64,000 bases of DNA, taken from positions 1 through 64,000 of the forward strand of contig JAHBUW010000012.1 in the NCBI GenBank assembly GCA_019637875.1, written 5' to 3'. The stretch is from Pseudobdellovibrionaceae bacterium. Lineage in GTDB: Bacteria > Bdellovibrionota > Bdellovibrionia > Bdellovibrionales > Bdellovibrionaceae. A model generated the notes under the pieces. It ran no database searches. It was given only the letters and a program-made list of their open reading frames with translations, and had not been told where the DNA came from. How positions within the stretch are numbered: the stretch's first letter is position 1; each line of letters opens with the position of its first letter. The position numbers and the translations under genes are program-made. This document shows positions 1-64,000 of the stretch, in pieces.

Positions 1-1
1 G

Positions 2-424
2 CTGCACGAGGGGGAGTTCCTCGAGGTGTTGGACGTCGTGAATCCGGCACCCGCAAATTTGATCTTTTTCGATCCCTATTCGCCGAAGAAAAATTCCGAC
101 ATGTGGACGCCCGAAGCGTTCGCGAAGTTGCGCGCAAAATGCGATAACGAGCGGGGCGCGCTTTTGATGACCTATAGTCGCGCGACGCCGATTCGCGTGG
201 CGCTTTTGCAGGCCGGTTTTTTCGTGGGCGCAGGCGCAGGAACGGGTTTGAAAGATGAAACCACTCAGGCTGCCACAACTCCCACGCTTTTGTCCAAAGT
301 CTTAGGCAAAGAATTCTTGGATCGCTGGAGTCGGTCGCAAACGCCCTTCCCGTACGGGCACGCCGGTCAGGATCTCGGGGCTTTGCGCGCGGAGCTGGAA
401 GCTCATCCCCAATTTAATTCATGA
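2..424 (+). CDS. MnmC-like tRNA methyltransferase, 3' end only
   Basis: Partial gene whose start lies before the window; the frame is open from base 2. The visible 140 residues are the C-terminal part of a SAM-dependent methyltransferase of the MnmC/DUF752 type. The stretch LIFFDPYSPKKNSDMWTPE corresponds to the acidic motif plus (A/S)PxKNxxMWT signature that in MnmC contacts the wobble uridine substrate. Known MnmC finishes 5-methylaminomethyl-2-thiouridine on tRNA. The FAD-dependent oxidase domain of the two-domain enzyme is not seen here, so this may be a stand-alone methyltransferase. The stop is 30 bases before the SNF2 gene, so co-transcription is possible. The exact substrate is inferred from family only. 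Confidence 0.7.
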   Translation: MHEGEFLEVLDVVNPAPANLIFFDPYSPKKNSDMWTPEAFAKLRAKCDNERGALLMTYSRATPIRVALLQAGFFVGAGAGTGLKDETTQAATTPTLLSKVLGKEFLDRWSRSQTPFPYGHAGQDLGALRAELEAHPQFNS

Positions 425-454
425 CAGGTCGGTGCCCCTCTGGCACGCTGAGTA

Positions 455-3400
455 TTGGTGTTTTTAATTCCCTTAAGTCTTCGCGACATTTCGCTTTTGC
501 GCGAACCCAGCGAGCGCGTACCGCTCGGCGAGCGTCATGATTTCGAGGCCGGCCTTGAAATGCTGACCGACGACCGCCTGATCCGCGCGGACCTGAAGGC
601 CACCGTGATCCCGGGCGATTCCGGGGAGCTTCGCCAATTTCAGTTCTTCTGGGATGATCCGACGCAGGTGAAACCCGTTCGCGTCGAAGCGCTCGAGACG
701 CGCGTCGACGGTCCCCTTAACTTCAGCTGTTCGCACTGCGAAAAGCGGGGGCGCGCCGCCGACAGCTGTCCGCACCAATGGGCCAGTTACGTCGGCCTTT
801 TCCAATCGATGACGGCGCCGCCGGAAGACTTAAAGACGCCGCTTAAAAAGTTCGCGACCGAGCTGCGCGCGAAACTCAATGCCGCGGCTAGCGATCCCCA
901 GTCCGACGAAGCTCCCAGCGGTGATTTCGCGGACGTGCAGCTCGAGTCGCTCAGCCTGGTGCTGGACGAAACGGGTCTTCTGCAAGGGGCGTCACTTCCG
1001 CAATTTTTGAACCTCGATCTGTCCCAATTCCGTCTGACGGAGCCCGACAAGGGGCGTGAGCTTCATTCACCACGTCTTTGGAATTTGCCCGAGGTGTTCC
1101 GCAAGCGGATCATCGCGAGTTCCGGTCACCAGATGAACGAAGTGAACACGCAAAATCGCGTGACCGAGATGCTCCGCTACAATTTTTCGAACGGGATGCA
1201 GATCAACGCGAAGTTTATTTTGCGTCACCCTTTGCACCGGCGGGTTCCGGGGGATCTGCTCCCGCAGCCGCAAACGCAAGGGGCCGAAGAGGTGTTCGCG
1301 CAGTGGCCGCTTCTGCAGCGGATGGAAGGCATTTTCGTCAGCCAGAATCTGCTGGAGCCCGTGAAGGTCATGCAGGCGTTGCTCGCCACGATCGCGCGCA
1401 AGCTCGATAAGGATCAGATCAAAGTCTATCTGCAAACGCAGCACGGGGGCGCCATGGCGCTGAAGCTCGAAAGTATCGAGTTCAACCCCGAGCGCGAACT
1501 CGATTGGCGGGTCGACTTCAAAGAAAAGAAAGAACTTGAAACCGAAATCAAGTTGGTGAACTTCCGCAATGAAGAGCTGCAGTTTTTCGAAAGCTTCGCT
1601 TTGGAACCGAAGAACGGCGTCATCATCGTGCACCCCTGGCTGCGCGAATTCCAGCAGCTCGAACGGACGCTCGCGGGATTGAGCCCGGACTTGAAAATTC
1701 AAGTGCGCGGCATGCCCGTGATGGATCTGATCGGCGAGTTCGATACCAAGATCGTCCTGCGCTACTTGCGTGGACGCACGATCCCGGTGAAGGTCACCGG
1801 CGAATCGCGCACGCTTTCGGCGGATAAAAGCCTGACGGAAGTCCGTCTGGACGATCAAGGGCGTTTCTTCATTCAACACGAAGCCCGCGTCATGGGGCAG
1901 GTGAACCTGGTGCGACGAGGGTTCAGCATGCAGAGCGTGCTTTATCTTCAAGCCCTCCAGCAGGGATTGCCGTTTTTCCTGAAGTCCGAACCCAAAGATA
2001 TCGCCTCGCGCACGAGTTCGCGTCGTGACTGGGATTTGAAGCTGCTGAAACATCTGGGCATCATGCAGTACATCTTTTTCGAGGTGCTCTCTTTGCATTT
2101 CGACGGCACGCTCAGCGACGGCACGAAAGCGACGCCCGAAACGCTCTTGACCGAGCTGCACCCGAAGCTGCAGCCGCTCTTGATCGCGGGCGGTGGCGGC
2201 ACGCTCGTGAAAGATCTCGCGCTGACGGACCTGTGTTCGAAGCCGGTGCTGACCGCGTTCGATGAGTTCGTCAAAATGACCTTCCGGACGCTCTCGCAGA
2301 ACGAATCCTTCTATTCCGAATCGGGCGAGATCATCTTAGAGGGCGCGGTCGAGCGCGAATTCCGCATCATCTTCGAGCTGATCAAACGGATCGCGTGGGT
2401 GACGAAAGGCGAAGTCTTCCGCCGTTCCCGCACGGGGATTCTGCAGAAGATCACGATCCCCGAAAAAGAGGGCGATCCGCGCCTGCGCGAAACGCTTTTC
2501 CACTTCCCCGTTTCGGAGGGCTCCGAGGCCGCGTCGAATTTGCACGTGTCCATCGAATGCCTGCAGCCGCTGATCCCGTTCGGCTTCCGCATCTTCTTCC
2601 ACGACCAGCCGTTGCAAGAGCTGGGGGAAGACGAGTTCCAGGTCGACTTCGCGCTGACTTCGGAAACGGACGAACGTTTCTTCAATTGGTTCGAGCTGAA
2701 CCCCAAGTTCTTCCTGCGCGGTGAGGAAGTGAATCCCGACCAGTTCCTGAGCTTGGGCGGCGGCGGGGTCGTCGAGTACGCGGGTAAGCTCTACCTCGTG
2801 CCGCAAAAGCAGCTCCCTTCGCTGCGGCGATTGGAGAATTTCTGGAAGAAGCTTCAGAAGGGCAAAGACGGTCCCGACGGTCCCAAGAAAAAGGGACCGC
2901 AGATCTACCAATTGCCGCGTTCGCAGACGCTGGAGCTTTTGGCGCTGCGGGCCTCGGGCGTGAAACTGCGCGGAGATGAAAACTGGCAGCGCCTTTGCGA
3001 GTTTTACGACAATCTCGGTCATGTTTCGCGCGACTTGAAATTGCCGGCGTCGACGACGGCCGAACTCAAAGAGTACCAGAAGGCCGGCGTGCGCTGGTTG
3101 CAGGATCTGTATCAGCTGCATCTGGGCGCGCTCTTGGCCGACGACATGGGCTTGGGAAAGACGCTCCAGACGCTCGCGTTCATGGACGACCTGCGGGACA
3201 AAGGCGAGCTCGGCCAAGCGCTACTCGTCGTGCCGTCCAGTTTGATCTTCAACTGGGAGCAAGAGGTCGCGAAATTCACGCCGAAGCTGCCGCTGCGGGT
3301 TTTTTCGGCGAAGGACCAAGATCGTTTGGGAAAGGCCTTCGCGCGCGGCGAATCCCAGGTCGTGATCACGACTTACGGGCTGCTCATGGAGCACGGTCAG

Positions 3401-4483
3401 TTCTTCAGTCAATACCGTTGGAAGATCTTGGTCTTCGATGAAGCGCAGAACCTGAAAAATATCACGACCAAACGCACGAGCGCGGCCCGCGCGTTGACCG
3501 CGCAGTTTAAGATCTGCCTGACGGGAACGCCCATGGAAAACCACTACGGCGAGTTCTATTCGCTCGTGGATCTTTTGGTGCCGGGAAGTTTGGGAAAGAT
3601 CGACGATTTCCGTCGCAAGTTCGTGAACACCGAAATGGTCACGCGCGAAGAGATCGACGATCTGAAACTGAAAATTCGCCCGCTGCTTCTGCGCCGGACA
3701 AAAAAAGAGATCCTCGATCAGCTGCCCGAAAAGCAAGAGACCAAAGTCAGCATCGCGTTCGAGGACAAACAAAAGCAGATCTACCGCGACATCGCGCTGT
3801 CTTACAATCAACGCGTCCAGGAAACGATGAAGGTCGAAGGCGAAGCGAGCGTGCAGTTGCAGATGCTGACCGCGCTGCTGCGTCTGCGTCAGGCGTGTTC
3901 GGATCCGGCGGCTTTACCGAACGTGAAATACGATAAAGTCCCGCCGAAACTGGAAACCTTGATCGATTCGTTGGGTGAGATCGTCGAAAGCGGCGAGAGC
4001 GCGCTCGTGTTCACGCAGTTTTTGCAGACGCTCGAACATACGGAAAGCCTGCTCAAAGCGCAGGGGATTCCGGTTTTCGTTCTGCACGGGGGCGTCCCGA
4101 CCAAACAGCGCCAAAAACTGCTGGGTGATTTTCACGCGCTGAAAGGCGGCGGCGTGATGCTGATGACGCTGAAGACGGGCGGCGTGGGTCTGAACCTCAC
4201 CAAGGCGAGCTACGTTTTCCATCTGGAGCCGTGGTGGAACCCCTCGGTGGAAAATCAGGCGACGGACCGGGCGCACCGTCTGGGGCAAAACCGCGCGGTG
4301 CAGGTCTTCCGCTACATCATGCACGAGTCCCTCGAAGAAAAGATCGAGCTCCTCAAAGAACGTAAGGACCGCAAGTTCCAGGCGCTGTTCACCAGCACCG
4401 AAAAAGAGGTCGAAGTGGGGTCGGGCGGGGCTTCACTTTCCAAAGCCGATTTCGATATGCTTTTGGGAATCGGGGACGGCTAA
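455..4483 (+). CDS. SWIM-zinc-finger SNF2-family helicase
   Basis: Large DNA translocase of the bacterial SWI2/SNF2 (HepA/RapA-like) group, 1342 residues. A SWIM zinc finger is visible near residues 92-107 (C-x2-C ... C-x-H). The middle 700 residues have no motif I recognise. The SNF2 ATPase follows at about 860-1160, with Walker A MGLGKT near 900 and DEAQ near 994. The helicase C-terminal domain is at about 1180-1310, ending in the motif VI region RAHRLGQ. Family members remodel protein-DNA or polymerase-DNA complexes; the partner here is unknown. The first codon is TTG at 455 or GTG at 458; neither has a clear ribosome-binding site, so the start is uncertain. The next gene begins 3 bases after the stop. 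Confidence 0.93.
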   Translation: MVFLIPLSLRDISLLREPSERVPLGERHDFEAGLEMLTDDRLIRADLKATVIPGDSGELRQFQFFWDDPTQVKPVRVEALETRVDGPLNFSCSHCEKRGRAADSCPHQWASYVGLFQSMTAPPEDLKTPLKKFATELRAKLNAAASDPQSDEAPSGDFADVQLESLSLVLDETGLLQGASLPQFLNLDLSQFRLTEPDKGRELHSPRLWNLPEVFRKRIIASSGHQMNEVNTQNRVTEMLRYNFSNGMQINAKFILRHPLHRRVPGDLLPQPQTQGAEEVFAQWPLLQRMEGIFVSQNLLEPVKVMQALLATIARKLDKDQIKVYLQTQHGGAMALKLESIEFNPERELDWRVDFKEKKELETEIKLVNFRNEELQFFESFALEPKNGVIIVHPWLREFQQLERTLAGLSPDLKIQVRGMPVMDLIGEFDTKIVLRYLRGRTIPVKVTGESRTLSADKSLTEVRLDDQGRFFIQHEARVMGQVNLVRRGFSMQSVLYLQALQQGLPFFLKSEPKDIASRTSSRRDWDLKLLKHLGIMQYIFFEVLSLHFDGTLSDGTKATPETLLTELHPKLQPLLIAGGGGTLVKDLALTDLCSKPVLTAFDEFVKMTFRTLSQNESFYSESGEIILEGAVEREFRIIFELIKRIAWVTKGEVFRRSRTGILQKITIPEKEGDPRLRETLFHFPVSEGSEAASNLHVSIECLQPLIPFGFRIFFHDQPLQELGEDEFQVDFALTSETDERFFNWFELNPKFFLRGEEVNPDQFLSLGGGGVVEYAGKLYLVPQKQLPSLRRLENFWKKLQKGKDGPDGPKKKGPQIYQLPRSQTLELLALRASGVKLRGDENWQRLCEFYDNLGHVSRDLKLPASTTAELKEYQKAGVRWLQDLYQLHLGALLADDMGLGKTLQTLAFMDDLRDKGELGQALLVVPSSLIFNWEQEVAKFTPKLPLRVFSAKDQDRLGKAFARGESQVVITTYGLLMEHGQFFSQYRWKILVFDEAQNLKNITTKRTSAARALTAQFKICLTGTPMENHYGEFYSLVDLLVPGSLGKIDDFRRKFVNTEMVTREEIDDLKLKIRPLLLRRTKKEILDQLPEKQETKVSIAFEDKQKQIYRDIALSYNQRVQETMKVEGEASVQLQMLTALLRLRQACSDPAALPNVKYDKVPPKLETLIDSLGEIVESGESALVFTQFLQTLEHTESLLKAQGIPVFVLHGGVPTKQRQKLLGDFHALKGGGVMLMTLKTGGVGLNLTKASYVFHLEPWWNPSVENQATDRAHRLGQNRAVQVFRYIMHESLEEKIELLKERKDRKFQALFTSTEKEVEVGSGGASLSKADFDMLLGIGDG

Positions 4484-4486
4484 ATC

Positions 4487-6040
4487 ATGGCCGCAATGTC
4501 GACCGCCTTCATCTTCGCCTACCGCGCGCTTTCGGTCTTGCGCGTTCTGTTCGTCGTCCTGAGCCTCAGTTTACTTCCCGGATTGATCGAGAATTTGGTT
4601 TTGCCCTATTCGGAGGATTTCGGTTCACTCGATAATTCCCGAGTGAACGGTCAGTGGGCGCGTCTGCACGCGCAGCTCGAGAGCCCTAGAAATTTCGCGG
4701 GCCTCGATGATGAGGGCCGCCGACGAGTCCTGACCGCCTGCCAATTGACGGCGCAAAGTTTATGGAGCCTGGACCGCGCGATCGCGGGCGAAATGCACGC
4801 GGATCAGGGGCGGCGTAAAGAGATCCGCGAGATGATCTTGAATCTCGCCGAAACGGTGCTGAAACCTTCACTGCATTTCGCGCCGGAAGTCACGGCGACA
4901 CGATTTCCCGCGGGCGGGTACTCGGCGTATTACGGTCCCGTGAACGTGGTCCTCGTGGTGCATCGGCTTTTGACCGGAAATTCCCGTTGGGATCGCGAAA
5001 TCGAAGGGATTTCGACCTACCTTTGGCGCGAAAGTCTGCGTTGGCCTTCGGGTTTGATTCCGCCGCTCGCTCCCGCCGCGCAAGCTGCGGCTTTCATCGC
5101 GGATCAAGCCGTCGTGCTGTTCGCGATGAGTTTGGTTCAGGATCTGAAGAGGGCGCCGTCGCCTCCGGCCGAACCGCGCTGGTCCCCGGCGCCGAAACCC
5201 GTGGCGAAAAATCCGCGCCCCAAGAAGAAGGCGAAAACGGAGCCGATTCCAGGGCAGGTCGGGGCGACTCCCGTCGTTCCGTCGCTTCCCGAAAATCCGC
5301 GTCGTCCTTGGCGTCTGCCCGAAGGCGCGGTCACGCCGCTACACGCGTTCGCGCAGGCGCTCGCGCAAAATCCCGTGAGTCGGCGCAGCGGACTTTATCC
5401 GGCCGGTCTCAATCACGAGCATGCCGATTTGCCGCGGGGGTCTTCGACGGCCTACGCATTGATTCATTTGGCGCGCCCGATGCCCGAAGGGGCCGAGGCC
5501 ATGTACACGAACTTCCGGTCGCAGATGTTTCGTCGCGCGGCCGTGGGGGGCGGCTTTCGGGAGTGGCCGGTCGGACTGGAGCGGGGGCGCGATGCCGACT
5601 CGGGGTTGATTTTTTGGGATATCGGCATGGCTTCGTCCGTTTACGGTTTGGCCAGCGCGCGTCGGTTCGGGGACGTCGACTCTTACGACGCGATTTTGCG
5701 TTTCACCAATTGGATCGGCGGGTATTGGGAGTTCGGTCAGGGGCGGCGTTACCTGTTGATCGATCTGCCGCTGGCGCTGATGAAAGGTCTTCGGCCCGGA
5801 TCCCGCGGAAGTTACGAGGCCCTGCAGTTCTTGGCGGACGCCCGGCTATTTCGCGCATTCACCCTGGTCCCGGAAGTTCGACGCGGGGGCGAAGACGGGC
5901 GTTACCGGGATCGTCGGTGGCCGTGGACCGAGGCCATCCTGCTGATTTTGGGGGTGACGGGCTGTTTTACCGCGACCCAAGCCCGTCGACGCATCGACGA
6001 TTGGTTGAATCGTCGTGAGCACCGCGCGCCATCGCTTTGA
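4487..6040 (+). CDS. Membrane protein of unknown function
   Basis: I do not recognise this 517-residue protein. It has a hydrophobic segment near the N-terminus (about residues 8-30, likely an uncleaved anchor) and a second near 480-500 followed by a short basic tail. Between them is a soluble region split by a Pro/Ala/Lys-rich linker at about 220-275, so two domains probably lie on the same side of the membrane. It starts 3 bases after the SNF2 stop and is almost certainly co-transcribed with it. Composition matches the backbone. No enzymatic motif was seen. Confidence 0.8.
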   Translation: MAAMSTAFIFAYRALSVLRVLFVVLSLSLLPGLIENLVLPYSEDFGSLDNSRVNGQWARLHAQLESPRNFAGLDDEGRRRVLTACQLTAQSLWSLDRAIAGEMHADQGRRKEIREMILNLAETVLKPSLHFAPEVTATRFPAGGYSAYYGPVNVVLVVHRLLTGNSRWDREIEGISTYLWRESLRWPSGLIPPLAPAAQAAAFIADQAVVLFAMSLVQDLKRAPSPPAEPRWSPAPKPVAKNPRPKKKAKTEPIPGQVGATPVVPSLPENPRRPWRLPEGAVTPLHAFAQALAQNPVSRRSGLYPAGLNHEHADLPRGSSTAYALIHLARPMPEGAEAMYTNFRSQMFRRAAVGGGFREWPVGLERGRDADSGLIFWDIGMASSVYGLASARRFGDVDSYDAILRFTNWIGGYWEFGQGRRYLLIDLPLALMKGLRPGSRGSYEALQFLADARLFRAFTLVPEVRRGGEDGRYRDRRWPWTEAILLILGVTGCFTATQARRRIDDWLNRREHRAPSL

Positions 6041-6110
6041 CCGCTTGCGCTTTGCCGTTTCGGGTGAATAGGATTCACGCACAACCAATCTGAAACTCCC
6101 GGGGGGGAAC

Positions 6111-7175
6111 ATGGCATACGGATATGCTGGATGTTGGGCCGCAGTGATTTTGCTCGTGACGGGTCTTGCGCAAGCGAAGCCGGTTCCGCAAAAAAGCTTA
6201 AGTCCTGAGCGCATTCAAGTTCTGAAGTCCTATCACCAAAAACTGAACGCTTCGCCGCTTTTGCGGACGCCGATCCCGGCGACCACGCCCGAGCGCCCCT
6301 TCTCTGAACTGGAGGAAGCGGGTTACCTGTTCTTCAGCTCGAACATGAACTACAACTCGCGGATCGCGAAACACGAAATGGCGAAGAATCTTCCCGCCGG
6401 CGTGACGCTCGTCATTTTCACCGAGCCCGGAACGGATGCCGCGCGCATTCGCCGTGAGTATCAAGGTCTGATCGAACCCGAGCGCCTGAAAGTCGTGGAA
6501 CTCGAAGACGCCTCCAGCGGTTTCTGGACCCGCGACGGTTTCCCCGTGCCGATCTGGGGCGTGGATCGCGGCATGAACCTGGTGGGCGCGAAGTACTACC
6601 ACGGTTTCGAGCCGGACGAAGCGGTCAGCGGTTGGTTCGGTGGACGTCTTTCGGAGCATCGCTATTTCTTCGAGGGCGGAAACTTCGTGACGAACGATCA
6701 AGGCGACTGCCTGACGATCGATAACGAGCTTTCGGTCGATATTCCCGACAGCATTTTCCAAACCATGTATGGTTGCCGCAAGCTGGTGCGCTTCCCGCAC
6801 GAAAAAGGGATCGGTCACGCCGATGAATCGCTGAAGTTCGTCACCAGCGACACGGTCATCACCGACAGCGCCAACTATCAAAAGACGCTCGAAAGCCACG
6901 GCTACAAAGTGATCCGCGTTCCGCGCCCGCAGCGCAAGTACGAAACCTACATCAATTCGCTGCTCGTGAACGGGACGATTTACGTGCCGATCTTCAATCA
7001 GAAAACCGATGACGAGGCGCTCAAGGTCTACCGCGACGCGGGCTTCACGGTGATCCCGATCGAAACCATTCAGCTGGCGAACAACGGTCTGGGCAGCATC
7101 CACTGCATCACCATGACTTACCCGCCGGCGCCGTTCGAGATGCTGTTGAAACGTCTGGGCGCGCGCGAGCTCTAA
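6111..7175 (+). CDS. Secreted agmatine/peptidyl-arginine deiminase family protein
   Basis: A 354-residue member of the guanidino-modifying superfamily (Porphyromonas-type peptidyl-arginine deiminase and agmatine deiminase). The expected catalytic set is present: TRDGF near residue 143, GHADE near 235 and HCITM near 331, the last holding the nucleophilic cysteine. The first 23 residues form a typical signal peptide ending ALAQA-like (LAQAKP), so the enzyme acts outside the cytoplasm. Agmatine deiminases are cytoplasmic, so export favours arginine residues of proteins or an external guanidine as substrate; this is inference. A good ribosome-binding site (GGGGGG, about 6 bases before ATG) supports the start. 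It is monocistronic and converges on ogt. Confidence 0.85.
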   Translation: MAYGYAGCWAAVILLVTGLAQAKPVPQKSLSPERIQVLKSYHQKLNASPLLRTPIPATTPERPFSELEEAGYLFFSSNMNYNSRIAKHEMAKNLPAGVTLVIFTEPGTDAARIRREYQGLIEPERLKVVELEDASSGFWTRDGFPVPIWGVDRGMNLVGAKYYHGFEPDEAVSGWFGGRLSEHRYFFEGGNFVTNDQGDCLTIDNELSVDIPDSIFQTMYGCRKLVRFPHEKGIGHADESLKFVTSDTVITDSANYQKTLESHGYKVIRVPRPQRKYETYINSLLVNGTIYVPIFNQKTDDEALKVYRDAGFTVIPIETIQLANNGLGSIHCITMTYPPAPFEMLLKRLGAREL

Positions 7176-7202
7176 AGCTCACGGCGGTCCGCTTTGCGCG
7201 AG

Positions 7203-7694
7203 CTAAGGCTCACGACCCTCAAGGCGAAGGAGGTACTCCTTCGCCGATATTCCGCCGGCGAATCCCGTCAGCGCCCCGTTGGAGCCGATCACGCGGTGAC
7301 AGGGGACGATGATCGATAAGGGATTTCGACCGTTGGCCGCACCCACCGCCCGTGAAGCGGTGGGTTTTTTTATTTGGCGCGCGATTTCGGCGTAGCTGCG
7401 GGTTTCCCCGAACGGGATGGTCGCGAGCGCCCGCCAGACCGATTTTTGAAACTCGGTGCCGTGGGGATCGAGGGCGACGCCGAAGGACCGGCGTCGTCCG
7501 GCGAAGTACTCGCGCAGCTCTGCGGCCGCCTGGCGCAAGTGGGGATTGGCATCGTGCCCGGGGAGCGGCTCGCTCGCGAAGCGCACGCGGCCTTCGCGAT
7601 CCTCGGGCCAAAGCACCGCGACCAGACCTTGGGGGCTGGCCACCAGACGAAGGGGACCGACCGGACTTTGCAGGGTCGAAATATGCAGTTCCAT
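7203..7694 (-). CDS. ogt: Methylated-DNA-protein cysteine methyltransferase
   Basis: Suicidal repair protein that takes the alkyl group from O6-alkylguanine in DNA onto its own cysteine. The diagnostic IVPCHRV motif is present near residue 130, followed by GFAGG. At 163 residues it is the size of Ogt, with no extra domain. I chose the ATG at 7694: it is preceded by AGAGGAAA at a normal distance and lies 2 bases after the stop of the Ada-AlkA gene, whereas the longer frame would overlap that gene by 80 bases. The two genes form an alkylation-damage operon, so expression is probably controlled by the upstream Ada-like protein. Confidence 0.93.
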   Translation of the reverse strand: MELHISTLQSPVGPLRLVASPQGLVAVLWPEDREGRVRFASEPLPGHDANPHLRQAAAELREYFAGRRRSFGVALDPHGTEFQKSVWRALATIPFGETRSYAEIARQIKKPTASRAVGAANGRNPLSIIVPCHRVIGSNGALTGFAGGISAKEYLLRLEGREP

Positions 7695-7696
7695 CT

Positions 7697-9163
7697 TCAG
7701 CGTTTCCTCTTTCCGGTTTGAGAGAGCGTTTGGGCGTAAAGATGCCACAGGTGAATGGCGGCGTAGGCGCGCCAAGGCCGTAACTTTTCGGTTTCGAGTC
7801 CGGGATGTCGCTCAAGGGCGCGCTTCAAAATCAAATCCGTACCGGGAAAGGCATCGGGATCACCTAACGCCCGCAGCGCCATGTATTCCGCGGACCACTC
7901 GCCGATGCCCGAGATCTGGCGCAATCGATTTTTGAATCCGGCGAAATCCGCGCCTTCTTCAATCAACAAATCACCACGGGCGATGAGGCCCGCGATTTCG
8001 CGGATCGCGCTTTTGCGTTTGGCGGTCGTGCGGAGGCGGTTCATCTTCGCGCGTTGCAGGATTTCGGGCGACGGAAAGCGTCGCGCTTCGGGATGTCCTT
8101 CGACCGGCGTGCCGTACTCGCGCACGAGATCCCCCATGAGTTCGCGCGCGAAGGCGACCGAAACGAGCTGCCCCAGCACGGTGCCGATCATCGCCTCGTG
8201 GGCCGAGAACGCGCGGGTTACCCGCAGGCCCGGGGCTTTGCGGACCAAGGGGCCCAGCGTCGGGTCTTGATGAAAATGCGCTTCGATCCACAAGGGATCG
8301 GAATCCAGATCGAACATCCGCCGGACCTTTTGCGCCAGCGCGAAAAGGGGCGTGGGGTCGTCCGTCCAAACTTTCAAGGCGAGCGCGTTCTCGGCGGCCA
8401 GGTTGCTGACCTGAAACCAACCCTGGGCGAACGCGCGGGCGTAGGTGACGTCGTCGATGAACTCGACTCCGGGGATCTGATGGTGGCGGAAATATCCCAG
8501 GGCGTGCGCCCAGTCGAAAGGGGGACGGTAAGCGAGTTTCAAAACGAAGGCGCCCGCCTCGGATTTCGGTTGGCCCCGGTGCGTGCGCGGCGACTCTTTG
8601 AATCTTTCAAGGAAGGCGTCGTTGAAACGTCGAAGCGAGCCGAAGCCCGCGGCCAAGCAGACCTCCGTCATGGGAAGTTCGGTTTCGCGAACGAGCTTGC
8701 GCGCGAAGTTCAAACGTTGGTCGCGCATGATTTTTTTCGGGCTTTGTCCCAGCTCTTTCTCGAAGAGTCGACGCAGGTGTCGGGCCGAGACGCCGAAGCC
8801 TTCGGCGAAGTCCTCTTCGCTTTCCAGGAGGCGGAGGGGATCGTGAATCGCGCGCAACGCGCGTTGCACGAGGGCCGAAGTGCCAAGCCAAGCGGGCGAA
8901 GCGGGGGCGGCTTCGGGACGGCAGCGTTGGCAGGGTCGGTAACCGGCGGCCTCGGCCTTGGAGGACATATCGAAAATCTCGATGTTTTTCATCAAGGGCT
9001 GGGCGGGACAAATGGAACGGCAATAGATGCCGGTGGTTCTCACCGCCATAAAAAGACGTCCGTCAAATCGCGGATCGCGCCGACGGATGGCGGCGGCCTC
9101 CGCCGGGGTCGGGCGTCGTCCGGAGAGGGGGATTTGACGTTGCGGAGTCTGTCTTTGGGCCAC
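7697..9163 (-). CDS. Ada-AlkA fusion: DNA-3-methyladenine glycosylase with regulatory domain
   Basis: A 488-residue fusion. Residues 27-85 are the Ada zinc domain with four cysteines (C48, C52, C78, C81) that accepts methyl groups from phosphotriesters. Residues about 95-195 are an AraC-type helix-turn-helix. Residues about 210-480 are an AlkA glycosylase with the helix-hairpin-helix GIGEWSAEY and the catalytic aspartate in FPGTDLI. Proteins of this layout both excise alkylated bases and activate the adaptive response. The O6-methylguanine transferase half of classical Ada is absent and is supplied by the next gene. The protein probably autoregulates the operon from the region 9164-9306, which is shared with the divergent hsp20 gene. 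Confidence 0.93.
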   Translation of the reverse strand: MAQRQTPQRQIPLSGRRPTPAEAAAIRRRDPRFDGRLFMAVRTTGIYCRSICPAQPLMKNIEIFDMSSKAEAAGYRPCQRCRPEAAPASPAWLGTSALVQRALRAIHDPLRLLESEEDFAEGFGVSARHLRRLFEKELGQSPKKIMRDQRLNFARKLVRETELPMTEVCLAAGFGSLRRFNDAFLERFKESPRTHRGQPKSEAGAFVLKLAYRPPFDWAHALGYFRHHQIPGVEFIDDVTYARAFAQGWFQVSNLAAENALALKVWTDDPTPLFALAQKVRRMFDLDSDPLWIEAHFHQDPTLGPLVRKAPGLRVTRAFSAHEAMIGTVLGQLVSVAFARELMGDLVREYGTPVEGHPEARRFPSPEILQRAKMNRLRTTAKRKSAIREIAGLIARGDLLIEEGADFAGFKNRLRQISGIGEWSAEYMALRALGDPDAFPGTDLILKRALERHPGLETEKLRPWRAYAAIHLWHLYAQTLSQTGKRKR

Positions 9164-9236
9164 GGCGACAACCTAACCGAAGTCCTGCGAAAAAACTCGC
9201 CATTTTCGGACATGGTCAAAAAAATGCGGGGACCGC

Positions 9237-9265
9237 CTTGACGAAATTTCGAGGGCTCCCAAATT
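9237..9265 (+). promoter_or_regulatory. Candidate heat-shock (sigma-32-type) promoter of hsp20
   Basis: CTTGAC at 9237-9242 and CCCAAATT at 9258-9265 are spaced 15 bases apart and resemble the sigma-32 consensus CTTGAA / CCCCATNT. They end about 40 bases before the ATG of the small heat-shock gene. The match is partial and no transcript evidence is available. Confidence 0.4.
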
Positions 9266-9306
9266 GATGACGTGGACGAGAAGTCCCGAATCAGAGAAAA
9301 GGAGAA

Positions 9307-9822
9307 ATGAACATGAGACGCGCCATGATGGTTCCCTACGTCACCCGCCGCGCATTGGCGAGTGATCTCTTCACTCAGATGAATCGTGAATTCGATCGCC
9401 TGTTCGAAGATTTCGTTCCCGCCCAACGCGAAGCTTGGGAAAATCGCGAGGCCTTGGCGAACGCGCATACCCACGAAGACGAAAAGTTCTTCCTGGTCAG
9501 TGTCGATATGCCGGGCATGAAACGCGAAGATATCAAAATTGAAGTTCTCGATCACATTCTGACCGTGACCGGTGAGCGTAAAGAGCGCAGCCCGGCCCGT
9601 CAGTACATCCTCAAGCGCAGCTTTTCGCTGCCGCGTGAGGTGAACGCCGAAAGCGTCGAGGCGAATTACGAAGACGGAGTTTTGAAACTCTATCTGCCGA
9701 AAGTCGAAGCGCCGCAGGCCCGTCAAATCGAAGTCAAAGCCGGTCAAACCGGTGTCTGGGAGCAACTTGCGGCCACCCCTCAAGCCCAAACGAAGGCTCC
9801 CACTGAAGGCTCCCAGCACTAA
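9307..9822 (+). CDS. Small heat-shock protein, Hsp20 family
   Basis: ATP-independent holdase chaperone that binds unfolding proteins in the cytoplasm. The alpha-crystallin domain spans about residues 45-150, with the typical DMPGMKREDIKIEV strand, the LTVTGER turn and the C-terminal YEDGVLKLYLPK strand. Length (171) fits the family. The C-terminal tail is Gln/Ala/Thr-rich and lacks a clear I-x-I motif. GGAG lies 6 bases before the ATG. The gene stands alone, divergent from the alkylation-repair operon, with a strong terminator behind it and a heat-shock-like promoter in front. Confidence 0.95.
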   Translation: MNMRRAMMVPYVTRRALASDLFTQMNREFDRLFEDFVPAQREAWENREALANAHTHEDEKFFLVSVDMPGMKREDIKIEVLDHILTVTGERKERSPARQYILKRSFSLPREVNAESVEANYEDGVLKLYLPKVEAPQARQIEVKAGQTGVWEQLAATPQAQTKAPTEGSQH

Positions 9823-9843
9823 ACGCGCGGAGCTCCCTCCATC

Positions 9844-9870
9844 GAAACCCCGGCCGTCGGCCGGGGTTTC
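9844..9870 (+). terminator. Rho-independent terminator after hsp20
   Basis: Perfect 12-bp stem GAAACCCCGGCC / GGCCGGGGTTTC with a 3-base loop, followed by a short T-rich run (TCTATTT). It lies 22 bases past the hsp20 stop. Confidence 0.9.
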
Positions 9871-9942
9871 TCTATTTCAGGCTCCGGTAGAATTCCGAAC
9901 GATCCGGGCGACAGCCGTGGCAAAATCGGATAGATTTACGCT

Positions 9943-10803
9943 GTGGAAAATTCGGACACGACGAAATCGAACTGGATCAAGACTTCACTCATTCTGGGAA
10001 CGACCGCGGCCCTCGCGTTGGTTCTGCCCGATGAGCCCGTCGACCCCTGGCAAATCCTCGACCTCAAAAAAGTCATGTACGTGATCTTCGCGCTCGCGTT
10101 TTTGCAGACTTTGGCGGGCGTGGTTGTGGACAAACTGGGCTCGAAGGCGGGAATCGTCCTGTTGGGATTTTTGGCGGGTTTGGTCTCGAGCACGGCGACG
10201 ACCGCGACCGTCGCGCGCCAGAGCCGGGATTCCAAAGACGAGGACACCAACGCCGAAACCGTCGTGCTGCTCAGCGCGACGCTCGCCATGTTGTGTGAGG
10301 CGGCGGTCGTACTGACCATCTCGCTCAGGCCACCCAAGCCCCTCCTTTACCTGATGTTTCTGGCACCGATTCTGGTTTGTTTGGGGCTGACGTTGACGCT
10401 CACCCGGCGGGTACGTCACATGCCCGAGCAGCTCCAACCGCAGGGGCTTCAGCTCAAACCTCTTTTGAAATTGGCCGCATTTATCATCGGGATTCTGGCG
10501 CTCTCGAAGTTCCTGCGGGGCAGCCTGGGTGACGCGGGACTGATGTTCTTAACTTTTGGCGTTTCGCTTTTTGAAATTCACGGTTCGATCATCGCGAACA
10601 TCCAGCTCGCCAACGCCAAGGTCATCGAGCACTCCACGTTGATCGGGCTGTTCTCTTTGAGCGTCGCGGCTTCTTTCGTTTCGAAGATGGGCCTGATCAC
10701 GATCTTGGGCTCACGCGCCCTCAAGGTGCGCATCGCCTGGATCACGTTGATCATGATCGTGACCCAGGCCTTGAGTTGGGCGCTCGTCCGCGGGCTGCTT
10801 TAA
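9943..10803 (+). CDS. DUF4010 (MgtC-like) membrane protein
   Basis: A 286-residue integral membrane protein with about eight hydrophobic segments. The run GFLAGLVSSTATTATVARQS near residue 75 matches the GLVSSTA signature of DUF4010 (COG3174), the family often found fused to MgtC/SapB. Its biochemical role is unknown; a transport function is only suggested. Here the MgtC half is absent. The start is GTG at 9943, which gives a short polar N-terminus before the first helix; no strong ribosome-binding site is visible. It converges on a small secreted-protein gene with only 6 bases between the stops. Confidence 0.8.
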   Translation: MENSDTTKSNWIKTSLILGTTAALALVLPDEPVDPWQILDLKKVMYVIFALAFLQTLAGVVVDKLGSKAGIVLLGFLAGLVSSTATTATVARQSRDSKDEDTNAETVVLLSATLAMLCEAAVVLTISLRPPKPLLYLMFLAPILVCLGLTLTLTRRVRHMPEQLQPQGLQLKPLLKLAAFIIGILALSKFLRGSLGDAGLMFLTFGVSLFEIHGSIIANIQLANAKVIEHSTLIGLFSLSVAASFVSKMGLITILGSRALKVRIAWITLIMIVTQALSWALVRGLL

Positions 10804-10809
10804 AGGAAG

Positions 10810-11145
10810 CTAGGGAGCTTTGCAGTTGAAGAGTTCGTCGTTCGTGAACTCGAAACGCAAAGAGCCGAGCATCAGAATTTCCGAGCCTTCGCTGTTCGCC
10901 GACTCGGTCGCGAGACCTTTCACGCTGGATGAGCGCGTGGTGACGACGCCATTTTCCATGGGGCCTTTGTAGTAACGAGTGACCGTCACGTAAGCCATGT
11001 CCACGCCATCGACATTCAGTTTTTTGAATTCATAGACGTTGTTCGGCAGGTCCGCGACGTTTTTGCACTCGAACTTGCGTTCGGGCCAAGCATGGGCGGA
11101 AGCGGCGGCGAGGGAGATCAGGGTCAGGGTGATGAGTTTTTTCAT
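10810..11145 (-). CDS. Small secreted protein of unknown function
   Basis: A 111-residue protein with a clear signal peptide (MKKLITLTLISLAAASAHA) and a short beta-rich mature part with two cysteines, near the start and near the end, that could form one disulfide. I do not recognise a family. The ATG at 11145 was chosen because it begins the signal peptide and has GGAGG just upstream; the frame is open for 8 more codons. Single gene on the minus strand. Confidence 0.75.
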   Translation of the reverse strand: MKKLITLTLISLAAASAHAWPERKFECKNVADLPNNVYEFKKLNVDGVDMAYVTVTRYYKGPMENGVVTTRSSSVKGLATESANSEGSEILMLGSLRFEFTNDELFNCKAP

Positions 11146-11208
11146 TTGGGGTCCTCCGGCTCCGATCATTGCGCGGGAGGCCCCAAACTCAAGCGATTGC
11201 GGATCGCG

Positions 11209-12048
11209 TTAGTTCCAATCGTCGTATTCGTCTTCCGGGTGACCATCTGAGCCATCATAGTTTTCATCTGAGATCGTGACGACGAGCTTGTGCCACGGGA
11301 AACCCCATTCGTCCTCACAAATGACCTCATAGTCGCGCCAGAAGCCTAAACCTTCGAATTGCTTTGGTTCGGTGCCGATCGGCGTGGTTCTGTCGATCAG
11401 ATCGTTGGTGAGGAGGTAGTTCACCCTTTCTCCAAAGTAGTGACGGAGTTTGAATTCCGATTCCATCGACTTTGAAAACGAGGTCGTGCCGAACGTAAAC
11501 CCGACGATTCCGGTATTGGCGGGGAACCCATCGACGAGGTAAACCGCGGCTCCGCCGAAACACTTCGGACTTCTTTCGTGAAAGGGCGCATCGCATGGAG
11601 GAGCGGCGGTCTCTCCCGGCGGGATATAAACGTTGTCACTTGCGCGTTGGTAGACGTAAGGAAAAAAGCTAATCGCGCGGCAGCGGTCCGGACGATTCGT
11701 GGCCCAGGTGAATTTAGTCGACGAATAGAAGAGACGTGCCTCTTCGATGCTGAGCGAGCAGGTCGTGGTGGAGCCGCGAACTGCGTTGGGCTCGACTTCG
11801 CAAACTTTATGCGTATGGAAAACCGGGGCGGGTGTGCCGTCCCAAGCCGTCGAGACCTCCAAGGTCAGCGGCGAGAGCGTCGCCGGATCCGGAGTGGGGG
11901 TGGGCGTCGGAGTCGGCGTGGGCTCGACAACCGAAGAACCGTCATTGGAACCACCGCCCGGAGGGCTGCAACCCAGCGCGAGTCCGAGGCCCACAAGAAT
12001 ACCCATCAACACAGCGGCTTCCGCGATTTTCAGAGAGGCTTTCATCAT
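11209..12048 (-). CDS. Lipoprotein of unknown function with Pro-Thr linker
   Basis: A 279-residue protein with an N-terminal hydrophobic segment ending in a lipobox (LALGCSPP), so it is predicted to be a lipoprotein. A (PT)n linker follows at about residues 43-54, after which comes a soluble domain with several cysteines and aromatic residues. The Pro-Thr tract suggests a flexible tether between membrane and domain. No family is recognised. It lies upstream of, and on the same strand as, the small secreted protein; about 60 bases separate them. Confidence 0.75.
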   Translation of the reverse strand: MMKASLKIAEAAVLMGILVGLGLALGCSPPGGGSNDGSSVVEPTPTPTPTPTPDPATLSPLTLEVSTAWDGTPAPVFHTHKVCEVEPNAVRGSTTTCSLSIEEARLFYSSTKFTWATNRPDRCRAISFFPYVYQRASDNVYIPPGETAAPPCDAPFHERSPKCFGGAAVYLVDGFPANTGIVGFTFGTTSFSKSMESEFKLRHYFGERVNYLLTNDLIDRTTPIGTEPKQFEGLGFWRDYEVICEDEWGFPWHKLVVTISDENYDGSDGHPEDEYDDWN

Positions 12049-12122
12049 GATTCGAGCGTCTCATAATTTCCGGAAGGCCCGCAACGGGACCCCTCGCTAA
12101 AGGTCGAGGCTTTCAAGTCTTC

Positions 12123-13415
12123 TTAAGCTGATTCCAGCGCTTTTCCGCGAGCGCTCGCGCCCAGGTAAATTAAGAAAGCCAAAAGCACCGCGCCGACGGA
12201 CAAAAGAATCAGCCACTTGAAATCCCCCGTCTGGGGAAGCAGGCTCGCGAGCCCCAAAAGTACGAAGGTCATCGCGTTGTTCAGAACGCTCGCGAAGCCG
12301 TTCACGCGGCCGCGCTCACCCGCCGCGATGGACTCCTGTCGCAGTTGCGTTTCGCCGAGCATGAAGCCGTAAAGCCCGATGCGCGAGAAAAGAACTGCGC
12401 CCAAAAACGCGAAGGTCGTGAAGCTCGTGAGGGCGAAAAACTCCGCCCGCGCGAAGGCGAGACCCGCCCCCACGACGGTGATCGTTTGGAAGCCCAGAAA
12501 AATCCCCGCGGCGCGGGTCAGCCCGAAGCGCCGGTACGCCAGCGGAAAAAGAAACGTCGCCGCCAAACCGAAGAAAGCGCCGGCGCCGCGAAAAAGTCCG
12601 ATCTGCCATTCGGGAAGTTGCCAGGCGTCTTTCAAAAATCCCGTGAGCAGCACACCGTGCGGACTGAGTGCCGAAACCCATAACAGCGAGTACGCGATCA
12701 TTACGGGCGCCACGCGCTGCGTGCGGAAAAGCGCGTAGCCCGCACGGACGCGCGCCGCGAACCCCAAGCGCGTTTCGGTGCTGATCTGGACGTTCGCGCG
12801 CGAGAGCTCGGGGCGATCGCGAAAGACCGAATCGAGGATCAGCCATTCGGGCAGAAACGAAATCATGTTCCACGCGGCGACGGCCGCGAATCCGTAAAGG
12901 GGCGAAGTGAAGGCCACGATCAAAAGTCCGGCCGCGACCGGCGCGCCCACTTCGGTCGCCAGGTCCACTTGACGAAAACGGCTATTGAAACGGGTCAAAG
13001 CGTCGCCCACGAAAAGCGACGGCGCCAAATCGGCCGCGATGGCGATGTCCATCAGGATGGCGCCCAAACTTCCGAGGACTCCCGCGCATGTCAGCGCCGC
13101 GAAGAAGAAAAAGAATTCGAGATCCCCGCGGGGATCTCCGATCAGCGTGAGTCCGACCAGACTCCCCAGCACGCCCAGAAACTGAAGGCCGAGTCCCCAA
13201 CGCGTCACCCACCGGCGCGAGCGCGTGTCGATCAGTCCCGCGATCCGCGGGGTGAGCAGAAGGCTGAGCGCTTTCACGCCGAGATAAAAAAGCGACGCGA
13301 GATCCAGTCGCCCCGGCCACAGGGCGAGCAGCGTGAGCGGCAGCGCGAAGTCCCAGGCCTGGTCCCCCGCGCGGGTGAACAAGCGCCCCCAAAGAAGGCG
13401 CGTTTCGATGCGCAC
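12123..13415 (-). CDS. Bacterial ferroportin-like metal exporter (SLC40 family)
   Basis: A 430-residue, roughly 12-helix major-facilitator-fold transporter of the inner membrane. It matches, by recalled sequence, the Bdellovibrio bacteriovorus ferroportin used for crystal structures. The first helix has TRAGDQAWDF with T14 and D18 at the places of the metal-binding T20 and D24. The N-x-x-S-F triad is kept near residues 181-185 (WNMISF). LSPHG near 252 carries the histidine of the second site, and DLATEVGAP and SRIGLYGF are shared. The family exports Fe2+ and related divalent metals. It is the last gene of a minus-strand cluster, 3 bases after the glutathione transferase stop. Metal specificity is inferred. 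Confidence 0.85.
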   Translation of the reverse strand: MRIETRLLWGRLFTRAGDQAWDFALPLTLLALWPGRLDLASLFYLGVKALSLLLTPRIAGLIDTRSRRWVTRWGLGLQFLGVLGSLVGLTLIGDPRGDLEFFFFFAALTCAGVLGSLGAILMDIAIAADLAPSLFVGDALTRFNSRFRQVDLATEVGAPVAAGLLIVAFTSPLYGFAAVAAWNMISFLPEWLILDSVFRDRPELSRANVQISTETRLGFAARVRAGYALFRTQRVAPVMIAYSLLWVSALSPHGVLLTGFLKDAWQLPEWQIGLFRGAGAFFGLAATFLFPLAYRRFGLTRAAGIFLGFQTITVVGAGLAFARAEFFALTSFTTFAFLGAVLFSRIGLYGFMLGETQLRQESIAAGERGRVNGFASVLNNAMTFVLLGLASLLPQTGDFKWLILLSVGAVLLAFLIYLGASARGKALESA

Positions 13416-13418
13416 TTT

Positions 13419-14033
13419 TTAAAGTCCCAAACGATCCGCGGTTTCCAAGTGACGACGGAACGCCGGGCGGTCTTGGCACAGGTTCACGTAAGCTTTGAAA
13501 CTCGCGCGTGCGGGAATCGCGTTCGTCATCAAGGCGTAGCTCAACTGCGACGACAACGCGAGATCCGCCGTCGAGAAACGGTTTTTCAAAACAAAGCCGT
13601 CCCGAATGGCGTGTTCGACCGTATTCAGCACCGCTTCGAACGTCCCGTGGCCGATGTAGCTCGACGGCGGGGTCTGCGCGCGCGGGAAAATCTGATCGAC
13701 CATGCCCGGTTCGAAAACCGAAGGGGCGAAGAACAGCCAGCGGTAGTAAGCGCCGCGCTGGGGATCGGTCACGTCGGGCGCAAGTCCCGCCTGCGGGAAG
13801 GCATCGGCCAGGTAGGTGGCGATGGCGGTGCCTTCCGTGATGACGACGCCCCGGTGCTCGATCATCGGAAGTTTTCCCATGGGATTTTTCGCAAGGAACG
13901 CGGGAAGTTTCTGCTCACCCTTCATCATGTCGATCCGCTTGACGTCGTAGGGCGCGCCGACTTCTTCGAGCATCCAATGGATGCTGCGGGCGCGGGACAT
14001 GGGGTGATAGTAAAACGTGACTTTTTCGGACAT
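13419..14033 (-). CDS. Glutathione S-transferase family protein
   Basis: Cytoplasmic 204-residue two-domain GST. The N-terminal thioredoxin-fold half contains YYHPMSRARSI (likely catalytic serine near residue 13), the cis-proline segment GKLPMIE and the E-x-T/A pair (ITEGTAIATYLAD) that binds the gamma-glutamyl part of glutathione. The C-terminal half is all-helical. The substrate cannot be told from sequence. The ATG at 14033 follows the MlaD-like gene by 45 bases and the stop is 3 bases before the ferroportin start, so the two are co-transcribed. Confidence 0.9.
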   Translation of the reverse strand: MSEKVTFYYHPMSRARSIHWMLEEVGAPYDVKRIDMMKGEQKLPAFLAKNPMGKLPMIEHRGVVITEGTAIATYLADAFPQAGLAPDVTDPQRGAYYRWLFFAPSVFEPGMVDQIFPRAQTPPSSYIGHGTFEAVLNTVEHAIRDGFVLKNRFSTADLALSSQLSYALMTNAIPARASFKAYVNLCQDRPAFRRHLETADRLGL

Positions 14034-14078
14034 GAAGCCTCCCTGATGAGGGGAAGCTTAGCGGGAGATGTCCTGATG

Positions 14079-15056
14079 TCAATTCGTGGGTTGACTTGCC
14101 GGTTGCCGATCGCGCGCGGCTTCTTCTTCGCGGACTTCACGGGCGTTGGAGCGCAGCATGAAGCTCTTCTGCATCGCCTTCAAGAGGACCACGGCCTCGT
14201 CCAAGGCTTCGACGGCGCGACGGCTGGAGCGCGGCAGATCCGGTGCGACTTCGGCCAGCGCGGGCAACAGCACTTTTGAGCTTTCGGTCAGGACCGCCAG
14301 ATTGGCCACGAGCTTTTCGAGATCGTCCGCCATTTTGGGAGCGCGGGATTTGATCTCGGGCAAGAGCGCGTTGAGTTCGCGGGTCGTGATCGAGAGCTCT
14401 TGCATCACGATCGCGAAGCGGTCGTCTTTGGTCGCCTGTTTCGAGAGTTTGACGACTTCCATGGACATCGTATTCATGTTTTTGAGCAAAGGATCGATGC
14501 GATCGAAGATGCGCACCAAGTCCGCCGTGCGGTTTTTATCCAGGAAGGCTTCGGCCAGGAAACGCAGGTTTTTGACCATCTCGCCCATTTCGCCGAGGGC
14601 CGACCCCAGGCGACGACCGCTCAAGAGTGTCATCAGATCCACCGTTTCGGCGGAAGCGACCTCGCCGCCGAGTTCCACCGCTTCGGCTTCGGGCGAACCG
14701 ACGGTCAGCTCCAGAATCCGTTCGCCGATGATGAACGGACGCACGAGCTGTGATTGCGAGTCGCGGCGAATTTTGTTCGAAAACTTCGAAAACACACGGA
14801 ACTCGACTTCGATTTTGTTGTCGGCGCGAAGCTCCACGCTATCGACCGCACCCACGCGCAAGCCCGCCATGATGACGGGCGTTCCGGTATGAAGTCCCTC
14901 GGCGCTTTCGAACACCGTGCGGAAGGGCGTTTTGGATTCAAACCAACCTTGTTTCACGGCGATGCCGATCATCGAGAAAAGAATCCCGCCGATGGCGACC
15001 AGTACGAAGAGGCCGGCGACGCGTTCGAATTTGTTGAACTTCACCCGCATCATCAT
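14079..15056 (-). CDS. MlaD-like MCE-domain lipid-transport protein
   Basis: A 325-residue protein anchored by one N-terminal helix (about 12-34) with an MCE domain at about 38-118 (GLHTGTPVIMAGLRVGAVDSV is the typical opening). A long alpha-helical C-terminal tail follows, rich in heptad-like leucines. MCE proteins form periplasmic hexamers that carry phospholipid between the two membranes, linked to an MlaE permease and MlaF ATPase. Both partners lie directly upstream: the start overlaps the stop of the ATPase gene by 4 bases (ATGA). The tail is longer than in E. coli MlaD and resembles the tunnel-forming tails of larger MCE proteins. Confidence 0.88.
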   Translation of the reverse strand: MMMRVKFNKFERVAGLFVLVAIGGILFSMIGIAVKQGWFESKTPFRTVFESAEGLHTGTPVIMAGLRVGAVDSVELRADNKIEVEFRVFSKFSNKIRRDSQSQLVRPFIIGERILELTVGSPEAEAVELGGEVASAETVDLMTLLSGRRLGSALGEMGEMVKNLRFLAEAFLDKNRTADLVRIFDRIDPLLKNMNTMSMEVVKLSKQATKDDRFAIVMQELSITTRELNALLPEIKSRAPKMADDLEKLVANLAVLTESSKVLLPALAEVAPDLPRSSRRAVEALDEAVVLLKAMQKSFMLRSNAREVREEEAARDRQPASQPTN

Positions 15057-15790
15057 GCCGCGACCGCTTTCTTTTCTCCGGAATCGTCTTCCGCTTCATG
15101 GAGGTAAAGTTGACCGTTGTCGATGGCGACCATCGTGGGGTTCACGACGCTCATGAGTTTGTCATCGAATGAGCTCAGGAAAACGTGACGGAGTTCACCT
15201 TGCTGACGAAGTTCATCGACTAAATCGAAGAATTTGAGCGCCGTTTCCTGCCCCAATCCCACCGACGGATCGTCCAGCAAAAGGATCTGCGGATGCATGA
15301 TCAAAGCGCGAATCAGACAAACGAGTTTGCGCACGCCGCCGGGAACGACCGAGGGGCGCAGGTGTTGGTATTTCGAGATGCCGAGATCTTCCATATAGAT
15401 CATGGCCCGTTGGGCGGCTTCGTTGGGCGACAACACTTTATGGTACAGAAGCGGGAGCGTCAGATTTTCCTCGAGGGTTTTGTTGTAAAGGACGCCGCCC
15501 AGGTCGAAGCCGTAGCCGATGTTCAGACGGTAAGGCAGGAATTCTTCGAAACTCATTTCGCTGACATTTTCGCCGTTCATGACGTAGGCGCCCTGTTCGG
15601 GAATCAGTAGACCCGCTTGCAGTTGCAAAAGCGTCGAGCGCCCCGCGCCGCTTTCGCCTTTGATCCACACGATCTGATCCAGCGGAAAGTCGAAGGTCGT
15701 GTTTTGGAAGATCTTCGCGTTGTTTTCGAACCCGAAGGTCAGGTTTTCGAAACGGATATTGTCGACACGCAGGCGGTGAAGTTGGCTCAT
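15053..15790 (-). CDS. MlaF-like ABC ATPase with degenerate catalytic motifs
   Basis: ABC-type ATPase (245 residues) lying between an MlaE permease and an MlaD protein, so by context the motor of a lipid transporter. The fold is readable but each catalytic motif departs from consensus. Walker A is GESGAGRST with arginine for the invariant lysine. The Q-loop region reads GYGFDLGG without glutamine. The signature is VPGGV instead of LSGGx. Walker B is ILLLDDPSVGLG with Asp for the catalytic Glu. The switch histidine position reads LSSFD. The reading frame is intact and translationally linked to its neighbours, so it is not an obvious pseudogene. Whether it hydrolyses ATP is open. Confidence 0.85.
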   Translation of the reverse strand: MSQLHRLRVDNIRFENLTFGFENNAKIFQNTTFDFPLDQIVWIKGESGAGRSTLLQLQAGLLIPEQGAYVMNGENVSEMSFEEFLPYRLNIGYGFDLGGVLYNKTLEENLTLPLLYHKVLSPNEAAQRAMIYMEDLGISKYQHLRPSVVPGGVRKLVCLIRALIMHPQILLLDDPSVGLGQETALKFFDLVDELRQQGELRHVFLSSFDDKLMSVVNPTMVAIDNGQLYLHEAEDDSGEKKAVAA

Positions 15791-16614
15791 CCCAAAACTC
15801 CCAGTTTACGAAGTTCGTTCAGATAGAAAAGAGCGGTGACCGAAAAATTGAAAACCACGACGTAGATGATGGCTTTGACGACCGCTTGGGTCGTCGCGAT
15901 GGGGACTTCCGTGGGGCTGCGGCCGACGGAAAGGCCTTGGTGACAGCTGACCGTGAAGATGATGATACCCGAAAAGGTGTTCTTCAGAAGGAAAAGCCCC
16001 AAATCGCCGACCGCGATCGCGCGCGCGAGCGAGTCCGCGTAAAAGCCGAACGGCAGATCGTGCAGCATGCGGGTCAAAAGGTAGCCGCCCAAAATCGAAA
16101 TCAAGGTGAAGTAAACGGCCAGCGAAACGACGCTGATGACTCCGCCCAAAACGCGCGGGAAGACGATGTAAGACAGCGGATTGATACCCATACTTTCCAG
16201 CGCTTCGATTTCGCGGTTGGCGCGCATGTTGCCGATTTCCGAAGCCACCGCGGTGCCCGAGCGCGCGATCACCACGAGAGCTGTCATCAGGGGGCCGAGT
16301 TCGCGGACGATGATAATGACCAGAAGCTTTCCGATCATCTCGGTGCCGCCCAGCAAATTCAAATTCGTGGAGCTTTGCAGGATGACGACGCCCCCCGCGC
16401 CGAGCGCCAACACCGAGATCAACGGCACGGCTTGCCAGCCGGTGAAGTAGATCTGCGAAGAGACGACGCCAAAAAGCGTGCGCAAACTCTGCGTGCGATC
16501 GACGATGGCGGCGCGAACCGAAAGATAGAACGTGAGCAAAACGTGGAGGGTGTACTCCAAGTTGCGGGTCACGTGTCGGCCAAGGCCGTCGATCTGGTTG
16601 AAGAGAAAACTCAT
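15787..16614 (-). CDS. MlaE-like phospholipid ABC permease
   Basis: A 275-residue inner-membrane permease of the MlaE family, with five or six hydrophobic segments. Family landmarks are LVVIIIVRELGPLMTALVV and the cytoplasmic coupling segment EIGNMRANREIEALESMGI. It forms the channel core of the MlaEFD-type complex that moves phospholipids between inner and outer membranes. The gene order MlaE, MlaF, MlaD with 4-base overlaps is conserved in the family. MlaB and MlaC counterparts are not present in this window. Confidence 0.92.
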   Translation of the reverse strand: MSFLFNQIDGLGRHVTRNLEYTLHVLLTFYLSVRAAIVDRTQSLRTLFGVVSSQIYFTGWQAVPLISVLALGAGGVVILQSSTNLNLLGGTEMIGKLLVIIIVRELGPLMTALVVIARSGTAVASEIGNMRANREIEALESMGINPLSYIVFPRVLGGVISVVSLAVYFTLISILGGYLLTRMLHDLPFGFYADSLARAIAVGDLGLFLLKNTFSGIIIFTVSCHQGLSVGRSPTEVPIATTQAVVKAIIYVVVFNFSVTALFYLNELRKLGVLG

Positions 16615-16643
16615 TGGATTTCTCTTCGGAATTTGCGGGGCGC

Positions 16644-17216
16644 TTAGAAAGCCCAGACCGAGTAGAACATGGTCTTCATGACCTCGGTCCAGTATTCCGA
16701 GAAGTTGGAATTACGGACCAAAGGGGGGACGGGGTGTTTCGTGATGGCGATCGAGTCCGGGAAACTGCTGTTGAATGTCTTCGTGGCCCGGTACATATGC
16801 AGTTGCGAGGTGATCAGCTCCAGTTTGCGACACCCTAGACCTTCGACGATGGGCAGCGACTGTTGGGCGTTGCCGTAGGTCGTGGTGGAGCGTTTTTCGA
16901 GGACGATCTTGTCCATATCGGGACCCCAAACGAGATCCCAGGGCGTCACCAGATCGGTGAGCTCCGTCGTCGGGTGCACGCCCGCGATGATGAGGTGACG
17001 CACTTGTTTGCGCGCGAGCATCGCGAAGCCCTCGCGAATGCGGTGGGGGCCGCCCGTCAAGACGAGGGCGCAGTCGGCGTCGGTGTCCGTATCCCAACTG
17101 GCCATGACCTCGTCCTGCAGTCGGCGGTGCGTTTCCACCAGCAGCAGAATGAACAGGCCCGCGAGGATGAAGCCGACGCCGATGTAGCGACTAGCCTTGA
17201 GCAGCCAAGACTTCAA
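16644..17216 (-). CDS. DUF218 (YdcF/SanA-like) membrane protein
   Basis: A 190-residue protein with one N-terminal transmembrane segment (about 10-28) and a DUF218 domain. ALVLTGGPHRIREG near residue 50, TTTYGNAQQS near 113 and ELITSQLHMYRA near 133 are the usual conserved blocks. SanA and YdcF belong to this family and are linked to envelope integrity, but the reaction is unknown. The start overlaps the end of ridA by 26 bases, implying translational coupling, and the stop is 30 bases before the MlaE-like gene. Confidence 0.8.
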   Translation of the reverse strand: MKSWLLKASRYIGVGFILAGLFILLLVETHRRLQDEVMASWDTDTDADCALVLTGGPHRIREGFAMLARKQVRHLIIAGVHPTTELTDLVTPWDLVWGPDMDKIVLEKRSTTTYGNAQQSLPIVEGLGCRKLELITSQLHMYRATKTFNSSFPDSIAITKHPVPPLVRNSNFSEYWTEVMKTMFYSVWAF

Positions 17217-17574
17217 TTTCGACCTTCACGCCCTTGGGAAGTCCCGCGACCGCGACGGTCGAACGGGCCGGAGGATTTTCGGGGAAGTGTTTGCCGTAGA
17301 TTTCGTTCACCGTGGGGAAATCCTTCATGTCGGTGATGAAGATCGTCGTTTTCACGATGTTCGAAAATTTCAGGTTCGCGGCCGCGAGCACGGCTTCGAT
17401 GTTCTTCATGACCTGCACGGTCTGCGCGGCGACGTCGTCGCCACCGACCGTCTGGCCCGAGGCGGGATCAAGCGGGATCTGTCCCGAACAGAACACGAGG
17501 TTTCCGAGTTGGATCGCCTGGCTGTAGGGACCGATCGCGGCGGGGGCGTTCGCGGTGTGGATGACTTTTTTCAT
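17191..17574 (-). CDS. ridA: RidA family enamine/imine deaminase
   Basis: A 127-residue cytoplasmic protein that hydrolyses reactive 2-aminoacrylate and related enamines released by PLP enzymes. Family features are ANAPAAIGPYSQA near the N-terminus, FCSGQIPLDP, the substrate-binding arginine in PPARSTVAV and the glutamate in KVEIEVLA. The ATG at 17574 was chosen because it gives the normal family length and has a GGAGTC ribosome-binding site 6 bases upstream; the longer open frame runs back into the barrel-protein gene. Confidence 0.93.
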   Translation of the reverse strand: MKKVIHTANAPAAIGPYSQAIQLGNLVFCSGQIPLDPASGQTVGGDDVAAQTVQVMKNIEAVLAAANLKFSNIVKTTIFITDMKDFPTVNEIYGKHFPENPPARSTVAVAGLPKGVKVEIEVLAAQG

Positions 17575-17584
17575 GTGCGACTCC

Positions 17585-18079
17585 TTAGAGGTAAAAGAAG
17601 ATGCCGGCGCCCAAGAAGGACTGGCCGAGCGTACGGAAACGGACCTTGTCGACATTGGAAACGCCGATGCCGGCTTCGAGGTTGAAACCCAAATTCTCAA
17701 GGCCGGGCAGGAAGAATTCGGTCGCGACGAGCGCGGAAAGCTCGTAGCCGGATTTTTTGACGGTGGCGACCTCTTGGGTCAGCAGGGTGAACGCGCCGCC
17801 CATGTAGAAGTTGAGCTGATCTTCCTCGAAAATGCGTTTACGCAATCCCAGCTGCAGGCCGAACTTGGAGTTGTTCTCTTCGGTGTCGATGCCCAGCGCG
17901 CCGGTCATGCCGAATTCCGAGTTCGGGTAGTAGTTCATCGCCAAGGCGGGAAGTCCCGCGATCGCCATCGAGTCCCGGAAGCCGAGACCGAGCCGGCTTT
18001 CCATCATCTTGCCTTGCGCGACGAGCGGCAGGGCGAGGAACGTGAATGTGGATAACAAGACCAAGCTAAAGCGGCGCAT
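17585..18079 (-). CDS. Outer-membrane beta-barrel-like protein of unknown function
   Basis: A 164-residue secreted protein: signal peptide of about 22 residues (ending VAQG), then alternating amphipathic strands rich in Gly, Phe, Tyr and Leu, and an aromatic C-terminus (FFYL). This pattern is typical of small eight-strand outer-membrane barrels. No named family is recognised. It is the first gene of the minus-strand run that continues with ridA 10 bases later. Its promoter should lie in 18080-18200, between it and the tRNA. Confidence 0.75.
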   Translation of the reverse strand: MRRFSLVLLSTFTFLALPLVAQGKMMESRLGLGFRDSMAIAGLPALAMNYYPNSEFGMTGALGIDTEENNSKFGLQLGLRKRIFEEDQLNFYMGGAFTLLTQEVATVKKSGYELSALVATEFFLPGLENLGFNLEAGIGVSNVDKVRFRTLGQSFLGAGIFFYL

Positions 18080-18213
18080 AATCCCCCCGTTTATCGATGT
18101 GGGCCAAGGCGGCCATTTGAACGTGAAATTGCGCTTGCTTCAAGGGGGGAGATGAAAATAACCTTGCATGCATGCCGTCACTTCCGCAGCCCTGCGGAGA
18201 GCGTAGGCAAGAT

Positions 18214-18289
<76 letters not shown>

Positions 18290-18294
18290 ATACC

Positions 18295-18352
18295 AACCCT
18301 AAGTACACCGCCGTCCTCAGAGATGCGGGGTGGACACTTAGGGTTCTTTTTT
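18295..18352 (+). terminator. Terminator of tRNA-Ala
   Basis: AACCCTAAGT at 18295-18304 pairs with ACTTAGGGTT at 18336-18345; the stem continues imperfectly inward and is followed by CTTTTTT. It begins 6 bases after the tRNA CCA end. Confidence 0.75.
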
Positions 18353-18896
18353 ATGGCATAGACGTTGTTAGATATGGCCTCGGAGTTTTCTTCCGAGGCC
18401 ATTTTTTTAGGTGGGATTGGCTGAACAGTGACCCGCTCTTTGGCAGTCACATAGTAGGCATAAAGCCCTTCACGAGTGTAAACGAGGCTATCCACAAGGC
18501 GACGGATAAGACGGCGTTTCATGGCATGGCTGGCTTTCGTCCAACCTTTCTTAAACTCGTGAGCATTGGATTCAATAACAGAACGGCTGGCCCTCGCATC
18601 GTTGATTTCATCAATTTTTAATAACAGATTCTCGCGGTCAGATACTAAGAGCCGCTTTTGTGCTGCCAATTTCTCAAGTCGTTCTTGAACAAGATTGATG
18701 ACATCGGGGTTTTGGGAAACCTGTTCCATGAGCTTCATGGCTCCTTCGATTTCACCTTCGACTCCTACAATCTCGCGCTGAACGCGGTCACGCTCAGACA
18801 CAAGATCGCCTCCTTCTGCGCCAATAGATTTTTTCAAATTGTCTTCCACAAGATCAAAATGGCCGCTACGGAAAAGAATCTTGACCGGCCGGGAAT
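18298..18896 (-). pseudogene. C-terminal remnant of a serine-type site-specific recombinase
   Basis: The minus-strand frame encodes a long coiled coil (about 90 residues, many Glu/Lys/Arg and leucines) followed by MKRRLIRRLVDSLVYTREG and a basic tail, as in the C-terminal region of large serine recombinases. The catalytic N-terminal domain is missing: the frame meets a TAG at about 18897, right at the edge of the IS3-family element, and no recombinase sequence resumes on the far side. The frame stays open through the tRNA-Ala complement to 18178; that extension is an artefact of the tRNA. The likely origin is the integrase that placed the island at this tRNA. Confidence 0.55.
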
Positions 18897-18922
18897 TTTG
18901 CTACCACTTACAATGTTAAAAC

Positions 18923-19744
18923 CTAGCTGACAAGGTTCATGTTCACCGTTCGCGTTTCTGGTGCTTTCGGTGGTCTTCCTCCGAGTGACGAATGCGGTCT
19001 AACCTCGTTGTAATGCCGACGCCACGATTCGATGACGACCCTTACTTCGAGTAACGAGTAAAAGATTTCACCATCGAGAAGCAGATAGCGCATTTTGCCG
19101 TTGAACGATTCGCAGTAGCCGTTCTCCCAAGGTGATCCGGGCGCGATGAAGAGCGGCTTCACCCTCAGCGTCTTGAACCAACTCAAAAGTTTCTTGGCCA
19201 CGAACTCAGGGCCATTGTCTGACCTGATGTGCTCGGGAATTCCATGTTCTATAAACAAATCAGCTAGAGCCAAGATCACATCTTGCGAACGAATACGCCG
19301 AGCGACGAAAGATGCAAGGCACTCTCTCGTATACTCGTCGATAATGTTCAAAATTTTGAATTTTCGCCCGTCGTGAGTTTGCTCAGAAACAAAGTCGTAA
19401 CTCCATACGTGATTGCGATGAGTAGGTCGTAGCCTGATACAAGAGCCATCGGCGAGCCACAGTCGTGCACGCTTCGGTTGCTTCTGCGGCACCTGAAGGC
19501 CTTCTTCACGCCAGACCCGGTGAACAGCATCGCGGCCAACTTCGAACCCTTCAAGCTGCATCATCGACGTGATCGTTTTGTATCCGTAGCGACCGTATTC
19601 TCCAGCAAGCTCCACTATTCGCTCGTGGGCTCGAACTCTGGCTGGATCCACAATCGGAACGTAACGTTGAGTTGTCCTGATTTGCCCCACGACGCCGCAC
19701 GCTTTTCTCTCCGAGACCTTGAACATCTTCTGTAGATGGATCAC
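18923..19744 (-). CDS. IS3-family transposase OrfB (DDE integrase domain)
   Basis: A 273-residue rve-type integrase. The three catalytic acids are visible: Asp in WSYDFVSEQT, Asp in HIRSDNGPEF and Glu in PWENGYCESFNG; the C-terminal HYNEVRPHSSLGGRPP is the usual IS3 ending. Read from ATG at 19744 it lacks the first few residues of the domain. The same frame upstream reads LSPARRREAV, continuous with family members, so the product is probably made as an OrfAB fusion by a -1 frameshift at the end of orfA. The reading frame is intact, so the element may be active. Confidence 0.92.
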   Translation of the reverse strand: MIHLQKMFKVSERKACGVVGQIRTTQRYVPIVDPARVRAHERIVELAGEYGRYGYKTITSMMQLEGFEVGRDAVHRVWREEGLQVPQKQPKRARLWLADGSCIRLRPTHRNHVWSYDFVSEQTHDGRKFKILNIIDEYTRECLASFVARRIRSQDVILALADLFIEHGIPEHIRSDNGPEFVAKKLLSWFKTLRVKPLFIAPGSPWENGYCESFNGKMRYLLLDGEIFYSLLEVRVVIESWRRHYNEVRPHSSLGGRPPKAPETRTVNMNLVS

Positions 19745-19767
19745 GGCCTCTCGACGGCGAGCGGGGC

Positions 19768-20046
19768 TTAGAAGTTTCCCGAAGCGACTTCTTTTAGCAT
19801 GGAGTTTTCCAACGCCTGATTTGCGACGATCTTTTTGAGCCGAGCATTTTCCTGCTCGAGTTCTTTGAGCCGCTTAGCTTGATCGACTTTCAAACCGCCG
19901 AATTCGTTTTTCCAACGAATCACGGTTTGCGAGGTCACGCCGATTTTTTTCGCGGCCTCTTCGAGAGTTGCGCCACGACCTTGTTCGAGCTCGACAGTTC
20001 TGAGGTGCTGAATAATCTCTTCGGCTGAATATCTTTTTCTAGGCAT
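19768..20046 (-). CDS. IS3-family transposase OrfA (helix-turn-helix)
   Basis: A 92-residue DNA-binding protein with a helix-turn-helix in the first 55 residues (EEAAKKIGVTSQTVIRWKNE). A leucine zipper follows (LKELEQENARLKKIVANQAL) that mediates multimerisation with OrfB. It ends 23 bases before the annotated orfB ATG, with the overlap region AACTTCTAAGC where a -1 frameshift would join the frames. Known role: binding the element ends during transposition. Confidence 0.92.
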   Translation of the reverse strand: MPRKRYSAEEIIQHLRTVELEQGRGATLEEAAKKIGVTSQTVIRWKNEFGGLKVDQAKRLKELEQENARLKKIVANQALENSMLKEVASGNF

Positions 20047-20109
20047 CTGAATCTCCGACTTTCTGGTCCGAGATTAACATTGAATCTGGACCGGGTTAAG
20101 CCGGCCAGG

Positions 20110-20745
20110 TCACGCCGAGAAATTTCCAAGCTGACTTTCCGTTGTCGGGCAAACTTCACGATAAGATTTTGTTCCTGGCGAAGTAGACCAAACCATTGCA
20201 CCCTTTGCCGTCATTCCAGCAACACCGCAAGTAACGACATCGCGGAGAAAGTTTGCGGTTGCTTTCACGCGGCCTTCTTCCATGCGAGCATTTATCTTCA
20301 GGAGATCACCCAACACAAGGGTTTGGTTGTCGATGGTCCAATAACCAGAAACAACCCTCTCTTTATTGCGTTTATGCGTGTAGCCGTTTGCGGTGTAGCT
20401 CTCGATTTCCTTTTCTTCATATTGCGCGACGAACTTGCGATCCGGAGTAAGTACAACCCGTACCTCGGCCAAGAGGTCATTTCCTCTTTCTGATTTTCCA
20501 ACCAGCGTATCTTCGATCAAAAGATACTTGAAGTAGACGCCAGATTTTCCTCGACAAGTTCCTTGTTCGGCATACATCAATTTATTGAAATCGAATTTAT
20601 CCTGCGGAACATAGTCTGGCTGACGATTCGGAACTGGCGTCGGCTTACCCGTATTTGCAGACTGCGAATGTCCACTTGATTTTTCTGAGCAAGCCACAAG
20701 GCTCACACTCAACAACATTAAAAACGTAACGATTGCTTTTTTCAT
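20110..20745 (-). CDS. Lipoprotein of unknown function
   Basis: A 211-residue predicted lipoprotein: signal sequence MKKAIVTFLMLLSVSLVACS with lipobox VAC, then a Ser/Pro-rich linker and a soluble domain with three further cysteines. No family is recognised. The ATG at 20745 begins the signal sequence and has AGAGGTGTG upstream; the frame extends 13 codons further without a better signal. It lies just outside the IS3-family element and ends about 15 bases from its border. Confidence 0.7.
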   Translation of the reverse strand: MKKAIVTFLMLLSVSLVACSEKSSGHSQSANTGKPTPVPNRQPDYVPQDKFDFNKLMYAEQGTCRGKSGVYFKYLLIEDTLVGKSERGNDLLAEVRVVLTPDRKFVAQYEEKEIESYTANGYTHKRNKERVVSGYWTIDNQTLVLGDLLKINARMEEGRVKATANFLRDVVTCGVAGMTAKGAMVWSTSPGTKSYREVCPTTESQLGNFSA

Positions 20746-21185
20746 TTCACACCTCTTAGTGATTTTTGTTTCAGCCGTTGCCAATCAACGACTTTCGAGG
20801 TGTGCGTATTTCAATGAGTGGGCCATACCAGAATACCTGCAAGGAACAAAACTTAACTGCCTGTAATTGCAGAACTATTTTCCGCTCTAGGGGCGTTAGT
20901 TATTCTGCAAAATTCGAGTTGTAGTTCCAGATTTTTGCAGGGCAATCGGCGAATCTTACAGAATTTTATGGACTTAGAAAATCTACGAAAACTTGGACGT
21001 CCTACAGAAAATCGTATTGATCTCTGCAAATCGTAGTAGAGAGATATGCACGCCGAGACATCGCGAACGCTCCTGACGAGTAGACCTCAAAGAATGTTAT
21101 TTCGGGTTGATACAGAAAAATAGGAATGTACCCAGAGTGATTCATGATGACTGCGCGCCGGGTTCTATACGTCGCTATTATGTAA
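20746..21185. other. Gene-free stretch
   Basis: About 440 bases between the lipoprotein promoter side and the 3' end of rpiB. AT-rich, no open frame with coding character, no strong hairpin and no repeat was seen. It probably holds the lipoprotein promoter next to 20746. Confidence 0.5.
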
Positions 21186-21671
21186 TCAATTGCGAGTTTT
21201 CGCGAGCGAAGATGCTATCGAATTTGTAGAGCTTTGTAGGGCTGAAGAATCTATTTTTGCGATTCGACGGGCGTGGCGTCCTCCCTCGAAATTAGTATCA
21301 ATCCAGGTGTCTACGATTGTTAAAAGCTGATCCTCACCGATGAGGCGCTGGCCAATTGATATTGCGTTTGAATCATTGTGCATCCGAGCAAGTCTTGCCA
21401 TTTCGACGTTTAGGCAGAGACAGCATCGGACGCCCCTGAATCGATTGGCGACGATGGCCTCGCCGTTGCCCGAGCCGCCCAGAACAATCAGCCGATCAAC
21501 CTTCCGCTCTTGAAGGGCTCTTGCGGCCGGAGCAATGTAGTCGGGATAATCACAAAGCTGCTCATCACTCGTTCCAAAGTCCTCAAACTCAATCTGCTTA
21601 GACGATAGATATTTTTTCACGAGCTCTTTGTATTTGAAGCCAGCATGATCTGAGGCAATGGCTATCTTCAT
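21186..21671 (-). CDS. rpiB: Ribose-5-phosphate isomerase B
   Basis: A 161-residue enzyme interconverting ribose 5-phosphate and ribulose 5-phosphate in the pentose-phosphate pathway. Motifs are ASDHAGFKYK at the start, CDYPDYIAPAA and IVLGGSGNGEAIVANR. The last is the actinobacterial (Mycobacterium) style, in which the catalytic cysteine of the E. coli enzyme is replaced by Gly-Ser and a glutamate (GNGE) serves. ATG 21671 was chosen by homology with GGAG about 11 bases upstream; a GTG 8 codons earlier overlaps the previous stop. It is the last gene of the oxidative-repair cluster, where it could feed pentose-phosphate flux that makes NADPH for repair. Confidence 0.88.
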   Translation of the reverse strand: MKIAIASDHAGFKYKELVKKYLSSKQIEFEDFGTSDEQLCDYPDYIAPAARALQERKVDRLIVLGGSGNGEAIVANRFRGVRCCLCLNVEMARLARMHNDSNAISIGQRLIGEDQLLTIVDTWIDTNFEGGRHARRIAKIDSSALQSSTNSIASSLAKTRN

Positions 21672-21687
21672 GTGACCGCTGTCTCCA

Positions 21688-23115
21688 CTATTCACACATC
21701 GACGTGTCGTGCTCTTGGCAGACAGCGATTTCCAAAGGTGACCTGACCTCCGGCAACTTCTTTGCGAGATCCCTGAGCGCCGTTCTCAAGCCCTCTTCAA
21801 CAACAGGATGATAGAATGGCAGCTGAAGCACTTCTCCTACTGTCATTTTTTGAGAGATCACCCATGCAAGGGAGTGCGCGATGTGTTCACCTGATGGAGC
21901 GAAAAGTTCAGCTCCTAGGAGGCGATTATTTCTCTTATCACCATAAACTCTCAGGTGGCCTTTTTCACTCAACATCACGATTGATCGACCCTGGCCTTCG
22001 AAGCTAACTTCTCCATATTCAAAATCTATTTTTTCCTTCACGAGATCGCTGTAGCGTTTGCCGACCGTCGCGATATTCGGGGAAGAGAAGGTGATTCCTA
22101 GCCAAGTTCGTCTTTCGTACTCTTCCGCCTTCTCGTGACAGGCGTTATAGCCTGCTATCGCGCCATCATCAGCAGACTCATGCAGAATTGCTTTTACTCC
22201 ATCGACATCGCCCGCGATGAAGATGTTCTGTGCATCACGCAACTGGCAGCTCTTTGCGTTAAAGTAGGGAATTCCGCGCTCATCGAGACTGAGCCCGAGG
22301 TTTTCGATGCCAAGATTCGATAGATTAGGTTGTCTGCCTACCGAAATCAGTGCCTTTTCGACAAGATATTCTTTGTCCGCAGTCTGGATGGAGAGCTTAT
22401 CATCCTTTCTGGAAAGAGTCTGCACGCCGGAAAAATCAAGACTCATCTCTTGCGACAATTTTTCAGACGTATATTCAATCAGCTTTGGATCGCTCAGACC
22501 TGCAATTGTTCGGCCTTGAGAAATTCCAACCACATCAATGCCTAGGCGGTGCAACGCCTGGCCAAGCTCAATGCCGATAACCCCCAAGCCGATGACCCCA
22601 ATAGATTGAGGTACTTTACGAAGTTCAAAGAACGAGTTCGTATCGATGAAAAAATCTGAAAACGCCAGCCATGGTTTCGGTATGACCGGACTTGATCCTG
22701 TCGCGATAATTATTTTCTTTCCACTGATTTTTTCGTCTCCAAGATCAACGACGTTCTTATTTACAAACCGGGCTCTTTTTGCAATAAAATGCTCATTTTT
22801 CCACTCTTCCATTCCACCAAGCACAGACCTGACGAATCGGTCTCGGAGTTTTCGCGTGTGGGACATGACTTTTTCGGAATCAATTTTTAAAAGCTCAGAT
22901 CCGTCTATACCAGTTTCCTGAAACGAATTTCGTCGATGAAAATCGTTAGCTATCTGAATAAATGCTTTTGAAGGCATGCAGCCTACACGAGCGCAGGTCG
23001 TCCCTAAAATTCCGTCATCAATGATGACATAGCTCTGCGTATATTTAGAGACAACTTTTCTCGCAGACAATCCAGCGGTTCCTGCTCCTATGATTACAAC
23101 GTCGTAATTTTTCAT
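21688..23115 (-). CDS. FAD-dependent pyridine nucleotide-disulfide oxidoreductase (Lpd/RclA-like)
   Basis: A 475-residue flavoprotein with the FAD-binding GAGTAGLSARK at the N-terminus, the redox-active disulfide TTCARVGCMPSK (Cys-x4-Cys) near residues 40-46, an NAD(P)H fold (GLGVIGIELG) and the C-terminal HPVVEEGL with the catalytic His-Glu pair. This set fits dihydrolipoamide dehydrogenase, mercuric reductase-like and RclA enzymes. No E1/E2 dehydrogenase genes are near, and it sits in a cluster of methionine sulfoxide reductases with an AraC-type regulator. A role in redox or hypochlorite defence (as RclA) is therefore as likely as lipoamide metabolism. AAGGAA precedes the ATG. Confidence 0.85.
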   Translation of the reverse strand: MKNYDVVIIGAGTAGLSARKVVSKYTQSYVIIDDGILGTTCARVGCMPSKAFIQIANDFHRRNSFQETGIDGSELLKIDSEKVMSHTRKLRDRFVRSVLGGMEEWKNEHFIAKRARFVNKNVVDLGDEKISGKKIIIATGSSPVIPKPWLAFSDFFIDTNSFFELRKVPQSIGVIGLGVIGIELGQALHRLGIDVVGISQGRTIAGLSDPKLIEYTSEKLSQEMSLDFSGVQTLSRKDDKLSIQTADKEYLVEKALISVGRQPNLSNLGIENLGLSLDERGIPYFNAKSCQLRDAQNIFIAGDVDGVKAILHESADDGAIAGYNACHEKAEEYERRTWLGITFSSPNIATVGKRYSDLVKEKIDFEYGEVSFEGQGRSIVMLSEKGHLRVYGDKRNNRLLGAELFAPSGEHIAHSLAWVISQKMTVGEVLQLPFYHPVVEEGLRTALRDLAKKLPEVRSPLEIAVCQEHDTSMCE

Positions 23116-23276
23116 TTATATTCCTTAACTATCCAATATCGAAAAAATCTCAATCGAACCTGAATTTTGATTTTCGCTCACCTGCGAAATCCGTATTGGT
23201 GTAGATGTTCATTCTCTCGATTTTTCATTCTGGCGAGACTTCAGTGAGAATATCGTTCGCGTTTAGATTGCTAAAT

Positions 23277-23938
23277 TTATCCGACCCTGTATGCCTTCTG
23301 CGCTTCTTGCGGCAGTTTTTTGAGCCACTGCGAAACGCTGAATCCTTTTTTGGCGTCGCTATTAAGTTTAGTAAAATACAAATGCTCATCCCACCTCGAA
23401 CCAAAATCTAATTCCGCCAAACTCACTAATTTTTCATTTCGGCGAAGTCGATATTTTTGGTGGTAATCTTCCGCAGCCCAAAAGTAGGCCTTTTGATTTC
23501 CTGCCTCGATCACTTCCGGCGCGTTTTCTTTGCCCAGTGCTTGAGTCAACTCCTCAGCTACTTGCTTCTGTTCCTGATCAAACACGAACAGGATCGGGCG
23601 ATACTGACCCTGCTTTTTACCGGGAACAAACCACGATTGAAAGTTGCCAACCAATTCTCTGTGGCTGATTTGGTTTTTGTCATAAATCACCCCTTTAACT
23701 TCGCATGGCCTTTAATATCGCGGTAGCTCGGCTCCAGAGTGGAAGCACCCGCATAACCTACGCGCGTTTGGACGACCCCGGTCATTCCGCCAAAGTTAGC
23801 ATCAGGCCCCCAGAAGCAACCCATCGCGAAAACCGTTTGATTTAGCTTTCCTGCTTTAACGGCCTCCTCAATCGCCTCTGGAGTCGCAAAACTATAGTTC
23901 TCAAGGACGTCTTCTTTATTCAGTCGTTGTTCCAACAT
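23277..23938 (-). pseudogene. Frameshifted MsrA-like methionine sulfoxide reductase
   Basis: Two abutting frames together encode one MsrA. 23687-23938 gives 83 residues with the active-site GCFWG and GVVQTRVGYAGA, behind a strong AGGAGG ribosome-binding site. 23277-23690 gives the rest, from VIYDKNQISH to the end, with the family tail YHQKYRLRR. The break is at a run of four G (about 23691-23694): the first frame stops at TGA immediately after it, and one extra G would join the frames. It may be a real loss, a sequencing error or a slippage site. The product would be about 220 residues and belongs to a different MsrA subgroup than the gene at 27111. Confidence 0.8.
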
Positions 23939-23947
23939 ATTTTCCTC

Positions 23948-25222
23948 CTAACTTTCGAGAATTGTGGCCACTCCCATGCCGCCAGCAGTGCAGACGACAA
24001 TGAGACCACGTTTGCCAGGTCCGGCTTTGTGCAGGATTTTCGCCAGTACCGCGACAATTTTAGCTCCAGTCGCGGCAAAGGGATGTCCTAGCGCGACACT
24101 ACTCCCTCGCACATTCAGTTTCGAGCGTTCAATTTCTCCGAGAGGCTCGGAGCGACCGAGCCGCGTTTTACAATACTCTCGAGACTCCCAAGCCTTCATT
24201 GTGCAAAGAACTTGTCCGGCAAACGCTTCATGGATTTCGTAAAAATCGAAATCTTGAAGTTTCAGATTGTTCCGCTTCAACACTTCGCTGACCGCAACGG
24301 TCGGAGCCATGAGCAAACCTTCACCAGAGACGTAATCAACCGCCGACGTGTGCGAGTCCACAATCTTTGCCAATAGTGGCCAATTGTTCTTCTTCGCCTC
24401 TTCTTCTGAAGCCAGGAGGACGGTAGACGAGCCATCGGTCAGGGCACTAGAATTGCCCGCGGTTAGCGTGCCTTTTTCTGATCTGTCAAAGACTGGCCTC
24501 AACTTGGAAAGTCTTTCGAGCGTCGTGTCTCCACGCAAAATCCCATCGGTGTTTTTGCCAAGAAAAGGAAAAACCAAATCGTCGTAGAAGCCTTCTTTGT
24601 AGGCTTGAGCCGCATTTCGGTGGCTCGCCAAAGCCAATTCATCTTGCTCTTGGCGAGAAATTTTCCACTCCTTCACCATGAGTTCGCAGTGCTCTCCCAT
24701 CGACTTGCCAGTGCGAGGTTCCACGACAGCTGGTAGTACGGGTTTAAAATCGTTTGGTTTGAAATCCAATATAACCTTGATCTTGTCGGCGAGTTTTCGA
24801 GCCGAGTTCAATGCGATCAATTTCTTCGAAAGACCACGACTTATCATGATTGGCAAATCGCTGTTGCTGTCGACACCACCTGCGATGCCACTTTCTATTT
24901 GGTAACTTGAAATCTTATGAGCAATCTGGATGGTATTTTCCAAACTGGTGCCGCAAGCCCGCTGGACGTTGTAAGCCGGAGTATTGGGATGAAGGCCTGA
25001 GGACTGCACAACTTCGCGGGCAAAGTTCCAGTTCGCCGAACTATGCATGACAGCGCCAAGGGCAACATCGCCGACGGTTTTTCCCGCCAAGTTATATTTG
25101 TCCACCAAGCTCTTAAGGCTCGCTATCATCAGGTCCGATGTCGTGACATCTTTGTAATCTGTCATTGATTTCATAAAAGGAACTCGTGCTCCTCCAATGA
25201 CATATGCGGTTCTTGTTTTCAT
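23948..25222 (-). CDS. Thiolase (acetyl-CoA acyltransferase, FadI/FadA-like)
   Basis: A 424-residue thiolase that either cleaves 3-ketoacyl-CoA in beta-oxidation or condenses acyl-CoAs. The nucleophilic cysteine is in VQRACGTSLEN near residue 90; the other catalytic residues are in FYEIHEAFAGQ, GHPFAATGA and CTAGGMGVA. The length is close to FadI. No FadB/FadJ partner is in the window, so its metabolic job is unclear. It sits among redox-repair genes, overlaps the preceding ABM-domain gene by 4 bases, and is followed 9 bases later by the broken msrA. AGAGGAAA precedes the ATG. Confidence 0.9.
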   Translation of the reverse strand: MKTRTAYVIGGARVPFMKSMTDYKDVTTSDLMIASLKSLVDKYNLAGKTVGDVALGAVMHSSANWNFAREVVQSSGLHPNTPAYNVQRACGTSLENTIQIAHKISSYQIESGIAGGVDSNSDLPIMISRGLSKKLIALNSARKLADKIKVILDFKPNDFKPVLPAVVEPRTGKSMGEHCELMVKEWKISRQEQDELALASHRNAAQAYKEGFYDDLVFPFLGKNTDGILRGDTTLERLSKLRPVFDRSEKGTLTAGNSSALTDGSSTVLLASEEEAKKNNWPLLAKIVDSHTSAVDYVSGEGLLMAPTVAVSEVLKRNNLKLQDFDFYEIHEAFAGQVLCTMKAWESREYCKTRLGRSEPLGEIERSKLNVRGSSVALGHPFAATGAKIVAVLAKILHKAGPGKRGLIVVCTAGGMGVATILES

Positions 25223-25527
25223 AATTTCCTCTCGGGCTTTGTGTGCCGCTCAAAAACTTCTCCGACCTTCACGTCGTAAGATTCAAAAATATATTCTTTG
25301 CCAAGCATCTTCGCTTTTTTGTGCTCAGGATGCTTGTCCCATGCTTCGAAAGCCTCGCGAGTCAGAAATTCGACCACCAGCACATCTTCGCCATTGGCGG
25401 AGGTAAACCTTTCGTGCTTGCCGTATCCCGGAATCGCCGCCACGAGAGCGGACATTTCGGAGTATCGTCTTTCAAATTCTTCTATGTGTTGTTCCGCCAC
25501 ACGGCTGCGGAAAATCGCAATAACCAT
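25219..25527 (-). CDS. Antibiotic biosynthesis monooxygenase (ABM) domain protein
   Basis: A 102-residue single-domain dimeric alpha+beta barrel protein. The start MVIAIFRSRV, the EMSALVAAIPGY segment and VVEFLTREAFEAWDKHPEH are characteristic of ABM proteins such as YgiN-like quinone monooxygenases. Members oxidise small phenols or quinones without cofactor, or detoxify reactive products; the substrate is unknown here. Its stop overlaps the thiolase start by 4 bases (ATGA), so the two are translationally coupled within the oxidative-repair cluster. Confidence 0.82.
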   Translation of the reverse strand: MVIAIFRSRVAEQHIEEFERRYSEMSALVAAIPGYGKHERFTSANGEDVLVVEFLTREAFEAWDKHPEHKKAKMLGKEYIFESYDVKVGEVFERHTKPERKL

Positions 25528-25565
25528 TGTTCTAGTCCTTATAAACTCTATTCAAATAAATTTCG

Positions 25566-25811
25566 CTATTTCATCAAAGATTCCAACCACTTGTCAAGAT
25601 CTTCGAGCTTCGGATTTCTTAGCTTTTTGGTCCCAATCAAAATGGTTGGAAAGTTCAATTTTGCGGTCGTGTAAAGTGATCTCAATTCGTTCGCAGCCGC
25701 ATCGTCTTCATGAACATCCAGAAAAACGAATTGGACCCCTTTCTTCTCTAAGTGAGAGCGATAAAGCTGGGTTTTATGGCATTCTTTATGTCCGAACAGC
25801 TTAATCGACAC
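25566..25811 (-). CDS. Glutaredoxin-like thiol protein (CHKT active site)
   Basis: An 81-residue thioredoxin-fold protein. The active-site region reads [11 protein letters not shown], so only the first cysteine of the usual CxxC is present, as in monothiol glutaredoxins. NFPTILIG supplies the cis-proline strand. I chose the GTG start at 25811: AAGGAACAGG lies just upstream and it gives the standard glutaredoxin length while overlapping the msrB stop by only 11 bases. An ATG at 25856 in the same frame would add 15 poorly conserved residues. The likely role is reducing or deglutathionylating proteins beside the Msr enzymes. Confidence 0.75.
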
Positions 25812-26343
25812 GTCCTGTTCCTTTTTTCCTTTCAAAGAGCTTGGCGTATTCGCCATAACCCTCCGCTTCGAGCTTCGCCTTTGGAACAAAGCGAAGCGAG
25901 GCTGAGTTCATGCAATAGCGAAGGCCAGTTGATGTGGGGCCGTCGTTGAAGACATGGCCCAAGTGCGAGTTGCCGTGTTTGCTTCGAACTTCAGTGCGCG
26001 TTATGCCGAACTGACGGTCTGATTTCTCTACTAAATTCTCTTTCACAATGGGCTGGGAAAAACTCGGCCATCCCGTGCCTGAATCGTATTTGTCGAGAGA
26101 GCTAAAGAGAGGTTCGCCGGAAACCACATCAACGTAGATTCCTTCCGCTTTATTGTCCCAATGCTCATTGTTGAACGGCCGCTCGGTTCCAGATTCTTGC
26201 GTGACGTGATATTGCATGGGAGTTAGCGTCTTCTTAAGATCTTCCCGGGCCTTCGATTTTGAATCCTCTCCGTCCCATGCTAGAGCGAGTTGGGCTAAGA
26301 CAACCGCTGTCACGGCAAATACCATTAAAAAATTCAGTTTCAT
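25801..26343 (-). CDS. msrB: Exported MsrB methionine-R-sulfoxide reductase
   Basis: A 180-residue MsrB with an N-terminal signal peptide (cleavage near LALAW, residue 22), so it acts in the periplasm. Conserved parts are [34 protein letters not shown] and the catalytic [11 protein letters not shown]. The two CxxC zinc pairs of many MsrBs are absent: the first position reads VDVVSGEP, the zinc-free type. It reduces the R-epimer of methionine sulfoxide in envelope proteins; the reductant is unknown. ATG 26343 is preceded by GTGGAGGA. It follows the cytoplasmic-type msrB by about 20 bases. Confidence 0.9.
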
Positions 26344-26363
26344 AAATTCCTCCACTTAAAAGA

Positions 26364-26804
26364 TTATTCGACGAACTTCAACGACTCCGAATTGATGCAG
26401 AATCGGACTCCGCTAGGTTCTGGCCCATCCGGGAATACGTGACCCAAGTGAGCGTCGCATACGTTACAAAGAACTTCGATTCGACGTCCGTAGGTCATGT
26501 CCAATTCGTATTGAATGACATTGTCCTCGACAGGCTCGGAGAAACTTGGCCACCCGGTTCCCGAATCAAATTTTAGATTCGAGTCAAAAAGTTCGGTATC
26601 GCAACCCGCACACGCATACCTTCCGGCTTCATAAAAGGAACACAGTTCACCCGTGTGAGGCCGCTCCGTGCCCTTTTTTCGCATGACGTGAAATTGCGCC
26701 GGCGTGAGGACCTTCTTCCATTCATCTTCGCTTTTTTCGACTCGTCTTGGTGGCGCGGGAGTGCCGTTGTCGAGATGATTAGTGATACTTTTCCAGGTGA
26801 ACAT
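26364..26804 (-). CDS. msrB: Zinc-type MsrB methionine-R-sulfoxide reductase
   Basis: A 146-residue MsrB without a signal peptide, thus cytoplasmic. It keeps both zinc pairs (ACAGCDTELF and LCNVCDAHLGH) and the catalytic cysteine in RFCINSESLKF near the C-terminus. DSGTGWPSF is the substrate-binding block. It differs from its exported neighbour in zinc binding and location, so the operon covers both compartments. An ATG at 26804 with AAAGGAGT upstream supports the start. It lies about 40 bases after the glutaredoxin gene. Confidence 0.93.
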   Translation of the reverse strand: MFTWKSITNHLDNGTPAPPRRVEKSEDEWKKVLTPAQFHVMRKKGTERPHTGELCSFYEAGRYACAGCDTELFDSNLKFDSGTGWPSFSEPVEDNVIQYELDMTYGRRIEVLCNVCDAHLGHVFPDGPEPSGVRFCINSESLKFVE

Positions 26805-26843
26805 AGATTACTCCTTTGATTTCCTTTAGTTTCCAGACTTCTA

Positions 26844-27080
26844 TTAGCCCTCAATCCACGAGAAGAAGTCAGTAGCTCCGCCGATAAATTTCCCATTCAC
26901 AAAGATTTGGGGAACGGTTTGATGATTTGTTTTTTCCTTCAGCTCCATATAAATTTTCGGGTCATCGTCCAGACGCACTTGTTTGAAGTCGACCTTCTCA
27001 GCAGTTAGATAGTTCTTCACTCGCGTACAAAACGGACAATGGTCCTTCGTGTAGATCACGACATCCTTCAGCTCTTTCAT
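26844..27080 (-). CDS. Glutaredoxin
   Basis: A 78-residue dithiol glutaredoxin with the classical CPFC active site near residue 15, the cis-proline segment QTVPQIFVNGKFIGG and the GATD end that holds glutathione. It probably recycles Msr enzymes or reduces protein disulfides using glutathione. The ATG at 27080 was chosen over an upstream in-frame ATG because GAGGGAAAAGAG stands directly before it and the length is standard. It lies 30 bases behind msrA in the same transcript. Confidence 0.92.
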   Translation of the reverse strand: MKELKDVVIYTKDHCPFCTRVKNYLTAEKVDFKQVRLDDDPKIYMELKEKTNHQTVPQIFVNGKFIGGATDFFSWIEG

Positions 27081-27110
27081 CTCTTTTCCCTCATTAGTTA
27101 GGTTCATTGT

Positions 27111-27599
27111 TTAGTCTCTTTCAAAGTGGCAGGAGTAACCGTTCGGGTGCTTCTGCAAATAGTTTTGGTGGTATTCTTCGGCATCGTAGAAGCCTGATTC
27201 CCTCGCCACGTTCGTAACCACAGGGTTCTCGAAGCGACCTAATTCGTCCACTTCCTCAATAACGTCTTCAATAACCGATTTTTGAGCATCGTCCCGGTAG
27301 AACACCGCAGAGCGATACTGGGTTCCTATGTCGTTACCTTGACGGTTCTTCGTGGTCGGATCGTGAATCTTAAAGAAGTAATGGAGTATCTCTTTAAGAG
27401 AGATCTCGTCTTCGTCGTATTCCACGCGGACCGCCTCAGCGTGACCGGTAGCGCCTGTTCTAACATCGGCATACTGTGGATCGTCAAAATCTCCGCCGCT
27501 ATATCCAACTCTGGTCGCTGTTACGCCGTCTAAACTTTTCAGAAGTTCCTCAAGACCCCAGAAGCATCCTCCAGCAACGATCACATAATTCAGTTTCAT
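27111..27599 (-). CDS. msrA: MsrA methionine-S-sulfoxide reductase
   Basis: A 162-residue MsrA, first gene of the oxidative-repair cluster. The active-site GGCFWGLEE is near residue 10, followed by TRVGYSGG, GATGHAEAVRVEYD and the tail YHQNYLQKHP. It reduces the S-epimer of methionine sulfoxide, complementing the MsrBs downstream. No signal peptide, so cytoplasmic. A very strong ribosome-binding site AAGGAGG lies 4 bases before the ATG. It is divergent from the AraC-type regulator, with about 117 bases between the two starts. Confidence 0.94.
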   Translation of the reverse strand: MKLNYVIVAGGCFWGLEELLKSLDGVTATRVGYSGGDFDDPQYADVRTGATGHAEAVRVEYDEDEISLKEILHYFFKIHDPTTKNRQGNDIGTQYRSAVFYRDDAQKSVIEDVIEEVDELGRFENPVVTNVARESGFYDAEEYHQNYLQKHPNGYSCHFERD

Positions 27600-27658
27600 A
27601 TAGCCTCCTTCATTTTCAGCTCTCAACTTATAGAATTGACTTTAAGGCATAAAAGGGT

Positions 27659-27690
27659 GGAATAATATGCTCGATAGTTCGGATAATATG
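27659..27690. promoter_or_regulatory. Direct repeat between msrA and the AraC-type regulator
   Basis: GGAATAATATG at 27659-27669 and GGATAATATG at 27681-27690 lie 22 bases apart, two helical turns. AraC-family proteins bind such paired direct half-sites on one face of the DNA. The site is in the shared regulatory region of the divergent msr cluster and the regulator gene. The binding role is inference. Confidence 0.4.
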
Positions 27691-27716
27691 ACTTATAAGC
27701 CAACTGCGGAGTATTT

Positions 27717-28643
27717 ATGGATGTCCTCAGTGCCATTTTAGATAAGGTCCAGCTCACTAGTAGCTACTGGTATCGGACGTCGTTTGCTGGTGATTGGGGA
27801 ATCAATCTTCCAAAGGAAGATAATTTCGCCAGGTTCCACATCGTGACTCACGGCGAATTTTGGTACGAAGTGCCGAAACTCAAACTCAAGGCCCTGGCAG
27901 AACAGGGAGACATCTTGATTTTGTTTAAGGGAATGGAGCACACCATGACAAGTGCTCCAAAGATCAAGGCTGAGACCGCTGTTGAGTTTAGAGCTAAAGG
28001 TCATCTTACTGAGGCACAGGTTCTTGAGTATGGTGATCAGAGCAAACTAAAAACGAATCTCGTTTGTGGGCATTTTTGTTTTAATGGTGGCCCCGATCAT
28101 CCATTTCTCAATTCTCTGCCACAAATCGTTCATGTCAAAAGTGTGGAGAACGCCCATTCGCCGTGGCTCGCAATGCTCTTAAGTATGTCCGAGCATGAAG
28201 CCAAGTCTGGCTTACCGGGTAGCAATGCTCTGGTGAGAAAATTGACCGAAATCATTTTTGTTCAAGCCTTAAGAATTCACATGCACAAGGCTAACAAAAA
28301 AACGGGGTTCTTTCGGCTGATCGAAAATCCTCACATCAGTAAGACGCTTGAAGCAATCCATCAAGGTCTTGAGCAGAAATGGGGCCTCGAAGAACTCGCC
28401 GAAATTGCGGGAATGTCCCGCACCAACTACAGCGTCAAGTTTAAGGAGCTGTCCGGAATGACACCTCTTGATTACCTAACGTATTGTCGTCTTGAAAAGG
28501 CGAAGCAACTTCTTACGGAATCCAGCAAGTCAGTACCCGAGGTAAGTGAGGCAGTTGGTTATCCGGCTCATGAACATTTTCAGAAACTCTTTAAGAAAAA
28601 AATCGGTCAAACGCCTAGCGCATACCGAAAAGCGAATGCTTGA
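27717..28643 (+). CDS. AraC-family regulator with cupin sensor domain
   Basis: A 308-residue transcription factor. The N-terminal half is a cupin of the RclR-like group (opening MDVLSAILDKV, then HGEFWYEVP, and LVCGHFCFNGG near residue 118 with two cysteines). The C-terminal 100 residues are two AraC helix-turn-helix motifs ending in FQKLFKKKIGQTPSAYRK. RclR of E. coli activates genes against reactive chlorine by cysteine oxidation, and its targets include a disulfide oxidoreductase. The divergent position before an Msr/oxidoreductase cluster fits a similar role. That this protein senses oxidants is inference. GGAG precedes the ATG. Confidence 0.88.
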   Translation: MDVLSAILDKVQLTSSYWYRTSFAGDWGINLPKEDNFARFHIVTHGEFWYEVPKLKLKALAEQGDILILFKGMEHTMTSAPKIKAETAVEFRAKGHLTEAQVLEYGDQSKLKTNLVCGHFCFNGGPDHPFLNSLPQIVHVKSVENAHSPWLAMLLSMSEHEAKSGLPGSNALVRKLTEIIFVQALRIHMHKANKKTGFFRLIENPHISKTLEAIHQGLEQKWGLEELAEIAGMSRTNYSVKFKELSGMTPLDYLTYCRLEKAKQLLTESSKSVPEVSEAVGYPAHEHFQKLFKKKIGQTPSAYRKANA

Positions 28644-28654
28644 AAGGTTGAAGT

Positions 28655-29395
28655 ATGATTAAGAATTCCACGCCAATTAACACCGTCGCTTTCTGGGTGA
28701 TTCTCATCGGAGGCGCATTCTGCCTGCTGATTCCTATGGTTGCGCCGATGCTACCCATTCAATACCTGAAAGGATACGGTGACATTGGAAGCGCTATTGG
28801 AGGCATATCGAGCCCGTTCGTACAAATCCTTGGCTCAGCAGTTCTATTTCTAGCCTTGAAAGCGCAGATTGATGCAAACGGAATCCTTCACTTGCAGATC
28901 GAAAAAGAAAATAAAAAAGAGCAGTTGAGGCACGAGATAAATCAACTTCATGAACTTTATTTGTTCGTCGAGAGGAACATTAAAAATTTTAGTTACGATC
29001 AAAAAATGATTGTTGATGGCAAGTCGCAGAAAATCCTTTTGCATTCACGGCGAGCAATTAAGTGTTTCATCGAAGATTTAGAGAATCTCGAAGTTGATAT
29101 CCATAATGATGCTGACGTGCTGATGTACGACGGGGTCAAAGAAATCATGAGCATCTTGAACAGTGTTGAGCTTTTTTTCGAGAAGATTAAAAACAGCAGC
29201 ATCGAGGCCTATCACAAAAATTTTCACAAAACCTTGATGCAACATGAGCTTCTATTCAGCATTTTCCCATATCAAGAATTGGACAACAAAGCACACTTAA
29301 AGCAGGAGCCTTGTCCCGAGTGCGGTGAATATCATGCGAACTATCCACCTCTTATTTATGATCGCTTACAGGAGATTAAAAAAAGTTTCTTTTAA
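28655..29395 (+). CDS. Membrane protein, possibly PutAbiC-type abortive infection protein
   Basis: A 246-residue protein with two N-terminal transmembrane helices (about 10-32 and 52-70) joined by a short loop with YGDIGSAIGGISSPF. A long charged, coiled-coil-like cytoplasmic region and a CPECGEYH putative zinc knuckle near the end follow. Two helices with a G-D-x-G-x-x-x-G-G loop followed by a helical region is the layout I associate with putative phage abortive-infection proteins (PutAbiC). The similarity is from memory and needs a profile search. It begins 11 bases after the AraC-type gene and is probably co-transcribed with it. Confidence 0.55.
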   Translation: MIKNSTPINTVAFWVILIGGAFCLLIPMVAPMLPIQYLKGYGDIGSAIGGISSPFVQILGSAVLFLALKAQIDANGILHLQIEKENKKEQLRHEINQLHELYLFVERNIKNFSYDQKMIVDGKSQKILLHSRRAIKCFIEDLENLEVDIHNDADVLMYDGVKEIMSILNSVELFFEKIKNSSIEAYHKNFHKTLMQHELLFSIFPYQELDNKAHLKQEPCPECGEYHANYPPLIYDRLQEIKKSFF

Positions 29396-29442
29396 AATTA
29401 TGAACTTCTGAAATATCGATTGGGCAATTTAAGTGGGTGTTC

Positions 29443-29736
29443 CTAGAGGAAAACAGCGTCACGGAGAAAGTTTAGACTTTTCGAAATAGGTTGCTCACAC
29501 GGCTTTACATGAACTGTTTCTCTTGTTTTGTATACATTCAGGCTGACGTAATCCTTTCCTCCGGCCTCCTCAGCATACAGTTTGAAGCTGTTTCCGTCGT
29601 TAAAAGTGCTTTTATTAACAATATAAATTCGGTCCTGGTACCGAGCTTTAGAGATGCCATCACGTATTATTGAGATTTTCTGAAAGAACCAATCTGGAAA
29701 GACATTCGAATATTGATCGGGATTCTTCTCTTTCAT
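29443..29736 (-). CDS. Small protein of unknown function
   Basis: A 97-residue frame with plausible composition (aromatic and charged residues mixed, two predicted beta-strand stretches) and codon use like its AT-rich neighbours, but no good ribosome-binding site before the ATG at 29736. No family is recognised. It converges on the preceding gene with 47 bases between the stops. It could be a decayed or spurious frame. Confidence 0.4.
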   Translation of the reverse strand: MKEKNPDQYSNVFPDWFFQKISIIRDGISKARYQDRIYIVNKSTFNDGNSFKLYAEEAGGKDYVSLNVYKTRETVHVKPCEQPISKSLNFLRDAVFL

Positions 29737-29928
29737 GAGGAAAGACTATTACGCTTCTACATAGGGTATCTAGTCAACGAAAACCTTGTGAGACAGACAT
29801 CTAAATCTGAACAGAATGGCTCCGCATTTTGAGTTGAAACTCAAACAAGCGATTGTCCAGTCTAAGCATTCTAAAAGGAAGGAGGAAATTGATTTTTTCA
29901 ATTATTGAATACAAATCGTTGCTTCGAT

Positions 29929-30636
29929 TCATTTGCTAATCACTTCAAGTTCTTCGTACCAGACTTTGAACTCTGCAAATTCCTCACTAGCGCCATAGAT
30001 TTCCGAAAGCCATCTGACAAATTCTAGTGTGGGAAAGCCAGCACCAAAAAGGAAACCCTGGGTGATCTCTTCGGTGATATCGTTAGTGCTATCCTCGAAT
30101 TTTTGGATGAATGCAGGTGTGAATGGAAATTCCAGCCAAAGAGAAGGGTGTCGGCGCGCAAGCACTGATAGATCATTGTGAGAGTTCAAGAGAAAGCATG
30201 TCTGTTCTTTCGAGACGCGACGATGCTCGCGAACAATTTTGATGAACTCACCACGGTAGCGCCTGTGCTTCGAGCTGGATTCTGGGCTCGCATTAACCAT
30301 TTTCTTCTGAAGAGGTCGGAGTCGGCGCGGAAGCGTTTCAAATATTTTCGTAACTTGTTTCGGTTTCTTTTCTTCAAGCGATTGAGTTCGGAAAATGGCG
30401 GCGACTCTCCAGTGCTTCTCCTCATTTCGCAACATCAAGTGTAGATGGTAGTGCTTCTTTGCTCGCATCTTCACGCGCCAGAATGCACTTCGCAGCTGCG
30501 ATCTGAAGCATCTTGCAGGATTTAGAGATTTTTGTACTAAAATCTCCCAAAGACCAGGCGCTTTTTTCGGCGCGACTACCGCAACAAATTTTTTGTATTC
30601 AGCTTTGGGAAGAGACACAACTTCGTCATGTTTCAT
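29929..30636 (-). CDS. Protein of unknown function
   Basis: A 235-residue soluble, strongly basic protein; the middle (residues about 60-140) is very rich in Arg and Lys, suggesting nucleic-acid binding, while the last 80 residues are acidic and aromatic. No catalytic motif is seen and I do not recognise a family. I chose the ATG at 30636, with GGAG 6 bases upstream; a GTG two codons earlier is the alternative. It stands alone on the minus strand in the island. Confidence 0.6.
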   Translation of the reverse strand: MKHDEVVSLPKAEYKKFVAVVAPKKAPGLWEILVQKSLNPARCFRSQLRSAFWRVKMRAKKHYHLHLMLRNEEKHWRVAAIFRTQSLEEKKPKQVTKIFETLPRRLRPLQKKMVNASPESSSKHRRYRGEFIKIVREHRRVSKEQTCFLLNSHNDLSVLARRHPSLWLEFPFTPAFIQKFEDSTNDITEEITQGFLFGAGFPTLEFVRWLSEIYGASEEFAEFKVWYEELEVISK

Positions 30637-30942
30637 CGGCACTCCACAGAAGCGAAAGCCCGCAAGTGAGAGCTAGATTCATGGAGGTGTTTAATAGGCC
30701 CCAAGAAGCATGGCGCTGATCCAAGAACTTGGTGAACTGTGTGTGCGTGAAAGGTTAAAAACTGCAACATTTTGCTCAAGCGAAGCTCCTTTCGGCCCAT
30801 TTTTTAGGCACGCGACCTTTTGGATCGCCGCATCTATAGGGAAAGAATAAATAAAATAGGATATAACCTATCATATATGAGCCTCATATAAAAGGCTCAT
30901 ATATGGCCAGTCAGCGATTTAGGTCACGAATAACCTAAGTCT
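30637..30942. other. Intergenic region before the XRE regulator
   Basis: About 300 bases between two divergent genes. The left two thirds show no coding character. The last 90 bases contain three palindromes described separately. Confidence 0.6.
30856..30938. promoter_or_regulatory. Three palindromes, probable operators of the XRE regulator
   Basis: ATAGG-ATATAA-CCTAT at 30856-30871; a perfect 12-bp inverted repeat CATATATGAGCC / GGCTCATATATG at 30872-30883 and 30894-30905; and TTAGGT / ACCTAA at 30919-30924 and 30933-30938. The last one ends 4 bases before the ATG. AGGTTA-like half-sites recur in the first and third. The positions suggest autoregulation; the 12-bp hairpin could also act in RNA. 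Confidence 0.5.
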
Positions 30943-31206
30943 ATGAAACCACGCGATAAAAATTCCACCTCACCCCGATCTGACGCAGAATTTCGACTTC
31001 TCAAAAAAATTGGACAGCGAATTCACAAGAAGCTGCACGATTTAGACAAGCCCGTTGAGTGGCTGGCCTGGGAAAGTGAAACTTCCAGGGCCACGGTACG
31101 AAGAATTTTTGATGCTAACAGGAATGTTGGACTACTAACTTTGGATCGAGTAGCCCACGCGCTCGGCTACAAAGATGGAGTAATTGGTTTACTCAACGAT
31201 CTTTAA
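30943..31206 (+). CDS. XRE-family helix-turn-helix regulator
   Basis: An 87-residue Cro/C1-type DNA-binding protein. The helix-turn-helix is at about residues 35-75: VEWLAWESETSRATVRRIF followed by VGLLTLDRVAHALGY. There is no sensor domain, so it probably acts as a dimeric repressor, perhaps of itself through the palindromes directly upstream. Such genes in islands often control excision or a toxin. No toxin partner is adjacent. The ribosome-binding site is weak (CCTAAG). Confidence 0.85.
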   Translation: MKPRDKNSTSPRSDAEFRLLKKIGQRIHKKLHDLDKPVEWLAWESETSRATVRRIFDANRNVGLLTLDRVAHALGYKDGVIGLLNDL

Positions 31207-31218
31207 GTAGAAGGGCCA

Positions 31219-31668
31219 CTAGCCCCCTTCTTGCTCGATGAAGTCTTCAAGAGTTTGGATGCTGAAGTAAGTAGATCCATTGTCGAAGGAAAGGATGTTT
31301 CCTTCGGATTCCTCTACGGATTCATAATCGCCTAGCGCACAACGCCAGCCCACAGGATCGTTTTCTTTCATTAGAGTTACCGTATCGAAAGTCATCCAAC
31401 CAACTGTGGTTTCTTCAGGATAGCACTCACGCATAGATTGCTCGAAAGTCTCTTCTAGATCGACCGCTTCAAGCTCAGCTTTCAGAATGTGCTTGATGAT
31501 CCAGTCGGTGCCGTATTCACAGCCGACTTCAGGTAGTAAGCGCATGAGATCATCACTGCCACAAGATTTGCAGCAGCCAGTGGGAGCCTCTTTATAGCAT
31601 CCGTAGCAGAATGGAATGGAGCGATTAAGGGCAATTTGTTCGAGTTTTTGTTGGATTTCGTTTTTCAT
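31219..31668 (-). CDS. Zinc-ribbon protein of unknown function
   Basis: A 149-residue acidic protein. The N-terminus has paired cysteines (FCYGCYKEAP and GCCKSCGSDD), a probable zinc ribbon, followed by LMRLLPEVGCEYGTDWI and a mostly helical acidic region. I do not know its function; proteins of this look occur in mobile regions, which is a memory-based remark. GAGGAG stands 8 bases before the ATG at 31668. It converges on the XRE gene with only 12 bases between the stops. Confidence 0.75.
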   Translation of the reverse strand: MKNEIQQKLEQIALNRSIPFCYGCYKEAPTGCCKSCGSDDLMRLLPEVGCEYGTDWIIKHILKAELEAVDLEETFEQSMRECYPEETTVGWMTFDTVTLMKENDPVGWRCALGDYESVEESEGNILSFDNGSTYFSIQTLEDFIEQEGG

Positions 31669-31942
31669 AGGAATCTCCTCTTTAGCGTTGTCGTTTCCCC
31701 TCGTTTTGAGGGCTTCTTCGCCCTGGCCTTGGAAGCCCGACGAGGGGAAAAGGAAGAGCAGGTAAATTCCCTCGGACCGACTAGCGAAGCGGGAAGCGAG
31801 AGTGAGTGCCAGGAGCGTTAGCGTATGGCGCGAGGGACGCGGAGGGACGAATCAGGGAATTTGTTGGAACGACCGCCAGCAACGCTAAAGAAATCAGGAG
31901 ATGCCGAACGAATCCGGCAAATCCTCGTTCTCTTGCCCACTG
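31669..31942. other. Structured intergenic region with nested inverted repeats
   Basis: TTTCCCCTCG (31694-31703) pairs with CGAGGGGAAA (31741-31750), and inside it GGGCTTC (31710-31716) pairs with GAAGCCC (31732-31738), giving one long interrupted hairpin. The next 100 bases are purine- and GC-rich with repeated GCGAAGCG/GGAAGCGAG-like motifs, out of keeping with the AT-rich island. There is no convincing coding frame on either strand. It might be an untranslated leader, an RNA or a recombination site. Confidence 0.5.
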
Positions 31943-32119
31943 CTACTTCTTTACTGGTAGAAGCATAGGTCGGCCCCACTTGGACGCTTGCGAGTCCTTG
32001 AGAAGCTGATATTGGGCCACGCGCACTTGCTGGATGAACTTCGGGAGCTGTCCGGTAGCTGCGGCAGCAAGAGCAGCGGCCACGGCGATTTGAATAAGTT
32101 TGTTTGGAATCTGGATCAT
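31943..32119 (-). CDS. Small hydrophobic peptide with WGRPMLLPV motif (copy 1)
   Basis: A 58-residue peptide. The N-terminal 25 residues form a probable membrane helix with an Ala-rich core (IAVAAALAAAATG). The C-terminal half VAQYQLLKDSQASKWGRP plus MLLPVKK is basic-amphipathic. It is clearly related to the peptide at 61040-61225. It starts 2 bases after the stop of the upstream helix-turn-helix gene with GGAGAAATAG-like sequence before the ATG, so the two are a unit. No known family is recognised; a toxin, a membrane-associated regulator or a phage-defence effector are possible but unsupported. Confidence 0.7.
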   Translation of the reverse strand: MIQIPNKLIQIAVAAALAAAATGQLPKFIQQVRVAQYQLLKDSQASKWGRPMLLPVKK

Positions 32120-32121
32120 GA

Positions 32122-32817
32122 CTATTTCTCCTTGTTTTGAGTTTCGTGTTTAATGATTTGGTGAACTGTTTCATGGTGCCAACGCAGCCCTCGACGGGGT
32201 GGAACTTTGCGGTCATTCAGGTGATTTGCGATAGCCGTGAGGCTCTTACCTGACTGCCACAGCCTGAGAATTTGAAGGACATTTCTATATTCTTTGGGGT
32301 CTTTCACAAGCTGACCCTCTAGCCTTGCGTAGCCATAGCGTTGGACAGGAGAGCTTGCTTGAATGGTCCGCTTCGCCTTCTTAGTTGGCTTTCGGTTGCC
32401 AACTCTCAAGGTTAGTCCACTAGCGGTAAGGGCTTGTCGAATGGAACTTTTCGCAAAGCCTGTCTTGCTCTCTATTTCGCGTAGAGTATATCCGGCCTCG
32501 TAAAGAGGCGCGGAAACCTCGAAAATCCGCTCTTGTGATTTTGGAAAAAACTTAATAATATCATGGGGTATATTGAACTTTAGTGGCGGTGTACTTAGCT
32601 GTGCTCCACGTCCACCATTCGTCAGTCTTTTCGAACCACCGACTTTTAAAAATTTGGAAAGCGGTTGGGATTCTTCAAATGACTGAGAAATACAATAAAA
32701 CAGAGCTACAAGAAGCTCTGAAAGTTTTAAAATCCCTTCTTGATAAATGCAGTAAGGCCAAGACTTCCGTAAAAGAGAAATCCTCGCAAGAAACCCTGCT
32801 TGCTCGTCAACTGACAC
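32122..32817 (-). CDS. Helix-turn-helix protein with recombinase-like C-terminal part
   Basis: Frame of 231 residues. From about residue 85 it reads as a DNA-binding protein: a helix-turn-helix (YTLREIESKTGFAKSSIRQ), a basic linker, then KDPKEYRNVLQILRLWQSGK followed by SLTAIANHLNDRKVP and a WHHETVHQII end. This second part resembles the Recombinase DNA-binding domain (Pfam PF07508 type) of serine recombinases, without the catalytic domain. The first 80 residues look unlike protein and overlap a plus-strand frame; yet no ATG/GTG/TTG exists between 32817 and the domain, so the gene may be truncated or use an unusual start. It directly precedes the 58-residue peptide. Confidence 0.6.
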   Translation of the reverse strand: MSVDEQAGFLARISLLRKSWPYCIYQEGILKLSELLVALFYCISQSFEESQPLSKFLKVGGSKRLTNGGRGAQLSTPPLKFNIPHDIIKFFPKSQERIFEVSAPLYEAGYTLREIESKTGFAKSSIRQALTASGLTLRVGNRKPTKKAKRTIQASSPVQRYGYARLEGQLVKDPKEYRNVLQILRLWQSGKSLTAIANHLNDRKVPPRRGLRWHHETVHQIIKHETQNKEK

Positions 32818-32876
32818 TCCGCTTGAGCCTTCGCCGTAGCTCGATCTCTAGCGAAAACGCTCGATCTGTGGTTTGA
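32679..32876 (+). CDS. Possible small coiled-coil protein
   Basis: A 65-residue frame starting at ATG 32679. The first 45 residues have a clean amphipathic helical pattern (ELQEALKVLKSLLDKCSKAK), typical of a real small protein. The tail is Ser/Arg-rich. It is antisense to the doubtful N-terminal part of the frame at 32122-32817, so both cannot be right over this stretch. No strong ribosome-binding site. Confidence 0.4.
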   Translation: MTEKYNKTELQEALKVLKSLLDKCSKAKTSVKEKSSQETLLARQLTLRLSLRRSSISSENARSVV

Positions 32877-33216
32877 GCGTTTCCCAGCACTCTCGTGTGT
32901 ATTTGCGGAAGAAGAAGGGTTGAAGCGAACGGCCACGCGTATTTTTCGTCAATATACGTTGCTTCAACCAAGGCATTTGGAAGCCCGACCACTCGCCGCC
33001 AGGAAGTGCAAACAAGTTGAACCTCAAAGCGGGAAAGACTTCAAAGAAAAGGATCTCGCGTAATTCATCGATCGTGTATTTTGAGTCGGCGCAGGCTTTC
33101 GCCATTCTTTCGAAATTGATCTCGGTATCCATAAAGAGCATTTGCATCGCATCCCAGACCGGTTCTCGATCGGCGACGTCCTCTTCGATCTTTTTGGCGG
33201 CGACAGATTGACTCAT
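32848..33216 (-). CDS. DUF7079-like protein
   Basis: About 122 residues from ATG 33216 (the frame is open to 33252). The core WDAMQMLFMDTEI, then KYTIDELREILFFEVFPAL and GGEWSGFQMPWLKQRI match what I recall of the small DUF7079 family, whose function is unknown and which often sits in accessory DNA. It is the last gene of the island; composition rises immediately after it. The start is uncertain because neither candidate has a good ribosome-binding site. Confidence 0.6.
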   Translation of the reverse strand: MSQSVAAKKIEEDVADREPVWDAMQMLFMDTEINFERMAKACADSKYTIDELREILFFEVFPALRFNLFALPGGEWSGFQMPWLKQRILTKNTRGRSLQPFFFRKYTRECWETLKPQIERFR

Positions 33217-33285
33217 ATTCACGAGTTTCACGTTGAAGACATCTTCGGTCAACAGGTCGCCGTTTGGAAAGAGAGGCGCGACGCC

Positions 33286-34344
33286 TTACTTCGCCGCGCG
33301 GGTGGAGTTGCCCCGCACCGTATTGCCATCTTCGTCCACGCGGATCATGTGCTCGACCGGTAGCTTGTAAATCACGTTCCCGGTGACGACGTTGTCGCGG
33401 GCGAAATCGCGGTTGTCGACGCTGCTGCCCCACGGGAAGCCGGCGTCCATTTCGCAGTACGAGCGGCCGCCGTTACGCGAGGCGATCCAAATCGACGGAT
33501 CGCGCCCTTGGTAACGGTTGTAGTAAAAGAAGTTGTTTTCGATGCGGTTGAAAGACGCCGTCGCGTGACGAATCGTGCCGCCCTCGCCGCAGTTACGGTA
33601 AAGAAAAATTCCGCCTTCGCTGAGCCCCGACAGATAGTTCCCGCGGATCAGATTGTGGCTGGAGGCATCGACGGCGATGACCTCGCGTGAGGTCTTCACA
33701 TGCAGTTGGTTGTTCTCGATGCGGTTGTGGGCGGACTCGGTGTCCAAATAGATGGCGACGCTCGAAGAACGGCCGTTCAGCACCGAGTGGCGTAAAGTGA
33801 AGTAGGTCGTGCCCGGCGAGACATAGAGCGGAATGCCCGCGTTTCCGGTGATCGTCGTTTTTTCGATGAGCACGCGAGTCGGCGCGGCGGCGCGCGCGCG
33901 TTCCGTATGGCGCTCGTCTTCGCGGGACGAAGCGCGCAGGTTTTCGCCCTCGCCGTTGCGGTCCATGCCGTAGATCCGCACGCTGCCGGTGATACGGCAG
34001 TTTCGGATTGTCACGTCGCTGGGTCGTGACCAGGTGGCTTTACCTCGCGCATCCATTCCCTTCACGCTGCGGATGAACAGCGCTTGGCCATTTTCGGCGA
34101 TCAGGCGCGCGCCCCGACAGTCGAAGGTCAGTCCGCTCGCGGCCGCGCCTTCGATGAGCACGCGTTTGGTGATGACGTCCGTGGATTTCAGTGTGGGCGC
34201 GCAGCGAATGCGGATCTGGGCCTCACCCCGAGTGGCCGGAGCGAGAAGCGCGCTCATCGTTTTGGGGCCGCAAGTGGGGGTGGCGGCGTGGACCATCGGT
34301 CCCGCCGTCAGAAGAGTCAGAATCGTGTAAAGGGCGCAACGCAT
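33286..34344 (-). CDS. Secreted right-handed beta-helix protein
   Basis: A 352-residue exported protein with a signal peptide (cleavage near VHAATP, about residue 21). Repeated short strands with Asn ladders follow, such as VTIRNCRITG, TRVLIEKTTITGN, NRIENNQLHV, NLIRGNYLSG and FNRIENNFFYYN. This is the parallel beta-helix (pectate-lyase/NosD-like) fold, often binding or cleaving polysaccharide. No catalytic residues can be assigned. I chose ATG 34344, which opens the signal peptide; the frame runs 26 codons further. It marks the return of GC-rich backbone after island 1. Confidence 0.85.
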   Translation of the reverse strand: MRCALYTILTLLTAGPMVHAATPTCGPKTMSALLAPATRGEAQIRIRCAPTLKSTDVITKRVLIEGAAASGLTFDCRGARLIAENGQALFIRSVKGMDARGKATWSRPSDVTIRNCRITGSVRIYGMDRNGEGENLRASSREDERHTERARAAAPTRVLIEKTTITGNAGIPLYVSPGTTYFTLRHSVLNGRSSSVAIYLDTESAHNRIENNQLHVKTSREVIAVDASSHNLIRGNYLSGLSEGGIFLYRNCGEGGTIRHATASFNRIENNFFYYNRYQGRDPSIWIASRNGGRSYCEMDAGFPWGSSVDNRDFARDNVVTGNVIYKLPVEHMIRVDEDGNTVRGNSTRAAK

Positions 34345-34518
34345 GGAAGCCTCCGATCGAGTCTTTAGCGTACGCGGGGGGTGGTGGTCATTCCAGTCAC
34401 ACGCCGCACGCGATCGCCTCATTCCGGGATGGGGGCGGAGGATTTACGCCCCATTTTCTTGGGATCTGTCCCAGAATCGGTCGCCGGACCCGGACCTGGA
34501 CTTTGCATTTGGCCCAGG

Positions 34519-36906
34519 ATGATGAAGATGATCGAGGACTCCCGATCCATGACCGCATCTTTAGGGCCCCATCTTGAAAGCCAATTTTCTAGGCTGAGCG
34601 CGCTCTGGCGTAAGAAAAGTCCCCAAACAAATCACGCGCGCATCGATGCCCACGTTTCCCTCACTTCGGAGCTCGATACGTTGATCCTCGAGATTGCGCG
34701 CGGCATGGCGCGAAACGAAGACCGTCTTTCCAGCGAGGCGATCCTGGCGGTGAACCGCTACCACGAAGGTTTTCGTAAGCTCGGTCGCAAGGACGTTCAC
34801 CGACTGACGCAAGATTTTTCATTGTGGCGTGAAATCGTTTTGGATGAATTTCTGGAGGGGCCCGTTCGGGATCCTCGCGAACTTCATCGCTTCTTGCACC
34901 TCTTGGATGAGGCCGCGACACGGGCGACGTCCGCTTTTTTCGAGCGCGCGCGCGTCGACTCCGAAAGAAAACTACGAATCGAAAAGCACAAACTGGCCGC
35001 GCTGTTCGACCAGACACCGGCGGCGTTAGCGCTCTGGCGCGGCGAAAAACTGATCTTCGAAAAAGTGAATCCTGAATACCAAAAGATCTTTCCGCAACAC
35101 CAGCTGGAAGGTTTGCCGTGGGAGATCGCGCTTCCCGAACTCATGGATCAGCCCTTCGGCGAGATCCTGCGTGAGGTCTTGCGGACCGGGAAGCCCTACA
35201 TCGCCAAAGAAATGCGTTGCCTGATTCCCACGTCGCCCGGCGGTCCCATGGAGGAGCGTTATTACGATTTCACCTACGCGCGCATCCTCGACGCCGAAGG
35301 GAAGCCCTACGGTATTTTCGACCACGCCGTCGACGTGACCGAAAATGTGCGCGCTCGCCGTCGTGCCGAAGAAAGCGAGCAGATCCTGAAGCTCACCGCC
35401 GATGCGGTGCCCGCGTTGATCGCCTATCTGGATCGCGATTTCAATTACCGTTTCGTGAATAAGGGATACGAAGAGTGGTTCGGACATCCGGTGGAGCACT
35501 ACATCGGTCGTCCGGTGCTGGATATCGTGGGTGCCGAGGTCTACGCGCGGGTGAAGGGGCGGTTCGAGCGGGCCCTCGCCGGAGAGATCCTGCAGTTCGA
35601 CGAGGAAGCGCATTATCCCCAGGGGGTCCGGCAAATCCGCGTCTCTTACGCGCCGGATGTGGACCCCGCGACCGGCGAAGTCCGCGGGATCGTTTCTCTC
35701 GTGCAAGATGTTTCAGAGCAGAAAGCCGCCTCCGACGAACTTCGCTACGCGAAAATGAAGGCCGAGGCCGCGAACGAGGCGAAGACAAATTTCCTCGCGA
35801 ACATGAGTCACGAAATGCGCACGCCGCTTGCGGCGATTCTGGGGTTCGTGGATGTCCTGAAGGATCCGAACTCCACGCGCGCCGAACTTCAACGTTATCT
35901 CGACATCATCGAAAGGAATTCAGGGCAGCTCCTGAGCATCATCGACGATATTCTGGATCTCGCGAAAGTCGAGTCGGGTCGGCTGGATTTTGAGAGCGTC
36001 CGGGTTTCGCTTCCGGGTCTCTTGGCGGACTTCGCGTCGCTCATGGGGTTTCGCGCGCGCGAGAAAGGGATCGCGTTCCGGGTCGAGGCCACGACCGCGA
36101 TTCCGAACTGGATCGAGACCGATCCCATGCGTTTGCGGCAGATCCTGACGAACGTCGTCGGGAACGCCATCAAGTTCACCACGCACGGGCAGGTCACGCT
36201 CCGGCTCGAGGTGAAAGACGAGAAGCTGAGCTTCGAAATCGAAGACACCGGGCGCGGGATTTCGACCGAACAGGCCGCGGTGCTTTTTCAACCTTTCATG
36301 CAGGCGGACGCGTCGACGACCCGAAAATTCGGCGGAACGGGGTTGGGGTTGGTTTTGACAAAACGTCTGGCACGGTCGATGGGTGGGGATTTCGAGTTGA
36401 AGCGCAGCCAGCTCAACGTCGGAAGCACGTTCGCCGTGTCGGTCGCCGTGCGGGTTCCGGAGAAGACCTCTTGGTCCGGTGCGGGCGAAGTTCATTTCTC
36501 TTCGCGGGCGGTCACGTCCTTGCCGATCAAGACTCCGCCGCTGCAAGGCCTGCGGGTTCTCGTCGTCGACGACTCTCCGGATAACCAGGCCCTCCTCGGC
36601 GTTCTGTTAACGAAATCCGGTGCCGAAGCCGAGTTCGCGTCCGACGGCGCGGAAGGGGTGCAGAAGGCGCTCGACGGCAAGCCGGATCTGGTTTTGATGG
36701 ATATCCAGATGCCGCGGATGGACGGTTACCAGGCCCTGGCCGAGCTTCAACACCGGGGGTTCGACACGCCCGTCATCGCGCTCACCGCGCACGCCATGAA
36801 AGAAGAGCAAGAACGCGCCGAGGCGAAAGGTTTTACGGACTTTGCGACCAAACCGCTTCAACGCGACAAGTTCATGGAAATTTTGGAACGTTACCGCCGT
36901 CACTAG
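34519..36906 (+). CDS. Hybrid sensor histidine kinase with two PAS domains
   Basis: About 795 residues, no transmembrane segment, so a cytoplasmic sensor. Order: N-terminal helical region (1-150), PAS 1 (about 160-280, FDQTPAALALWRG), PAS 2 (about 290-410, YLDRDFNYRFVNKGYEEWFG), dimerisation/phospho-acceptor domain with His in NMSHEMRTPL, ATPase domain (N-box NVVGNAIKFT, DTGRGIS, GGTGLGLVL) and a C-terminal receiver with the phospho-accepting Asp in LMDIQMPRMDGY. It starts a phosphorelay that ends in the receiver; the partner is not in the window. The ATG at 34519 was chosen because translation of the region 34381-34518 does not look like protein; nearby in-frame ATGs at 34522 and 34528 are alternatives. 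Confidence 0.92.
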   Translation: MMKMIEDSRSMTASLGPHLESQFSRLSALWRKKSPQTNHARIDAHVSLTSELDTLILEIARGMARNEDRLSSEAILAVNRYHEGFRKLGRKDVHRLTQDFSLWREIVLDEFLEGPVRDPRELHRFLHLLDEAATRATSAFFERARVDSERKLRIEKHKLAALFDQTPAALALWRGEKLIFEKVNPEYQKIFPQHQLEGLPWEIALPELMDQPFGEILREVLRTGKPYIAKEMRCLIPTSPGGPMEERYYDFTYARILDAEGKPYGIFDHAVDVTENVRARRRAEESEQILKLTADAVPALIAYLDRDFNYRFVNKGYEEWFGHPVEHYIGRPVLDIVGAEVYARVKGRFERALAGEILQFDEEAHYPQGVRQIRVSYAPDVDPATGEVRGIVSLVQDVSEQKAASDELRYAKMKAEAANEAKTNFLANMSHEMRTPLAAILGFVDVLKDPNSTRAELQRYLDIIERNSGQLLSIIDDILDLAKVESGRLDFESVRVSLPGLLADFASLMGFRAREKGIAFRVEATTAIPNWIETDPMRLRQILTNVVGNAIKFTTHGQVTLRLEVKDEKLSFEIEDTGRGISTEQAAVLFQPFMQADASTTRKFGGTGLGLVLTKRLARSMGGDFELKRSQLNVGSTFAVSVAVRVPEKTSWSGAGEVHFSSRAVTSLPIKTPPLQGLRVLVVDDSPDNQALLGVLLTKSGAEAEFASDGAEGVQKALDGKPDLVLMDIQMPRMDGYQALAELQHRGFDTPVIALTAHAMKEEQERAEAKGFTDFATKPLQRDKFMEILERYRRH

Positions 36907-36926
36907 TTCCGTGCTAAATCTGAAGC

Positions 36927-37799
36927 ATGCGCCAAATCCTGATCCTCGGTGGAACCCGTTTTTTCGGACGTCATCTCGCACAAAAACTCGTCGCGCGCGG
37001 CGATGAGGTCACTTTACTAAGCCGCGGTCGCGTGGACGATGGCCTAGGGGATCGCGTTCGTCGGATCACCGCCGATCGCACGCAACCCGATGAGCTTCGC
37101 GCGGCGCTCGGCACGCGCGATTGGGATCTCGTCTTTGATCAGATCGCGTTCACCGCGGCCGAGGCGCGCGCCTTGGGCGAAATCCTACGCGGTCGAACGG
37201 AGCGCCTGATCTTCACCTCTTCGCAATCGGTTTACGGAATGGGGGCGGGGCTCGCCGAAGAGGCCTTCGACCCGCTTCGGGCCACCTACGCCACCGCGGT
37301 CAGCGCGCAGGACGATTACGCCGAAGCGAAACGTCAAACCGAAATCGAATACATGAAGTGCGCGGCGCTTCGGCCCGTTCTGGCGCGGATGCCGCTCGTG
37401 ATCGGTGTCGACGACTACACTCAGCGTTTGCGCTGGCATGTGGAGCGTGTGCGTGAAGGCAAACCGATCTTCCTACCGAATCCGCAGGCGCGTTTGGGTT
37501 TCATCCGCTCGGACTTCGCCGGTGAGGTGCTGGCGCAACTTGCGGATAGCGCGCTCGTCGGTCCCGTGAATACGGCTTGCCCCGGCGACATCGCGCTGGA
37601 AGAGCTTCTCGGATGGATCGGCGAGGCTGTCGGGCGGCCGGTCGTTTTTGCGGACGCGCCCACGGATGAGAACCACTCTCCCTATGGTGTGCCGGAAACG
37701 TGGACGATGAGCTTAGCGAAGCTCGAAAGCGTGGGGGTGCGTGCGCCCGAGCTGCGGCACTGGCTTCCGGAGTTGATCACGACTTTGGCGCGCGCTTAA
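36927..37799 (+). CDS. NAD-dependent epimerase/dehydratase family protein
   Basis: A 290-residue extended short-chain dehydrogenase. The N-terminal ILGGTRFFGRHLAQ is the nucleotide-binding glycine-rich loop, SSQSVYG supplies the serine, and the YAEAKRQTE segment replaces the usual YxxxK, with Tyr and Lys four apart. This form is seen in the atypical epimerase-like group that includes chloroplast-type RNA-binding homologues, so sugar-nucleotide activity is not assured. It follows the kinase gene by 20 bases and could share its transcript. Confidence 0.85.
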   Translation: MRQILILGGTRFFGRHLAQKLVARGDEVTLLSRGRVDDGLGDRVRRITADRTQPDELRAALGTRDWDLVFDQIAFTAAEARALGEILRGRTERLIFTSSQSVYGMGAGLAEEAFDPLRATYATAVSAQDDYAEAKRQTEIEYMKCAALRPVLARMPLVIGVDDYTQRLRWHVERVREGKPIFLPNPQARLGFIRSDFAGEVLAQLADSALVGPVNTACPGDIALEELLGWIGEAVGRPVVFADAPTDENHSPYGVPETWTMSLAKLESVGVRAPELRHWLPELITTLARA

Positions 37800-37808
37800 A
37801 CGCGCGAG

Positions 37809-38180
37809 TTAAATGGGGCCCGCGAAGCGGATCCAGGAGTAGGCCGCAAACACGATCAACGAGGCCAGGCTTGCGATCAGCACCGCGCCCGCGAGCGCGT
37901 CTTTCGCGAAACCGATCTCGGGATGATGTTCGGGATGCAGGCGATCGATCATCGCCTCGACGGCCGAGTTCAAAAGCTCCAAAGAGATCACGAGCGCGGC
38001 GGCTAGCGTGAACACCGCGATCCAGGGGGCGGGTGTTTGGTCCCAAACGCAAAACACGATCAGAAAAACGACCGCCGCCGCGTGTACCTTCAGGCTCGCT
38101 TCGCGCCGAAACGCCGCGAGGACCCCGCGGCCCGCGAATCCCAGACGTCGGCCGAAGTTTTGTCCTTTGGCCGAGCTCAT
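37809..38180 (-). CDS. dgkA: Diacylglycerol kinase (DgkA family)
   Basis: A 123-residue inner-membrane protein with three transmembrane helices. The family signature ELLNSAVEAMIDRLHPEHHP, which includes catalytic Glu and Asn residues, is complete, and AKDALAGAVLI follows. It phosphorylates diacylglycerol (or undecaprenol in Gram-positives) to recycle lipid by-products of envelope synthesis. Its start overlaps the stop of the preceding EamA-like gene by 4 bases (ATGA), so both are one transcript. The convergent epimerase gene ends 9 bases away. Confidence 0.93.
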   Translation of the reverse strand: MSSAKGQNFGRRLGFAGRGVLAAFRREASLKVHAAAVVFLIVFCVWDQTPAPWIAVFTLAAALVISLELLNSAVEAMIDRLHPEHHPEIGFAKDALAGAVLIASLASLIVFAAYSWIRFAGPI

Positions 38181-38605
38181 AGAACAAGCACCAACGAGCC
38201 CGCGAGAATCAGCGCGCCACCCAGCCAGGTCTTCAGATCCGGGCGTTCACCCAGAAAAATCACGGCGAGAAGGATGGCGAACGCAACGCTCAGCTTATCC
38301 ACGGGCGCGACTTTGCTGACGGGACCCAATTGCAGCGCGCGGTAATAGCATAGCCACGAGGCCCCGGTTGCGAGTCCCGACAGCAATAAAAACCACCACG
38401 TCTTGGAGCTCAGCGACGTCAGGCCCGTCCATTCGCCGCGGTAACTCAAGATCAAGGCCAGAACACCCAAGATGATCAGACAGCGGATCCAAGTCGCAAG
38501 ATTCGAGTTCACGCCGACCACGCCGAGTTTTCCGAAGATCGCCGTCAAGGCCGCGAACAGCGCCGCGCCCAAAGCAAAGATTCGCCAGTCGTCCGTGGGG
38601 AACAT
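38177..38605 (-). CDS. Single-domain EamA/DMT transporter
   Basis: A 142-residue membrane protein with five hydrophobic segments, equal to one EamA half of a drug/metabolite transporter; it probably dimerises. Typical pieces are the N-terminal FAALTAIFGKLGV, the mid SWLCYYRALQLGPVSKVAP and the final FLGERPDLKTWLGGALI. The substrate is unknown. ATG 38605 was chosen: GGAGGCGAG lies directly upstream and the longer frame is not protein-like. Co-transcribed with dgkA. Confidence 0.85.
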   Translation of the reverse strand: MFPTDDWRIFALGAALFAALTAIFGKLGVVGVNSNLATWIRCLIILGVLALILSYRGEWTGLTSLSSKTWWFLLLSGLATGASWLCYYRALQLGPVSKVAPVDKLSVAFAILLAVIFLGERPDLKTWLGGALILAGSLVLVL

Positions 38606-38698
38606 CTCGCCTCCGTGCCCCAAGGCTAACGGGGAGCGGAGCGCCACGCAAGAAGCTTTCCGCGTGCCTCGGCCCCGCGCCCGCGGTAAAGACGGGGG

Positions 38699-39064
38699 AT
38701 GCCGATCAAAATTTATGAATACTCGAATTGCAGCACTTGTAAGAACGCCCTCAAATTCGCGGAGGCGCGCGGCGTGAAGTACGAGAAGCTTCCCATCGTG
38801 GATCAGCCGCCGACCGTCGCCGAGTTGAAAACCATGCTCGGACACTTGCGCGAGCAAGGCTTCGACTTCAAGAAGCTCTTTAATACGTCAGGTGTGCAGT
38901 ACCGCGAGCTCGGGATCAGCGAGAAAATCAAAGCGGGCATGACCGAGGCCGAAGCCTTAAAACTCCTCAGCACGAACGGCAAACTGATCAAACGCCCTTT
39001 TCTCTTAACGGCGAAGGGCGGAACCGTGGGTTTTGATGCGAAGACCTGGGGCGCTCTGCTGTAA
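38699..39064 (+). CDS. Spx/ArsC-family thioredoxin-fold protein
   Basis: A 121-residue member of the glutaredoxin-dependent arsenate reductase/Spx/YffB family. YSNCSTCKNALKFAE holds two cysteines two residues apart (C-x2-C) at positions 11 and 14, and the rest follows ArsC/YffB, including LLSTNGKLIKRPFLL. Classical ArsC has a C-x5-R pocket, which is not seen here, so arsenate reduction is doubtful; the YffB/Spx-like branch (often of unknown role) is the safer call. Single gene, convergent with the chemotaxis receptor. Confidence 0.85.
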   Translation: MPIKIYEYSNCSTCKNALKFAEARGVKYEKLPIVDQPPTVAELKTMLGHLREQGFDFKKLFNTSGVQYRELGISEKIKAGMTEAEALKLLSTNGKLIKRPFLLTAKGGTVGFDAKTWGALL

Positions 39065-39076
39065 GACGCCCGGCCT

Positions 39077-40765
39077 TCAAGCCGCTTTCTGGCCTTCGAT
39101 GGTTTCGCGTAATTTCTGAATCGTGACGTTCAAAGACGCCGACTGCTCGGACAGTCGCGTCGCCGCGTCGGCGGATTCATGACTGCGTCCCGCGTTTTGC
39201 TGCGTGACTTGATCCAGCTGGTGCATCGCTTTGGTCAGCTCCCGGACTCCTTGATCCTGCTCACGACAAGCCGTCGAAATTTCGGCCGCCATATTCGAAA
39301 CCTGACCGACGTTCGTCACGATCTCGGACAGGACGCGGGCGCACTGCTGCGCCACGGTCGTCCCTTCCTCCACGCGCGATTGGCCAGAGGAAATCAACGC
39401 CCCGACTTCGGTTTGCGTACGGTTCACAATGGATTCGACTTTACTGAGGCTGACCTCGAGCAGTTCCCCGATCTCTTGCGAGGCGCTGCCGCTGAGCTGC
39501 GCGAGTTTGCCGACTTCCTCCGCGACGACCGCGAAACCTTGGCCGTGTTCGCCGGCGCGTGCCGCTTCGACCGAGGCGTTGAAGGACAAGAGCTGCGTTT
39601 TAAAAACGATGTCGTTGATGACCTGGGTCTTCGCGCCGATATTTTGGATCACGGCGACGATCTCGGCCATCTCGGTGCTGGATTGGGTGATACGTTTCAT
39701 GATGTCGCTGTTGGCGTCGTGGATTTGCGTCATGGATGTCATCATCTGCGCCATGACCTCGTGGCCGTGTTCGGCCTTCCGGCGCGACTCGGCCGAGGTC
39801 GAAGATGTCGAGTTCGCGTTCTCGGCGTTTTTCGCGACCATGCTGCTCATCTCTTCGATCGAGGCCGAAGTCTCTTCCAGTGACGAAGCCTGGCGCGAAG
39901 CCGAGTCGGAAAGTCCACGCGCGGTGCCCGCGATCTGCTCGGACGCGGTATTGACGTCTTGGCTTGCCTCGGTGAGGCTCGATACGACTTGGGTCAAAGT
40001 GCGTAAAGGACCGCGCAGCGAAAGCGATGCGATCAAGACGGCGCACACTCCGCCCAGGATGATCGCGATGATCAACCAGCCGGCGGGATCGATCCACTGG
40101 CCTTCCACGCGCGCCGCCGCGACTTCCGCGATGTTTTGCGAGATCGCGACCACGCCGTGAAGTTTACCGTCGCTCCAGTTTTCCATCGGGTAGCCCAGGA
40201 TGTCGCGTCCGTCGCCCCAGGGGCTTTTCTCGGGGGCTCCGTGGCACGTCATGCAGCCCTGGCTTTCGCTCAAGCGAACGGGGCGGTACATCTTGATGAC
40301 GCCGTCCTCTTTCACGATGAGTTCCCGGAGCTCCGGTTCCTTCTCGAATTTTTTCAGGATCTCGATCTCGGGTGCGGTCGCCTTGTTCTCTTTGCGACGG
40401 GGATTTTCCGCGAAGATGCGAAATTGGTAATGATCGTTTTCAGAGTTTTTACTGCCGATCATCATGGTCGCGAAGATCGGGACCTGCTGCAGGATCTCCA
40501 TGCGTTCCGCCTCGCTGAAGTGTTCGGGCGAGGAATGTTTCTCGCGCATGCGCAGGACGACGGAATCCAAACCTCCCTGGCGCGCGACGTAGTCCGTGGC
40601 GGCTTCCAGCTGGCGATGGATCGTGCGTTCACGCGCGATGATGCCTTCTTCCAATTCCTGCGCGTTGAAATGCAAAAAACCGAGAATGGCGACGATTGAA
40701 CAGAGGGTTCCGGCCATGGCGACGATGGCCAGGATGCGGACTTTGAGACTCAGCTGCTGAAACAT
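39077..40765 (-). CDS. Methyl-accepting chemotaxis protein with haem c (Tll0287-like) sensor
   Basis: A 562-residue transmembrane receptor. Helix 1 is at about 8-30. The periplasmic domain (about 30-225) carries a CMTCH haem-c site near residue 170, followed by GDGRDILGYP, as in DUF3365/Tll0287-like domains. Helix 2 is at about 228-250. The cytoplasmic part has the conserved signalling hairpin (KTQLLSFNASVEAARAGEHGQGF). The sensor probably detects redox state, oxygen or nitric oxide through haem, requiring cytochrome c maturation. No HAMP domain is obvious between helix 2 and the signalling part. Single gene; the promoter should be within 40766-40850. Confidence 0.92.
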   Translation of the reverse strand: MFQQLSLKVRILAIVAMAGTLCSIVAILGFLHFNAQELEEGIIARERTIHRQLEAATDYVARQGGLDSVVLRMREKHSSPEHFSEAERMEILQQVPIFATMMIGSKNSENDHYQFRIFAENPRRKENKATAPEIEILKKFEKEPELRELIVKEDGVIKMYRPVRLSESQGCMTCHGAPEKSPWGDGRDILGYPMENWSDGKLHGVVAISQNIAEVAAARVEGQWIDPAGWLIIAIILGGVCAVLIASLSLRGPLRTLTQVVSSLTEASQDVNTASEQIAGTARGLSDSASRQASSLEETSASIEEMSSMVAKNAENANSTSSTSAESRRKAEHGHEVMAQMMTSMTQIHDANSDIMKRITQSSTEMAEIVAVIQNIGAKTQVINDIVFKTQLLSFNASVEAARAGEHGQGFAVVAEEVGKLAQLSGSASQEIGELLEVSLSKVESIVNRTQTEVGALISSGQSRVEEGTTVAQQCARVLSEIVTNVGQVSNMAAEISTACREQDQGVRELTKAMHQLDQVTQQNAGRSHESADAATRLSEQSASLNVTIQKLRETIEGQKAA

Positions 40766-40946
40766 AACCTCTCCAAACGTGAAGATCTAACGAACACGCT
40801 TTCGGTCAATACGCGTGTAAGTTGAGAGGTTAGTCGGTCCTATTTTTACGGATTCTTAAGGTCACGGACGCGAAAGGTGACGAAGTCGGCCTTCGGTCGA
40901 GGTGAAGACGCGGGCCCGGCGTGCGGGCCCGTCTCAGAATGAGGGA

Positions 40947-42092
40947 CTATTTCTCGTTCGTGAAGTTCACGAACTCTTGGAACAGACCTTGCGAGTACTT
41001 GATCAGACCGAGGGCCAGGCCGCGGTCGCACGAGTTTTTGTCGGCCACATCCGACGACGCGCCCGCGATCAAATCCGTCAACGCATCTTTCGCTTTCAAC
41101 GCCGCGCCGGTCGCGCCGCCGCCGATTCCCGAAAGCAGGTACTGACGAATCAAGGTGCCCTTCACGCCGGTGAAGAACTTCGAACCCATCGCGATGTTCG
41201 ACAAAAGGACCACGCGGGTTTTCGCGCCTTCCGGATAGAATGCGAAGACGGTCTTCGCGCCGCGCACCAGGTGATCGGCGTAGATCGCCTCTTGCGTGAT
41301 GACCGCAGCCGGACGGCGACCGAAGTAGGCTTCGGCTTGTTGCATATCGGTGGATGAATTGAAGTCGACGCGGCTGATGACGTAGATCGACTCGTTACGG
41401 AGCTTTTCTTTGTCGGGGTTTTTCGAGAAGTAGTCGCGAATCCCGTCCTTCATGACCGCGCAGCCGTAGTCGCGCAGATCGAACACGGACAGCAGATAGT
41501 TCCGCGACAGATCGAGCGATTTGTAAGCGATGTGGTCCTCTTCCAAGGCTGAAGCGACGAAGCTTCCGGGAATCTGGAAGTGGTAGTGATCCAGGTCGAC
41601 GACTTCCGCCATGTTGGCGACGCGCTCGGCGGTCAGGTTCATTGAGTTGAAGTCGCGATCGATCAAGGCGCTCAGCTTCACTTCCACGACGTGGGTGGTC
41701 GCTTCGCTTTGCGCGAGCATGGTCGCGGCGTCTTTGGACATCTTTTCGATTTTCGCGCGGCCGCCTTCGTTGCGTGAGTTCACGACCTCGGCGAACTCCG
41801 CGGCTTGGTTTTGGTACTGCGAAGCGCTCAAGGTCTGGGGTGCGGGCATCCGCAGGCCGCCTTGTGCCATGCCACGCAGCACGGGGGCGACTTCCATCGC
41901 GAAGGCTTTGCCCGACGCTTGGGTTTTCCATTCCGGGTAGGGGCGGTAGCTGTAAGCGTAGGAAGCGCGGTTCGGCTTCGTGTCTTCGAACATTCCGAAG
42001 TTTTCGCTTTTTTCGCTGAAGTTCAGGGTGGGGGCGGCGAAGGCGACGGTGCCGCAGCAGAGCAGCGCGAAGCCAAGGACGAAACGTTTCAT
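40947..42092 (-). CDS. Secreted protein of unknown function
   Basis: A 381-residue exported protein (signal peptide MKRFVLGFALLCCGTVAFAA). The mature part is mixed alpha/beta with two widely spaced cysteines and no motif I recognise. A small glycine-rich stretch (GIGGGATGAALKAKDALTD) is near residue 340. ATG 42092 was chosen for its AAGGAG site and signal peptide. It follows the penicillin-binding protein by 26 bases on the same strand, so it is likely the last gene of that cluster. Confidence 0.8.
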   Translation of the reverse strand: MKRFVLGFALLCCGTVAFAAPTLNFSEKSENFGMFEDTKPNRASYAYSYRPYPEWKTQASGKAFAMEVAPVLRGMAQGGLRMPAPQTLSASQYQNQAAEFAEVVNSRNEGGRAKIEKMSKDAATMLAQSEATTHVVEVKLSALIDRDFNSMNLTAERVANMAEVVDLDHYHFQIPGSFVASALEEDHIAYKSLDLSRNYLLSVFDLRDYGCAVMKDGIRDYFSKNPDKEKLRNESIYVISRVDFNSSTDMQQAEAYFGRRPAAVITQEAIYADHLVRGAKTVFAFYPEGAKTRVVLLSNIAMGSKFFTGVKGTLIRQYLLSGIGGGATGAALKAKDALTDLIAGASSDVADKNSCDRGLALGLIKYSQGLFQEFVNFTNEK

Positions 42093-42118
42093 TACAAACT
42101 CCTTATCGAGGGGGGAAA

Positions 42119-45100
42119 TCATTGGACGCAACTTTGGTTATCAGTTTCGGGAAGCGGAATTCCCACGGCATCGCGACGAAGCGCGCGGGGGAAATATTCG
42201 GTGATGGCGTTCGAGGGCACGCGGCAGATCCCGTTGGTCGCGCGGTATACGCGACCCGAGCCGGGATCGATCTTTTCGGCGCGGATGTCCGGAAGCTCCG
42301 ACGGCAGCGGCAACGGATCTTCCAGTCCTTCGGGATGAAGCTTGTAGTAAGCCTCCATGAAGTTCTCGAAAATCGGCAAGGCGACGTTTCCGCCGGTGCG
42401 TTTGTCGCCCAGGTCTTTATAGATCTTGGCGTCGTCGTAACCCACCCAGATCACGACGGCGATTTTGTTCGTGAAGCCCGCGAACCAAGCGTCACGGCTG
42501 GAGTTCGTCGTGCCGGTCTTACCGCCGATCAAGTGTGACCAACGCGCAATCCGCGTCGCCGTCCCTTGCGACAAAATCCCCTGCATGATGTAACGCAGCT
42601 GCGCGACCGCGCGGGGATCGACGTCGGTGATCGCCTTGAAGGCCTCGGGTGCCCGCGCGAAGCCGTACTTCAAAGAGTCGCGGTAAGCGTGCAGCTCGTT
42701 CCAACGTTCCAGCGAGCGGTCGATCAGGATCGGGTCGCCGTTCTTCAGAACTTCCTTCAAAAAGACGGCGTCACGACGAAGCCCGCCGTTTCCGATGGCC
42801 GCGTACATCTGCGCCATGCGCAGTGGCGTCGTCTCGTAACCGCCCAGCAAAAACGGGAAGCAGGGTTCGTGACGTTTCAAAGACGGCAGAAGTCCGCGCT
42901 CGGGATACGCGCCGAAGTGCGCGGCCAGGTCGTAGATCTCGTCCAGCGTGCGGCTCAGCGGCACGCGCGCGTCCGCGGCGATATCGCCCAAGTCGGTGAA
43001 ACCACCCGTCGAGCGGAATCCGCTCAACCCGATGAAGAGATTCATGAGCGAACGGTTCACCGAGTCCTGCAGCGCCGTCCGCAAGGTCATCGAGCCAGGT
43101 CCCGCCGAGTAGTTCTTGGGCGTCCACACGTATGGGCAGTTCGGCACTTTCGGGAAGCGGACCGGATCGTTCGACAAAACTTGCGTGGGACTCACGCCCT
43201 TGTTCAAAGCGTACAGGTAGGTGATCGGCTTGATCGTCGAGCCCGGCTCGCGCAAAGAGACCGTCGCGCGGTTATTTTGCGCGAATTTGCCGTAAGGTCC
43301 GGCGCTGAAGCCGCCGGTCAAAGCGAGGACGTCACCGGTCTCAAGATCCAGAACCACGCCCGCGCCTTGCACCTTCGGCACGCGGCCCAAACGCACGCCT
43401 TCGGCGCCGCCCAGATTTTCGACGAGCGCGAGGTCGTAATCCTGCAGGCGCTGGAAGATCGCGCGGTCTTCGCCGCGCACGGGCACCGCGACGCCGGTCT
43501 CGAGCGTCCACTGGTTCGTGCGCGGAAGTTTCACCGCCATCAGCCAGTTCGTTTCGGGGTAGGGGTGAGCGACCTTCAAGCCGAAGAAAATTTCCGACAG
43601 CGAGGGGATCTCGTCGTCTTCATCCTTCGGGGTCAGGCGCGCTTTGATGTTCACGTTTCGCCCGGTGGTTTCGTCCAGCCAGGGGCTCCACTCCAGACGC
43701 GCGCCCCGGTGCCCGGCGGTCGTCGCTTCATAGTTGATGAGTCCTTGTTGCAGCGTCCGGGTCAGGATCTCTTGCAGGTCCGAGTCGTAGGCGGTCTGGA
43801 TGTCGAAGCCGCCCAGAAGCCAGCGCGGGTCGCGCGCGTGCTGACGTTTCAACCGCGAAAAGTCGTTCGTGATGTGGCCGGTGAAATAGCGCGACAGAAC
43901 GCGCCGACGATCGGCGCCCGCTTTCGGGATGACGTTCATGGGCTCGGCCTGCGCGGCCGCCTTTTCCGCGGCCGAGATGAAGCCCTGCTCTTCCATGACC
44001 TTGATCACGGTATCGCGACGAAGCTTCGCCTCTTCGGGGTTGCGGTGAGGATTGTATTTGCTGATCCCCTTCGGCAAAGCGGCCAGCAGCGCGATCTCAG
44101 AGAGTGTGAGCGTGGCCAAGTCTTCTTTGCCGAACAGATCGATGGCCGCCATCTTGACGCCTTGGGCGTCGGGCGTGAGGTCGATCAGGTTCAGGTAGTA
44201 GGCAAGGATCTCGTCTTTCGAGTAGCGCTTCTCGACCATCGGGATCATCAAAATTTCTTTGAGTTTGCGGCGCAGCGTGCGCATGCCGTGCGTGCGCTCG
44301 ATCTCGACGTCGTCGTTGAAGAACGCGTTTTTCACGAGCTGCATGGTGAAGGTCGAGCCGCCCTGCTTCGAACCCTGCACGCCGCCGTAATAAAGCCGCT
44401 TCACGGCTTCGAAATCGAAACCGTTGTGGTCGTTGAAACGTTTGTCTTCGATCGCGGTGAAGGCTTGGTACATCCGGCGGGGGATCTCTTCGTGACCCGC
44501 GAGCCGGCGCCGGTGGCCTTTACCGATGTAGCGTTTGCCGTTGCGTTCGGTGAACGAACGGTCAAAGATTTCGCCGATGCGCTGACGGTTTTTGTCGAAG
44601 ACGAAGCTCGCTTGGGGCATTTCCGGAAGCTCGTTGACGTTCGGCAGCTCCTCCAGAAGTCCCTGCAGGTATTTGTACCCGCCGGTGAAATCGACCTGCG
44701 CGGCGACCGCTTTGCGATCGACTTTCCAGTGACAGAGGGCGGTGACGACTTTGTAGACGTCCGAGGTCACGAGCTCACCATCGGCGGCCTCTTTCAGGAC
44801 CTTGCCGACGAACTCCTGCAGTTCGGGTTGTAAAAGCACGACGAGCTTCGAGCCCAGATCGTCGCGGTTCGCGGTCTCGCCGCGCATCCACTGTTCACGC
44901 TCCAGGAAAATGCGGTCCTGCAAAGCCGAGCAGATGTGGTTGAGCTCGGGGACGAGCTCCGCGTTGGACATCTGCAGATAAGTCGCGAGCGGTTTGGGCT
45001 GAAAACGCAGCACTGCGGCGACGTCGCCATCGGTCGCGCAGTGCATTTCCGCCGTGTTCATTTCATTCTCGAGGCTTTGGCAGACCTGTTTGTACTTCGC

Positions 45101-45295
45101 GCGGTTGTCCTTCAGGCGTTCGCAGCGTTTTTGCGCGTACTGGCCTTTGAGTTCCTCGTATTGCGGACAGGCGTTGCGCTCGGCAACCGCCTTCACGGCG
45201 GCGTCAATGGCGGATGGGTCGATCGGTTCGATCAACTGACCCAGCGCAAGAAGTGCCGCGACGACGATGTCTGCGGTAGAGCCCAAACTCATCAT
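42119..45295 (-). CDS. Class A penicillin-binding protein (transglycosylase/transpeptidase)
   Basis: A 1058-residue bifunctional peptidoglycan synthase. The first 230 residues are a unique, cysteine-containing helical region without a clear transmembrane anchor, unlike PBP1A/1B. The glycosyltransferase (GT51) domain is at about 260-440, with the catalytic Glu in AIEDKRFNDHNG and GGSTFTMQLVKN. The transpeptidase domain is at about 640-1010, with SxxK in REPGSTIKPITY, SVN and KTGTTNSSRDAW. It polymerises and crosslinks glycan on the periplasmic side. The missing anchor and long N-terminal region suggest that it needs partners, perhaps the neighbouring secreted and anchored proteins. It begins 6 bases after the stop of the 273-residue protein gene. 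Confidence 0.92.
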   Translation of the reverse strand: MMSLGSTADIVVAALLALGQLIEPIDPSAIDAAVKAVAERNACPQYEELKGQYAQKRCERLKDNRAKYKQVCQSLENEMNTAEMHCATDGDVAAVLRFQPKPLATYLQMSNAELVPELNHICSALQDRIFLEREQWMRGETANRDDLGSKLVVLLQPELQEFVGKVLKEAADGELVTSDVYKVVTALCHWKVDRKAVAAQVDFTGGYKYLQGLLEELPNVNELPEMPQASFVFDKNRQRIGEIFDRSFTERNGKRYIGKGHRRRLAGHEEIPRRMYQAFTAIEDKRFNDHNGFDFEAVKRLYYGGVQGSKQGGSTFTMQLVKNAFFNDDVEIERTHGMRTLRRKLKEILMIPMVEKRYSKDEILAYYLNLIDLTPDAQGVKMAAIDLFGKEDLATLTLSEIALLAALPKGISKYNPHRNPEEAKLRRDTVIKVMEEQGFISAAEKAAAQAEPMNVIPKAGADRRRVLSRYFTGHITNDFSRLKRQHARDPRWLLGGFDIQTAYDSDLQEILTRTLQQGLINYEATTAGHRGARLEWSPWLDETTGRNVNIKARLTPKDEDDEIPSLSEIFFGLKVAHPYPETNWLMAVKLPRTNQWTLETGVAVPVRGEDRAIFQRLQDYDLALVENLGGAEGVRLGRVPKVQGAGVVLDLETGDVLALTGGFSAGPYGKFAQNNRATVSLREPGSTIKPITYLYALNKGVSPTQVLSNDPVRFPKVPNCPYVWTPKNYSAGPGSMTLRTALQDSVNRSLMNLFIGLSGFRSTGGFTDLGDIAADARVPLSRTLDEIYDLAAHFGAYPERGLLPSLKRHEPCFPFLLGGYETTPLRMAQMYAAIGNGGLRRDAVFLKEVLKNGDPILIDRSLERWNELHAYRDSLKYGFARAPEAFKAITDVDPRAVAQLRYIMQGILSQGTATRIARWSHLIGGKTGTTNSSRDAWFAGFTNKIAVVIWVGYDDAKIYKDLGDKRTGGNVALPIFENFMEAYYKLHPEGLEDPLPLPSELPDIRAEKIDPGSGRVYRATNGICRVPSNAITEYFPRALRRDAVGIPLPETDNQSCVQ

Positions 45296-45301
45296 GGTGC
45301 T

Positions 45302-46123
45302 TTAGCCTTTACAGTCGCTCATGAGCCCGCGCAGACGGGGCGCGGCGCCCGCTTCGCGGCGCAGTTTCAGTTTGAGGTTTTCGAAAAGAAAGGCCTGCGA
45401 GGAGTCCTGACCGAAACGGCAAAGACTGCGGCCCAAACGCGCAAGCTCACCATCGGCGAGATCCGCGAACTGACGGAAAAGCGAAGTCGCCGCGAAAGCC
45501 TCGGCGCCGGTACCGCTTTCGATCATGCGTTCGAATTCGAGGTGGGCACGTTCGACCAAACGGGACTTCAAGGTTTCGTCCGCGGGGTCGAGCGCGGCGC
45601 TGATGATTTGCGTTTTCGCGAGGGGATCCAGACCCGGCAGCTCCATCGCGCGCATGAGCGCCTGACCATCGGGAAGTTCGGCCAGCAGATTCGCGGCCAG
45701 GGCCGCGTGACCCGGCGACAGGCGCAGGACCGCCAGCAGCAGGTCGCCCGCCGCTTTCACGTCGGTCAATTCATCCAGCTGGATGAGCGCCTCGAGTTTT
45801 TCGAGATGATCGAAAAGATCCGTGTCCGAGCGACGGTGTTTGCACGCGTTGCGCGGCAGACGGCACGCGAGGTCCGCGCGCAGCTCTTCCAGGATACCCG
45901 ATTTTTCGGGCGAAGGGGACGTGGCCGGGGTCACCGCGTTCAGGTGCGCCGCGATCTCGGCATTTCTTTGCTCGAGCTGCTCAAGTGTGTCCTCGAGCGC
46001 CGCGACGCCGTCGGTGGACGCGCCACCGGCGACGGACGTGCGGCCCGCGCTCCAGAGCGCGAGGCCCGCCGCCAGGACGAGCATCAAGATCAGCATGAGG
46101 ATACGCGGATAGCGCAGGATCAC
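45302..46123 (-). CDS. Membrane-anchored protein of unknown function
   Basis: A 273-residue protein with one N-terminal helix (about 7-27), a coiled-coil stretch (ALEDTLEQLEQRNAEIAAHL) and a helical, leucine-rich periplasmic domain reminiscent of tandem helical repeats. It has five cysteines, including the pair ACRLPRNAC. No family is recognised. The start overlaps the stop of the large secreted protein by 4 bases, and the PBP gene starts 6 bases after its stop, so the three are one operon and may form one complex. Confidence 0.8.
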   Translation of the reverse strand: MILRYPRILMLILMLVLAAGLALWSAGRTSVAGGASTDGVAALEDTLEQLEQRNAEIAAHLNAVTPATSPSPEKSGILEELRADLACRLPRNACKHRRSDTDLFDHLEKLEALIQLDELTDVKAAGDLLLAVLRLSPGHAALAANLLAELPDGQALMRAMELPGLDPLAKTQIISAALDPADETLKSRLVERAHLEFERMIESGTGAEAFAATSLFRQFADLADGELARLGRSLCRFGQDSSQAFLFENLKLKLRREAGAAPRLRGLMSDCKG

Positions 46124-49100
46124 GGCTCCAGGCTCCAGGTTTTCGCGTCAAGTTTTCCGCCGAGTTGGATGCGGGGCTCTTGCGCGCTCCGGCCCGAAAG
46201 CCAGGTCTGCACGAAGCCGCCGTACTCTTCCACGGGCACGTAACGGGTCACGCCGCCGCGGGACTTCACGACTTTCACTTCCACGATGCGCACGCCCTGA
46301 ACCTTCGCGTAGTCGGTGCCGGCCGCGTCGACCGCTTTTTGTCCGGCGACGGGTGTGGCGCGCTGACCGTCTTTTTGGAAGAGCTCGCAAGCCACATAAG
46401 TCTTGTTGATGGACGCCGCGGTCGTGCGGCGATTGCCGCGCACGAGTTGCCACATGCCGCCGCGGAACTGGCCGGTTTTGAGTTCCGGCAGGAAGCGGGT
46501 GACGACTTCATCCGAAGGCAGATGGTTCGTGAGGACGGTGACCACGCGGCGAACGGGGCATTTCGAATCGTCGCCCAGATCGTAAACCGCGCGACCATTG
46601 TCGTTCAGTACGCTCTGTTCGCTGAGGGCGAAGGCGGGCATGTACGCGGCGGTGCCGGTTTCAACGCCTTGGCCATCGACACGCGACACTTTGACCCAAC
46701 CGGCGCGCATCGCGACCTGCGGATCGCGCGCGTCGATCGCCAGGATCTTCACTTGCTCACCGCTCATCACGAGGCCCTGGATCTTTTGATCCGCGCGGTC
46801 GACGGGCGACGCGTAAAGCTCGGCGCCTTCCCACGACAGGACTTCGCGAACTTCGCCGACCTTCAAGGTCAGTCCTTGCAGCTGTGCCGCCGACGGAGCG
46901 GGCGTGGCGAACCGGTACTTCGAGGTTTGGAAGCTCGCTTCGCGCGCTTTCGCGGTCGACGCCGTATAGTCGTGGGCCAGCACGCGGATCAGCGCTTTGA
47001 CCAAACGATCGCGGCGCGCGTCCAGGTTCTGCTCGCTATTCAAAGTCGACATCTCGCTCATCAACGCTTCGACCGCCGCGCGCTCGATCAGATCTTGCGC
47101 TTGGGCTTGGTGCGTTTTCGGCAAGGTTTGATCCAGCACCGAACCGCGGAACTGCAGCTGCGCCGTCAGCGCGGACCGGTAGCTCTGACCGGCCGCGACC
47201 GCTTGGCACACGCCCTGCGCGCGCGCTTTCATGTCGGCGCCGGTTTCCCAATAGCCGACCGCACCCGTCATCATCGGGAGGACGGAATTCGCGCCGGCCT
47301 CCGCGCAGCTCACCGCCGCGGGATCGAGCAGACGGCTCATGCTGAGGTCGTAGTTTTCAAAAATCGCCCGTACGCTCATTTCGACGTAAGCCGCGACGTC
47401 CAGCAGGACGCCGTTTTCGATGGCGTTCTGGAAGCCGGTGAAGGGCATGTGGAACATCCCCCAGCGGCCCGCATCCGCGGTGGCGCCGGTTTGGATGACG
47501 TTCGAGCGCGCAAGGTAGATGCCCGTGTCTACCGAATCGAATTTCATGCGGCTCGAGCAATCGGTCTCGAGGAACCAGCCCATGTGTTTCGGGCTTTGGT
47601 AAGTCGCGATGACCTGTTTTTGCGACTCGATGTCCGCGTTTAACTTATCCCACGCGGCATCTTTGTTTTTCTGGGCCGTATCGATCTGGGTTTTGTAAGC
47701 CGCGAGCTGCGTTTCTTCCTTGCGCAGCAGTTCGAAGGACTGATCGCGCAGCTTCGACGCTTCGATCAAGGCGCGGGTCAGGTGCGACAGCACGTACTCG
47801 GAAAAGTTCGAGTGGCGTGAAGCCGTCTGGTAGCGCTCGTTCGCGGCGGTCGCGGCGGCCGTGCGGGCGTTCAGCTGCTGGGTGAGTCCTTTTTGATCGT
47901 CGCCCAGCTGCTCGTTCACCGCTTGGATTTGCAATTTCAAGGTGTCGATCGCGCGGCCCACGAACTCCGATTGGGTCAGGATGGCCGAAAGATTCGATTG
48001 AACTTGGCTGCGGCTCTGCAGGATTTGCGGCTGACGGATTTTGATCGCGGCGATGCGCGCGCCCCGCGCGGGGGTCTGCGCGATCAGCGCTTTCACTTCC
48101 GATTCGGATTTTTCGGTCGACATCAGACCGGTCTCGAGTTTGTGCGCGACGGTTTGCAGCTCTTGCAGTTCGGTCGCGAGCGTCGCTTGCTCGTCGTTCA
48201 GTTGTTTTTCGGCCGCGAGTTGCAGTTCGCGATCCGCGCTGAGTTTGCGCAGTTTCTCTTGGTTCGCTGCGAGTTCGGTTTCGAGCTTCGCGCGCTGGTC
48301 TTGCAGCGCTTGCACCGCACCGCGGACGGCGGCGAGCGCCGCTTCGTCGGTTTTCAGTTGGATGTCGGCTTCTTGCAGAACGCTGAAGTCGCCGCGGGGA
48401 TTTTGCATGTTCTCCGTGGTGAATTTACGCCACTGCTCCATCAGGCCGTTGGTTTTGAAAACCTCTTCGGCTTTCGCCATGCACGCCGCTTCGGGCATGG
48501 CGGTGCCGCGGCTCACGCGGTCTTTGATGGTGCTGAAGCACGCCATCGTGTTTTCGATGAGCGTCGATTGCTCTTTCACCTTCGCGGTCAGGCGTGCCAG
48601 CTCGGCCGTCGACTGTTGGTGCAGGCCGATCGCTTCGCGCAGACCCATGGCCAGGCGATCCTGTTCGGCGCGCAGTCCATTGATCTTCGTTTGCACGTCG
48701 GCAAGCGGTGCGACCGAAAGTCCCGCCGCGCACTGTTTCAGCGCCGACTCTTGGAAGTGCTGCAGGTCCGAGGCTTTCATGGCCTGAGTCAGCGGCAGCA
48801 CGAGATACGGAAGCGTCGCCATACGGGTCATGGGGCGCGCGAAATTGCGGCTCAGGTCCTCGAAACCTTCCGGCAGACGGCCCAGCTCTTCGAGTTTCGC
48901 TTTGTCGAAATCGACTCCGCGCAGTTCGGCCTCTTCGACCAGGCGGCGCGCCTGGGCGGGGTTCATGCCCATCTGTTTCATGGACTCTTGCAGCACGCGT
49001 CCGGTCATCAGACGGTAATAGAGTTGCGCGTTGATTTCGTTGAGCACCGGGCCGCGGACGTCGAGGCTTTTCAGCGTTTCGACCGAACCTTGCGAGACAC

Positions 49101-49296
49101 CATTTTTCTGGAGCAGAAACCAATCCTGCGCGCCCAGGCGGACTTGGGCATCGCCCTGGGACGAGGCCTTCAGCGGCGAGAAGCCCACGTCGGCCGGCAA
49201 TTTTTCACCGGGAAAGAGCCACTCGGGGGACTGAGCCCAAGCGAGCGAGGGGAGAGTCAGCGAAACAACCAGAGCGTAACGAAGACGAGCGAACAT
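46120..49296 (-). CDS. Large secreted coiled-coil protein with SH3-like region
   Basis: A 1058-residue exported protein (signal peptide ending SLAWAQ, about residue 22). Residues about 190-560 are nearly continuous coiled coil. After it come a region of unknown fold with several cysteines, and at about 810-900 an SH3-type segment (VREVLSWEGAELYASP ... GWVKVSRVDG) like those that bind peptidoglycan. I do not recognise the family as a whole. First gene of the operon with the anchored 273-residue protein and the class A PBP, so a scaffold for wall synthesis is an attractive inference. Its equal length with the PBP is coincidental. Confidence 0.82.
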   Translation of the reverse strand: MFARLRYALVVSLTLPSLAWAQSPEWLFPGEKLPADVGFSPLKASSQGDAQVRLGAQDWFLLQKNGVSQGSVETLKSLDVRGPVLNEINAQLYYRLMTGRVLQESMKQMGMNPAQARRLVEEAELRGVDFDKAKLEELGRLPEGFEDLSRNFARPMTRMATLPYLVLPLTQAMKASDLQHFQESALKQCAAGLSVAPLADVQTKINGLRAEQDRLAMGLREAIGLHQQSTAELARLTAKVKEQSTLIENTMACFSTIKDRVSRGTAMPEAACMAKAEEVFKTNGLMEQWRKFTTENMQNPRGDFSVLQEADIQLKTDEAALAAVRGAVQALQDQRAKLETELAANQEKLRKLSADRELQLAAEKQLNDEQATLATELQELQTVAHKLETGLMSTEKSESEVKALIAQTPARGARIAAIKIRQPQILQSRSQVQSNLSAILTQSEFVGRAIDTLKLQIQAVNEQLGDDQKGLTQQLNARTAAATAANERYQTASRHSNFSEYVLSHLTRALIEASKLRDQSFELLRKEETQLAAYKTQIDTAQKNKDAAWDKLNADIESQKQVIATYQSPKHMGWFLETDCSSRMKFDSVDTGIYLARSNVIQTGATADAGRWGMFHMPFTGFQNAIENGVLLDVAAYVEMSVRAIFENYDLSMSRLLDPAAVSCAEAGANSVLPMMTGAVGYWETGADMKARAQGVCQAVAAGQSYRSALTAQLQFRGSVLDQTLPKTHQAQAQDLIERAAVEALMSEMSTLNSEQNLDARRDRLVKALIRVLAHDYTASTAKAREASFQTSKYRFATPAPSAAQLQGLTLKVGEVREVLSWEGAELYASPVDRADQKIQGLVMSGEQVKILAIDARDPQVAMRAGWVKVSRVDGQGVETGTAAYMPAFALSEQSVLNDNGRAVYDLGDDSKCPVRRVVTVLTNHLPSDEVVTRFLPELKTGQFRGGMWQLVRGNRRTTAASINKTYVACELFQKDGQRATPVAGQKAVDAAGTDYAKVQGVRIVEVKVVKSRGGVTRYVPVEEYGGFVQTWLSGRSAQEPRIQLGGKLDAKTWSLEP

Positions 49297-49424
49297 GCGC
49301 GAGTTCCTTCCAAGGAGCGTCGGTTTCTAAATTTGGACACGCCGTATCACGATCCGTGATGCCTCGGAATTAAACTGCTGATTATCTAGGCGAAACTGCA
49401 AAAGTAACACGTAGCGGTAAGATT

Positions 49425-50741
49425 TTGGAACCACTCCAAATGGGTTTAAACTGGCGCTCAATGCTTTGGGACTTCTTCTGGCGTTTTCTTTTTTCCAAAC
49501 GGGCGGGGTCCATTGTCCGCAAGATTTCGTGGCTGAGCTTCGCAGCCCTGACCGTGAGCGTAGCTTCGCTTGTGATCGTCATGGCGGTCATGAAGGCGCT
49601 GAACACCAATATCCGAAATCGCCTGCTCGCCGTGGAACCCCACCTCGTGATCGAGATCACGGACAATAACGAATACAAAACCGCCATCGCCCAGATCGAA
49701 GAGCGCCAGGTGCTGAAGCCCGAGTGGCGGGTCTTTCCGTTCGAAGTACAGGACGTGATCCTCCGTTCAGTCGAGGGACGCTTTCGCGGCGCGGTCGCGC
49801 GCGGACTCACGCCCGAATCGCTCGACTGGATTTTGTCGGAGATCAAACGCGCCCAGCAGAACGAACGCCGCGAAGAGGGGCCGGTCACCGCGCCCGAGAT
49901 CAACCCCGACGGCACGGTGCTGGGCGAGCGCGGCGCGCTCGAAGCGGGCGAGATCATGGCCGGGCTCGATCTCGCGCATTCGCTGGGGATTTTTGAGGGC
50001 GACTCGCTGACCGTGGTCGCGCCGGAGGGGCTTATGCTTCCCGCGGGCGAGACGCCGAAGTTTGAGCGCGTGATCGTCAAAAAAATTCTCAGCACGAATC
50101 TGCAGGACTTCGACGGCGAGGGGCTTTTTTATCTGCAGAACAAAACGCTGCCGAGCTTTCAGTCCTCGGCTTCGCTTCGTCGCGGTTACGAGATTTGGAC
50201 CGAGGACTCGGCGGGCGCGATCGAACTGAAAGAGGATCTGATCCGCCGGCTCGAAGGTTTGCCGGTGAAGGTTCAGACCTGGCAGGACCGCAACGCCGCG
50301 CTTTTTCTGTCGTTGAAACTCGAAAAGCTCGTGATCGGGCTTTTCCTCAGCATCGCGTCGCTCGTCGCGGGCTTTTCGCTTCTCACGGTGCTGGGGCTTT
50401 TGATTTCGCAGAAAACGCGCGAGATCGGTCTGCTCCAAGCCATCGGGCTTTCGCGGCGGGAAGTTTTCTTTTTGTTTCAAGGGCTCGGCGTGCGGCTGAC
50501 GGGGCTTGGACTTTTCTGCGGCTCGTTCATCGGTCTCGTGATCGCGACCTACATGGAACTTTATCCGCTGAAGGTCCTTCCCGACATCTACTACGATTCC
50601 ACGGTTCCCGCCGAAGTGGATCTGCCGTTCGTGATCGTCATTGTCATTCTGGGCTATCTGCTCAGCTACTTCGGCGGCCTTTTGATCACCCGGCCCCTGG
50701 CGAAATTCCAACCCACCGAACTTTTACGGATGAAAAAGTAG
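49425..50741 (+). CDS. LolC/LolE-like ABC transporter permease
   Basis: About 430 residues with four transmembrane helices: one at about 28-50 and three in the C-terminal FtsX domain (about 295-430), with a large periplasmic domain between. This is the LolC/LolE/MacB layout. Lol permeases extract lipoproteins from the inner membrane for delivery to the outer membrane. Signature pieces are SKRAGSIVRKISWLSFAALTV-like start and LLISQKTREIGLLQAIGLSR in the FtsX part. No LolD ATPase is adjacent. The start is uncertain: TTG 49425, ATG 49440 or ATG 49461, none with a good ribosome-binding site. The RDD gene follows after 10 bases. Confidence 0.88.
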   Translation: MEPLQMGLNWRSMLWDFFWRFLFSKRAGSIVRKISWLSFAALTVSVASLVIVMAVMKALNTNIRNRLLAVEPHLVIEITDNNEYKTAIAQIEERQVLKPEWRVFPFEVQDVILRSVEGRFRGAVARGLTPESLDWILSEIKRAQQNERREEGPVTAPEINPDGTVLGERGALEAGEIMAGLDLAHSLGIFEGDSLTVVAPEGLMLPAGETPKFERVIVKKILSTNLQDFDGEGLFYLQNKTLPSFQSSASLRRGYEIWTEDSAGAIELKEDLIRRLEGLPVKVQTWQDRNAALFLSLKLEKLVIGLFLSIASLVAGFSLLTVLGLLISQKTREIGLLQAIGLSRREVFFLFQGLGVRLTGLGLFCGSFIGLVIATYMELYPLKVLPDIYYDSTVPAEVDLPFVIVIVILGYLLSYFGGLLITRPLAKFQPTELLRMKK

Positions 50742-50751
50742 GAGGCTTCTT

Positions 50752-51267
50752 TTGGCGACTCAACCGGACCCGATTGAATTTCCGACCGTCGCCGAGCGCG
50801 GCGTGCGGCTGGCCGCGATGGCGATGGACGCGGGCATTTGCCTTTTCGTCGGTGGTTTCCTCGGCGCGGTTTTACGGATGATGAAGCTGAGTGAAGCCTC
50901 GCTTGCGAGCGCGTCGGTGCAGATCGCGTGCATGCTCGCATTCATCGCGCTGCCGCTCGTGAGCGTCGTCAAAAAGGCTTCGCCCGGTAAGATCATCATG
51001 GGGTTGCGTCTCGCGAATCCGCAGGGGATGGATCTCACCGTCGGGAAGATCCTTTTGCGCGAGACCTTCGCCAAAGCGATCGGTCTTTTACTGTTGGGGC
51101 CGGTCTGGATTTTCACCAATGCGCAAAACCGCGCGGCGTGGGATTTCGCGGTGGGCTCGGTCGTCGTTCCCGAACGCCGTCTGTCGCGACCGCCCGAGGA
51201 CGAGGTGATGGAAGACATCCCCGAGCCCGGCGATCTTTCCGAAGCCTCAGTGTTTTCTAAAAAATAA
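50752..51267 (+). CDS. RDD-family membrane protein
   Basis: A 171-residue protein with three hydrophobic segments and the RDD arrangement: RLAAMAMDAGICL (Arg-Asp pair in helix 1), then SPGKIIMGLRL and a final helix with AWDFAVGSVVV. The family's function is mostly unknown; some members act in ion exchange. The start is TTG at 50752, placed by a full AGGAGG site 8 bases upstream. Co-transcribed with the LolC/E-like gene. The last 21 bases overlap the end of the convergent esterase gene. Confidence 0.85.
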   Translation: MATQPDPIEFPTVAERGVRLAAMAMDAGICLFVGGFLGAVLRMMKLSEASLASASVQIACMLAFIALPLVSVVKKASPGKIIMGLRLANPQGMDLTVGKILLRETFAKAIGLLLLGPVWIFTNAQNRAAWDFAVGSVVVPERRLSRPPEDEVMEDIPEPGDLSEASVFSKK

Positions 51268-52029
51268 CGTCATCACGTCCGTCGCGCTCGGCCCTTTCGG
51301 ACTGAAGAACGGAATCTCGGTTTTAAGCGTCGGCTTGAATCCCGACCACGCGTGGGGAAGATCGTCGATCATCAGGAGTTCGCCCCCGCCGCCGAACTGC
51401 TCCAGGGCGAGGCTCGCGTGTTTCGGATTCACGACCTTGTCTTCTTCTCCGTGAAGGATGAGGACGCCGCCTTTGAAGTCTTGGGGCGCGCAGGGGCCGG
51501 CGGGAACGCCCGTCGGGCCGTCGCGAAGGACTTGGTCCGCTTCGCCCAGGCTTTTGGCGCTCGCGTACACGGGCGCCGAGTGAAGGGCGACCGCCTGGAT
51601 CTTCTTCGGGAAGCAAGCGGCGAGTCCCGCCGCGGTGGCGCCGCCGCTGGAGATGCCGGTGACGTAGATTTTTGGGCTTTTGAGCCCCAGGCGATTTTCC
51701 GTCGCTTGGATCTCATCCATGATGAATTTCAGTTGGCCGCCGGACGCGACTTGATTGGCGGGACTCCACCACGACCAGCAGTTGATCGCGTTCGACTGCG
51801 CGGGGACTTGCGGATAGAGCACGACCCAGTTGTTCGCGTCGGCCACGCGGTTGAAACCCGTGCCGAGCGCCATGGACTCCGCCGCCTGCAGGCAGCCGTG
51901 AATGACGACCAACAGTTTCGCCGTCGCGGGATCGAATTTTTCTGGCACGTGAGTCAGGTGCGCCCGGGCCGTCGTGGACACGGCGACCAGCAGCGCGCCC
52001 ACGAGAAGTTTCGGGAGCGCCGATCTCAT
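51247..52029 (-). CDS. Secreted PHB-depolymerase-type esterase
   Basis: A 260-residue alpha/beta hydrolase with a signal peptide (cleavage near ARAH, residue 24). LVVIHGCLQ forms the oxyanion region, GISSGGATAAG carries the nucleophilic serine, and LILHGEEDKVVNP and DDLPHAW supply the acid and histidine. This order fits the esterase PHB depolymerase family, which cleaves polyhydroxyalkanoates or feruloyl/acetyl esters outside the cell. ATG 52029 begins the signal peptide; an ATG at 52059 overlapping the dapD stop is the alternative. The frame continues far upstream antiphase inside dapD, which is not coding. Confidence 0.85.
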   Translation of the reverse strand: MRSALPKLLVGALLVAVSTTARAHLTHVPEKFDPATAKLLVVIHGCLQAAESMALGTGFNRVADANNWVVLYPQVPAQSNAINCWSWWSPANQVASGGQLKFIMDEIQATENRLGLKSPKIYVTGISSGGATAAGLAACFPKKIQAVALHSAPVYASAKSLGEADQVLRDGPTGVPAGPCAPQDFKGGVLILHGEEDKVVNPKHASLALEQFGGGGELLMIDDLPHAWSGFKPTLKTEIPFFSPKGPSATDVMTLFFRKH

Positions 52030-52058
52030 CAGACCGGCGCCTGGTCCCGTCGGTCTCA

Positions 52059-52886
<828 letters not shown>

Positions 52887-52889
52887 GAA

Positions 52890-53567
52890 CTAACTCCGTG
52901 ACGCGCGGTTCGCCGCGGTCCATTTGAGGGCTTCGCGAACGGCGGGGACGTGAATCTTCACGACCTCGTTCAGCGCCATGTCTCGTTGAATTTCGTAAGT
53001 GAGGGTGGGGACGCCGCGCTCAAGGCCCGCGTAGGTGCCGAGCGAGCCGGGTGTGGGATAGCCGATGTCATCGTCGATCTTGTAGCCCGTGATTTTCGCG
53101 AGCACTTCGGCTTCGCCGCGACAGTCACCGTTCGTGTTCAGCACGGGATTCCACGAGTGCAGCGAGATGATGAGATCGGGTTTCACGTTTTCAAGATAGC
53201 GCATGATCGCCTGGTTCTCGGGTTCGCTGCCGGCGGCTTTGCCGGGAGAGTAGCGGGGCGCGCGCGCGACGTCGGTCCAATCCTTCGTCGGCATGTTGCG
53301 GTTCAGGTCGACGCCGTTCCCGTTGGTGCGGGCCTTGTCGAGAAGACCATCCAGATTCACTGCGGGCACGAGGGTCACGCGGACGTTCGCGGTGAAGCTC
53401 TCCAGGAAAGATCCCAGCAGTCCGTGGGCGGCCGCGATGCCTTCGGGTTCGTCGCCGTGAATGCCGCCCAAAAGCAGGACGCGGGCGCCTTTCGTTCCGA
53501 AGTCGAAAGCGGGAATGGGGCAGGCGCGCGCGGTTTCACCGAAAATCCAGGTTTTTTGCAGGCTCAT
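52890..53567 (-). CDS. MpaA-like M14 zinc peptidase (murein peptide amidase type)
   Basis: About 225 residues (frame open to 53585). LLGGIHGDEPEGI gives the first zinc histidine and glutamate, NLDG and VDLNRNMP the substrate-binding Asn-Arg, SLHSW the second zinc histidine and TYEIQRD the catalytic glutamate. This is the M14/AstE-AspA fold. In context (dapD directly behind, murI next) the best guess is MpaA, which cuts gamma-D-Glu-meso-DAP in recycled wall peptides; succinylglutamate desuccinylase is the alternative. No signal peptide, so cytoplasmic. The start is uncertain because neither candidate has a clear ribosome-binding site. Confidence 0.8.
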   Translation of the reverse strand: MSLQKTWIFGETARACPIPAFDFGTKGARVLLLGGIHGDEPEGIAAAHGLLGSFLESFTANVRVTLVPAVNLDGLLDKARTNGNGVDLNRNMPTKDWTDVARAPRYSPGKAAGSEPENQAIMRYLENVKPDLIISLHSWNPVLNTNGDCRGEAEVLAKITGYKIDDDIGYPTPGSLGTYAGLERGVPTLTYEIQRDMALNEVVKIHVPAVREALKWTAANRASRS

Positions 53568-53607
53568 GGGATCATGAACTAGCACAGCCGCTTTCGGATT
53601 GGCAGCC

Positions 53608-54432
53608 TCAAACCCAGGTTAGGGAATCGATTTTATGGGGCTGGAGCAAACGCTCGGCCTGCGCTTGGACCGCGGGGTTGAAATCCGTGGTGAGCAGGTG
53701 CACTTGCCCCCGCGATCCCGAACCCTTGCCGACGCACGGACGGATCGCCTCCGCGATGGCGGGGCCGGAGTGGATCAGTTCGACGCCCGCGCCCGCGGCT
53801 TTTTTGATCGAGGCTTCGAGGATCGGGTAGTGCGTGCAGCCGAGGATGAGCGTGTCGATGTTCTCGCGAAGCAGCGGCTGCACGTAGCGGTAGACGACGA
53901 GGTTCGTGATCGGATCGTCGACCCAACCTTCTTCGGCGAGCGGGACCAGCAGCGGGCAGGGGTTCGCGACGAGTTGCGCGTCGGGATCGAGCTCGCGCAG
54001 TTTTTTTCCGTAAGCGTCGCTGAGGACGGTCGCGCGCGTGGCCATCAGGCCGATGCGTTTGGTGTTCGTGCGCGCGAGCGCGAGCTTCGCGCCGGGTTCG
54101 ATGACGGTGAAAAGCGGCACGCCTTTCCAGTCGCGTTCGCGAACTTGGGTGCTCGCCGAATTGCACGCGACAACGAGGGCTTTCAGTTTCACGTGGGTAC
54201 CGAGGTACTCCATGATCTGCACCGCGTACTCGCGGATCGTCTCGGGAGATTTGCTGCCGTAGGGAAGGCGCGCGGTATCGCCGAGGTAAACGAAGTTCTC
54301 TTCGGGATAGGCTTCGATGAGCGATTTTAAAACCGTGAGTCCGCCGAGGCCCGAGTCGAAAACGCCGACGGCGGGAAAGTCTTTCGCGAAGGGAAGTGCG
54401 GCGGCGGGCGAGGTCGATCCGAGTGCGGACAT
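53608..54432 (-). CDS. murI: Glutamate racemase
   Basis: A 274-residue cytoplasmic enzyme that makes D-glutamate for peptidoglycan. Both catalytic cysteines are visible, in LVVACNSAST and ILGCTHYPIL, with VFDSGLGGLTVL at the start. ATG 54432 was chosen: GGAGAC stands just before it, and the longer frame runs through a terminator hairpin. The amidase gene starts about 40 bases after the stop, so murI, mpaA-like and dapD are probably one transcript in that order. Confidence 0.93.
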   Translation of the reverse strand: MSALGSTSPAAALPFAKDFPAVGVFDSGLGGLTVLKSLIEAYPEENFVYLGDTARLPYGSKSPETIREYAVQIMEYLGTHVKLKALVVACNSASTQVRERDWKGVPLFTVIEPGAKLALARTNTKRIGLMATRATVLSDAYGKKLRELDPDAQLVANPCPLLVPLAEEGWVDDPITNLVVYRYVQPLLRENIDTLILGCTHYPILEASIKKAAGAGVELIHSGPAIAEAIRPCVGKGSGSRGQVHLLTTDFNPAVQAQAERLLQPHKIDSLTWV

Positions 54433-54464
54433 CGTGAAGTCTCCTTCTTCGCCGCTGAAAAAAC

Positions 54465-54488
54465 AAAAGGCTGCAGGGGCAGCCTTTT
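54465..54488 (-). terminator. Rho-independent terminator upstream of murI
   Basis: 10-bp stem AAAAGGCTGC / GCAGCCTTTT with a 4-base loop; on the minus strand it is followed by GTTTTTTC. It lies about 185 bases after the GMP reductase-like gene and 33 bases before the murI start, so it ends that upstream transcript (or attenuates murI). Nothing else was seen in 54489-54672. Confidence 0.8.
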
Positions 54489-54672
54489 GAGAAAGAGTTC
54501 CGAAGAATTCTCTCGAAACCAACAACAACGGCTCGAGGGTCAAAACCTTAGAGCTAATTCAGGTTACGGCGGGGCCCTGGAGGGGTCAACGTCGTCGTCC
54601 AAAAATTTGGACAAGGTCACGTTAGGACGTTGGTCGAGGCGCGGTGTCGATGGCCGCCCGAATTTTAAGCGG

Positions 54673-55722
54673 TTAGCGGCCCAGACCGTGGGCCCGCGAT
54701 TCGGCCATGCCGCTCGGGCTCATCTCCATGAAGCGGGCATTTTTCGCGATCTCGGAAAGGGCGGTCGCGTTGAGGTATGACATCCCGCTTCTGATCCCGC
54801 CGGTCACCTCCAGCACGACGTCCCGGACGTGGCCTTTGATCGCGACCTGATGACTTTCGCCCTCGGGCGCCATGCCCTCCGGAACGCCGCCTCGCCAGCT
54901 GACCTGGGCCGCTTTGGAGGCCATGCCACGATATTGTTTCTTTCCGTTTTTGATCTCGCCGGGGGTTTCGAGCGTGCCCGAGAGCATGCTGCCGAGCATG
55001 ACCGAGCTTGCGCCCGCGGCGAAGGCTTTCACGATGTCGCCGCTCGTGCGCAGGCCTCCGTCGGCGATGATGGGGACTTGGTGTCGGTGACCGACCTCCG
55101 CGCAGAGCGCGATCGCCGTCAGCTGCGGGACGCCGCAACCGGTGATGATCCGGGTCGTGCACATCGAGCCGGGGCCGATCCCCACTTTGATGGCCGAGGC
55201 GCCGTACGCGATGAGCTCTTCGGTCGCCTCGGGCGTCGCGACGTTCCCGGCGATGATCTCGACGTCGGGGTTTTGGTCTTTGAGCGCTTTCATCGTGTCG
55301 AGCATGGCGACCGAGTGGCCGTGGGCGATGTCGATGGTCAGGATTTTCACGCCCGCTTGCAGAAGCAGCCGCGCACGCTCGCGGTCCTCTTCGTTCACGC
55401 CGATGGAGGCCGCGATGGTCGCGACGCCCGCGTCTTTGAGCGCTTCGACGAAGCCGACTTGCGCCGCGGGCGAGGCGAAACGGTGCAGGATGCCCAGGCC
55501 GCCCAAGCGGTCCATGGCGAGCGCCATCTCGGTTTCGGTGACGGTATCCATATTGGCCGAGATGAGGGGGATGTCGAACGCGTATTTTTTCGTGATCTGC
55601 GTGCGCAGCGAAGGGTCGCGGCGGCTGCGGACTTCGGACTTCGCGGGGGTCAGCAGCACGTCGTCGAACGTGAGTCCGCGTCCGCGGTTTTTAATGTCCG
55701 TCCACTTGAAGTTGAGTTCCAT
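54673..55722 (-). CDS. GMP reductase / CBS-less IMP dehydrogenase family protein
   Basis: A 349-residue (beta/alpha)8 barrel enzyme of purine interconversion. The N-terminal [11 protein letters not shown], the phosphate-binding [11 protein letters not shown], and the catalytic cysteine loop [15 protein letters not shown] are shared by IMP dehydrogenase and GMP reductase. The two CBS domains of normal IMPDH are absent and the length matches GMP reductase, so GuaC (GMP to IMP) is favoured. CBS-less GuaB paralogues also exist. ATG 55722 gives the family start MELNFKW; it overlaps the preceding membrane-protein gene by 32 bases. Confidence 0.85.
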
Positions 55723-56434
55723 GCGCGCGCTCCCAGAGTTTGAGGAGCAGCCATTGAAGCAAAATGAAAAGCAGGACGTCAACGCCCGTGAGCCCGATGG
55801 CCGTGAGCGGAGAATCGAAGTACGAGCGGCGCTCGTCGAGGCTCGTGAGCGTGAGCGGAAAGATCACCCAGAACAGAATCAAAAGTCCCAAGAGGCGTGG
55901 CCAGACGCGGTAGAAGACGCGGCGGCTTTCCTTCAGGGCGTCGCGCCGGCCCTTTTGGTACTCGGCATCGAAGCAGACCACCCACGGCAGGAAGGCGAGC
56001 TCAAAAAGCCGCACGATCCCGGGAACGATCAGGAGCAGACTCCACATCATGATGCTCCCGAAAGCGCGGAGCTGTTCGCGAATGAGGTCGCCGCCGTGAT
56101 CGCGGATGAAGCCGAGGGTCGTACGGTCGGTGGCGGGGGGCGGAAAGGGCCTTGCGCCGTCCGAGACGTCGCCCACGTGAAAGTGCGGCGACTCGGGCCG
56201 CTGGTGCCAGCCCGCGAGCACCATGAGCGTGGCCACGATGGGCGTGAGGAGCGAACTCACGAACGACAGCGCCGCGAGCGACCAAACGCGGGCCTGCACG
56301 CCCGTATCGCCCATCATCGCGGCATGGGTCGCCCGCAAGATCCATTGGTCAAAGATCTGCGTGACGATGAACCAAACGAAGAGCGCGACGCCCACACGTT
56401 TTAAGGTCAAAAAATAAGCGGCTCTTAAGGTCAT
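55691..56434 (-). CDS. Integral membrane protein of unknown function
   Basis: A 247-residue protein with about five hydrophobic segments (near residues 14-32, 48-72, 125-145, 182-200 and 212-232). Between the second and third lies a charged loop with DGARPFPPP. The segment [15 protein letters not shown] resembles those in membrane proteins of the DUF975/glycerophosphoryl type, but I cannot assign a family. Its 3' end overlaps the GMP reductase start, so the two are coupled. It is the last backbone gene before tRNA-Leu. Confidence 0.78.
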
Positions 56435-56515
56435 CGCCGTGGATTCTCGCGGGGGGCGGAATCCCTTGTCAACGCGGGCGTGAGGTGATTGAGTGGAGGA
56501 TCAGTCGACGCACCT

Positions 56516-56607
56516 GCCCCGGTGGCGAAATCGGTAGACGCAGCAGACTTAAAATCTGCAGCTTCGGTTAAACGGGCGTGCCGGTTCAAGTCCGGCCCGG
56601 GGCACCA
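56516..56607 (+). tRNA. tRNA-Leu (anticodon TAA)
   Basis: A 92-base class II tRNA with encoded CCA. The acceptor stem is GCCCCGG/CCGGGGC, anticodon stem GCAGA/TCTGC with loop CTTAAAA (anticodon TAA, reads UUA). It has a long variable arm (CAGCTTCGGTTAAACGGGC region) and T arm GCCGG-TTCAAGT-CCGGC. It marks the left edge of island 2. Confidence 0.97.
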
Positions 56608-56668
56608 AATGTCAAGCTCTGCGAACCAACATTTCTGGTTCGGTTTTCAAATAAAAGTCGATTCGCCC

Positions 56669-56800
56669 CTAAACCCCTAAAGGGGAAGAGCCAGCCCCTT
56701 TCAGGGCCAGCTCTCGCTCAAAATGTTCTTTATCCACGATCCAATGGATTTTCACCGTCTCAGTGCCCACTTCGACTTTATGGATGAACTTTTTAATCAT
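56669..56800 (-). pseudogene. C-terminal remnant of a second serine-type recombinase
   Basis: On the minus strand the frame reads MIKKFIHKVEVGTETVKIHW and then IVDKEHFERELALKGAGSSP before a TAG at 56669. This looks like the last part of a large serine recombinase, the same position as LIRRLVDSLVYTREG in the remnant at 18298-18896. Everything upstream is replaced by an IS3-family element whose end is at 56800, and no recombinase sequence continues beyond its far end. It lies 60 bases behind tRNA-Leu, where an island integrase would be expected. Confidence 0.6.
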
Positions 56801-56872
56801 TGAGCTGACCTGAGAAAATGCTGCCACTTTTAACTTTTATCTCCTAGCGTCAATAGACCAAGGGAGAGTCAG

Positions 56873-57136
56873 ATGAAGAAGCGGTTCACGGAAGAACAGA
56901 TCGTTAAAGCGATCAGCAGACTTCGCAACGGTACGCCAGTAAAAGAGCTCGGTCGCGAACTCGGAGTCACGACGACAACGCTCTATGCGTGGAAGAAAAA
57001 GTACAACGACATGTCGGTCAGCGAAGCCAAACGCCTTCGCGAGCTCGAACAGGAGAACGCAAGATTGAAGCGCTTGGTTGCCGATCAAGCACTCAACATT
57101 GAAGTCCTGAAGGACATAAACTCAAAAAAGTGGTGA
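56873..57136 (+). CDS. IS3-family transposase OrfA (helix-turn-helix)
   Basis: An 87-residue protein. The helix-turn-helix is in residues 8-45 (GTPVKELGRELGVTTTTLYA), followed by a leucine zipper (LRELEQENARLKRLVADQAL). Known role: binding the terminal repeats and pairing with OrfB. GGGAGAG is 5 bases before the ATG. Its 3' end overlaps orfB by 7 bases around AAAAAAGTGG, a classical slippery site for -1 frameshifting to an OrfAB fusion. Confidence 0.92.
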   Translation: MKKRFTEEQIVKAISRLRNGTPVKELGRELGVTTTTLYAWKKKYNDMSVSEAKRLRELEQENARLKRLVADQALNIEVLKDINSKKW

Positions 57137-57945
57137 GCCCAAGAGCACGCAAGGAAGCGGCCAGGTACGCAATCACCGAACACGATTTGTCGCAGCGGCA
57201 GATCTCACGGTTCTTGGGCATTGCTCGAACGACATTGAGTTATACGCATCGCCCGAAGAACGATGAGTCGATCGAGGCGCGCATGAAGCAGCTCGCATCG
57301 AAGCATCGTCGCTGGGGCCTCAGAACATTGCACAACCTCATGTGGCGCGAAGGTCTTGTCGCGAAAAGCAAATCGAAGTCCGAGCGAATTTACAAGAAGC
57401 TGAGACTTCAAATCAAAACGCGAAGGCGTCAGAAGCTTCCAAAGGTCGTGCGGGTTCCGTTTGAAAAGGCATCGCGTCCGAATGAGATCTGGTCGTTTGA
57501 TTTCATTCACGACTACTTCGAGACGAATCGTCGGCTGAAATGTCTCGCGATTGTCGATGATTGCTCAAAACGCTCGCCAGGACTCTTACCTGCGTACTCG
57601 ATCACGTCGAAAGATCTCACCGAGTTCTTCGACTCGCTACCAAATCTTCCGGTGAAGCTTCGATGCGACAACGGACCAGAAATGAGCTCTCGTGAATTTA
57701 TGGACTGGGCAATGAGGCGCAACATCGAGATAGAATTTATTGAACCAGGAAAACCGATCCAGAACGCGTTCATCGAATCGTTCAATTCTCGGTTCAGGCA
57801 CGAATGCCTCAATGGAGAATTGTTCTTTGATCTCGAAGACGCACGGAAGAAGATCGAACACTGGCGACGGATCTACAACGAGAAACGACCACACTCGTCT
57901 CTCGGAATGAAGACGCCGGAGGAATTTGAAGAAGAGTTTGAATGA
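57130..57945 (+). CDS. IS3-family transposase OrfB (DDE integrase domain)
   Basis: A 271-residue transposase with catalytic acids Asp in WSFDFIHDYF, Asp in LRCDNGPEMSS and Glu in NAFIESFNSRFRHE, and the final YNEKRPHSSLGMKTP block. An N-terminal HTH_21-like region precedes the integrase core. The frame is complete and overlaps orfA, so the element looks intact. It starts at GTG 57130 in the overlap; in practice it is likely translated by frameshift from orfA. Confidence 0.93.
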   Translation: MVSPRARKEAARYAITEHDLSQRQISRFLGIARTTLSYTHRPKNDESIEARMKQLASKHRRWGLRTLHNLMWREGLVAKSKSKSERIYKKLRLQIKTRRRQKLPKVVRVPFEKASRPNEIWSFDFIHDYFETNRRLKCLAIVDDCSKRSPGLLPAYSITSKDLTEFFDSLPNLPVKLRCDNGPEMSSREFMDWAMRRNIEIEFIEPGKPIQNAFIESFNSRFRHECLNGELFFDLEDARKKIEHWRRIYNEKRPHSSLGMKTPEEFEEEFE

Positions 57946-58007
57946 TAACCTGACGCTGGACGATAGAAGTAAAAAACGGACGGAAAATTCAGGTCAGCTC
58001 AACACTC

Positions 58008-59192
58008 CTAGCTCAGAAATATCTTTAGGGAACCAAAAAGTGCGCCCGCCAAGACCAACCATGCTGAATTGATCTTCCATCGGATCAAGATGACGGCACT
58101 AACCACACCAAGAGCAATGGTTGTTGTATCAACCAAAGCTGCTTTTCCAAGTAGAATGGTGACAGCACCCATAAGGCCAAGAGATGCCGCATTCACGCCA
58201 TCTAAAAATGCACCCGCCCACGTTGATTTTCTAATTGCCGGAATCAGTCGGCTCGAAATCGCCACAAAAAAGAAGGATGGGAGAAAAATGCCAAGTGTCG
58301 CGATGAACGCTCCGCTTACGCCAGAAAGAATGTAGCCGATGAAGGTTGCTGTGGTGAAGACGGGACCTGGAGTAAATTGACCCACTGCTGTTGCATCTAA
58401 AAGCTGACTTTGAGTGAGCCAGCCATATTTTTCAACCAGCGTGCCTTGCAAGAACGCAAGAAGAACATATCCACTGCCATAGAGCACTGAGCCAACTTTC
58501 AAGAAGAAAAGAAATAGTTTTCCATGGCTAAAAGGAACAAGCATTGGAACTGTCGCCAAAGCGCCGAGTGCCCATGCAGATCGGCGTGAAAATATGCTTA
58601 CAGCCAATAGGGCACCGATAGTTGGACCGCTTCCTCGCATTTGGACCTTCCGAATGAGAAGAGTCAGAAATCCAAAACCAAGCAAAATCAAAAGCTCCGA
58701 TTGTCCCAAGAGACTTGCACCCATAGCACAAACCCCTAAGACAGCTAAGAGCTTGGACTTCATTGTTTTACGCGCAAGATTCCAAATGGCTTGAGCAATG
58801 ATGGCTACAATGACGGGCTTCGTCCCATACAAGAGGCCCTGCACTTCCGGGAGCTTTCCGTAGATAGAATAAGCCCAAGCAACGACCATAACGATGGTCA
58901 TTGCGGGAAAAATGAAACACACACCAGCTACAATCAATCCCCAAAAGCCTGCGCGTTCTTGTCCAATGTGAATGGCCATCTCTGTAGAGTTCGGACCTGG
59001 AATCAAGTTCGTGGCTCCGATGAAATCCAAGAATTGATTTTCGGTGAGCCATTTGCGTTTTCGCACAACCTCTTCTTCCATCATAGCGATATGAGCCGCA
59101 GGGCCACCGAAGCCTATGGTTCCGAGTTTAAGAAAAAGAAGTGCGAGTTCTTTAAGGTTTTTTAAAAGATCCTCTTTTTTTAAATCGTGCAC
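58008..59192 (-). CDS. chrA: ChrA-family chromate transporter
   Basis: A 394-residue long-chain (two-domain) CHR transporter. Both halves start with the family motif: FLKLGTIGFGGPAAH at the N-terminus and VGSVLYGSGYVLLAFLQ in the second half. LIPGPNSTEMAIHIG and VGQFTPGPVFTTATFIGY are the paired P-G-P motifs. It exports chromate with or in exchange for protons or sulfate. It follows arsR by 10 bases on the minus strand, so an arsenic-sensing repressor may control it. The stop is 6 bases from the IS end; the protein still looks complete. Confidence 0.92.
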   Translation of the reverse strand: MHDLKKEDLLKNLKELALLFLKLGTIGFGGPAAHIAMMEEEVVRKRKWLTENQFLDFIGATNLIPGPNSTEMAIHIGQERAGFWGLIVAGVCFIFPAMTIVMVVAWAYSIYGKLPEVQGLLYGTKPVIVAIIAQAIWNLARKTMKSKLLAVLGVCAMGASLLGQSELLILLGFGFLTLLIRKVQMRGSGPTIGALLAVSIFSRRSAWALGALATVPMLVPFSHGKLFLFFLKVGSVLYGSGYVLLAFLQGTLVEKYGWLTQSQLLDATAVGQFTPGPVFTTATFIGYILSGVSGAFIATLGIFLPSFFFVAISSRLIPAIRKSTWAGAFLDGVNAASLGLMGAVTILLGKAALVDTTTIALGVVSAVILIRWKINSAWLVLAGALFGSLKIFLS

Positions 59193-59202
59193 GGGTCATC
59201 AC

Positions 59203-59538
59203 CTAACAGCAGTTATCTTGTCTGAGTTTACTTATTTTTTGCGACCAATCGCTAAGGTGTCGCTGATAGCGGTCAAATACTTTCCAGTCGATACAATATC
59301 GAGATCTTGGACCATCAACCGTGCCTTTAATGAGTCCTATTTCTTTAAGAGCCTTTAGGTGCTGACTCACGGTGGATTGTGCCAGAGGAAGGTCCAATAC
59401 CAGATCGCCGCAGATGCACTCCTTTTTTTCTGCAAGCAGGGTCAAAATCGCAATCCTTGCGGGATGCGCCAAAGCCTTGGACCATTCGGAAAGTTGGATG
59501 TCACGATTCGGAAAATCTTCTGTTCTTGCTAATGCCAT
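59203..59538 (-). CDS. arsR: ArsR-family metalloid-responsive repressor
   Basis: A 111-residue winged-helix repressor: [14 protein letters not shown] at the start of the domain, [12 protein letters not shown] with two cysteines two apart as in the ELCVCDL metal-binding box of ArsR, and [16 protein letters not shown] as the recognition helix. A Cys-Cys pair ends the protein (DNCC) and may supply a further ligand. It is divergent from acr3 and upstream of chrA. A palindrome between arsR and acr3 is the likely operator. Confidence 0.93.
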
Positions 59539-59542
59539 AAAT

Positions 59543-59569
59543 TAATCGTATATCGTAATCATACGATTA
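59543..59569. promoter_or_regulatory. Probable ArsR operator
   Basis: Perfect 9-bp inverted repeat TAATCGTAT (59543-59551) and ATACGATTA (59561-59569) with a 9-base spacer, in the 44-base gap between divergent arsR and acr3. It is placed to block both promoters, as expected for an ArsR-type site. Confidence 0.75.
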
Positions 59570-59582
59570 TCAAGGATCACTT

Positions 59583-60620
59583 ATGAATAGACTTTCTTTT
59601 TTGGATCGCTACCTAACCTTATGGATTTTTGCGGCTATGACTTTTGGCGTTCTGGTAGGACGCTTTGTGCCTTCGTTTTCATTAATGCTCGAACAGATGA
59701 GCGTTGGCTCTACCTCGATACCCATTGCGGTTGGATTGATCCTGATGATGTATCCTCCACTAGCAAAAGTGAAATATGAGGAGCTGCCAAAGGTTTTCTC
59801 TAACACGAAAGTGCTTATGCTTTCTCTTGTTCAGAATTGGCTCTTGGGACCAATTCTGATGTTCGCGTTGGCAGTGACATTTTTGAGGGACTACCCGGAA
59901 TACATGACAGGCCTTATTCTTATCGGAATAGCTCGATGTATTGCAATGGTCATCGTATGGAATGACCTAGCGGGTGGAAGCAGAGAATACTGCGCGGGAC
60001 TCGTGGCGCTCAATTCACTTTTTCAGATTTTTACTTTTCCTTTCCTGGCTTACTTCTTTCTAACTACGGTTCCCGGTTGGCTTGGAATTGCGGCTGTTGA
60101 GGTGAATATCACCATATGGGATGTTGCCGTAGCGGTTCTTATTTATCTGGGGATTCCGTTTTTGGCAGGATTTCTTACGAGAAGAGTTTTGATTGGAGCC
60201 AAGGGAAAAAATTGGTTTGAGCAGGAGTTCGTGCCGATAGTTTCCCCTCTCACGCTCGTGTTTTTGCTTTTCACGATTGTAGTCATGTTCTCCCTTAAGG
60301 GTGATCGCATTATCGAGCTTCCATTAGATGTTTTGAGAATCGCAGTTCCTTTACTGATCTATTTTGTGTTGATGTTTTTATTCTCCTTCTATATGAGCCG
60401 AAAAGCCGGGGCTGACTATGAAAAATCAGCGACACTTTCATTCACCGCTGCGTCTAATAACTTTGAACTAGCAATAGCGGTCGCAGTCGCAACATTTGGA
60501 ATCCACCACGGAGCTGCTTTTGCAGCGGTGATCGGTCCTCTTGTTGAAGTGCCTGTGCTTATTGGACTTGTTTCCGTTTCACTTTGGATTCGTAAAACTT
60601 ATTTTTTGAAGGTGGCTTAA
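59583..60620 (+). CDS. acr3: ACR3-family arsenite efflux permease
   Basis: A 345-residue, ten-helix inner-membrane transporter. Landmarks are [40 protein letters not shown] (the conserved cysteine essential in Acr3) and [17 protein letters not shown]. It expels arsenite produced by arsenate reduction. It begins directly behind the palindromic operator and is followed after 1 base by arsC, so the pair is co-regulated by ArsR. Confidence 0.94.
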
Positions 60621-60621
60621 A

Positions 60622-61038
60622 ATGAAGATTCTATTTTTATGTGTAGCAAATTCTGCTCGCAGCCAGTTAGCTGAAGGTTTAGCAAAAGCATTATTTGGAA
60701 ATAACGTGCAGATCGAAAGTGCTGGTTCTGAGCCTTCAGGGAAGGTGCAGCCCTTGGCGGTTGAATCGCTCAAAGAAATTGGCATCGACATCACTCAAAA
60801 TTGGTCGAAATCTTACGATCAACTCTCACCGAAGTTTTTGGTGGATCTAGATTTTGTCATTACTCTCTGTGCGGAGGAAGTGTGTCCCGCGATGGTCTCT
60901 AAGGCGAAAAGAATCCACTGGCCAATAAAAGATCCAGCGAAGGCCCCAGAAAATGAAAAGGCCGAGGCCTTTAGAATTGCTAGGGATGAAATCAAAGAAA
61001 AATTGGAGTTATTCGGGCGAGAGCAGAACCTGCTTTGA
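60622..61038 (+). CDS. arsC: Arsenate reductase, low-molecular-weight phosphatase type
   Basis: A 138-residue thioredoxin-coupled arsenate reductase. The P-loop [13 protein letters not shown] holds the first catalytic cysteine (C7... in [11 protein letters not shown]), and [10 protein letters not shown] holds the other two cysteines of the relay. It reduces arsenate to arsenite, which the preceding Acr3 exports. Coupled to acr3 with a 1-base gap. It converges on the small peptide gene at 61040, with the two stops adjacent. Confidence 0.93.
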
Positions 61039-61039
61039 T

Positions 61040-61225
61040 TTATTTTTGGAGATTTTTTTTCTGCACCGGAAGAAGCATCGGTTTTCCCCAGTTTGAGCTT
61101 TGGGCTTCCTTAAGAAGCCTAAGCTGTGCAATGCGAAGCTCTAAAATGACATTAGACAAACGACCACTCGCTACGGCAGTAATCGCTAATCCTAACGCTA
61201 TCGGAATCAATTTTTCGATGCCCAT
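61040..61225 (-). CDS. Small hydrophobic peptide with WGKPMLLPV motif (copy 2)
   Basis: A 61-residue peptide related to that at 31943-32119. Shared features are an N-terminal hydrophobic helix (LIPIALGLAITAVASGRL here), then (V/I)AQ-x-x-LLK-x-x-Q-x-S-x-WG(R/K)PMLLPV and a lysine-rich end. It overlaps the upstream helix-turn-helix gene by 19 bases, so it is translationally coupled to it. The family is unknown to me. Presence of two divergent but clearly related copies in different islands argues that it is a real gene under selection. Confidence 0.72.
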   Translation of the reverse strand: MGIEKLIPIALGLAITAVASGRLSNVILELRIAQLRLLKEAQSSNWGKPMLLPVQKKNLQK

Positions 61226-61497
61226 AGAATTTTCTTCCTTTCTCTTTCAGAAAGGCCAGAAACACAAAATTCCCGCCGTTTAAGATCTTGAAAGTAATTC
61301 TGGATCGCCACCGTCGTTTTTCCGTATTTCTCGGCCAGTTGTTTACGGGAATAGCCTTCGACCCACCGCAGTCGCGCCAGCTCCGCGAGATCAAGCCTTG
61401 GCTCCCGCCACTGGATCGGGTAGGTTTCTACCTTAACCAGTGGTTCTCCTATCCTCGGATGGCGGGCACCAAGAAAATCGGCGCAGCCGATTTTCAT
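61207..61497 (-). CDS. Small helix-turn-helix protein
   Basis: A 96-residue frame. The C-terminal half LAELARLRWVEGYSRKQLAE followed by KYGKTTVAIQNYFQDLKR is a plain helix-turn-helix of the homeodomain-like/resolvase type. The first 30 residues are less protein-like and come from GC-rich flanking DNA, so the true start is unclear; no other ATG, GTG or TTG lies closer to the domain. It directly precedes and overlaps the 61-residue peptide, copying the arrangement at 31943-32817. Confidence 0.6.
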   Translation of the reverse strand: MKIGCADFLGARHPRIGEPLVKVETYPIQWREPRLDLAELARLRWVEGYSRKQLAEKYGKTTVAIQNYFQDLKRREFCVSGLSERERKKILWASKN

Positions 61498-61671
61498 GTC
61501 CGTTGATCTGCTTCCGCGCGGGTGCGCGGTGATCGCGACGAACCCGCTCCACGGGTTCGCCGGCCCTTCGGGGCTGCTTCGTCTGCGGACCCGGCATGCC
61601 GTTGATACGCGCCATTATCTGCATTTTTCAGAGCTTTGCGAGGTCACCATTTCGAAATGTTTAGCTGTCGT
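61498..61671. other. GC-rich structured spacer
   Basis: 174 bases, GC-rich inside an AT-rich island, between higA and the helix-turn-helix gene. GAACCCG-CTCCA-CGGGTTC and GGCCCTTCGGGGC can form hairpins. No convincing gene on either strand. Compare the GC-rich structured stretch next to the first peptide gene (31669-31942). Confidence 0.45.
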
Positions 61672-61932
61672 TCAGGCGACCTTCCTACGCGCGACCCAAA
61701 GATCATACTCCGCCTGAATTCGTACCCACATCTCCGCCGTCGTGCCGAGCACTCTCTCCAGAATGATGGCGAAGTCGGGGGAGATCGCTCTTTTTCCGTT
61801 CACAATTTCATTGATCTTGCGTGGGGAGCATCCGCATCTCTCTGCAAGCTGGGTCTGGTTCACACCCATTTCGGCCATGTAGACTTCATTCAACACCACT
61901 CCGGGATGCATGGGCTTGGGATTTTTAATCAT
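61672..61932 (-). CDS. higA: HigA-family antitoxin
   Basis: An 86-residue XRE-type antitoxin of the HigA/VapI group: MHPGVVLNEVYMAEMGVNQT at the start, SPRKINEIVNGKRAISPDFA in the helix-turn-helix and LGTTAEMWVRIQAEYDLW at the end are the family blocks. It neutralises HigB and represses the operon. ATG 61932 fits the family start; it lies 7 bases after the higB stop, in the toxin-first order typical of higBA. Confidence 0.92.
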   Translation of the reverse strand: MIKNPKPMHPGVVLNEVYMAEMGVNQTQLAERCGCSPRKINEIVNGKRAISPDFAIILERVLGTTAEMWVRIQAEYDLWVARRKVA

Positions 61933-61939
61933 AAACACC

Positions 61940-62233
61940 TCAATGATAATTCTCGATCTTGACGTCAATAAACTCGCCGGCCTTGAACTTGAAAGTGATG
62001 CACCAAGGCAGTTTGATCGTGAGGCTCCAATCGTCCTTCCGATTCCCTTGCAGCTTATGCAGCCGAATGTTCGGTGGTTGTCCTTTGATCTTCAAGTCGT
62101 TCATATCTGTCGTGCCGTGCATGATAGTCAGTAGGGCTTTGGCGCGAAGCCAAAGCTCCTTGGGGAGTGACTTGGAGGCATCGGTTTCCCCGCTGAAAAA
62201 TACTTCAGATCGACGTCGCTTCTTTCTTAACAA
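61940..62233 (-). CDS. higB: HigB-family toxin
   Basis: A 97-residue RelE/HigB-like mRNA interferase. PPNIRLHKLQGNRKDDWSL, then PWCITFKFKAGEFIDVKIEN ending in YH, is the standard C-terminal core; such toxins cut mRNA on the ribosome. Usual R-I-C-F reads I-T-F here, and the usual arginine in the catalytic strand (QWRI) is replaced by PWCI, so activity may be reduced. The start at 62233 is a weak non-ATG codon and not certain. Translationally linked to higA. Confidence 0.82.
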   Translation of the reverse strand: MLRKKRRRSEVFFSGETDASKSLPKELWLRAKALLTIMHGTTDMNDLKIKGQPPNIRLHKLQGNRKDDWSLTIKLPWCITFKFKAGEFIDVKIENYH

Positions 62234-62246
62234 GCGACTTGTGGGT

Positions 62247-62912
62247 TTAGTCGAAAATGGATCTGGCTATTCGAAATCCCAAATCGTCGATTTGATAACT
62301 CTGCATACTGCGGCGCCGATTCGTGGCAAGGCAGCCTCGCTCGGGGTCGTTCCATCCACCACCACGAAAGACGCGATAAGTTCCATAAACTTCTGGATCG
62401 TATAAATCTTCGCACCACTCCCAAACATTGCCTAACATGTCGTACAAACCCCATTCGTTAGGTTTTTTCAAACCCACAGCATGAGGGGTTCCCGAAGAGT
62501 TTCCCTCGTACCAACCAATTTCGGAGAGTTCTCCATACCTTGGCTTCTTCGAGCCTGCCTTGCATGCGTACTCCCACTCGGCTTCTGTCGGAAGGCGATA
62601 TCCATTTGCTGTCTTGTCCAAAATCGACGTCTTTTCGCCGATCTCGTAACAACGTCTGAGTCCCGATTGCTCTGATAGTTTATTGCAAAAATCGATGCAA
62701 TCCGTCCAGCTCACGCTCTCGACGGGATTTTCTGAGCCCCGAAATACCGATGGGTTTTCCCCCATAACGCGGAAGTAAACATTTTGCGTCACCTGGTACT
62801 TCGAGAGAAAAAATGAGGCGAGGTCCGTCGTCCAGATTTTTCCTTTGCGATCATCTCGCATAGAAAGACTGCCCGTCGGAATTTTTACTAATTGATTCTC
62901 AATTCTCAACAT
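62247..62912 (-). CDS. Formylglycine-generating-enzyme-like (SUMF1) protein
   Basis: A 221-residue FGE/SUMF1-domain protein. Family marks are ITTDLASFF-like entry with KYQVTQNVYFRVMGENPS, PVESVSWTDCIDFCNKLS, YRLPTEAEWEYACKAG, GLYDMLGNVWEWCEDLY and RVFRGGGWN. True FGE oxidises a cysteine of sulfatases with copper bound by two cysteines near the C-terminus; that pair is not evident here, so it is more likely a non-enzymatic or other SUMF1 homologue. No sulfatase is in the window. The protein has no signal peptide. It stands at the right end of island 2. Confidence 0.85.
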   Translation of the reverse strand: MLRIENQLVKIPTGSLSMRDDRKGKIWTTDLASFFLSKYQVTQNVYFRVMGENPSVFRGSENPVESVSWTDCIDFCNKLSEQSGLRRCYEIGEKTSILDKTANGYRLPTEAEWEYACKAGSKKPRYGELSEIGWYEGNSSGTPHAVGLKKPNEWGLYDMLGNVWEWCEDLYDPEVYGTYRVFRGGGWNDPERGCLATNRRRSMQSYQIDDLGFRIARSIFD

Positions 62913-62933
62913 AAGTATTAGATACTAACTCTA

Positions 62934-63257
62934 TTGCGTCGGCAGACAAGCGGTTCAAAACTCTTCAAGCCCGGCGCACCAGAAAGCAAAGGCATTCCCA
63001 TCGAAGACTTTATTCCGCCCCGGCCCCCCAAATCTTTTCGTGTCACTCTCGAGCTGAATAAGCGAGCGGCGCGGTTAGACACGATTCTTTTGGCCGCCCT
63101 CAGGGAACAAAAAGAGAATCTTGATCTTCGAAATATCACCCGCTCCCAGATCAAAACCCTGTTCACCACGGGTAAGATTTTGATCAAAGGCCAAAAGGCG
63201 ACCCCGAAATCCGCCATCGCCAAGGGCATCACGTACGTCGATATTTTGGGTTACTAG
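62934..63257 (+). CDS. S4-domain RNA-binding-like protein
   Basis: About 107 residues starting at TTG 62934. After a Pro-rich N-terminus (IPIEDFIPPRPPKSFRVTLE), the C-terminal 60 residues read as an S4 domain: RLDTILLAALREQ, ITRSQIKTLFTTGKILIKGQ and a closing strand AKGITYVDI. S4 domains bind structured RNA and precede pseudouridine synthases or stand alone in ribosome-rescue proteins. The first residues coincide with the suspected island edge, so the original start may have been different. Confidence 0.65.
   Translation: MRRQTSGSKLFKPGAPESKGIPIEDFIPPRPPKSFRVTLELNKRAARLDTILLAALREQKENLDLRNITRSQIKTLFTTGKILIKGQKATPKSAIAKGITYVDILGY
62964..62981. repeat. Possible decayed attachment site (tRNA-Leu 3'-end copy)
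   Basis: TTCAAGCCCGGCGCACCA compares with the tRNA-Leu end TTCAAGTCCGGCCCGGGGCACCA: the left 11 bases match at 10 places and the last 6 match exactly, with 5 bases missing. It sits at the GC-content border of island 2. It may be chance. Confidence 0.3.
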
Positions 63258-63418
63258 ACGCTGCATTCGAAATGGCGAGCTGGATCTGATTCAGGTCCCC
63301 CGGGGCTTTTTCAACGACAAGATTGTCTTTATGTCGATTGCTCTCGCCTTCGGTGCTTGCTTGGGCGTGACTCTGCCGGAATAATTGACGTGGGTTTTTA
63401 ACCTTCGAAAGGATTCGT

Positions 63419-63781
63419 ATGGCGCACTACGTGGACGGCTTTCTTATTCCGATCAAAAAATCGAAACTCAAAGCTTACAAAAAGATGGCTCAGATCGGGT
63501 GCAAGACCTGGATGAAGCATGGGGCTTTGAGCTACTACGAATGTGTCGCCGATGAACACATGGCTTACGGCACGGGCTTCAAAAAGCTGTGCAAGCTCAA
63601 GCCGAATGAGACCGTCATTTTCGCCTACATCGTCTACAAGTCGAAAGCGCACCGCAATCAGGTGAACAAGAAGGTCCATAAAGAGTTTAGCGACATGGGC
63701 GGAGAGGCGGCCTTCGAAATGCCTTACGACATGAAGCGCTTCTCTTCCGCCGGCTTCAAGGCCTTGGTGAAATCGAAGTAG
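63419..63781 (+). CDS. DUF1428 (YbaA-like) protein
   Basis: A 120-residue cytoplasmic protein matching the DUF1428 family. MAHYVDGFLIPIKKSKLKAY at the start, WMKHGALSYYECVADE, then ETVIFAYIVYKSKAHRNQVN and the end FEMPYDMKRFSSAGFK follow the family over its whole length. The fold is a dimeric ferredoxin-like barrel and the function is unknown; E. coli YbaA is the reference. GAAAGG lies 7 bases before the ATG. Single gene, convergent with the serine hydrolase at the window end. Confidence 0.93.
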   Translation: MAHYVDGFLIPIKKSKLKAYKKMAQIGCKTWMKHGALSYYECVADEHMAYGTGFKKLCKLKPNETVIFAYIVYKSKAHRNQVNKKVHKEFSDMGGEAAFEMPYDMKRFSSAGFKALVKSK

Positions 63782-63786
63782 CGTCT

Positions 63787-64000
63787 TCACCCAAAGCGGG
63801 AGAGCGCCTTGATCATCAGCCGGAATGACGTCTGCGGTTTGTGGATCTGATTGACCGTGCCGGAGAGGAAGAGATTCTTCTCCGGGCAGTGGAACAAAAA
63901 GGCGCCGGAAAGACCCGAGTGTCCCACCAGATCCGGAATGCGCGTGAACGGCGGCGTTCGTTTCGCGGAGTTTCTGCAGGATCCGCAGATCTATATGAAC
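63787..64000 (-). CDS. Serine hydrolase (beta-lactamase family), C-terminal end
   Basis: Minus-strand fragment running off the window. The last 50 residues RIPDLVGHSGLSGAFLFHCP followed by EKNLFLSGTVNQ and a basic tail are the C-terminal block of class C beta-lactamase-like hydrolases, with the H-S-G motif that replaces KTG. Read back in the same frame, a TAG appears at 63991-63993, while another frame stays open there, so a frameshift near 63940-63965 is possible. Substrate unknown. Confidence 0.65.

Follow-up and report, generated by a model that had tools for sequence, protein, structure and literature searches.

The locus studied here raises the question of whether a class A PBP and the three exported or membrane-anchored proteins encoded beside it make up one unit of cell wall synthesis, and from which protein families the four of them come. 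It lies in a stretch of 64,000 nucleotides from a Pseudobdellovibrionaceae bacterium, uncultured and related to predatory bacteria; this stretch as a whole is referred to as the window.

Gene arrangement of the locus

Four open reading frames make up the cluster:

46120..49296, minus strand: P0002, secreted protein of the lysozyme superfamily (predicted) with a coiled-coil insertion, probable pseudoenzyme, 1058 aa
45302..46123, minus strand: P0003, bitopic membrane protein with a GTG start, probable partner of the lysozyme-family gene, 273 aa
42119..45295, minus strand: P0001, class A PBP with an extended N-terminal domain, 1058 aa
40947..42092, minus strand: P0004, secreted protein of a family with a predicted START/Bet v 1 fold, PBP partner, 381 aa from the ATG at 42092

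Coordinates, lengths and gene order are those given by the first-pass annotation, as are the tight junctions of the first three genes: P0002 and P0003 overlap by 4 bp and a gap of 6 bp separates P0003 from P0001, while 26 bp lie between P0001 and P0004. The four genes may well be co-transcribed; a scan of the cluster for promoters and terminators revealed nothing above shuffled sequences. Cysteines had also been pointed out in the PBP and the three unknown proteins, and were found in all of them (eight in P0002, four in P0003, ten in P0001 and four in P0004, two of the last falling in the signal peptide). Throughout, signal sequences and anchors were called by visual inspection and from hydropathy, and Pfam and NCBIfam searches of P0002, P0003 and P0004 gave no match above the cut-off. 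The adjacency observed is not due to chance, because both gene pairs of the cluster, P0001 with P0004 and P0002 with P0003, recur as adjacent pairs in other genomes.

Just downstream of the cluster, at 39077-40765, lies a chemoreceptor gene whose product shows a Tll0287-like sensor domain and a CxxCH motif of the heme-binding type, and on the other side an FtsX-like permease gene (49425-50741) diverges from P0002 at a distance of 128 bp. The window also contains two low-GC stretches. The one at 18214-34000 (0.42-0.53, compared with about 0.60) starts at a tRNA-Ala gene and is possibly a mobile or acquired island; encoded in it are a thiolase, an AraC-type regulator and an rve-type integrase/transposase (18923-19744). 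The other, at 56516-64000, starts at a tRNA-Leu gene; besides an rve-type integrase (57130-57945), it encodes a chromate transporter and a protein of the bile-acid symporter family.

A group of class A PBPs with an extended N-terminal domain

Three regions were delimited in P0001:

44576..45295, minus strand: extended N-terminal domain, residues 1-240, with a weak hydrophobic segment and conserved Cys
43994..44521, minus strand: transglycosylase domain, PF00912, residues 259-434
42353..43366, minus strand: transpeptidase domain, PF00905, residues 644-981

Both enzymatic domains are matched by Pfam (Transgly, 2.6e-45; Transpeptidase, 8.3e-25), and the catalytic E283 and E347, S686 and K689 of SxxK, S745 and N747 of SxN and the KTG at 926-928 are invariant across nine relatives, so that its sequence identifies P0001 as a class A PBP in which the motifs of both activities, glycosyltransferase and transpeptidase, are intact. 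As its genome contains four other TG-containing genes, it is probably an accessory synthase. The extra N-terminal region had earlier been put at about 230 residues; 258 residues precede the Transgly match, and no Pfam family matched the extended N-domain.

A search of 60 relatives uncovered a few PBPs that are closer to P0001 than ordinary PBPs are, all with an N-terminal extension and a secreted protein encoded directly downstream (in G051, G055, G057, G008, G122, G124 and G123, the last with two loci); further PBP/partner pairs are a divergent one in G046 and one in G136, in which the PBP is cut by the contig end. Within the order, the downstream secreted partner adjoins the extended PBP in 11 of 11 assessable loci, the window included and the G134 locus, where the contig ends, left out. 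The N-domains have in common an N-terminal A-x-x-L-x-x-x-Q segment (with invariant A13, L16 and Q20 in P0001 numbering) and conserved Cys; that of P0001 is divergent and matches weakly, with an E of 0.17 in a leave-one-out HMM comparison and of 0.001 over 39 columns by leave-one-out hhalign.

The observation that the PBP lacks an obvious membrane anchor held up, and weak hydropathy turned out to be a property of the whole extended group. The best 19-residue hydropathy within the first 90 residues ranges from 1.11 to 2.03 in 10 extended PBPs. Of the 30 other TG-containing proteins compared, 29 lie between 1.87 and 3.24; the exception is an ORF of 438 aa from the window's own genome, with a value of 0.25 and a start that looks wrong. 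The peak of P0001 (1.81) is below that of nearly all ordinary PBPs compared, and no Lys or Arg precedes its hydrophobic segment, where ordinary PBPs mostly have 2-4. In a tree of the TG domain, the extended PBPs fall close together, with moderate support only and with one long-branch sequence inside. Judged by these sequence features, P0001 belongs to a distinct PBP group, marked by Cys in the N-domain and by an N-terminal segment of unusually weak hydrophobicity.

A predicted START/Bet v 1 fold in the partner of the PBP

P0004 can be assigned to the family of downstream partners with an E of 3e-4 in a leave-one-out HMM search, in which it ranked top of the 301 ORFs of the window, and of 2.7e-5 by hhalign. 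The fold was approached via a family member sharing 17% identity with P0004 (L054:8805-9893), the AlphaFold2 model of which, calculated from 12 sequences, reached a pLDDT of 84 and a pTM of 0.85. Foldseek found 7 PDB matches to this model at E<=1e-3, all of START/Bet v 1 type and with a prob of 0.98-1.0 for the best, and the best 50 rows of VIA-align were all START, Bet v 1, PYL, CoxG or aromatase/cyclase-like, led by the START domain of CERT (Z 10.1, rmsd 3.9 over 176 residues). Since the matches of both programs are all of this type, the family is, by the model of this relative, one of exported proteins with a helix-grip (START/Bet v 1) fold, and P0004 itself would be expected to share it. 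Its N-terminus, MKRFVLGFALLCCGTVAFA-AP, reads like a type I signal sequence and shows no good lipobox. With such a fold, P0004 might be a ligand-binding protein.

How P0004 might act is a matter of two readings. Lipid II normally reaches synthases laterally, from the membrane, and this usual route argues against the idea that P0004 is not an allosteric activator but a shuttle that transports lipid, whether as substrate or as product, for a weakly anchored PBP, the candidates being lipid II, undecaprenyl phosphate and other membrane lipids. The Bet v 1 fold serves protein regulation and catalysis too. The strict pairing with a PBP group of weak anchor would suit a shuttle, as would the fact that START folds carry lipids (PMC2577659), but we regard it as unlikely and prefer to see P0004 as a regulatory partner of the PBP.

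The distribution of the family bears on the suggestion of the first-pass annotation that the cluster might serve a predatory life style. It is sparse: 9 of the 141 genomes searched in the order have matches (E<=0.01), as do 11 of 369 in the phylum, and the large genus g7, which we take to be Bdellovibrio, has none. Class A PBPs, furthermore, work at the membrane of the cell's own envelope. Although Bdellovibrio has been reported to use secreted wall enzymes on its prey (PMC7511926, PMC10127604), a predatory role of the cluster, directed at the wall of the host, is unsupported and highly improbable.

A probable lysozyme-superfamily protein with an inserted coiled coil

P0002 has one clear relative, a protein of G100, a MAG labelled Bdellovibrionaceae (BLASTP 2.6e-13 and 6e-7), and through it we reached compact relatives in ten genomes of the order, G132 among them. 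These are members of a lysozyme-like family that 55 of the 369 genomes searched in the phylum Bdellovibrionota possess. Invariant among 30 compact members are a Gly, the Glu of HE[SG], four Cys, a W and an N. The AlphaFold2 model of one of them (L106; pLDDT 91.6) was aligned best with MltE by VIA-align (Z 9.4, rmsd 3.0, 143 residues). Among the other leading rows were the lysozyme-superfamily enzymes MltF, goose lysozyme, GH23 chitinase and phi6 lysin, and besides these a GH124 cellulase and an unnamed phage protein; nearly all of the top 30 belonged to that superfamily. Foldseek alone gave no match to the same model at E<=1e-3, and a sequence search of the PDB with A5, A6 and A13 yielded chance matches only. 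Because of the VIA-align result, the motif and weak Pfam SLT matches in three members (best 0.005), we consider the compact family to be lysozyme-like. DslA was tried as a relative of the compact enzymes, and the A13 profile matched no DslA chain in the PDB; the two may still be related. Two divergent lysozyme-like proteins (L127 in G056 and L128 in G052) have QETYWSHYR where others have HES, and their genes are each followed by one for a protein of ~305 aa with a hydrophobic N-terminus; they are probably distant versions of the enzyme/bitopic pair dealt with below.

The compact-family profile scored P0002 alone not above shuffled sequences, and the link runs via G100 and A1: the A1 profile, built from P0002 and the G100 protein, matched the compact enzyme family in a profile-profile comparison (E 8.4e-8, Prob 94), the link being made by the second half of P0002. 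The HMM of the compact family matched the G100 protein in two ordered pieces (E 3.7e-23) on either side of its coiled coil, which is for this reason regarded as an insertion in the lysozyme domain. The Glu and GxMQ of compact relatives lie 65-89 residues apart, whereas the corresponding distance is 385 in G100 and 435 in P0002. The latter protein can be divided as follows:

48727..48807, minus strand: first-half lysozyme motif, residues 164-190, YLVLPLTQAMKASDLQHFQESALKQCA, with A175 at the Glu column
47617..48714, minus strand: coiled-coil insertion, residues about 195-560, a ~360-residue coiled coil with 5 Pro in 366 residues
46960..47604, minus strand: second half of the lysozyme domain, residues about 565-779, aligned by hhalign to profile 160-352
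46669..46791, minus strand: possible SH3-like region, residues 836-876, PF08239 E 0.35

P0002 would thus derive from a widespread lysozyme-superfamily family of the Bdellovibrionota, and, on the model of its compact relative, may have a lysozyme fold itself. The SH3-like character ascribed to P0002 earlier is only weakly borne out by its own match to PF08239 and gains from its relatives, 12 of 30 of which have SH3_3 matches, the best at 4e-8. A Peptidase_M23 (LytM) domain was not matched in P0002 at E<=1.

The motif YLVLPLTQAMKASDLQHFQESALKQCA was placed by the HMM against FLvlALaipqHESrliHfrkvegevC, a weak local alignment that alone is not significant, and it is this alignment that puts Ala175 at the catalytic column, occupied by Glu in 30 of 30 compact relatives and in G100. 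According to the same alignments, P0002 has GMFHMP in place of GxMQxN and is missing the invariant W and N, while Cys is kept at all four invariant positions: C189, together with C580, C664 and C697, which fall on invariant Cys columns by hhalign. Active-site residues lost and fold cysteines kept are the pattern expected of a pseudoenzyme, and that is what P0002 probably is.

Another residue might have taken over, in which case P0002 would still be an active muramidase or lytic transglycosylase. The candidate is E577, common to both coiled-coil members within the same motif (GWFLETDC / GWYIENRC); GRWGM follows it at about 33 residues, a distance like that in the enzymes. However, the profile alignment puts this motif at a PxC segment of the compact enzymes that has no conserved Glu, the canonical Glu of HES is still present in G100, and P0002 is without the conserved Gln/Asn of GxMQxN and, by the same alignments, without the invariant W and N. 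An active P0002 appears quite unlikely to us, and we treat it in the following as a probable pseudoenzyme.

Two gene pairs and their joining

Across the phylum, the compact enzymes are encoded with a recurrent neighbor. Of 20 loci in another class, 19 encode a bitopic protein with usually four Cys downstream of the enzyme gene, and in the order such a partner follows the enzyme gene in all 10 compact loci; most of these partners were recognized from their sequence and the others from their position. P0003 has one hydrophobic N-terminal segment (residues 8-26), and its only four Cys (87, 94, 235 and 271) match the spacing of this family; by sequence alone, homology is not significant (leave-one-out HMM; hhalign E 0.07). 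Position, topology and cysteine spacing being the only basis, P0003 is probably a member of the bitopic-partner family.

The cluster can consequently be read as two ancestral pairs, a PBP with its START-fold protein and a lysozyme-superfamily protein with its bitopic protein, which as part of the overall explanation we think slightly more probable than not to be right. Occurrence of the genes apart in relatives had been named in the first-pass annotation as evidence against a complex, and here the result is divided: the two pairs are separate everywhere else, but each pair stays together. Because the two modules are joined only in the window's genome, among the genomes searched, and their co-occurrence in the order is not significant (3 observed, 1.09 expected, P 0.08), a functional link of the two pairs rests on one operon-like arrangement. 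Chance rearrangement could then have brought together two pairs that work independently, as would agree with G046 and G136, which hold both pairs at separate places, with the co-occurrence statistic, and with the coiled coil being older than the joining, since G100 has it and no PBP is found on its contig. The single direction of the four genes and gaps of <=26 bp speak against mere neighborhood, which we find rather unlikely.

Possible function and comparison with known systems

Our preferred reading, held with a little more confidence than doubt, is that the cluster encodes a peptidoglycan-synthesis unit consisting of a PBP, a possibly ligand-binding START-fold partner and a non-catalytic wall-binding scaffold. 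P0004 would bind the PBP, probably at its N-domain, perhaps take up a hydrophobic ligand, and activate or localize the synthase. With its catalytic Glu apparently lost and a long coiled coil gained inside the catalytic domain, P0002 would bind peptidoglycan and scaffold the synthase, and P0003 would be its membrane dock; the physical interaction, the ligand and the direction of regulation are what we infer here. An undescribed wall-synthesis or wall-remodelling complex had been proposed before; the family folds now assigned fit that proposal and keep it plausible, and the proteins may form a complex. There are precedents: PBP2a without its anchor is impaired in GTase activity (PMC4632607), and the interaction between partners is stimulated in the periplasm by MxaD, which is Bet v 1-like (PMC2577659). 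In a bolder version, the START-fold protein would be a carrier or sensor of lipid (lipid II/undecaprenyl) for a marginally anchored PBP, with the disabled lysozyme as wall-binding scaffold and the lipid-linked precursor handled partly off the membrane, a combination that strikes us as a long shot.

Resembling this arrangement, PBP1A-LpoA, PBP1B-LpoB and CsiV represent bifunctional synthases with cognate periplasmic partners and group-specific non-catalytic PBP domains (PMC4632607). In contrast, the partner family here has a predicted START/Bet v 1 fold and apparently an ordinary signal peptide instead of being an outer-membrane lipoprotein, and the anchor of the PBP is weak. With MltE, MltF, goose lysozyme (GH23-like) and Bdellovibrio DslA, the compact relatives of P0002 share the predicted lysozyme-superfamily fold and an ES-type catalytic Glu; they differ in having no Pfam or PDB sequence match above threshold and in being paired with a bitopic protein, and P0002 differs further by its coiled-coil insertion and the apparent lack of the catalytic Glu. 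In its working, though not by membership, P0002 may be likened to EnvC, which contains a coiled coil. EnvC and DipM are reported to be degenerate LytM proteins that regulate hydrolases and thus employ a disabled periplasmic hydrolase domain for regulation (PMC8416486, PMC10336132); P0002 is of the lysozyme family and not LytM, is encoded beside a synthase, and its regulatory role is a proposal. MxaD likewise is an exported Bet v 1 fold stimulating the interaction of a partner enzyme (PMC2577659), in methanol oxidation there and, as we propose, in wall synthesis here.

Within the collection searched, full-text queries on class A PBPs with a START domain, which gave no paper, and on periplasmic START proteins brought up none that mentions such a pairing in its listed title or abstract. 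To our knowledge, Gram-negative bacteria employ outer-membrane lipoproteins and Tol or division factors as partners of their class A PBPs. If one PBP group has a START-fold protein as its partner, wall synthesis might respond to a hydrophobic ligand as a further input. The lysozyme family, together with the bitopic protein paired with it, merits a name, because it is widespread in the Bdellovibrionota and its catalytic domain is left uncovered above threshold by Pfam and NCBIfam.
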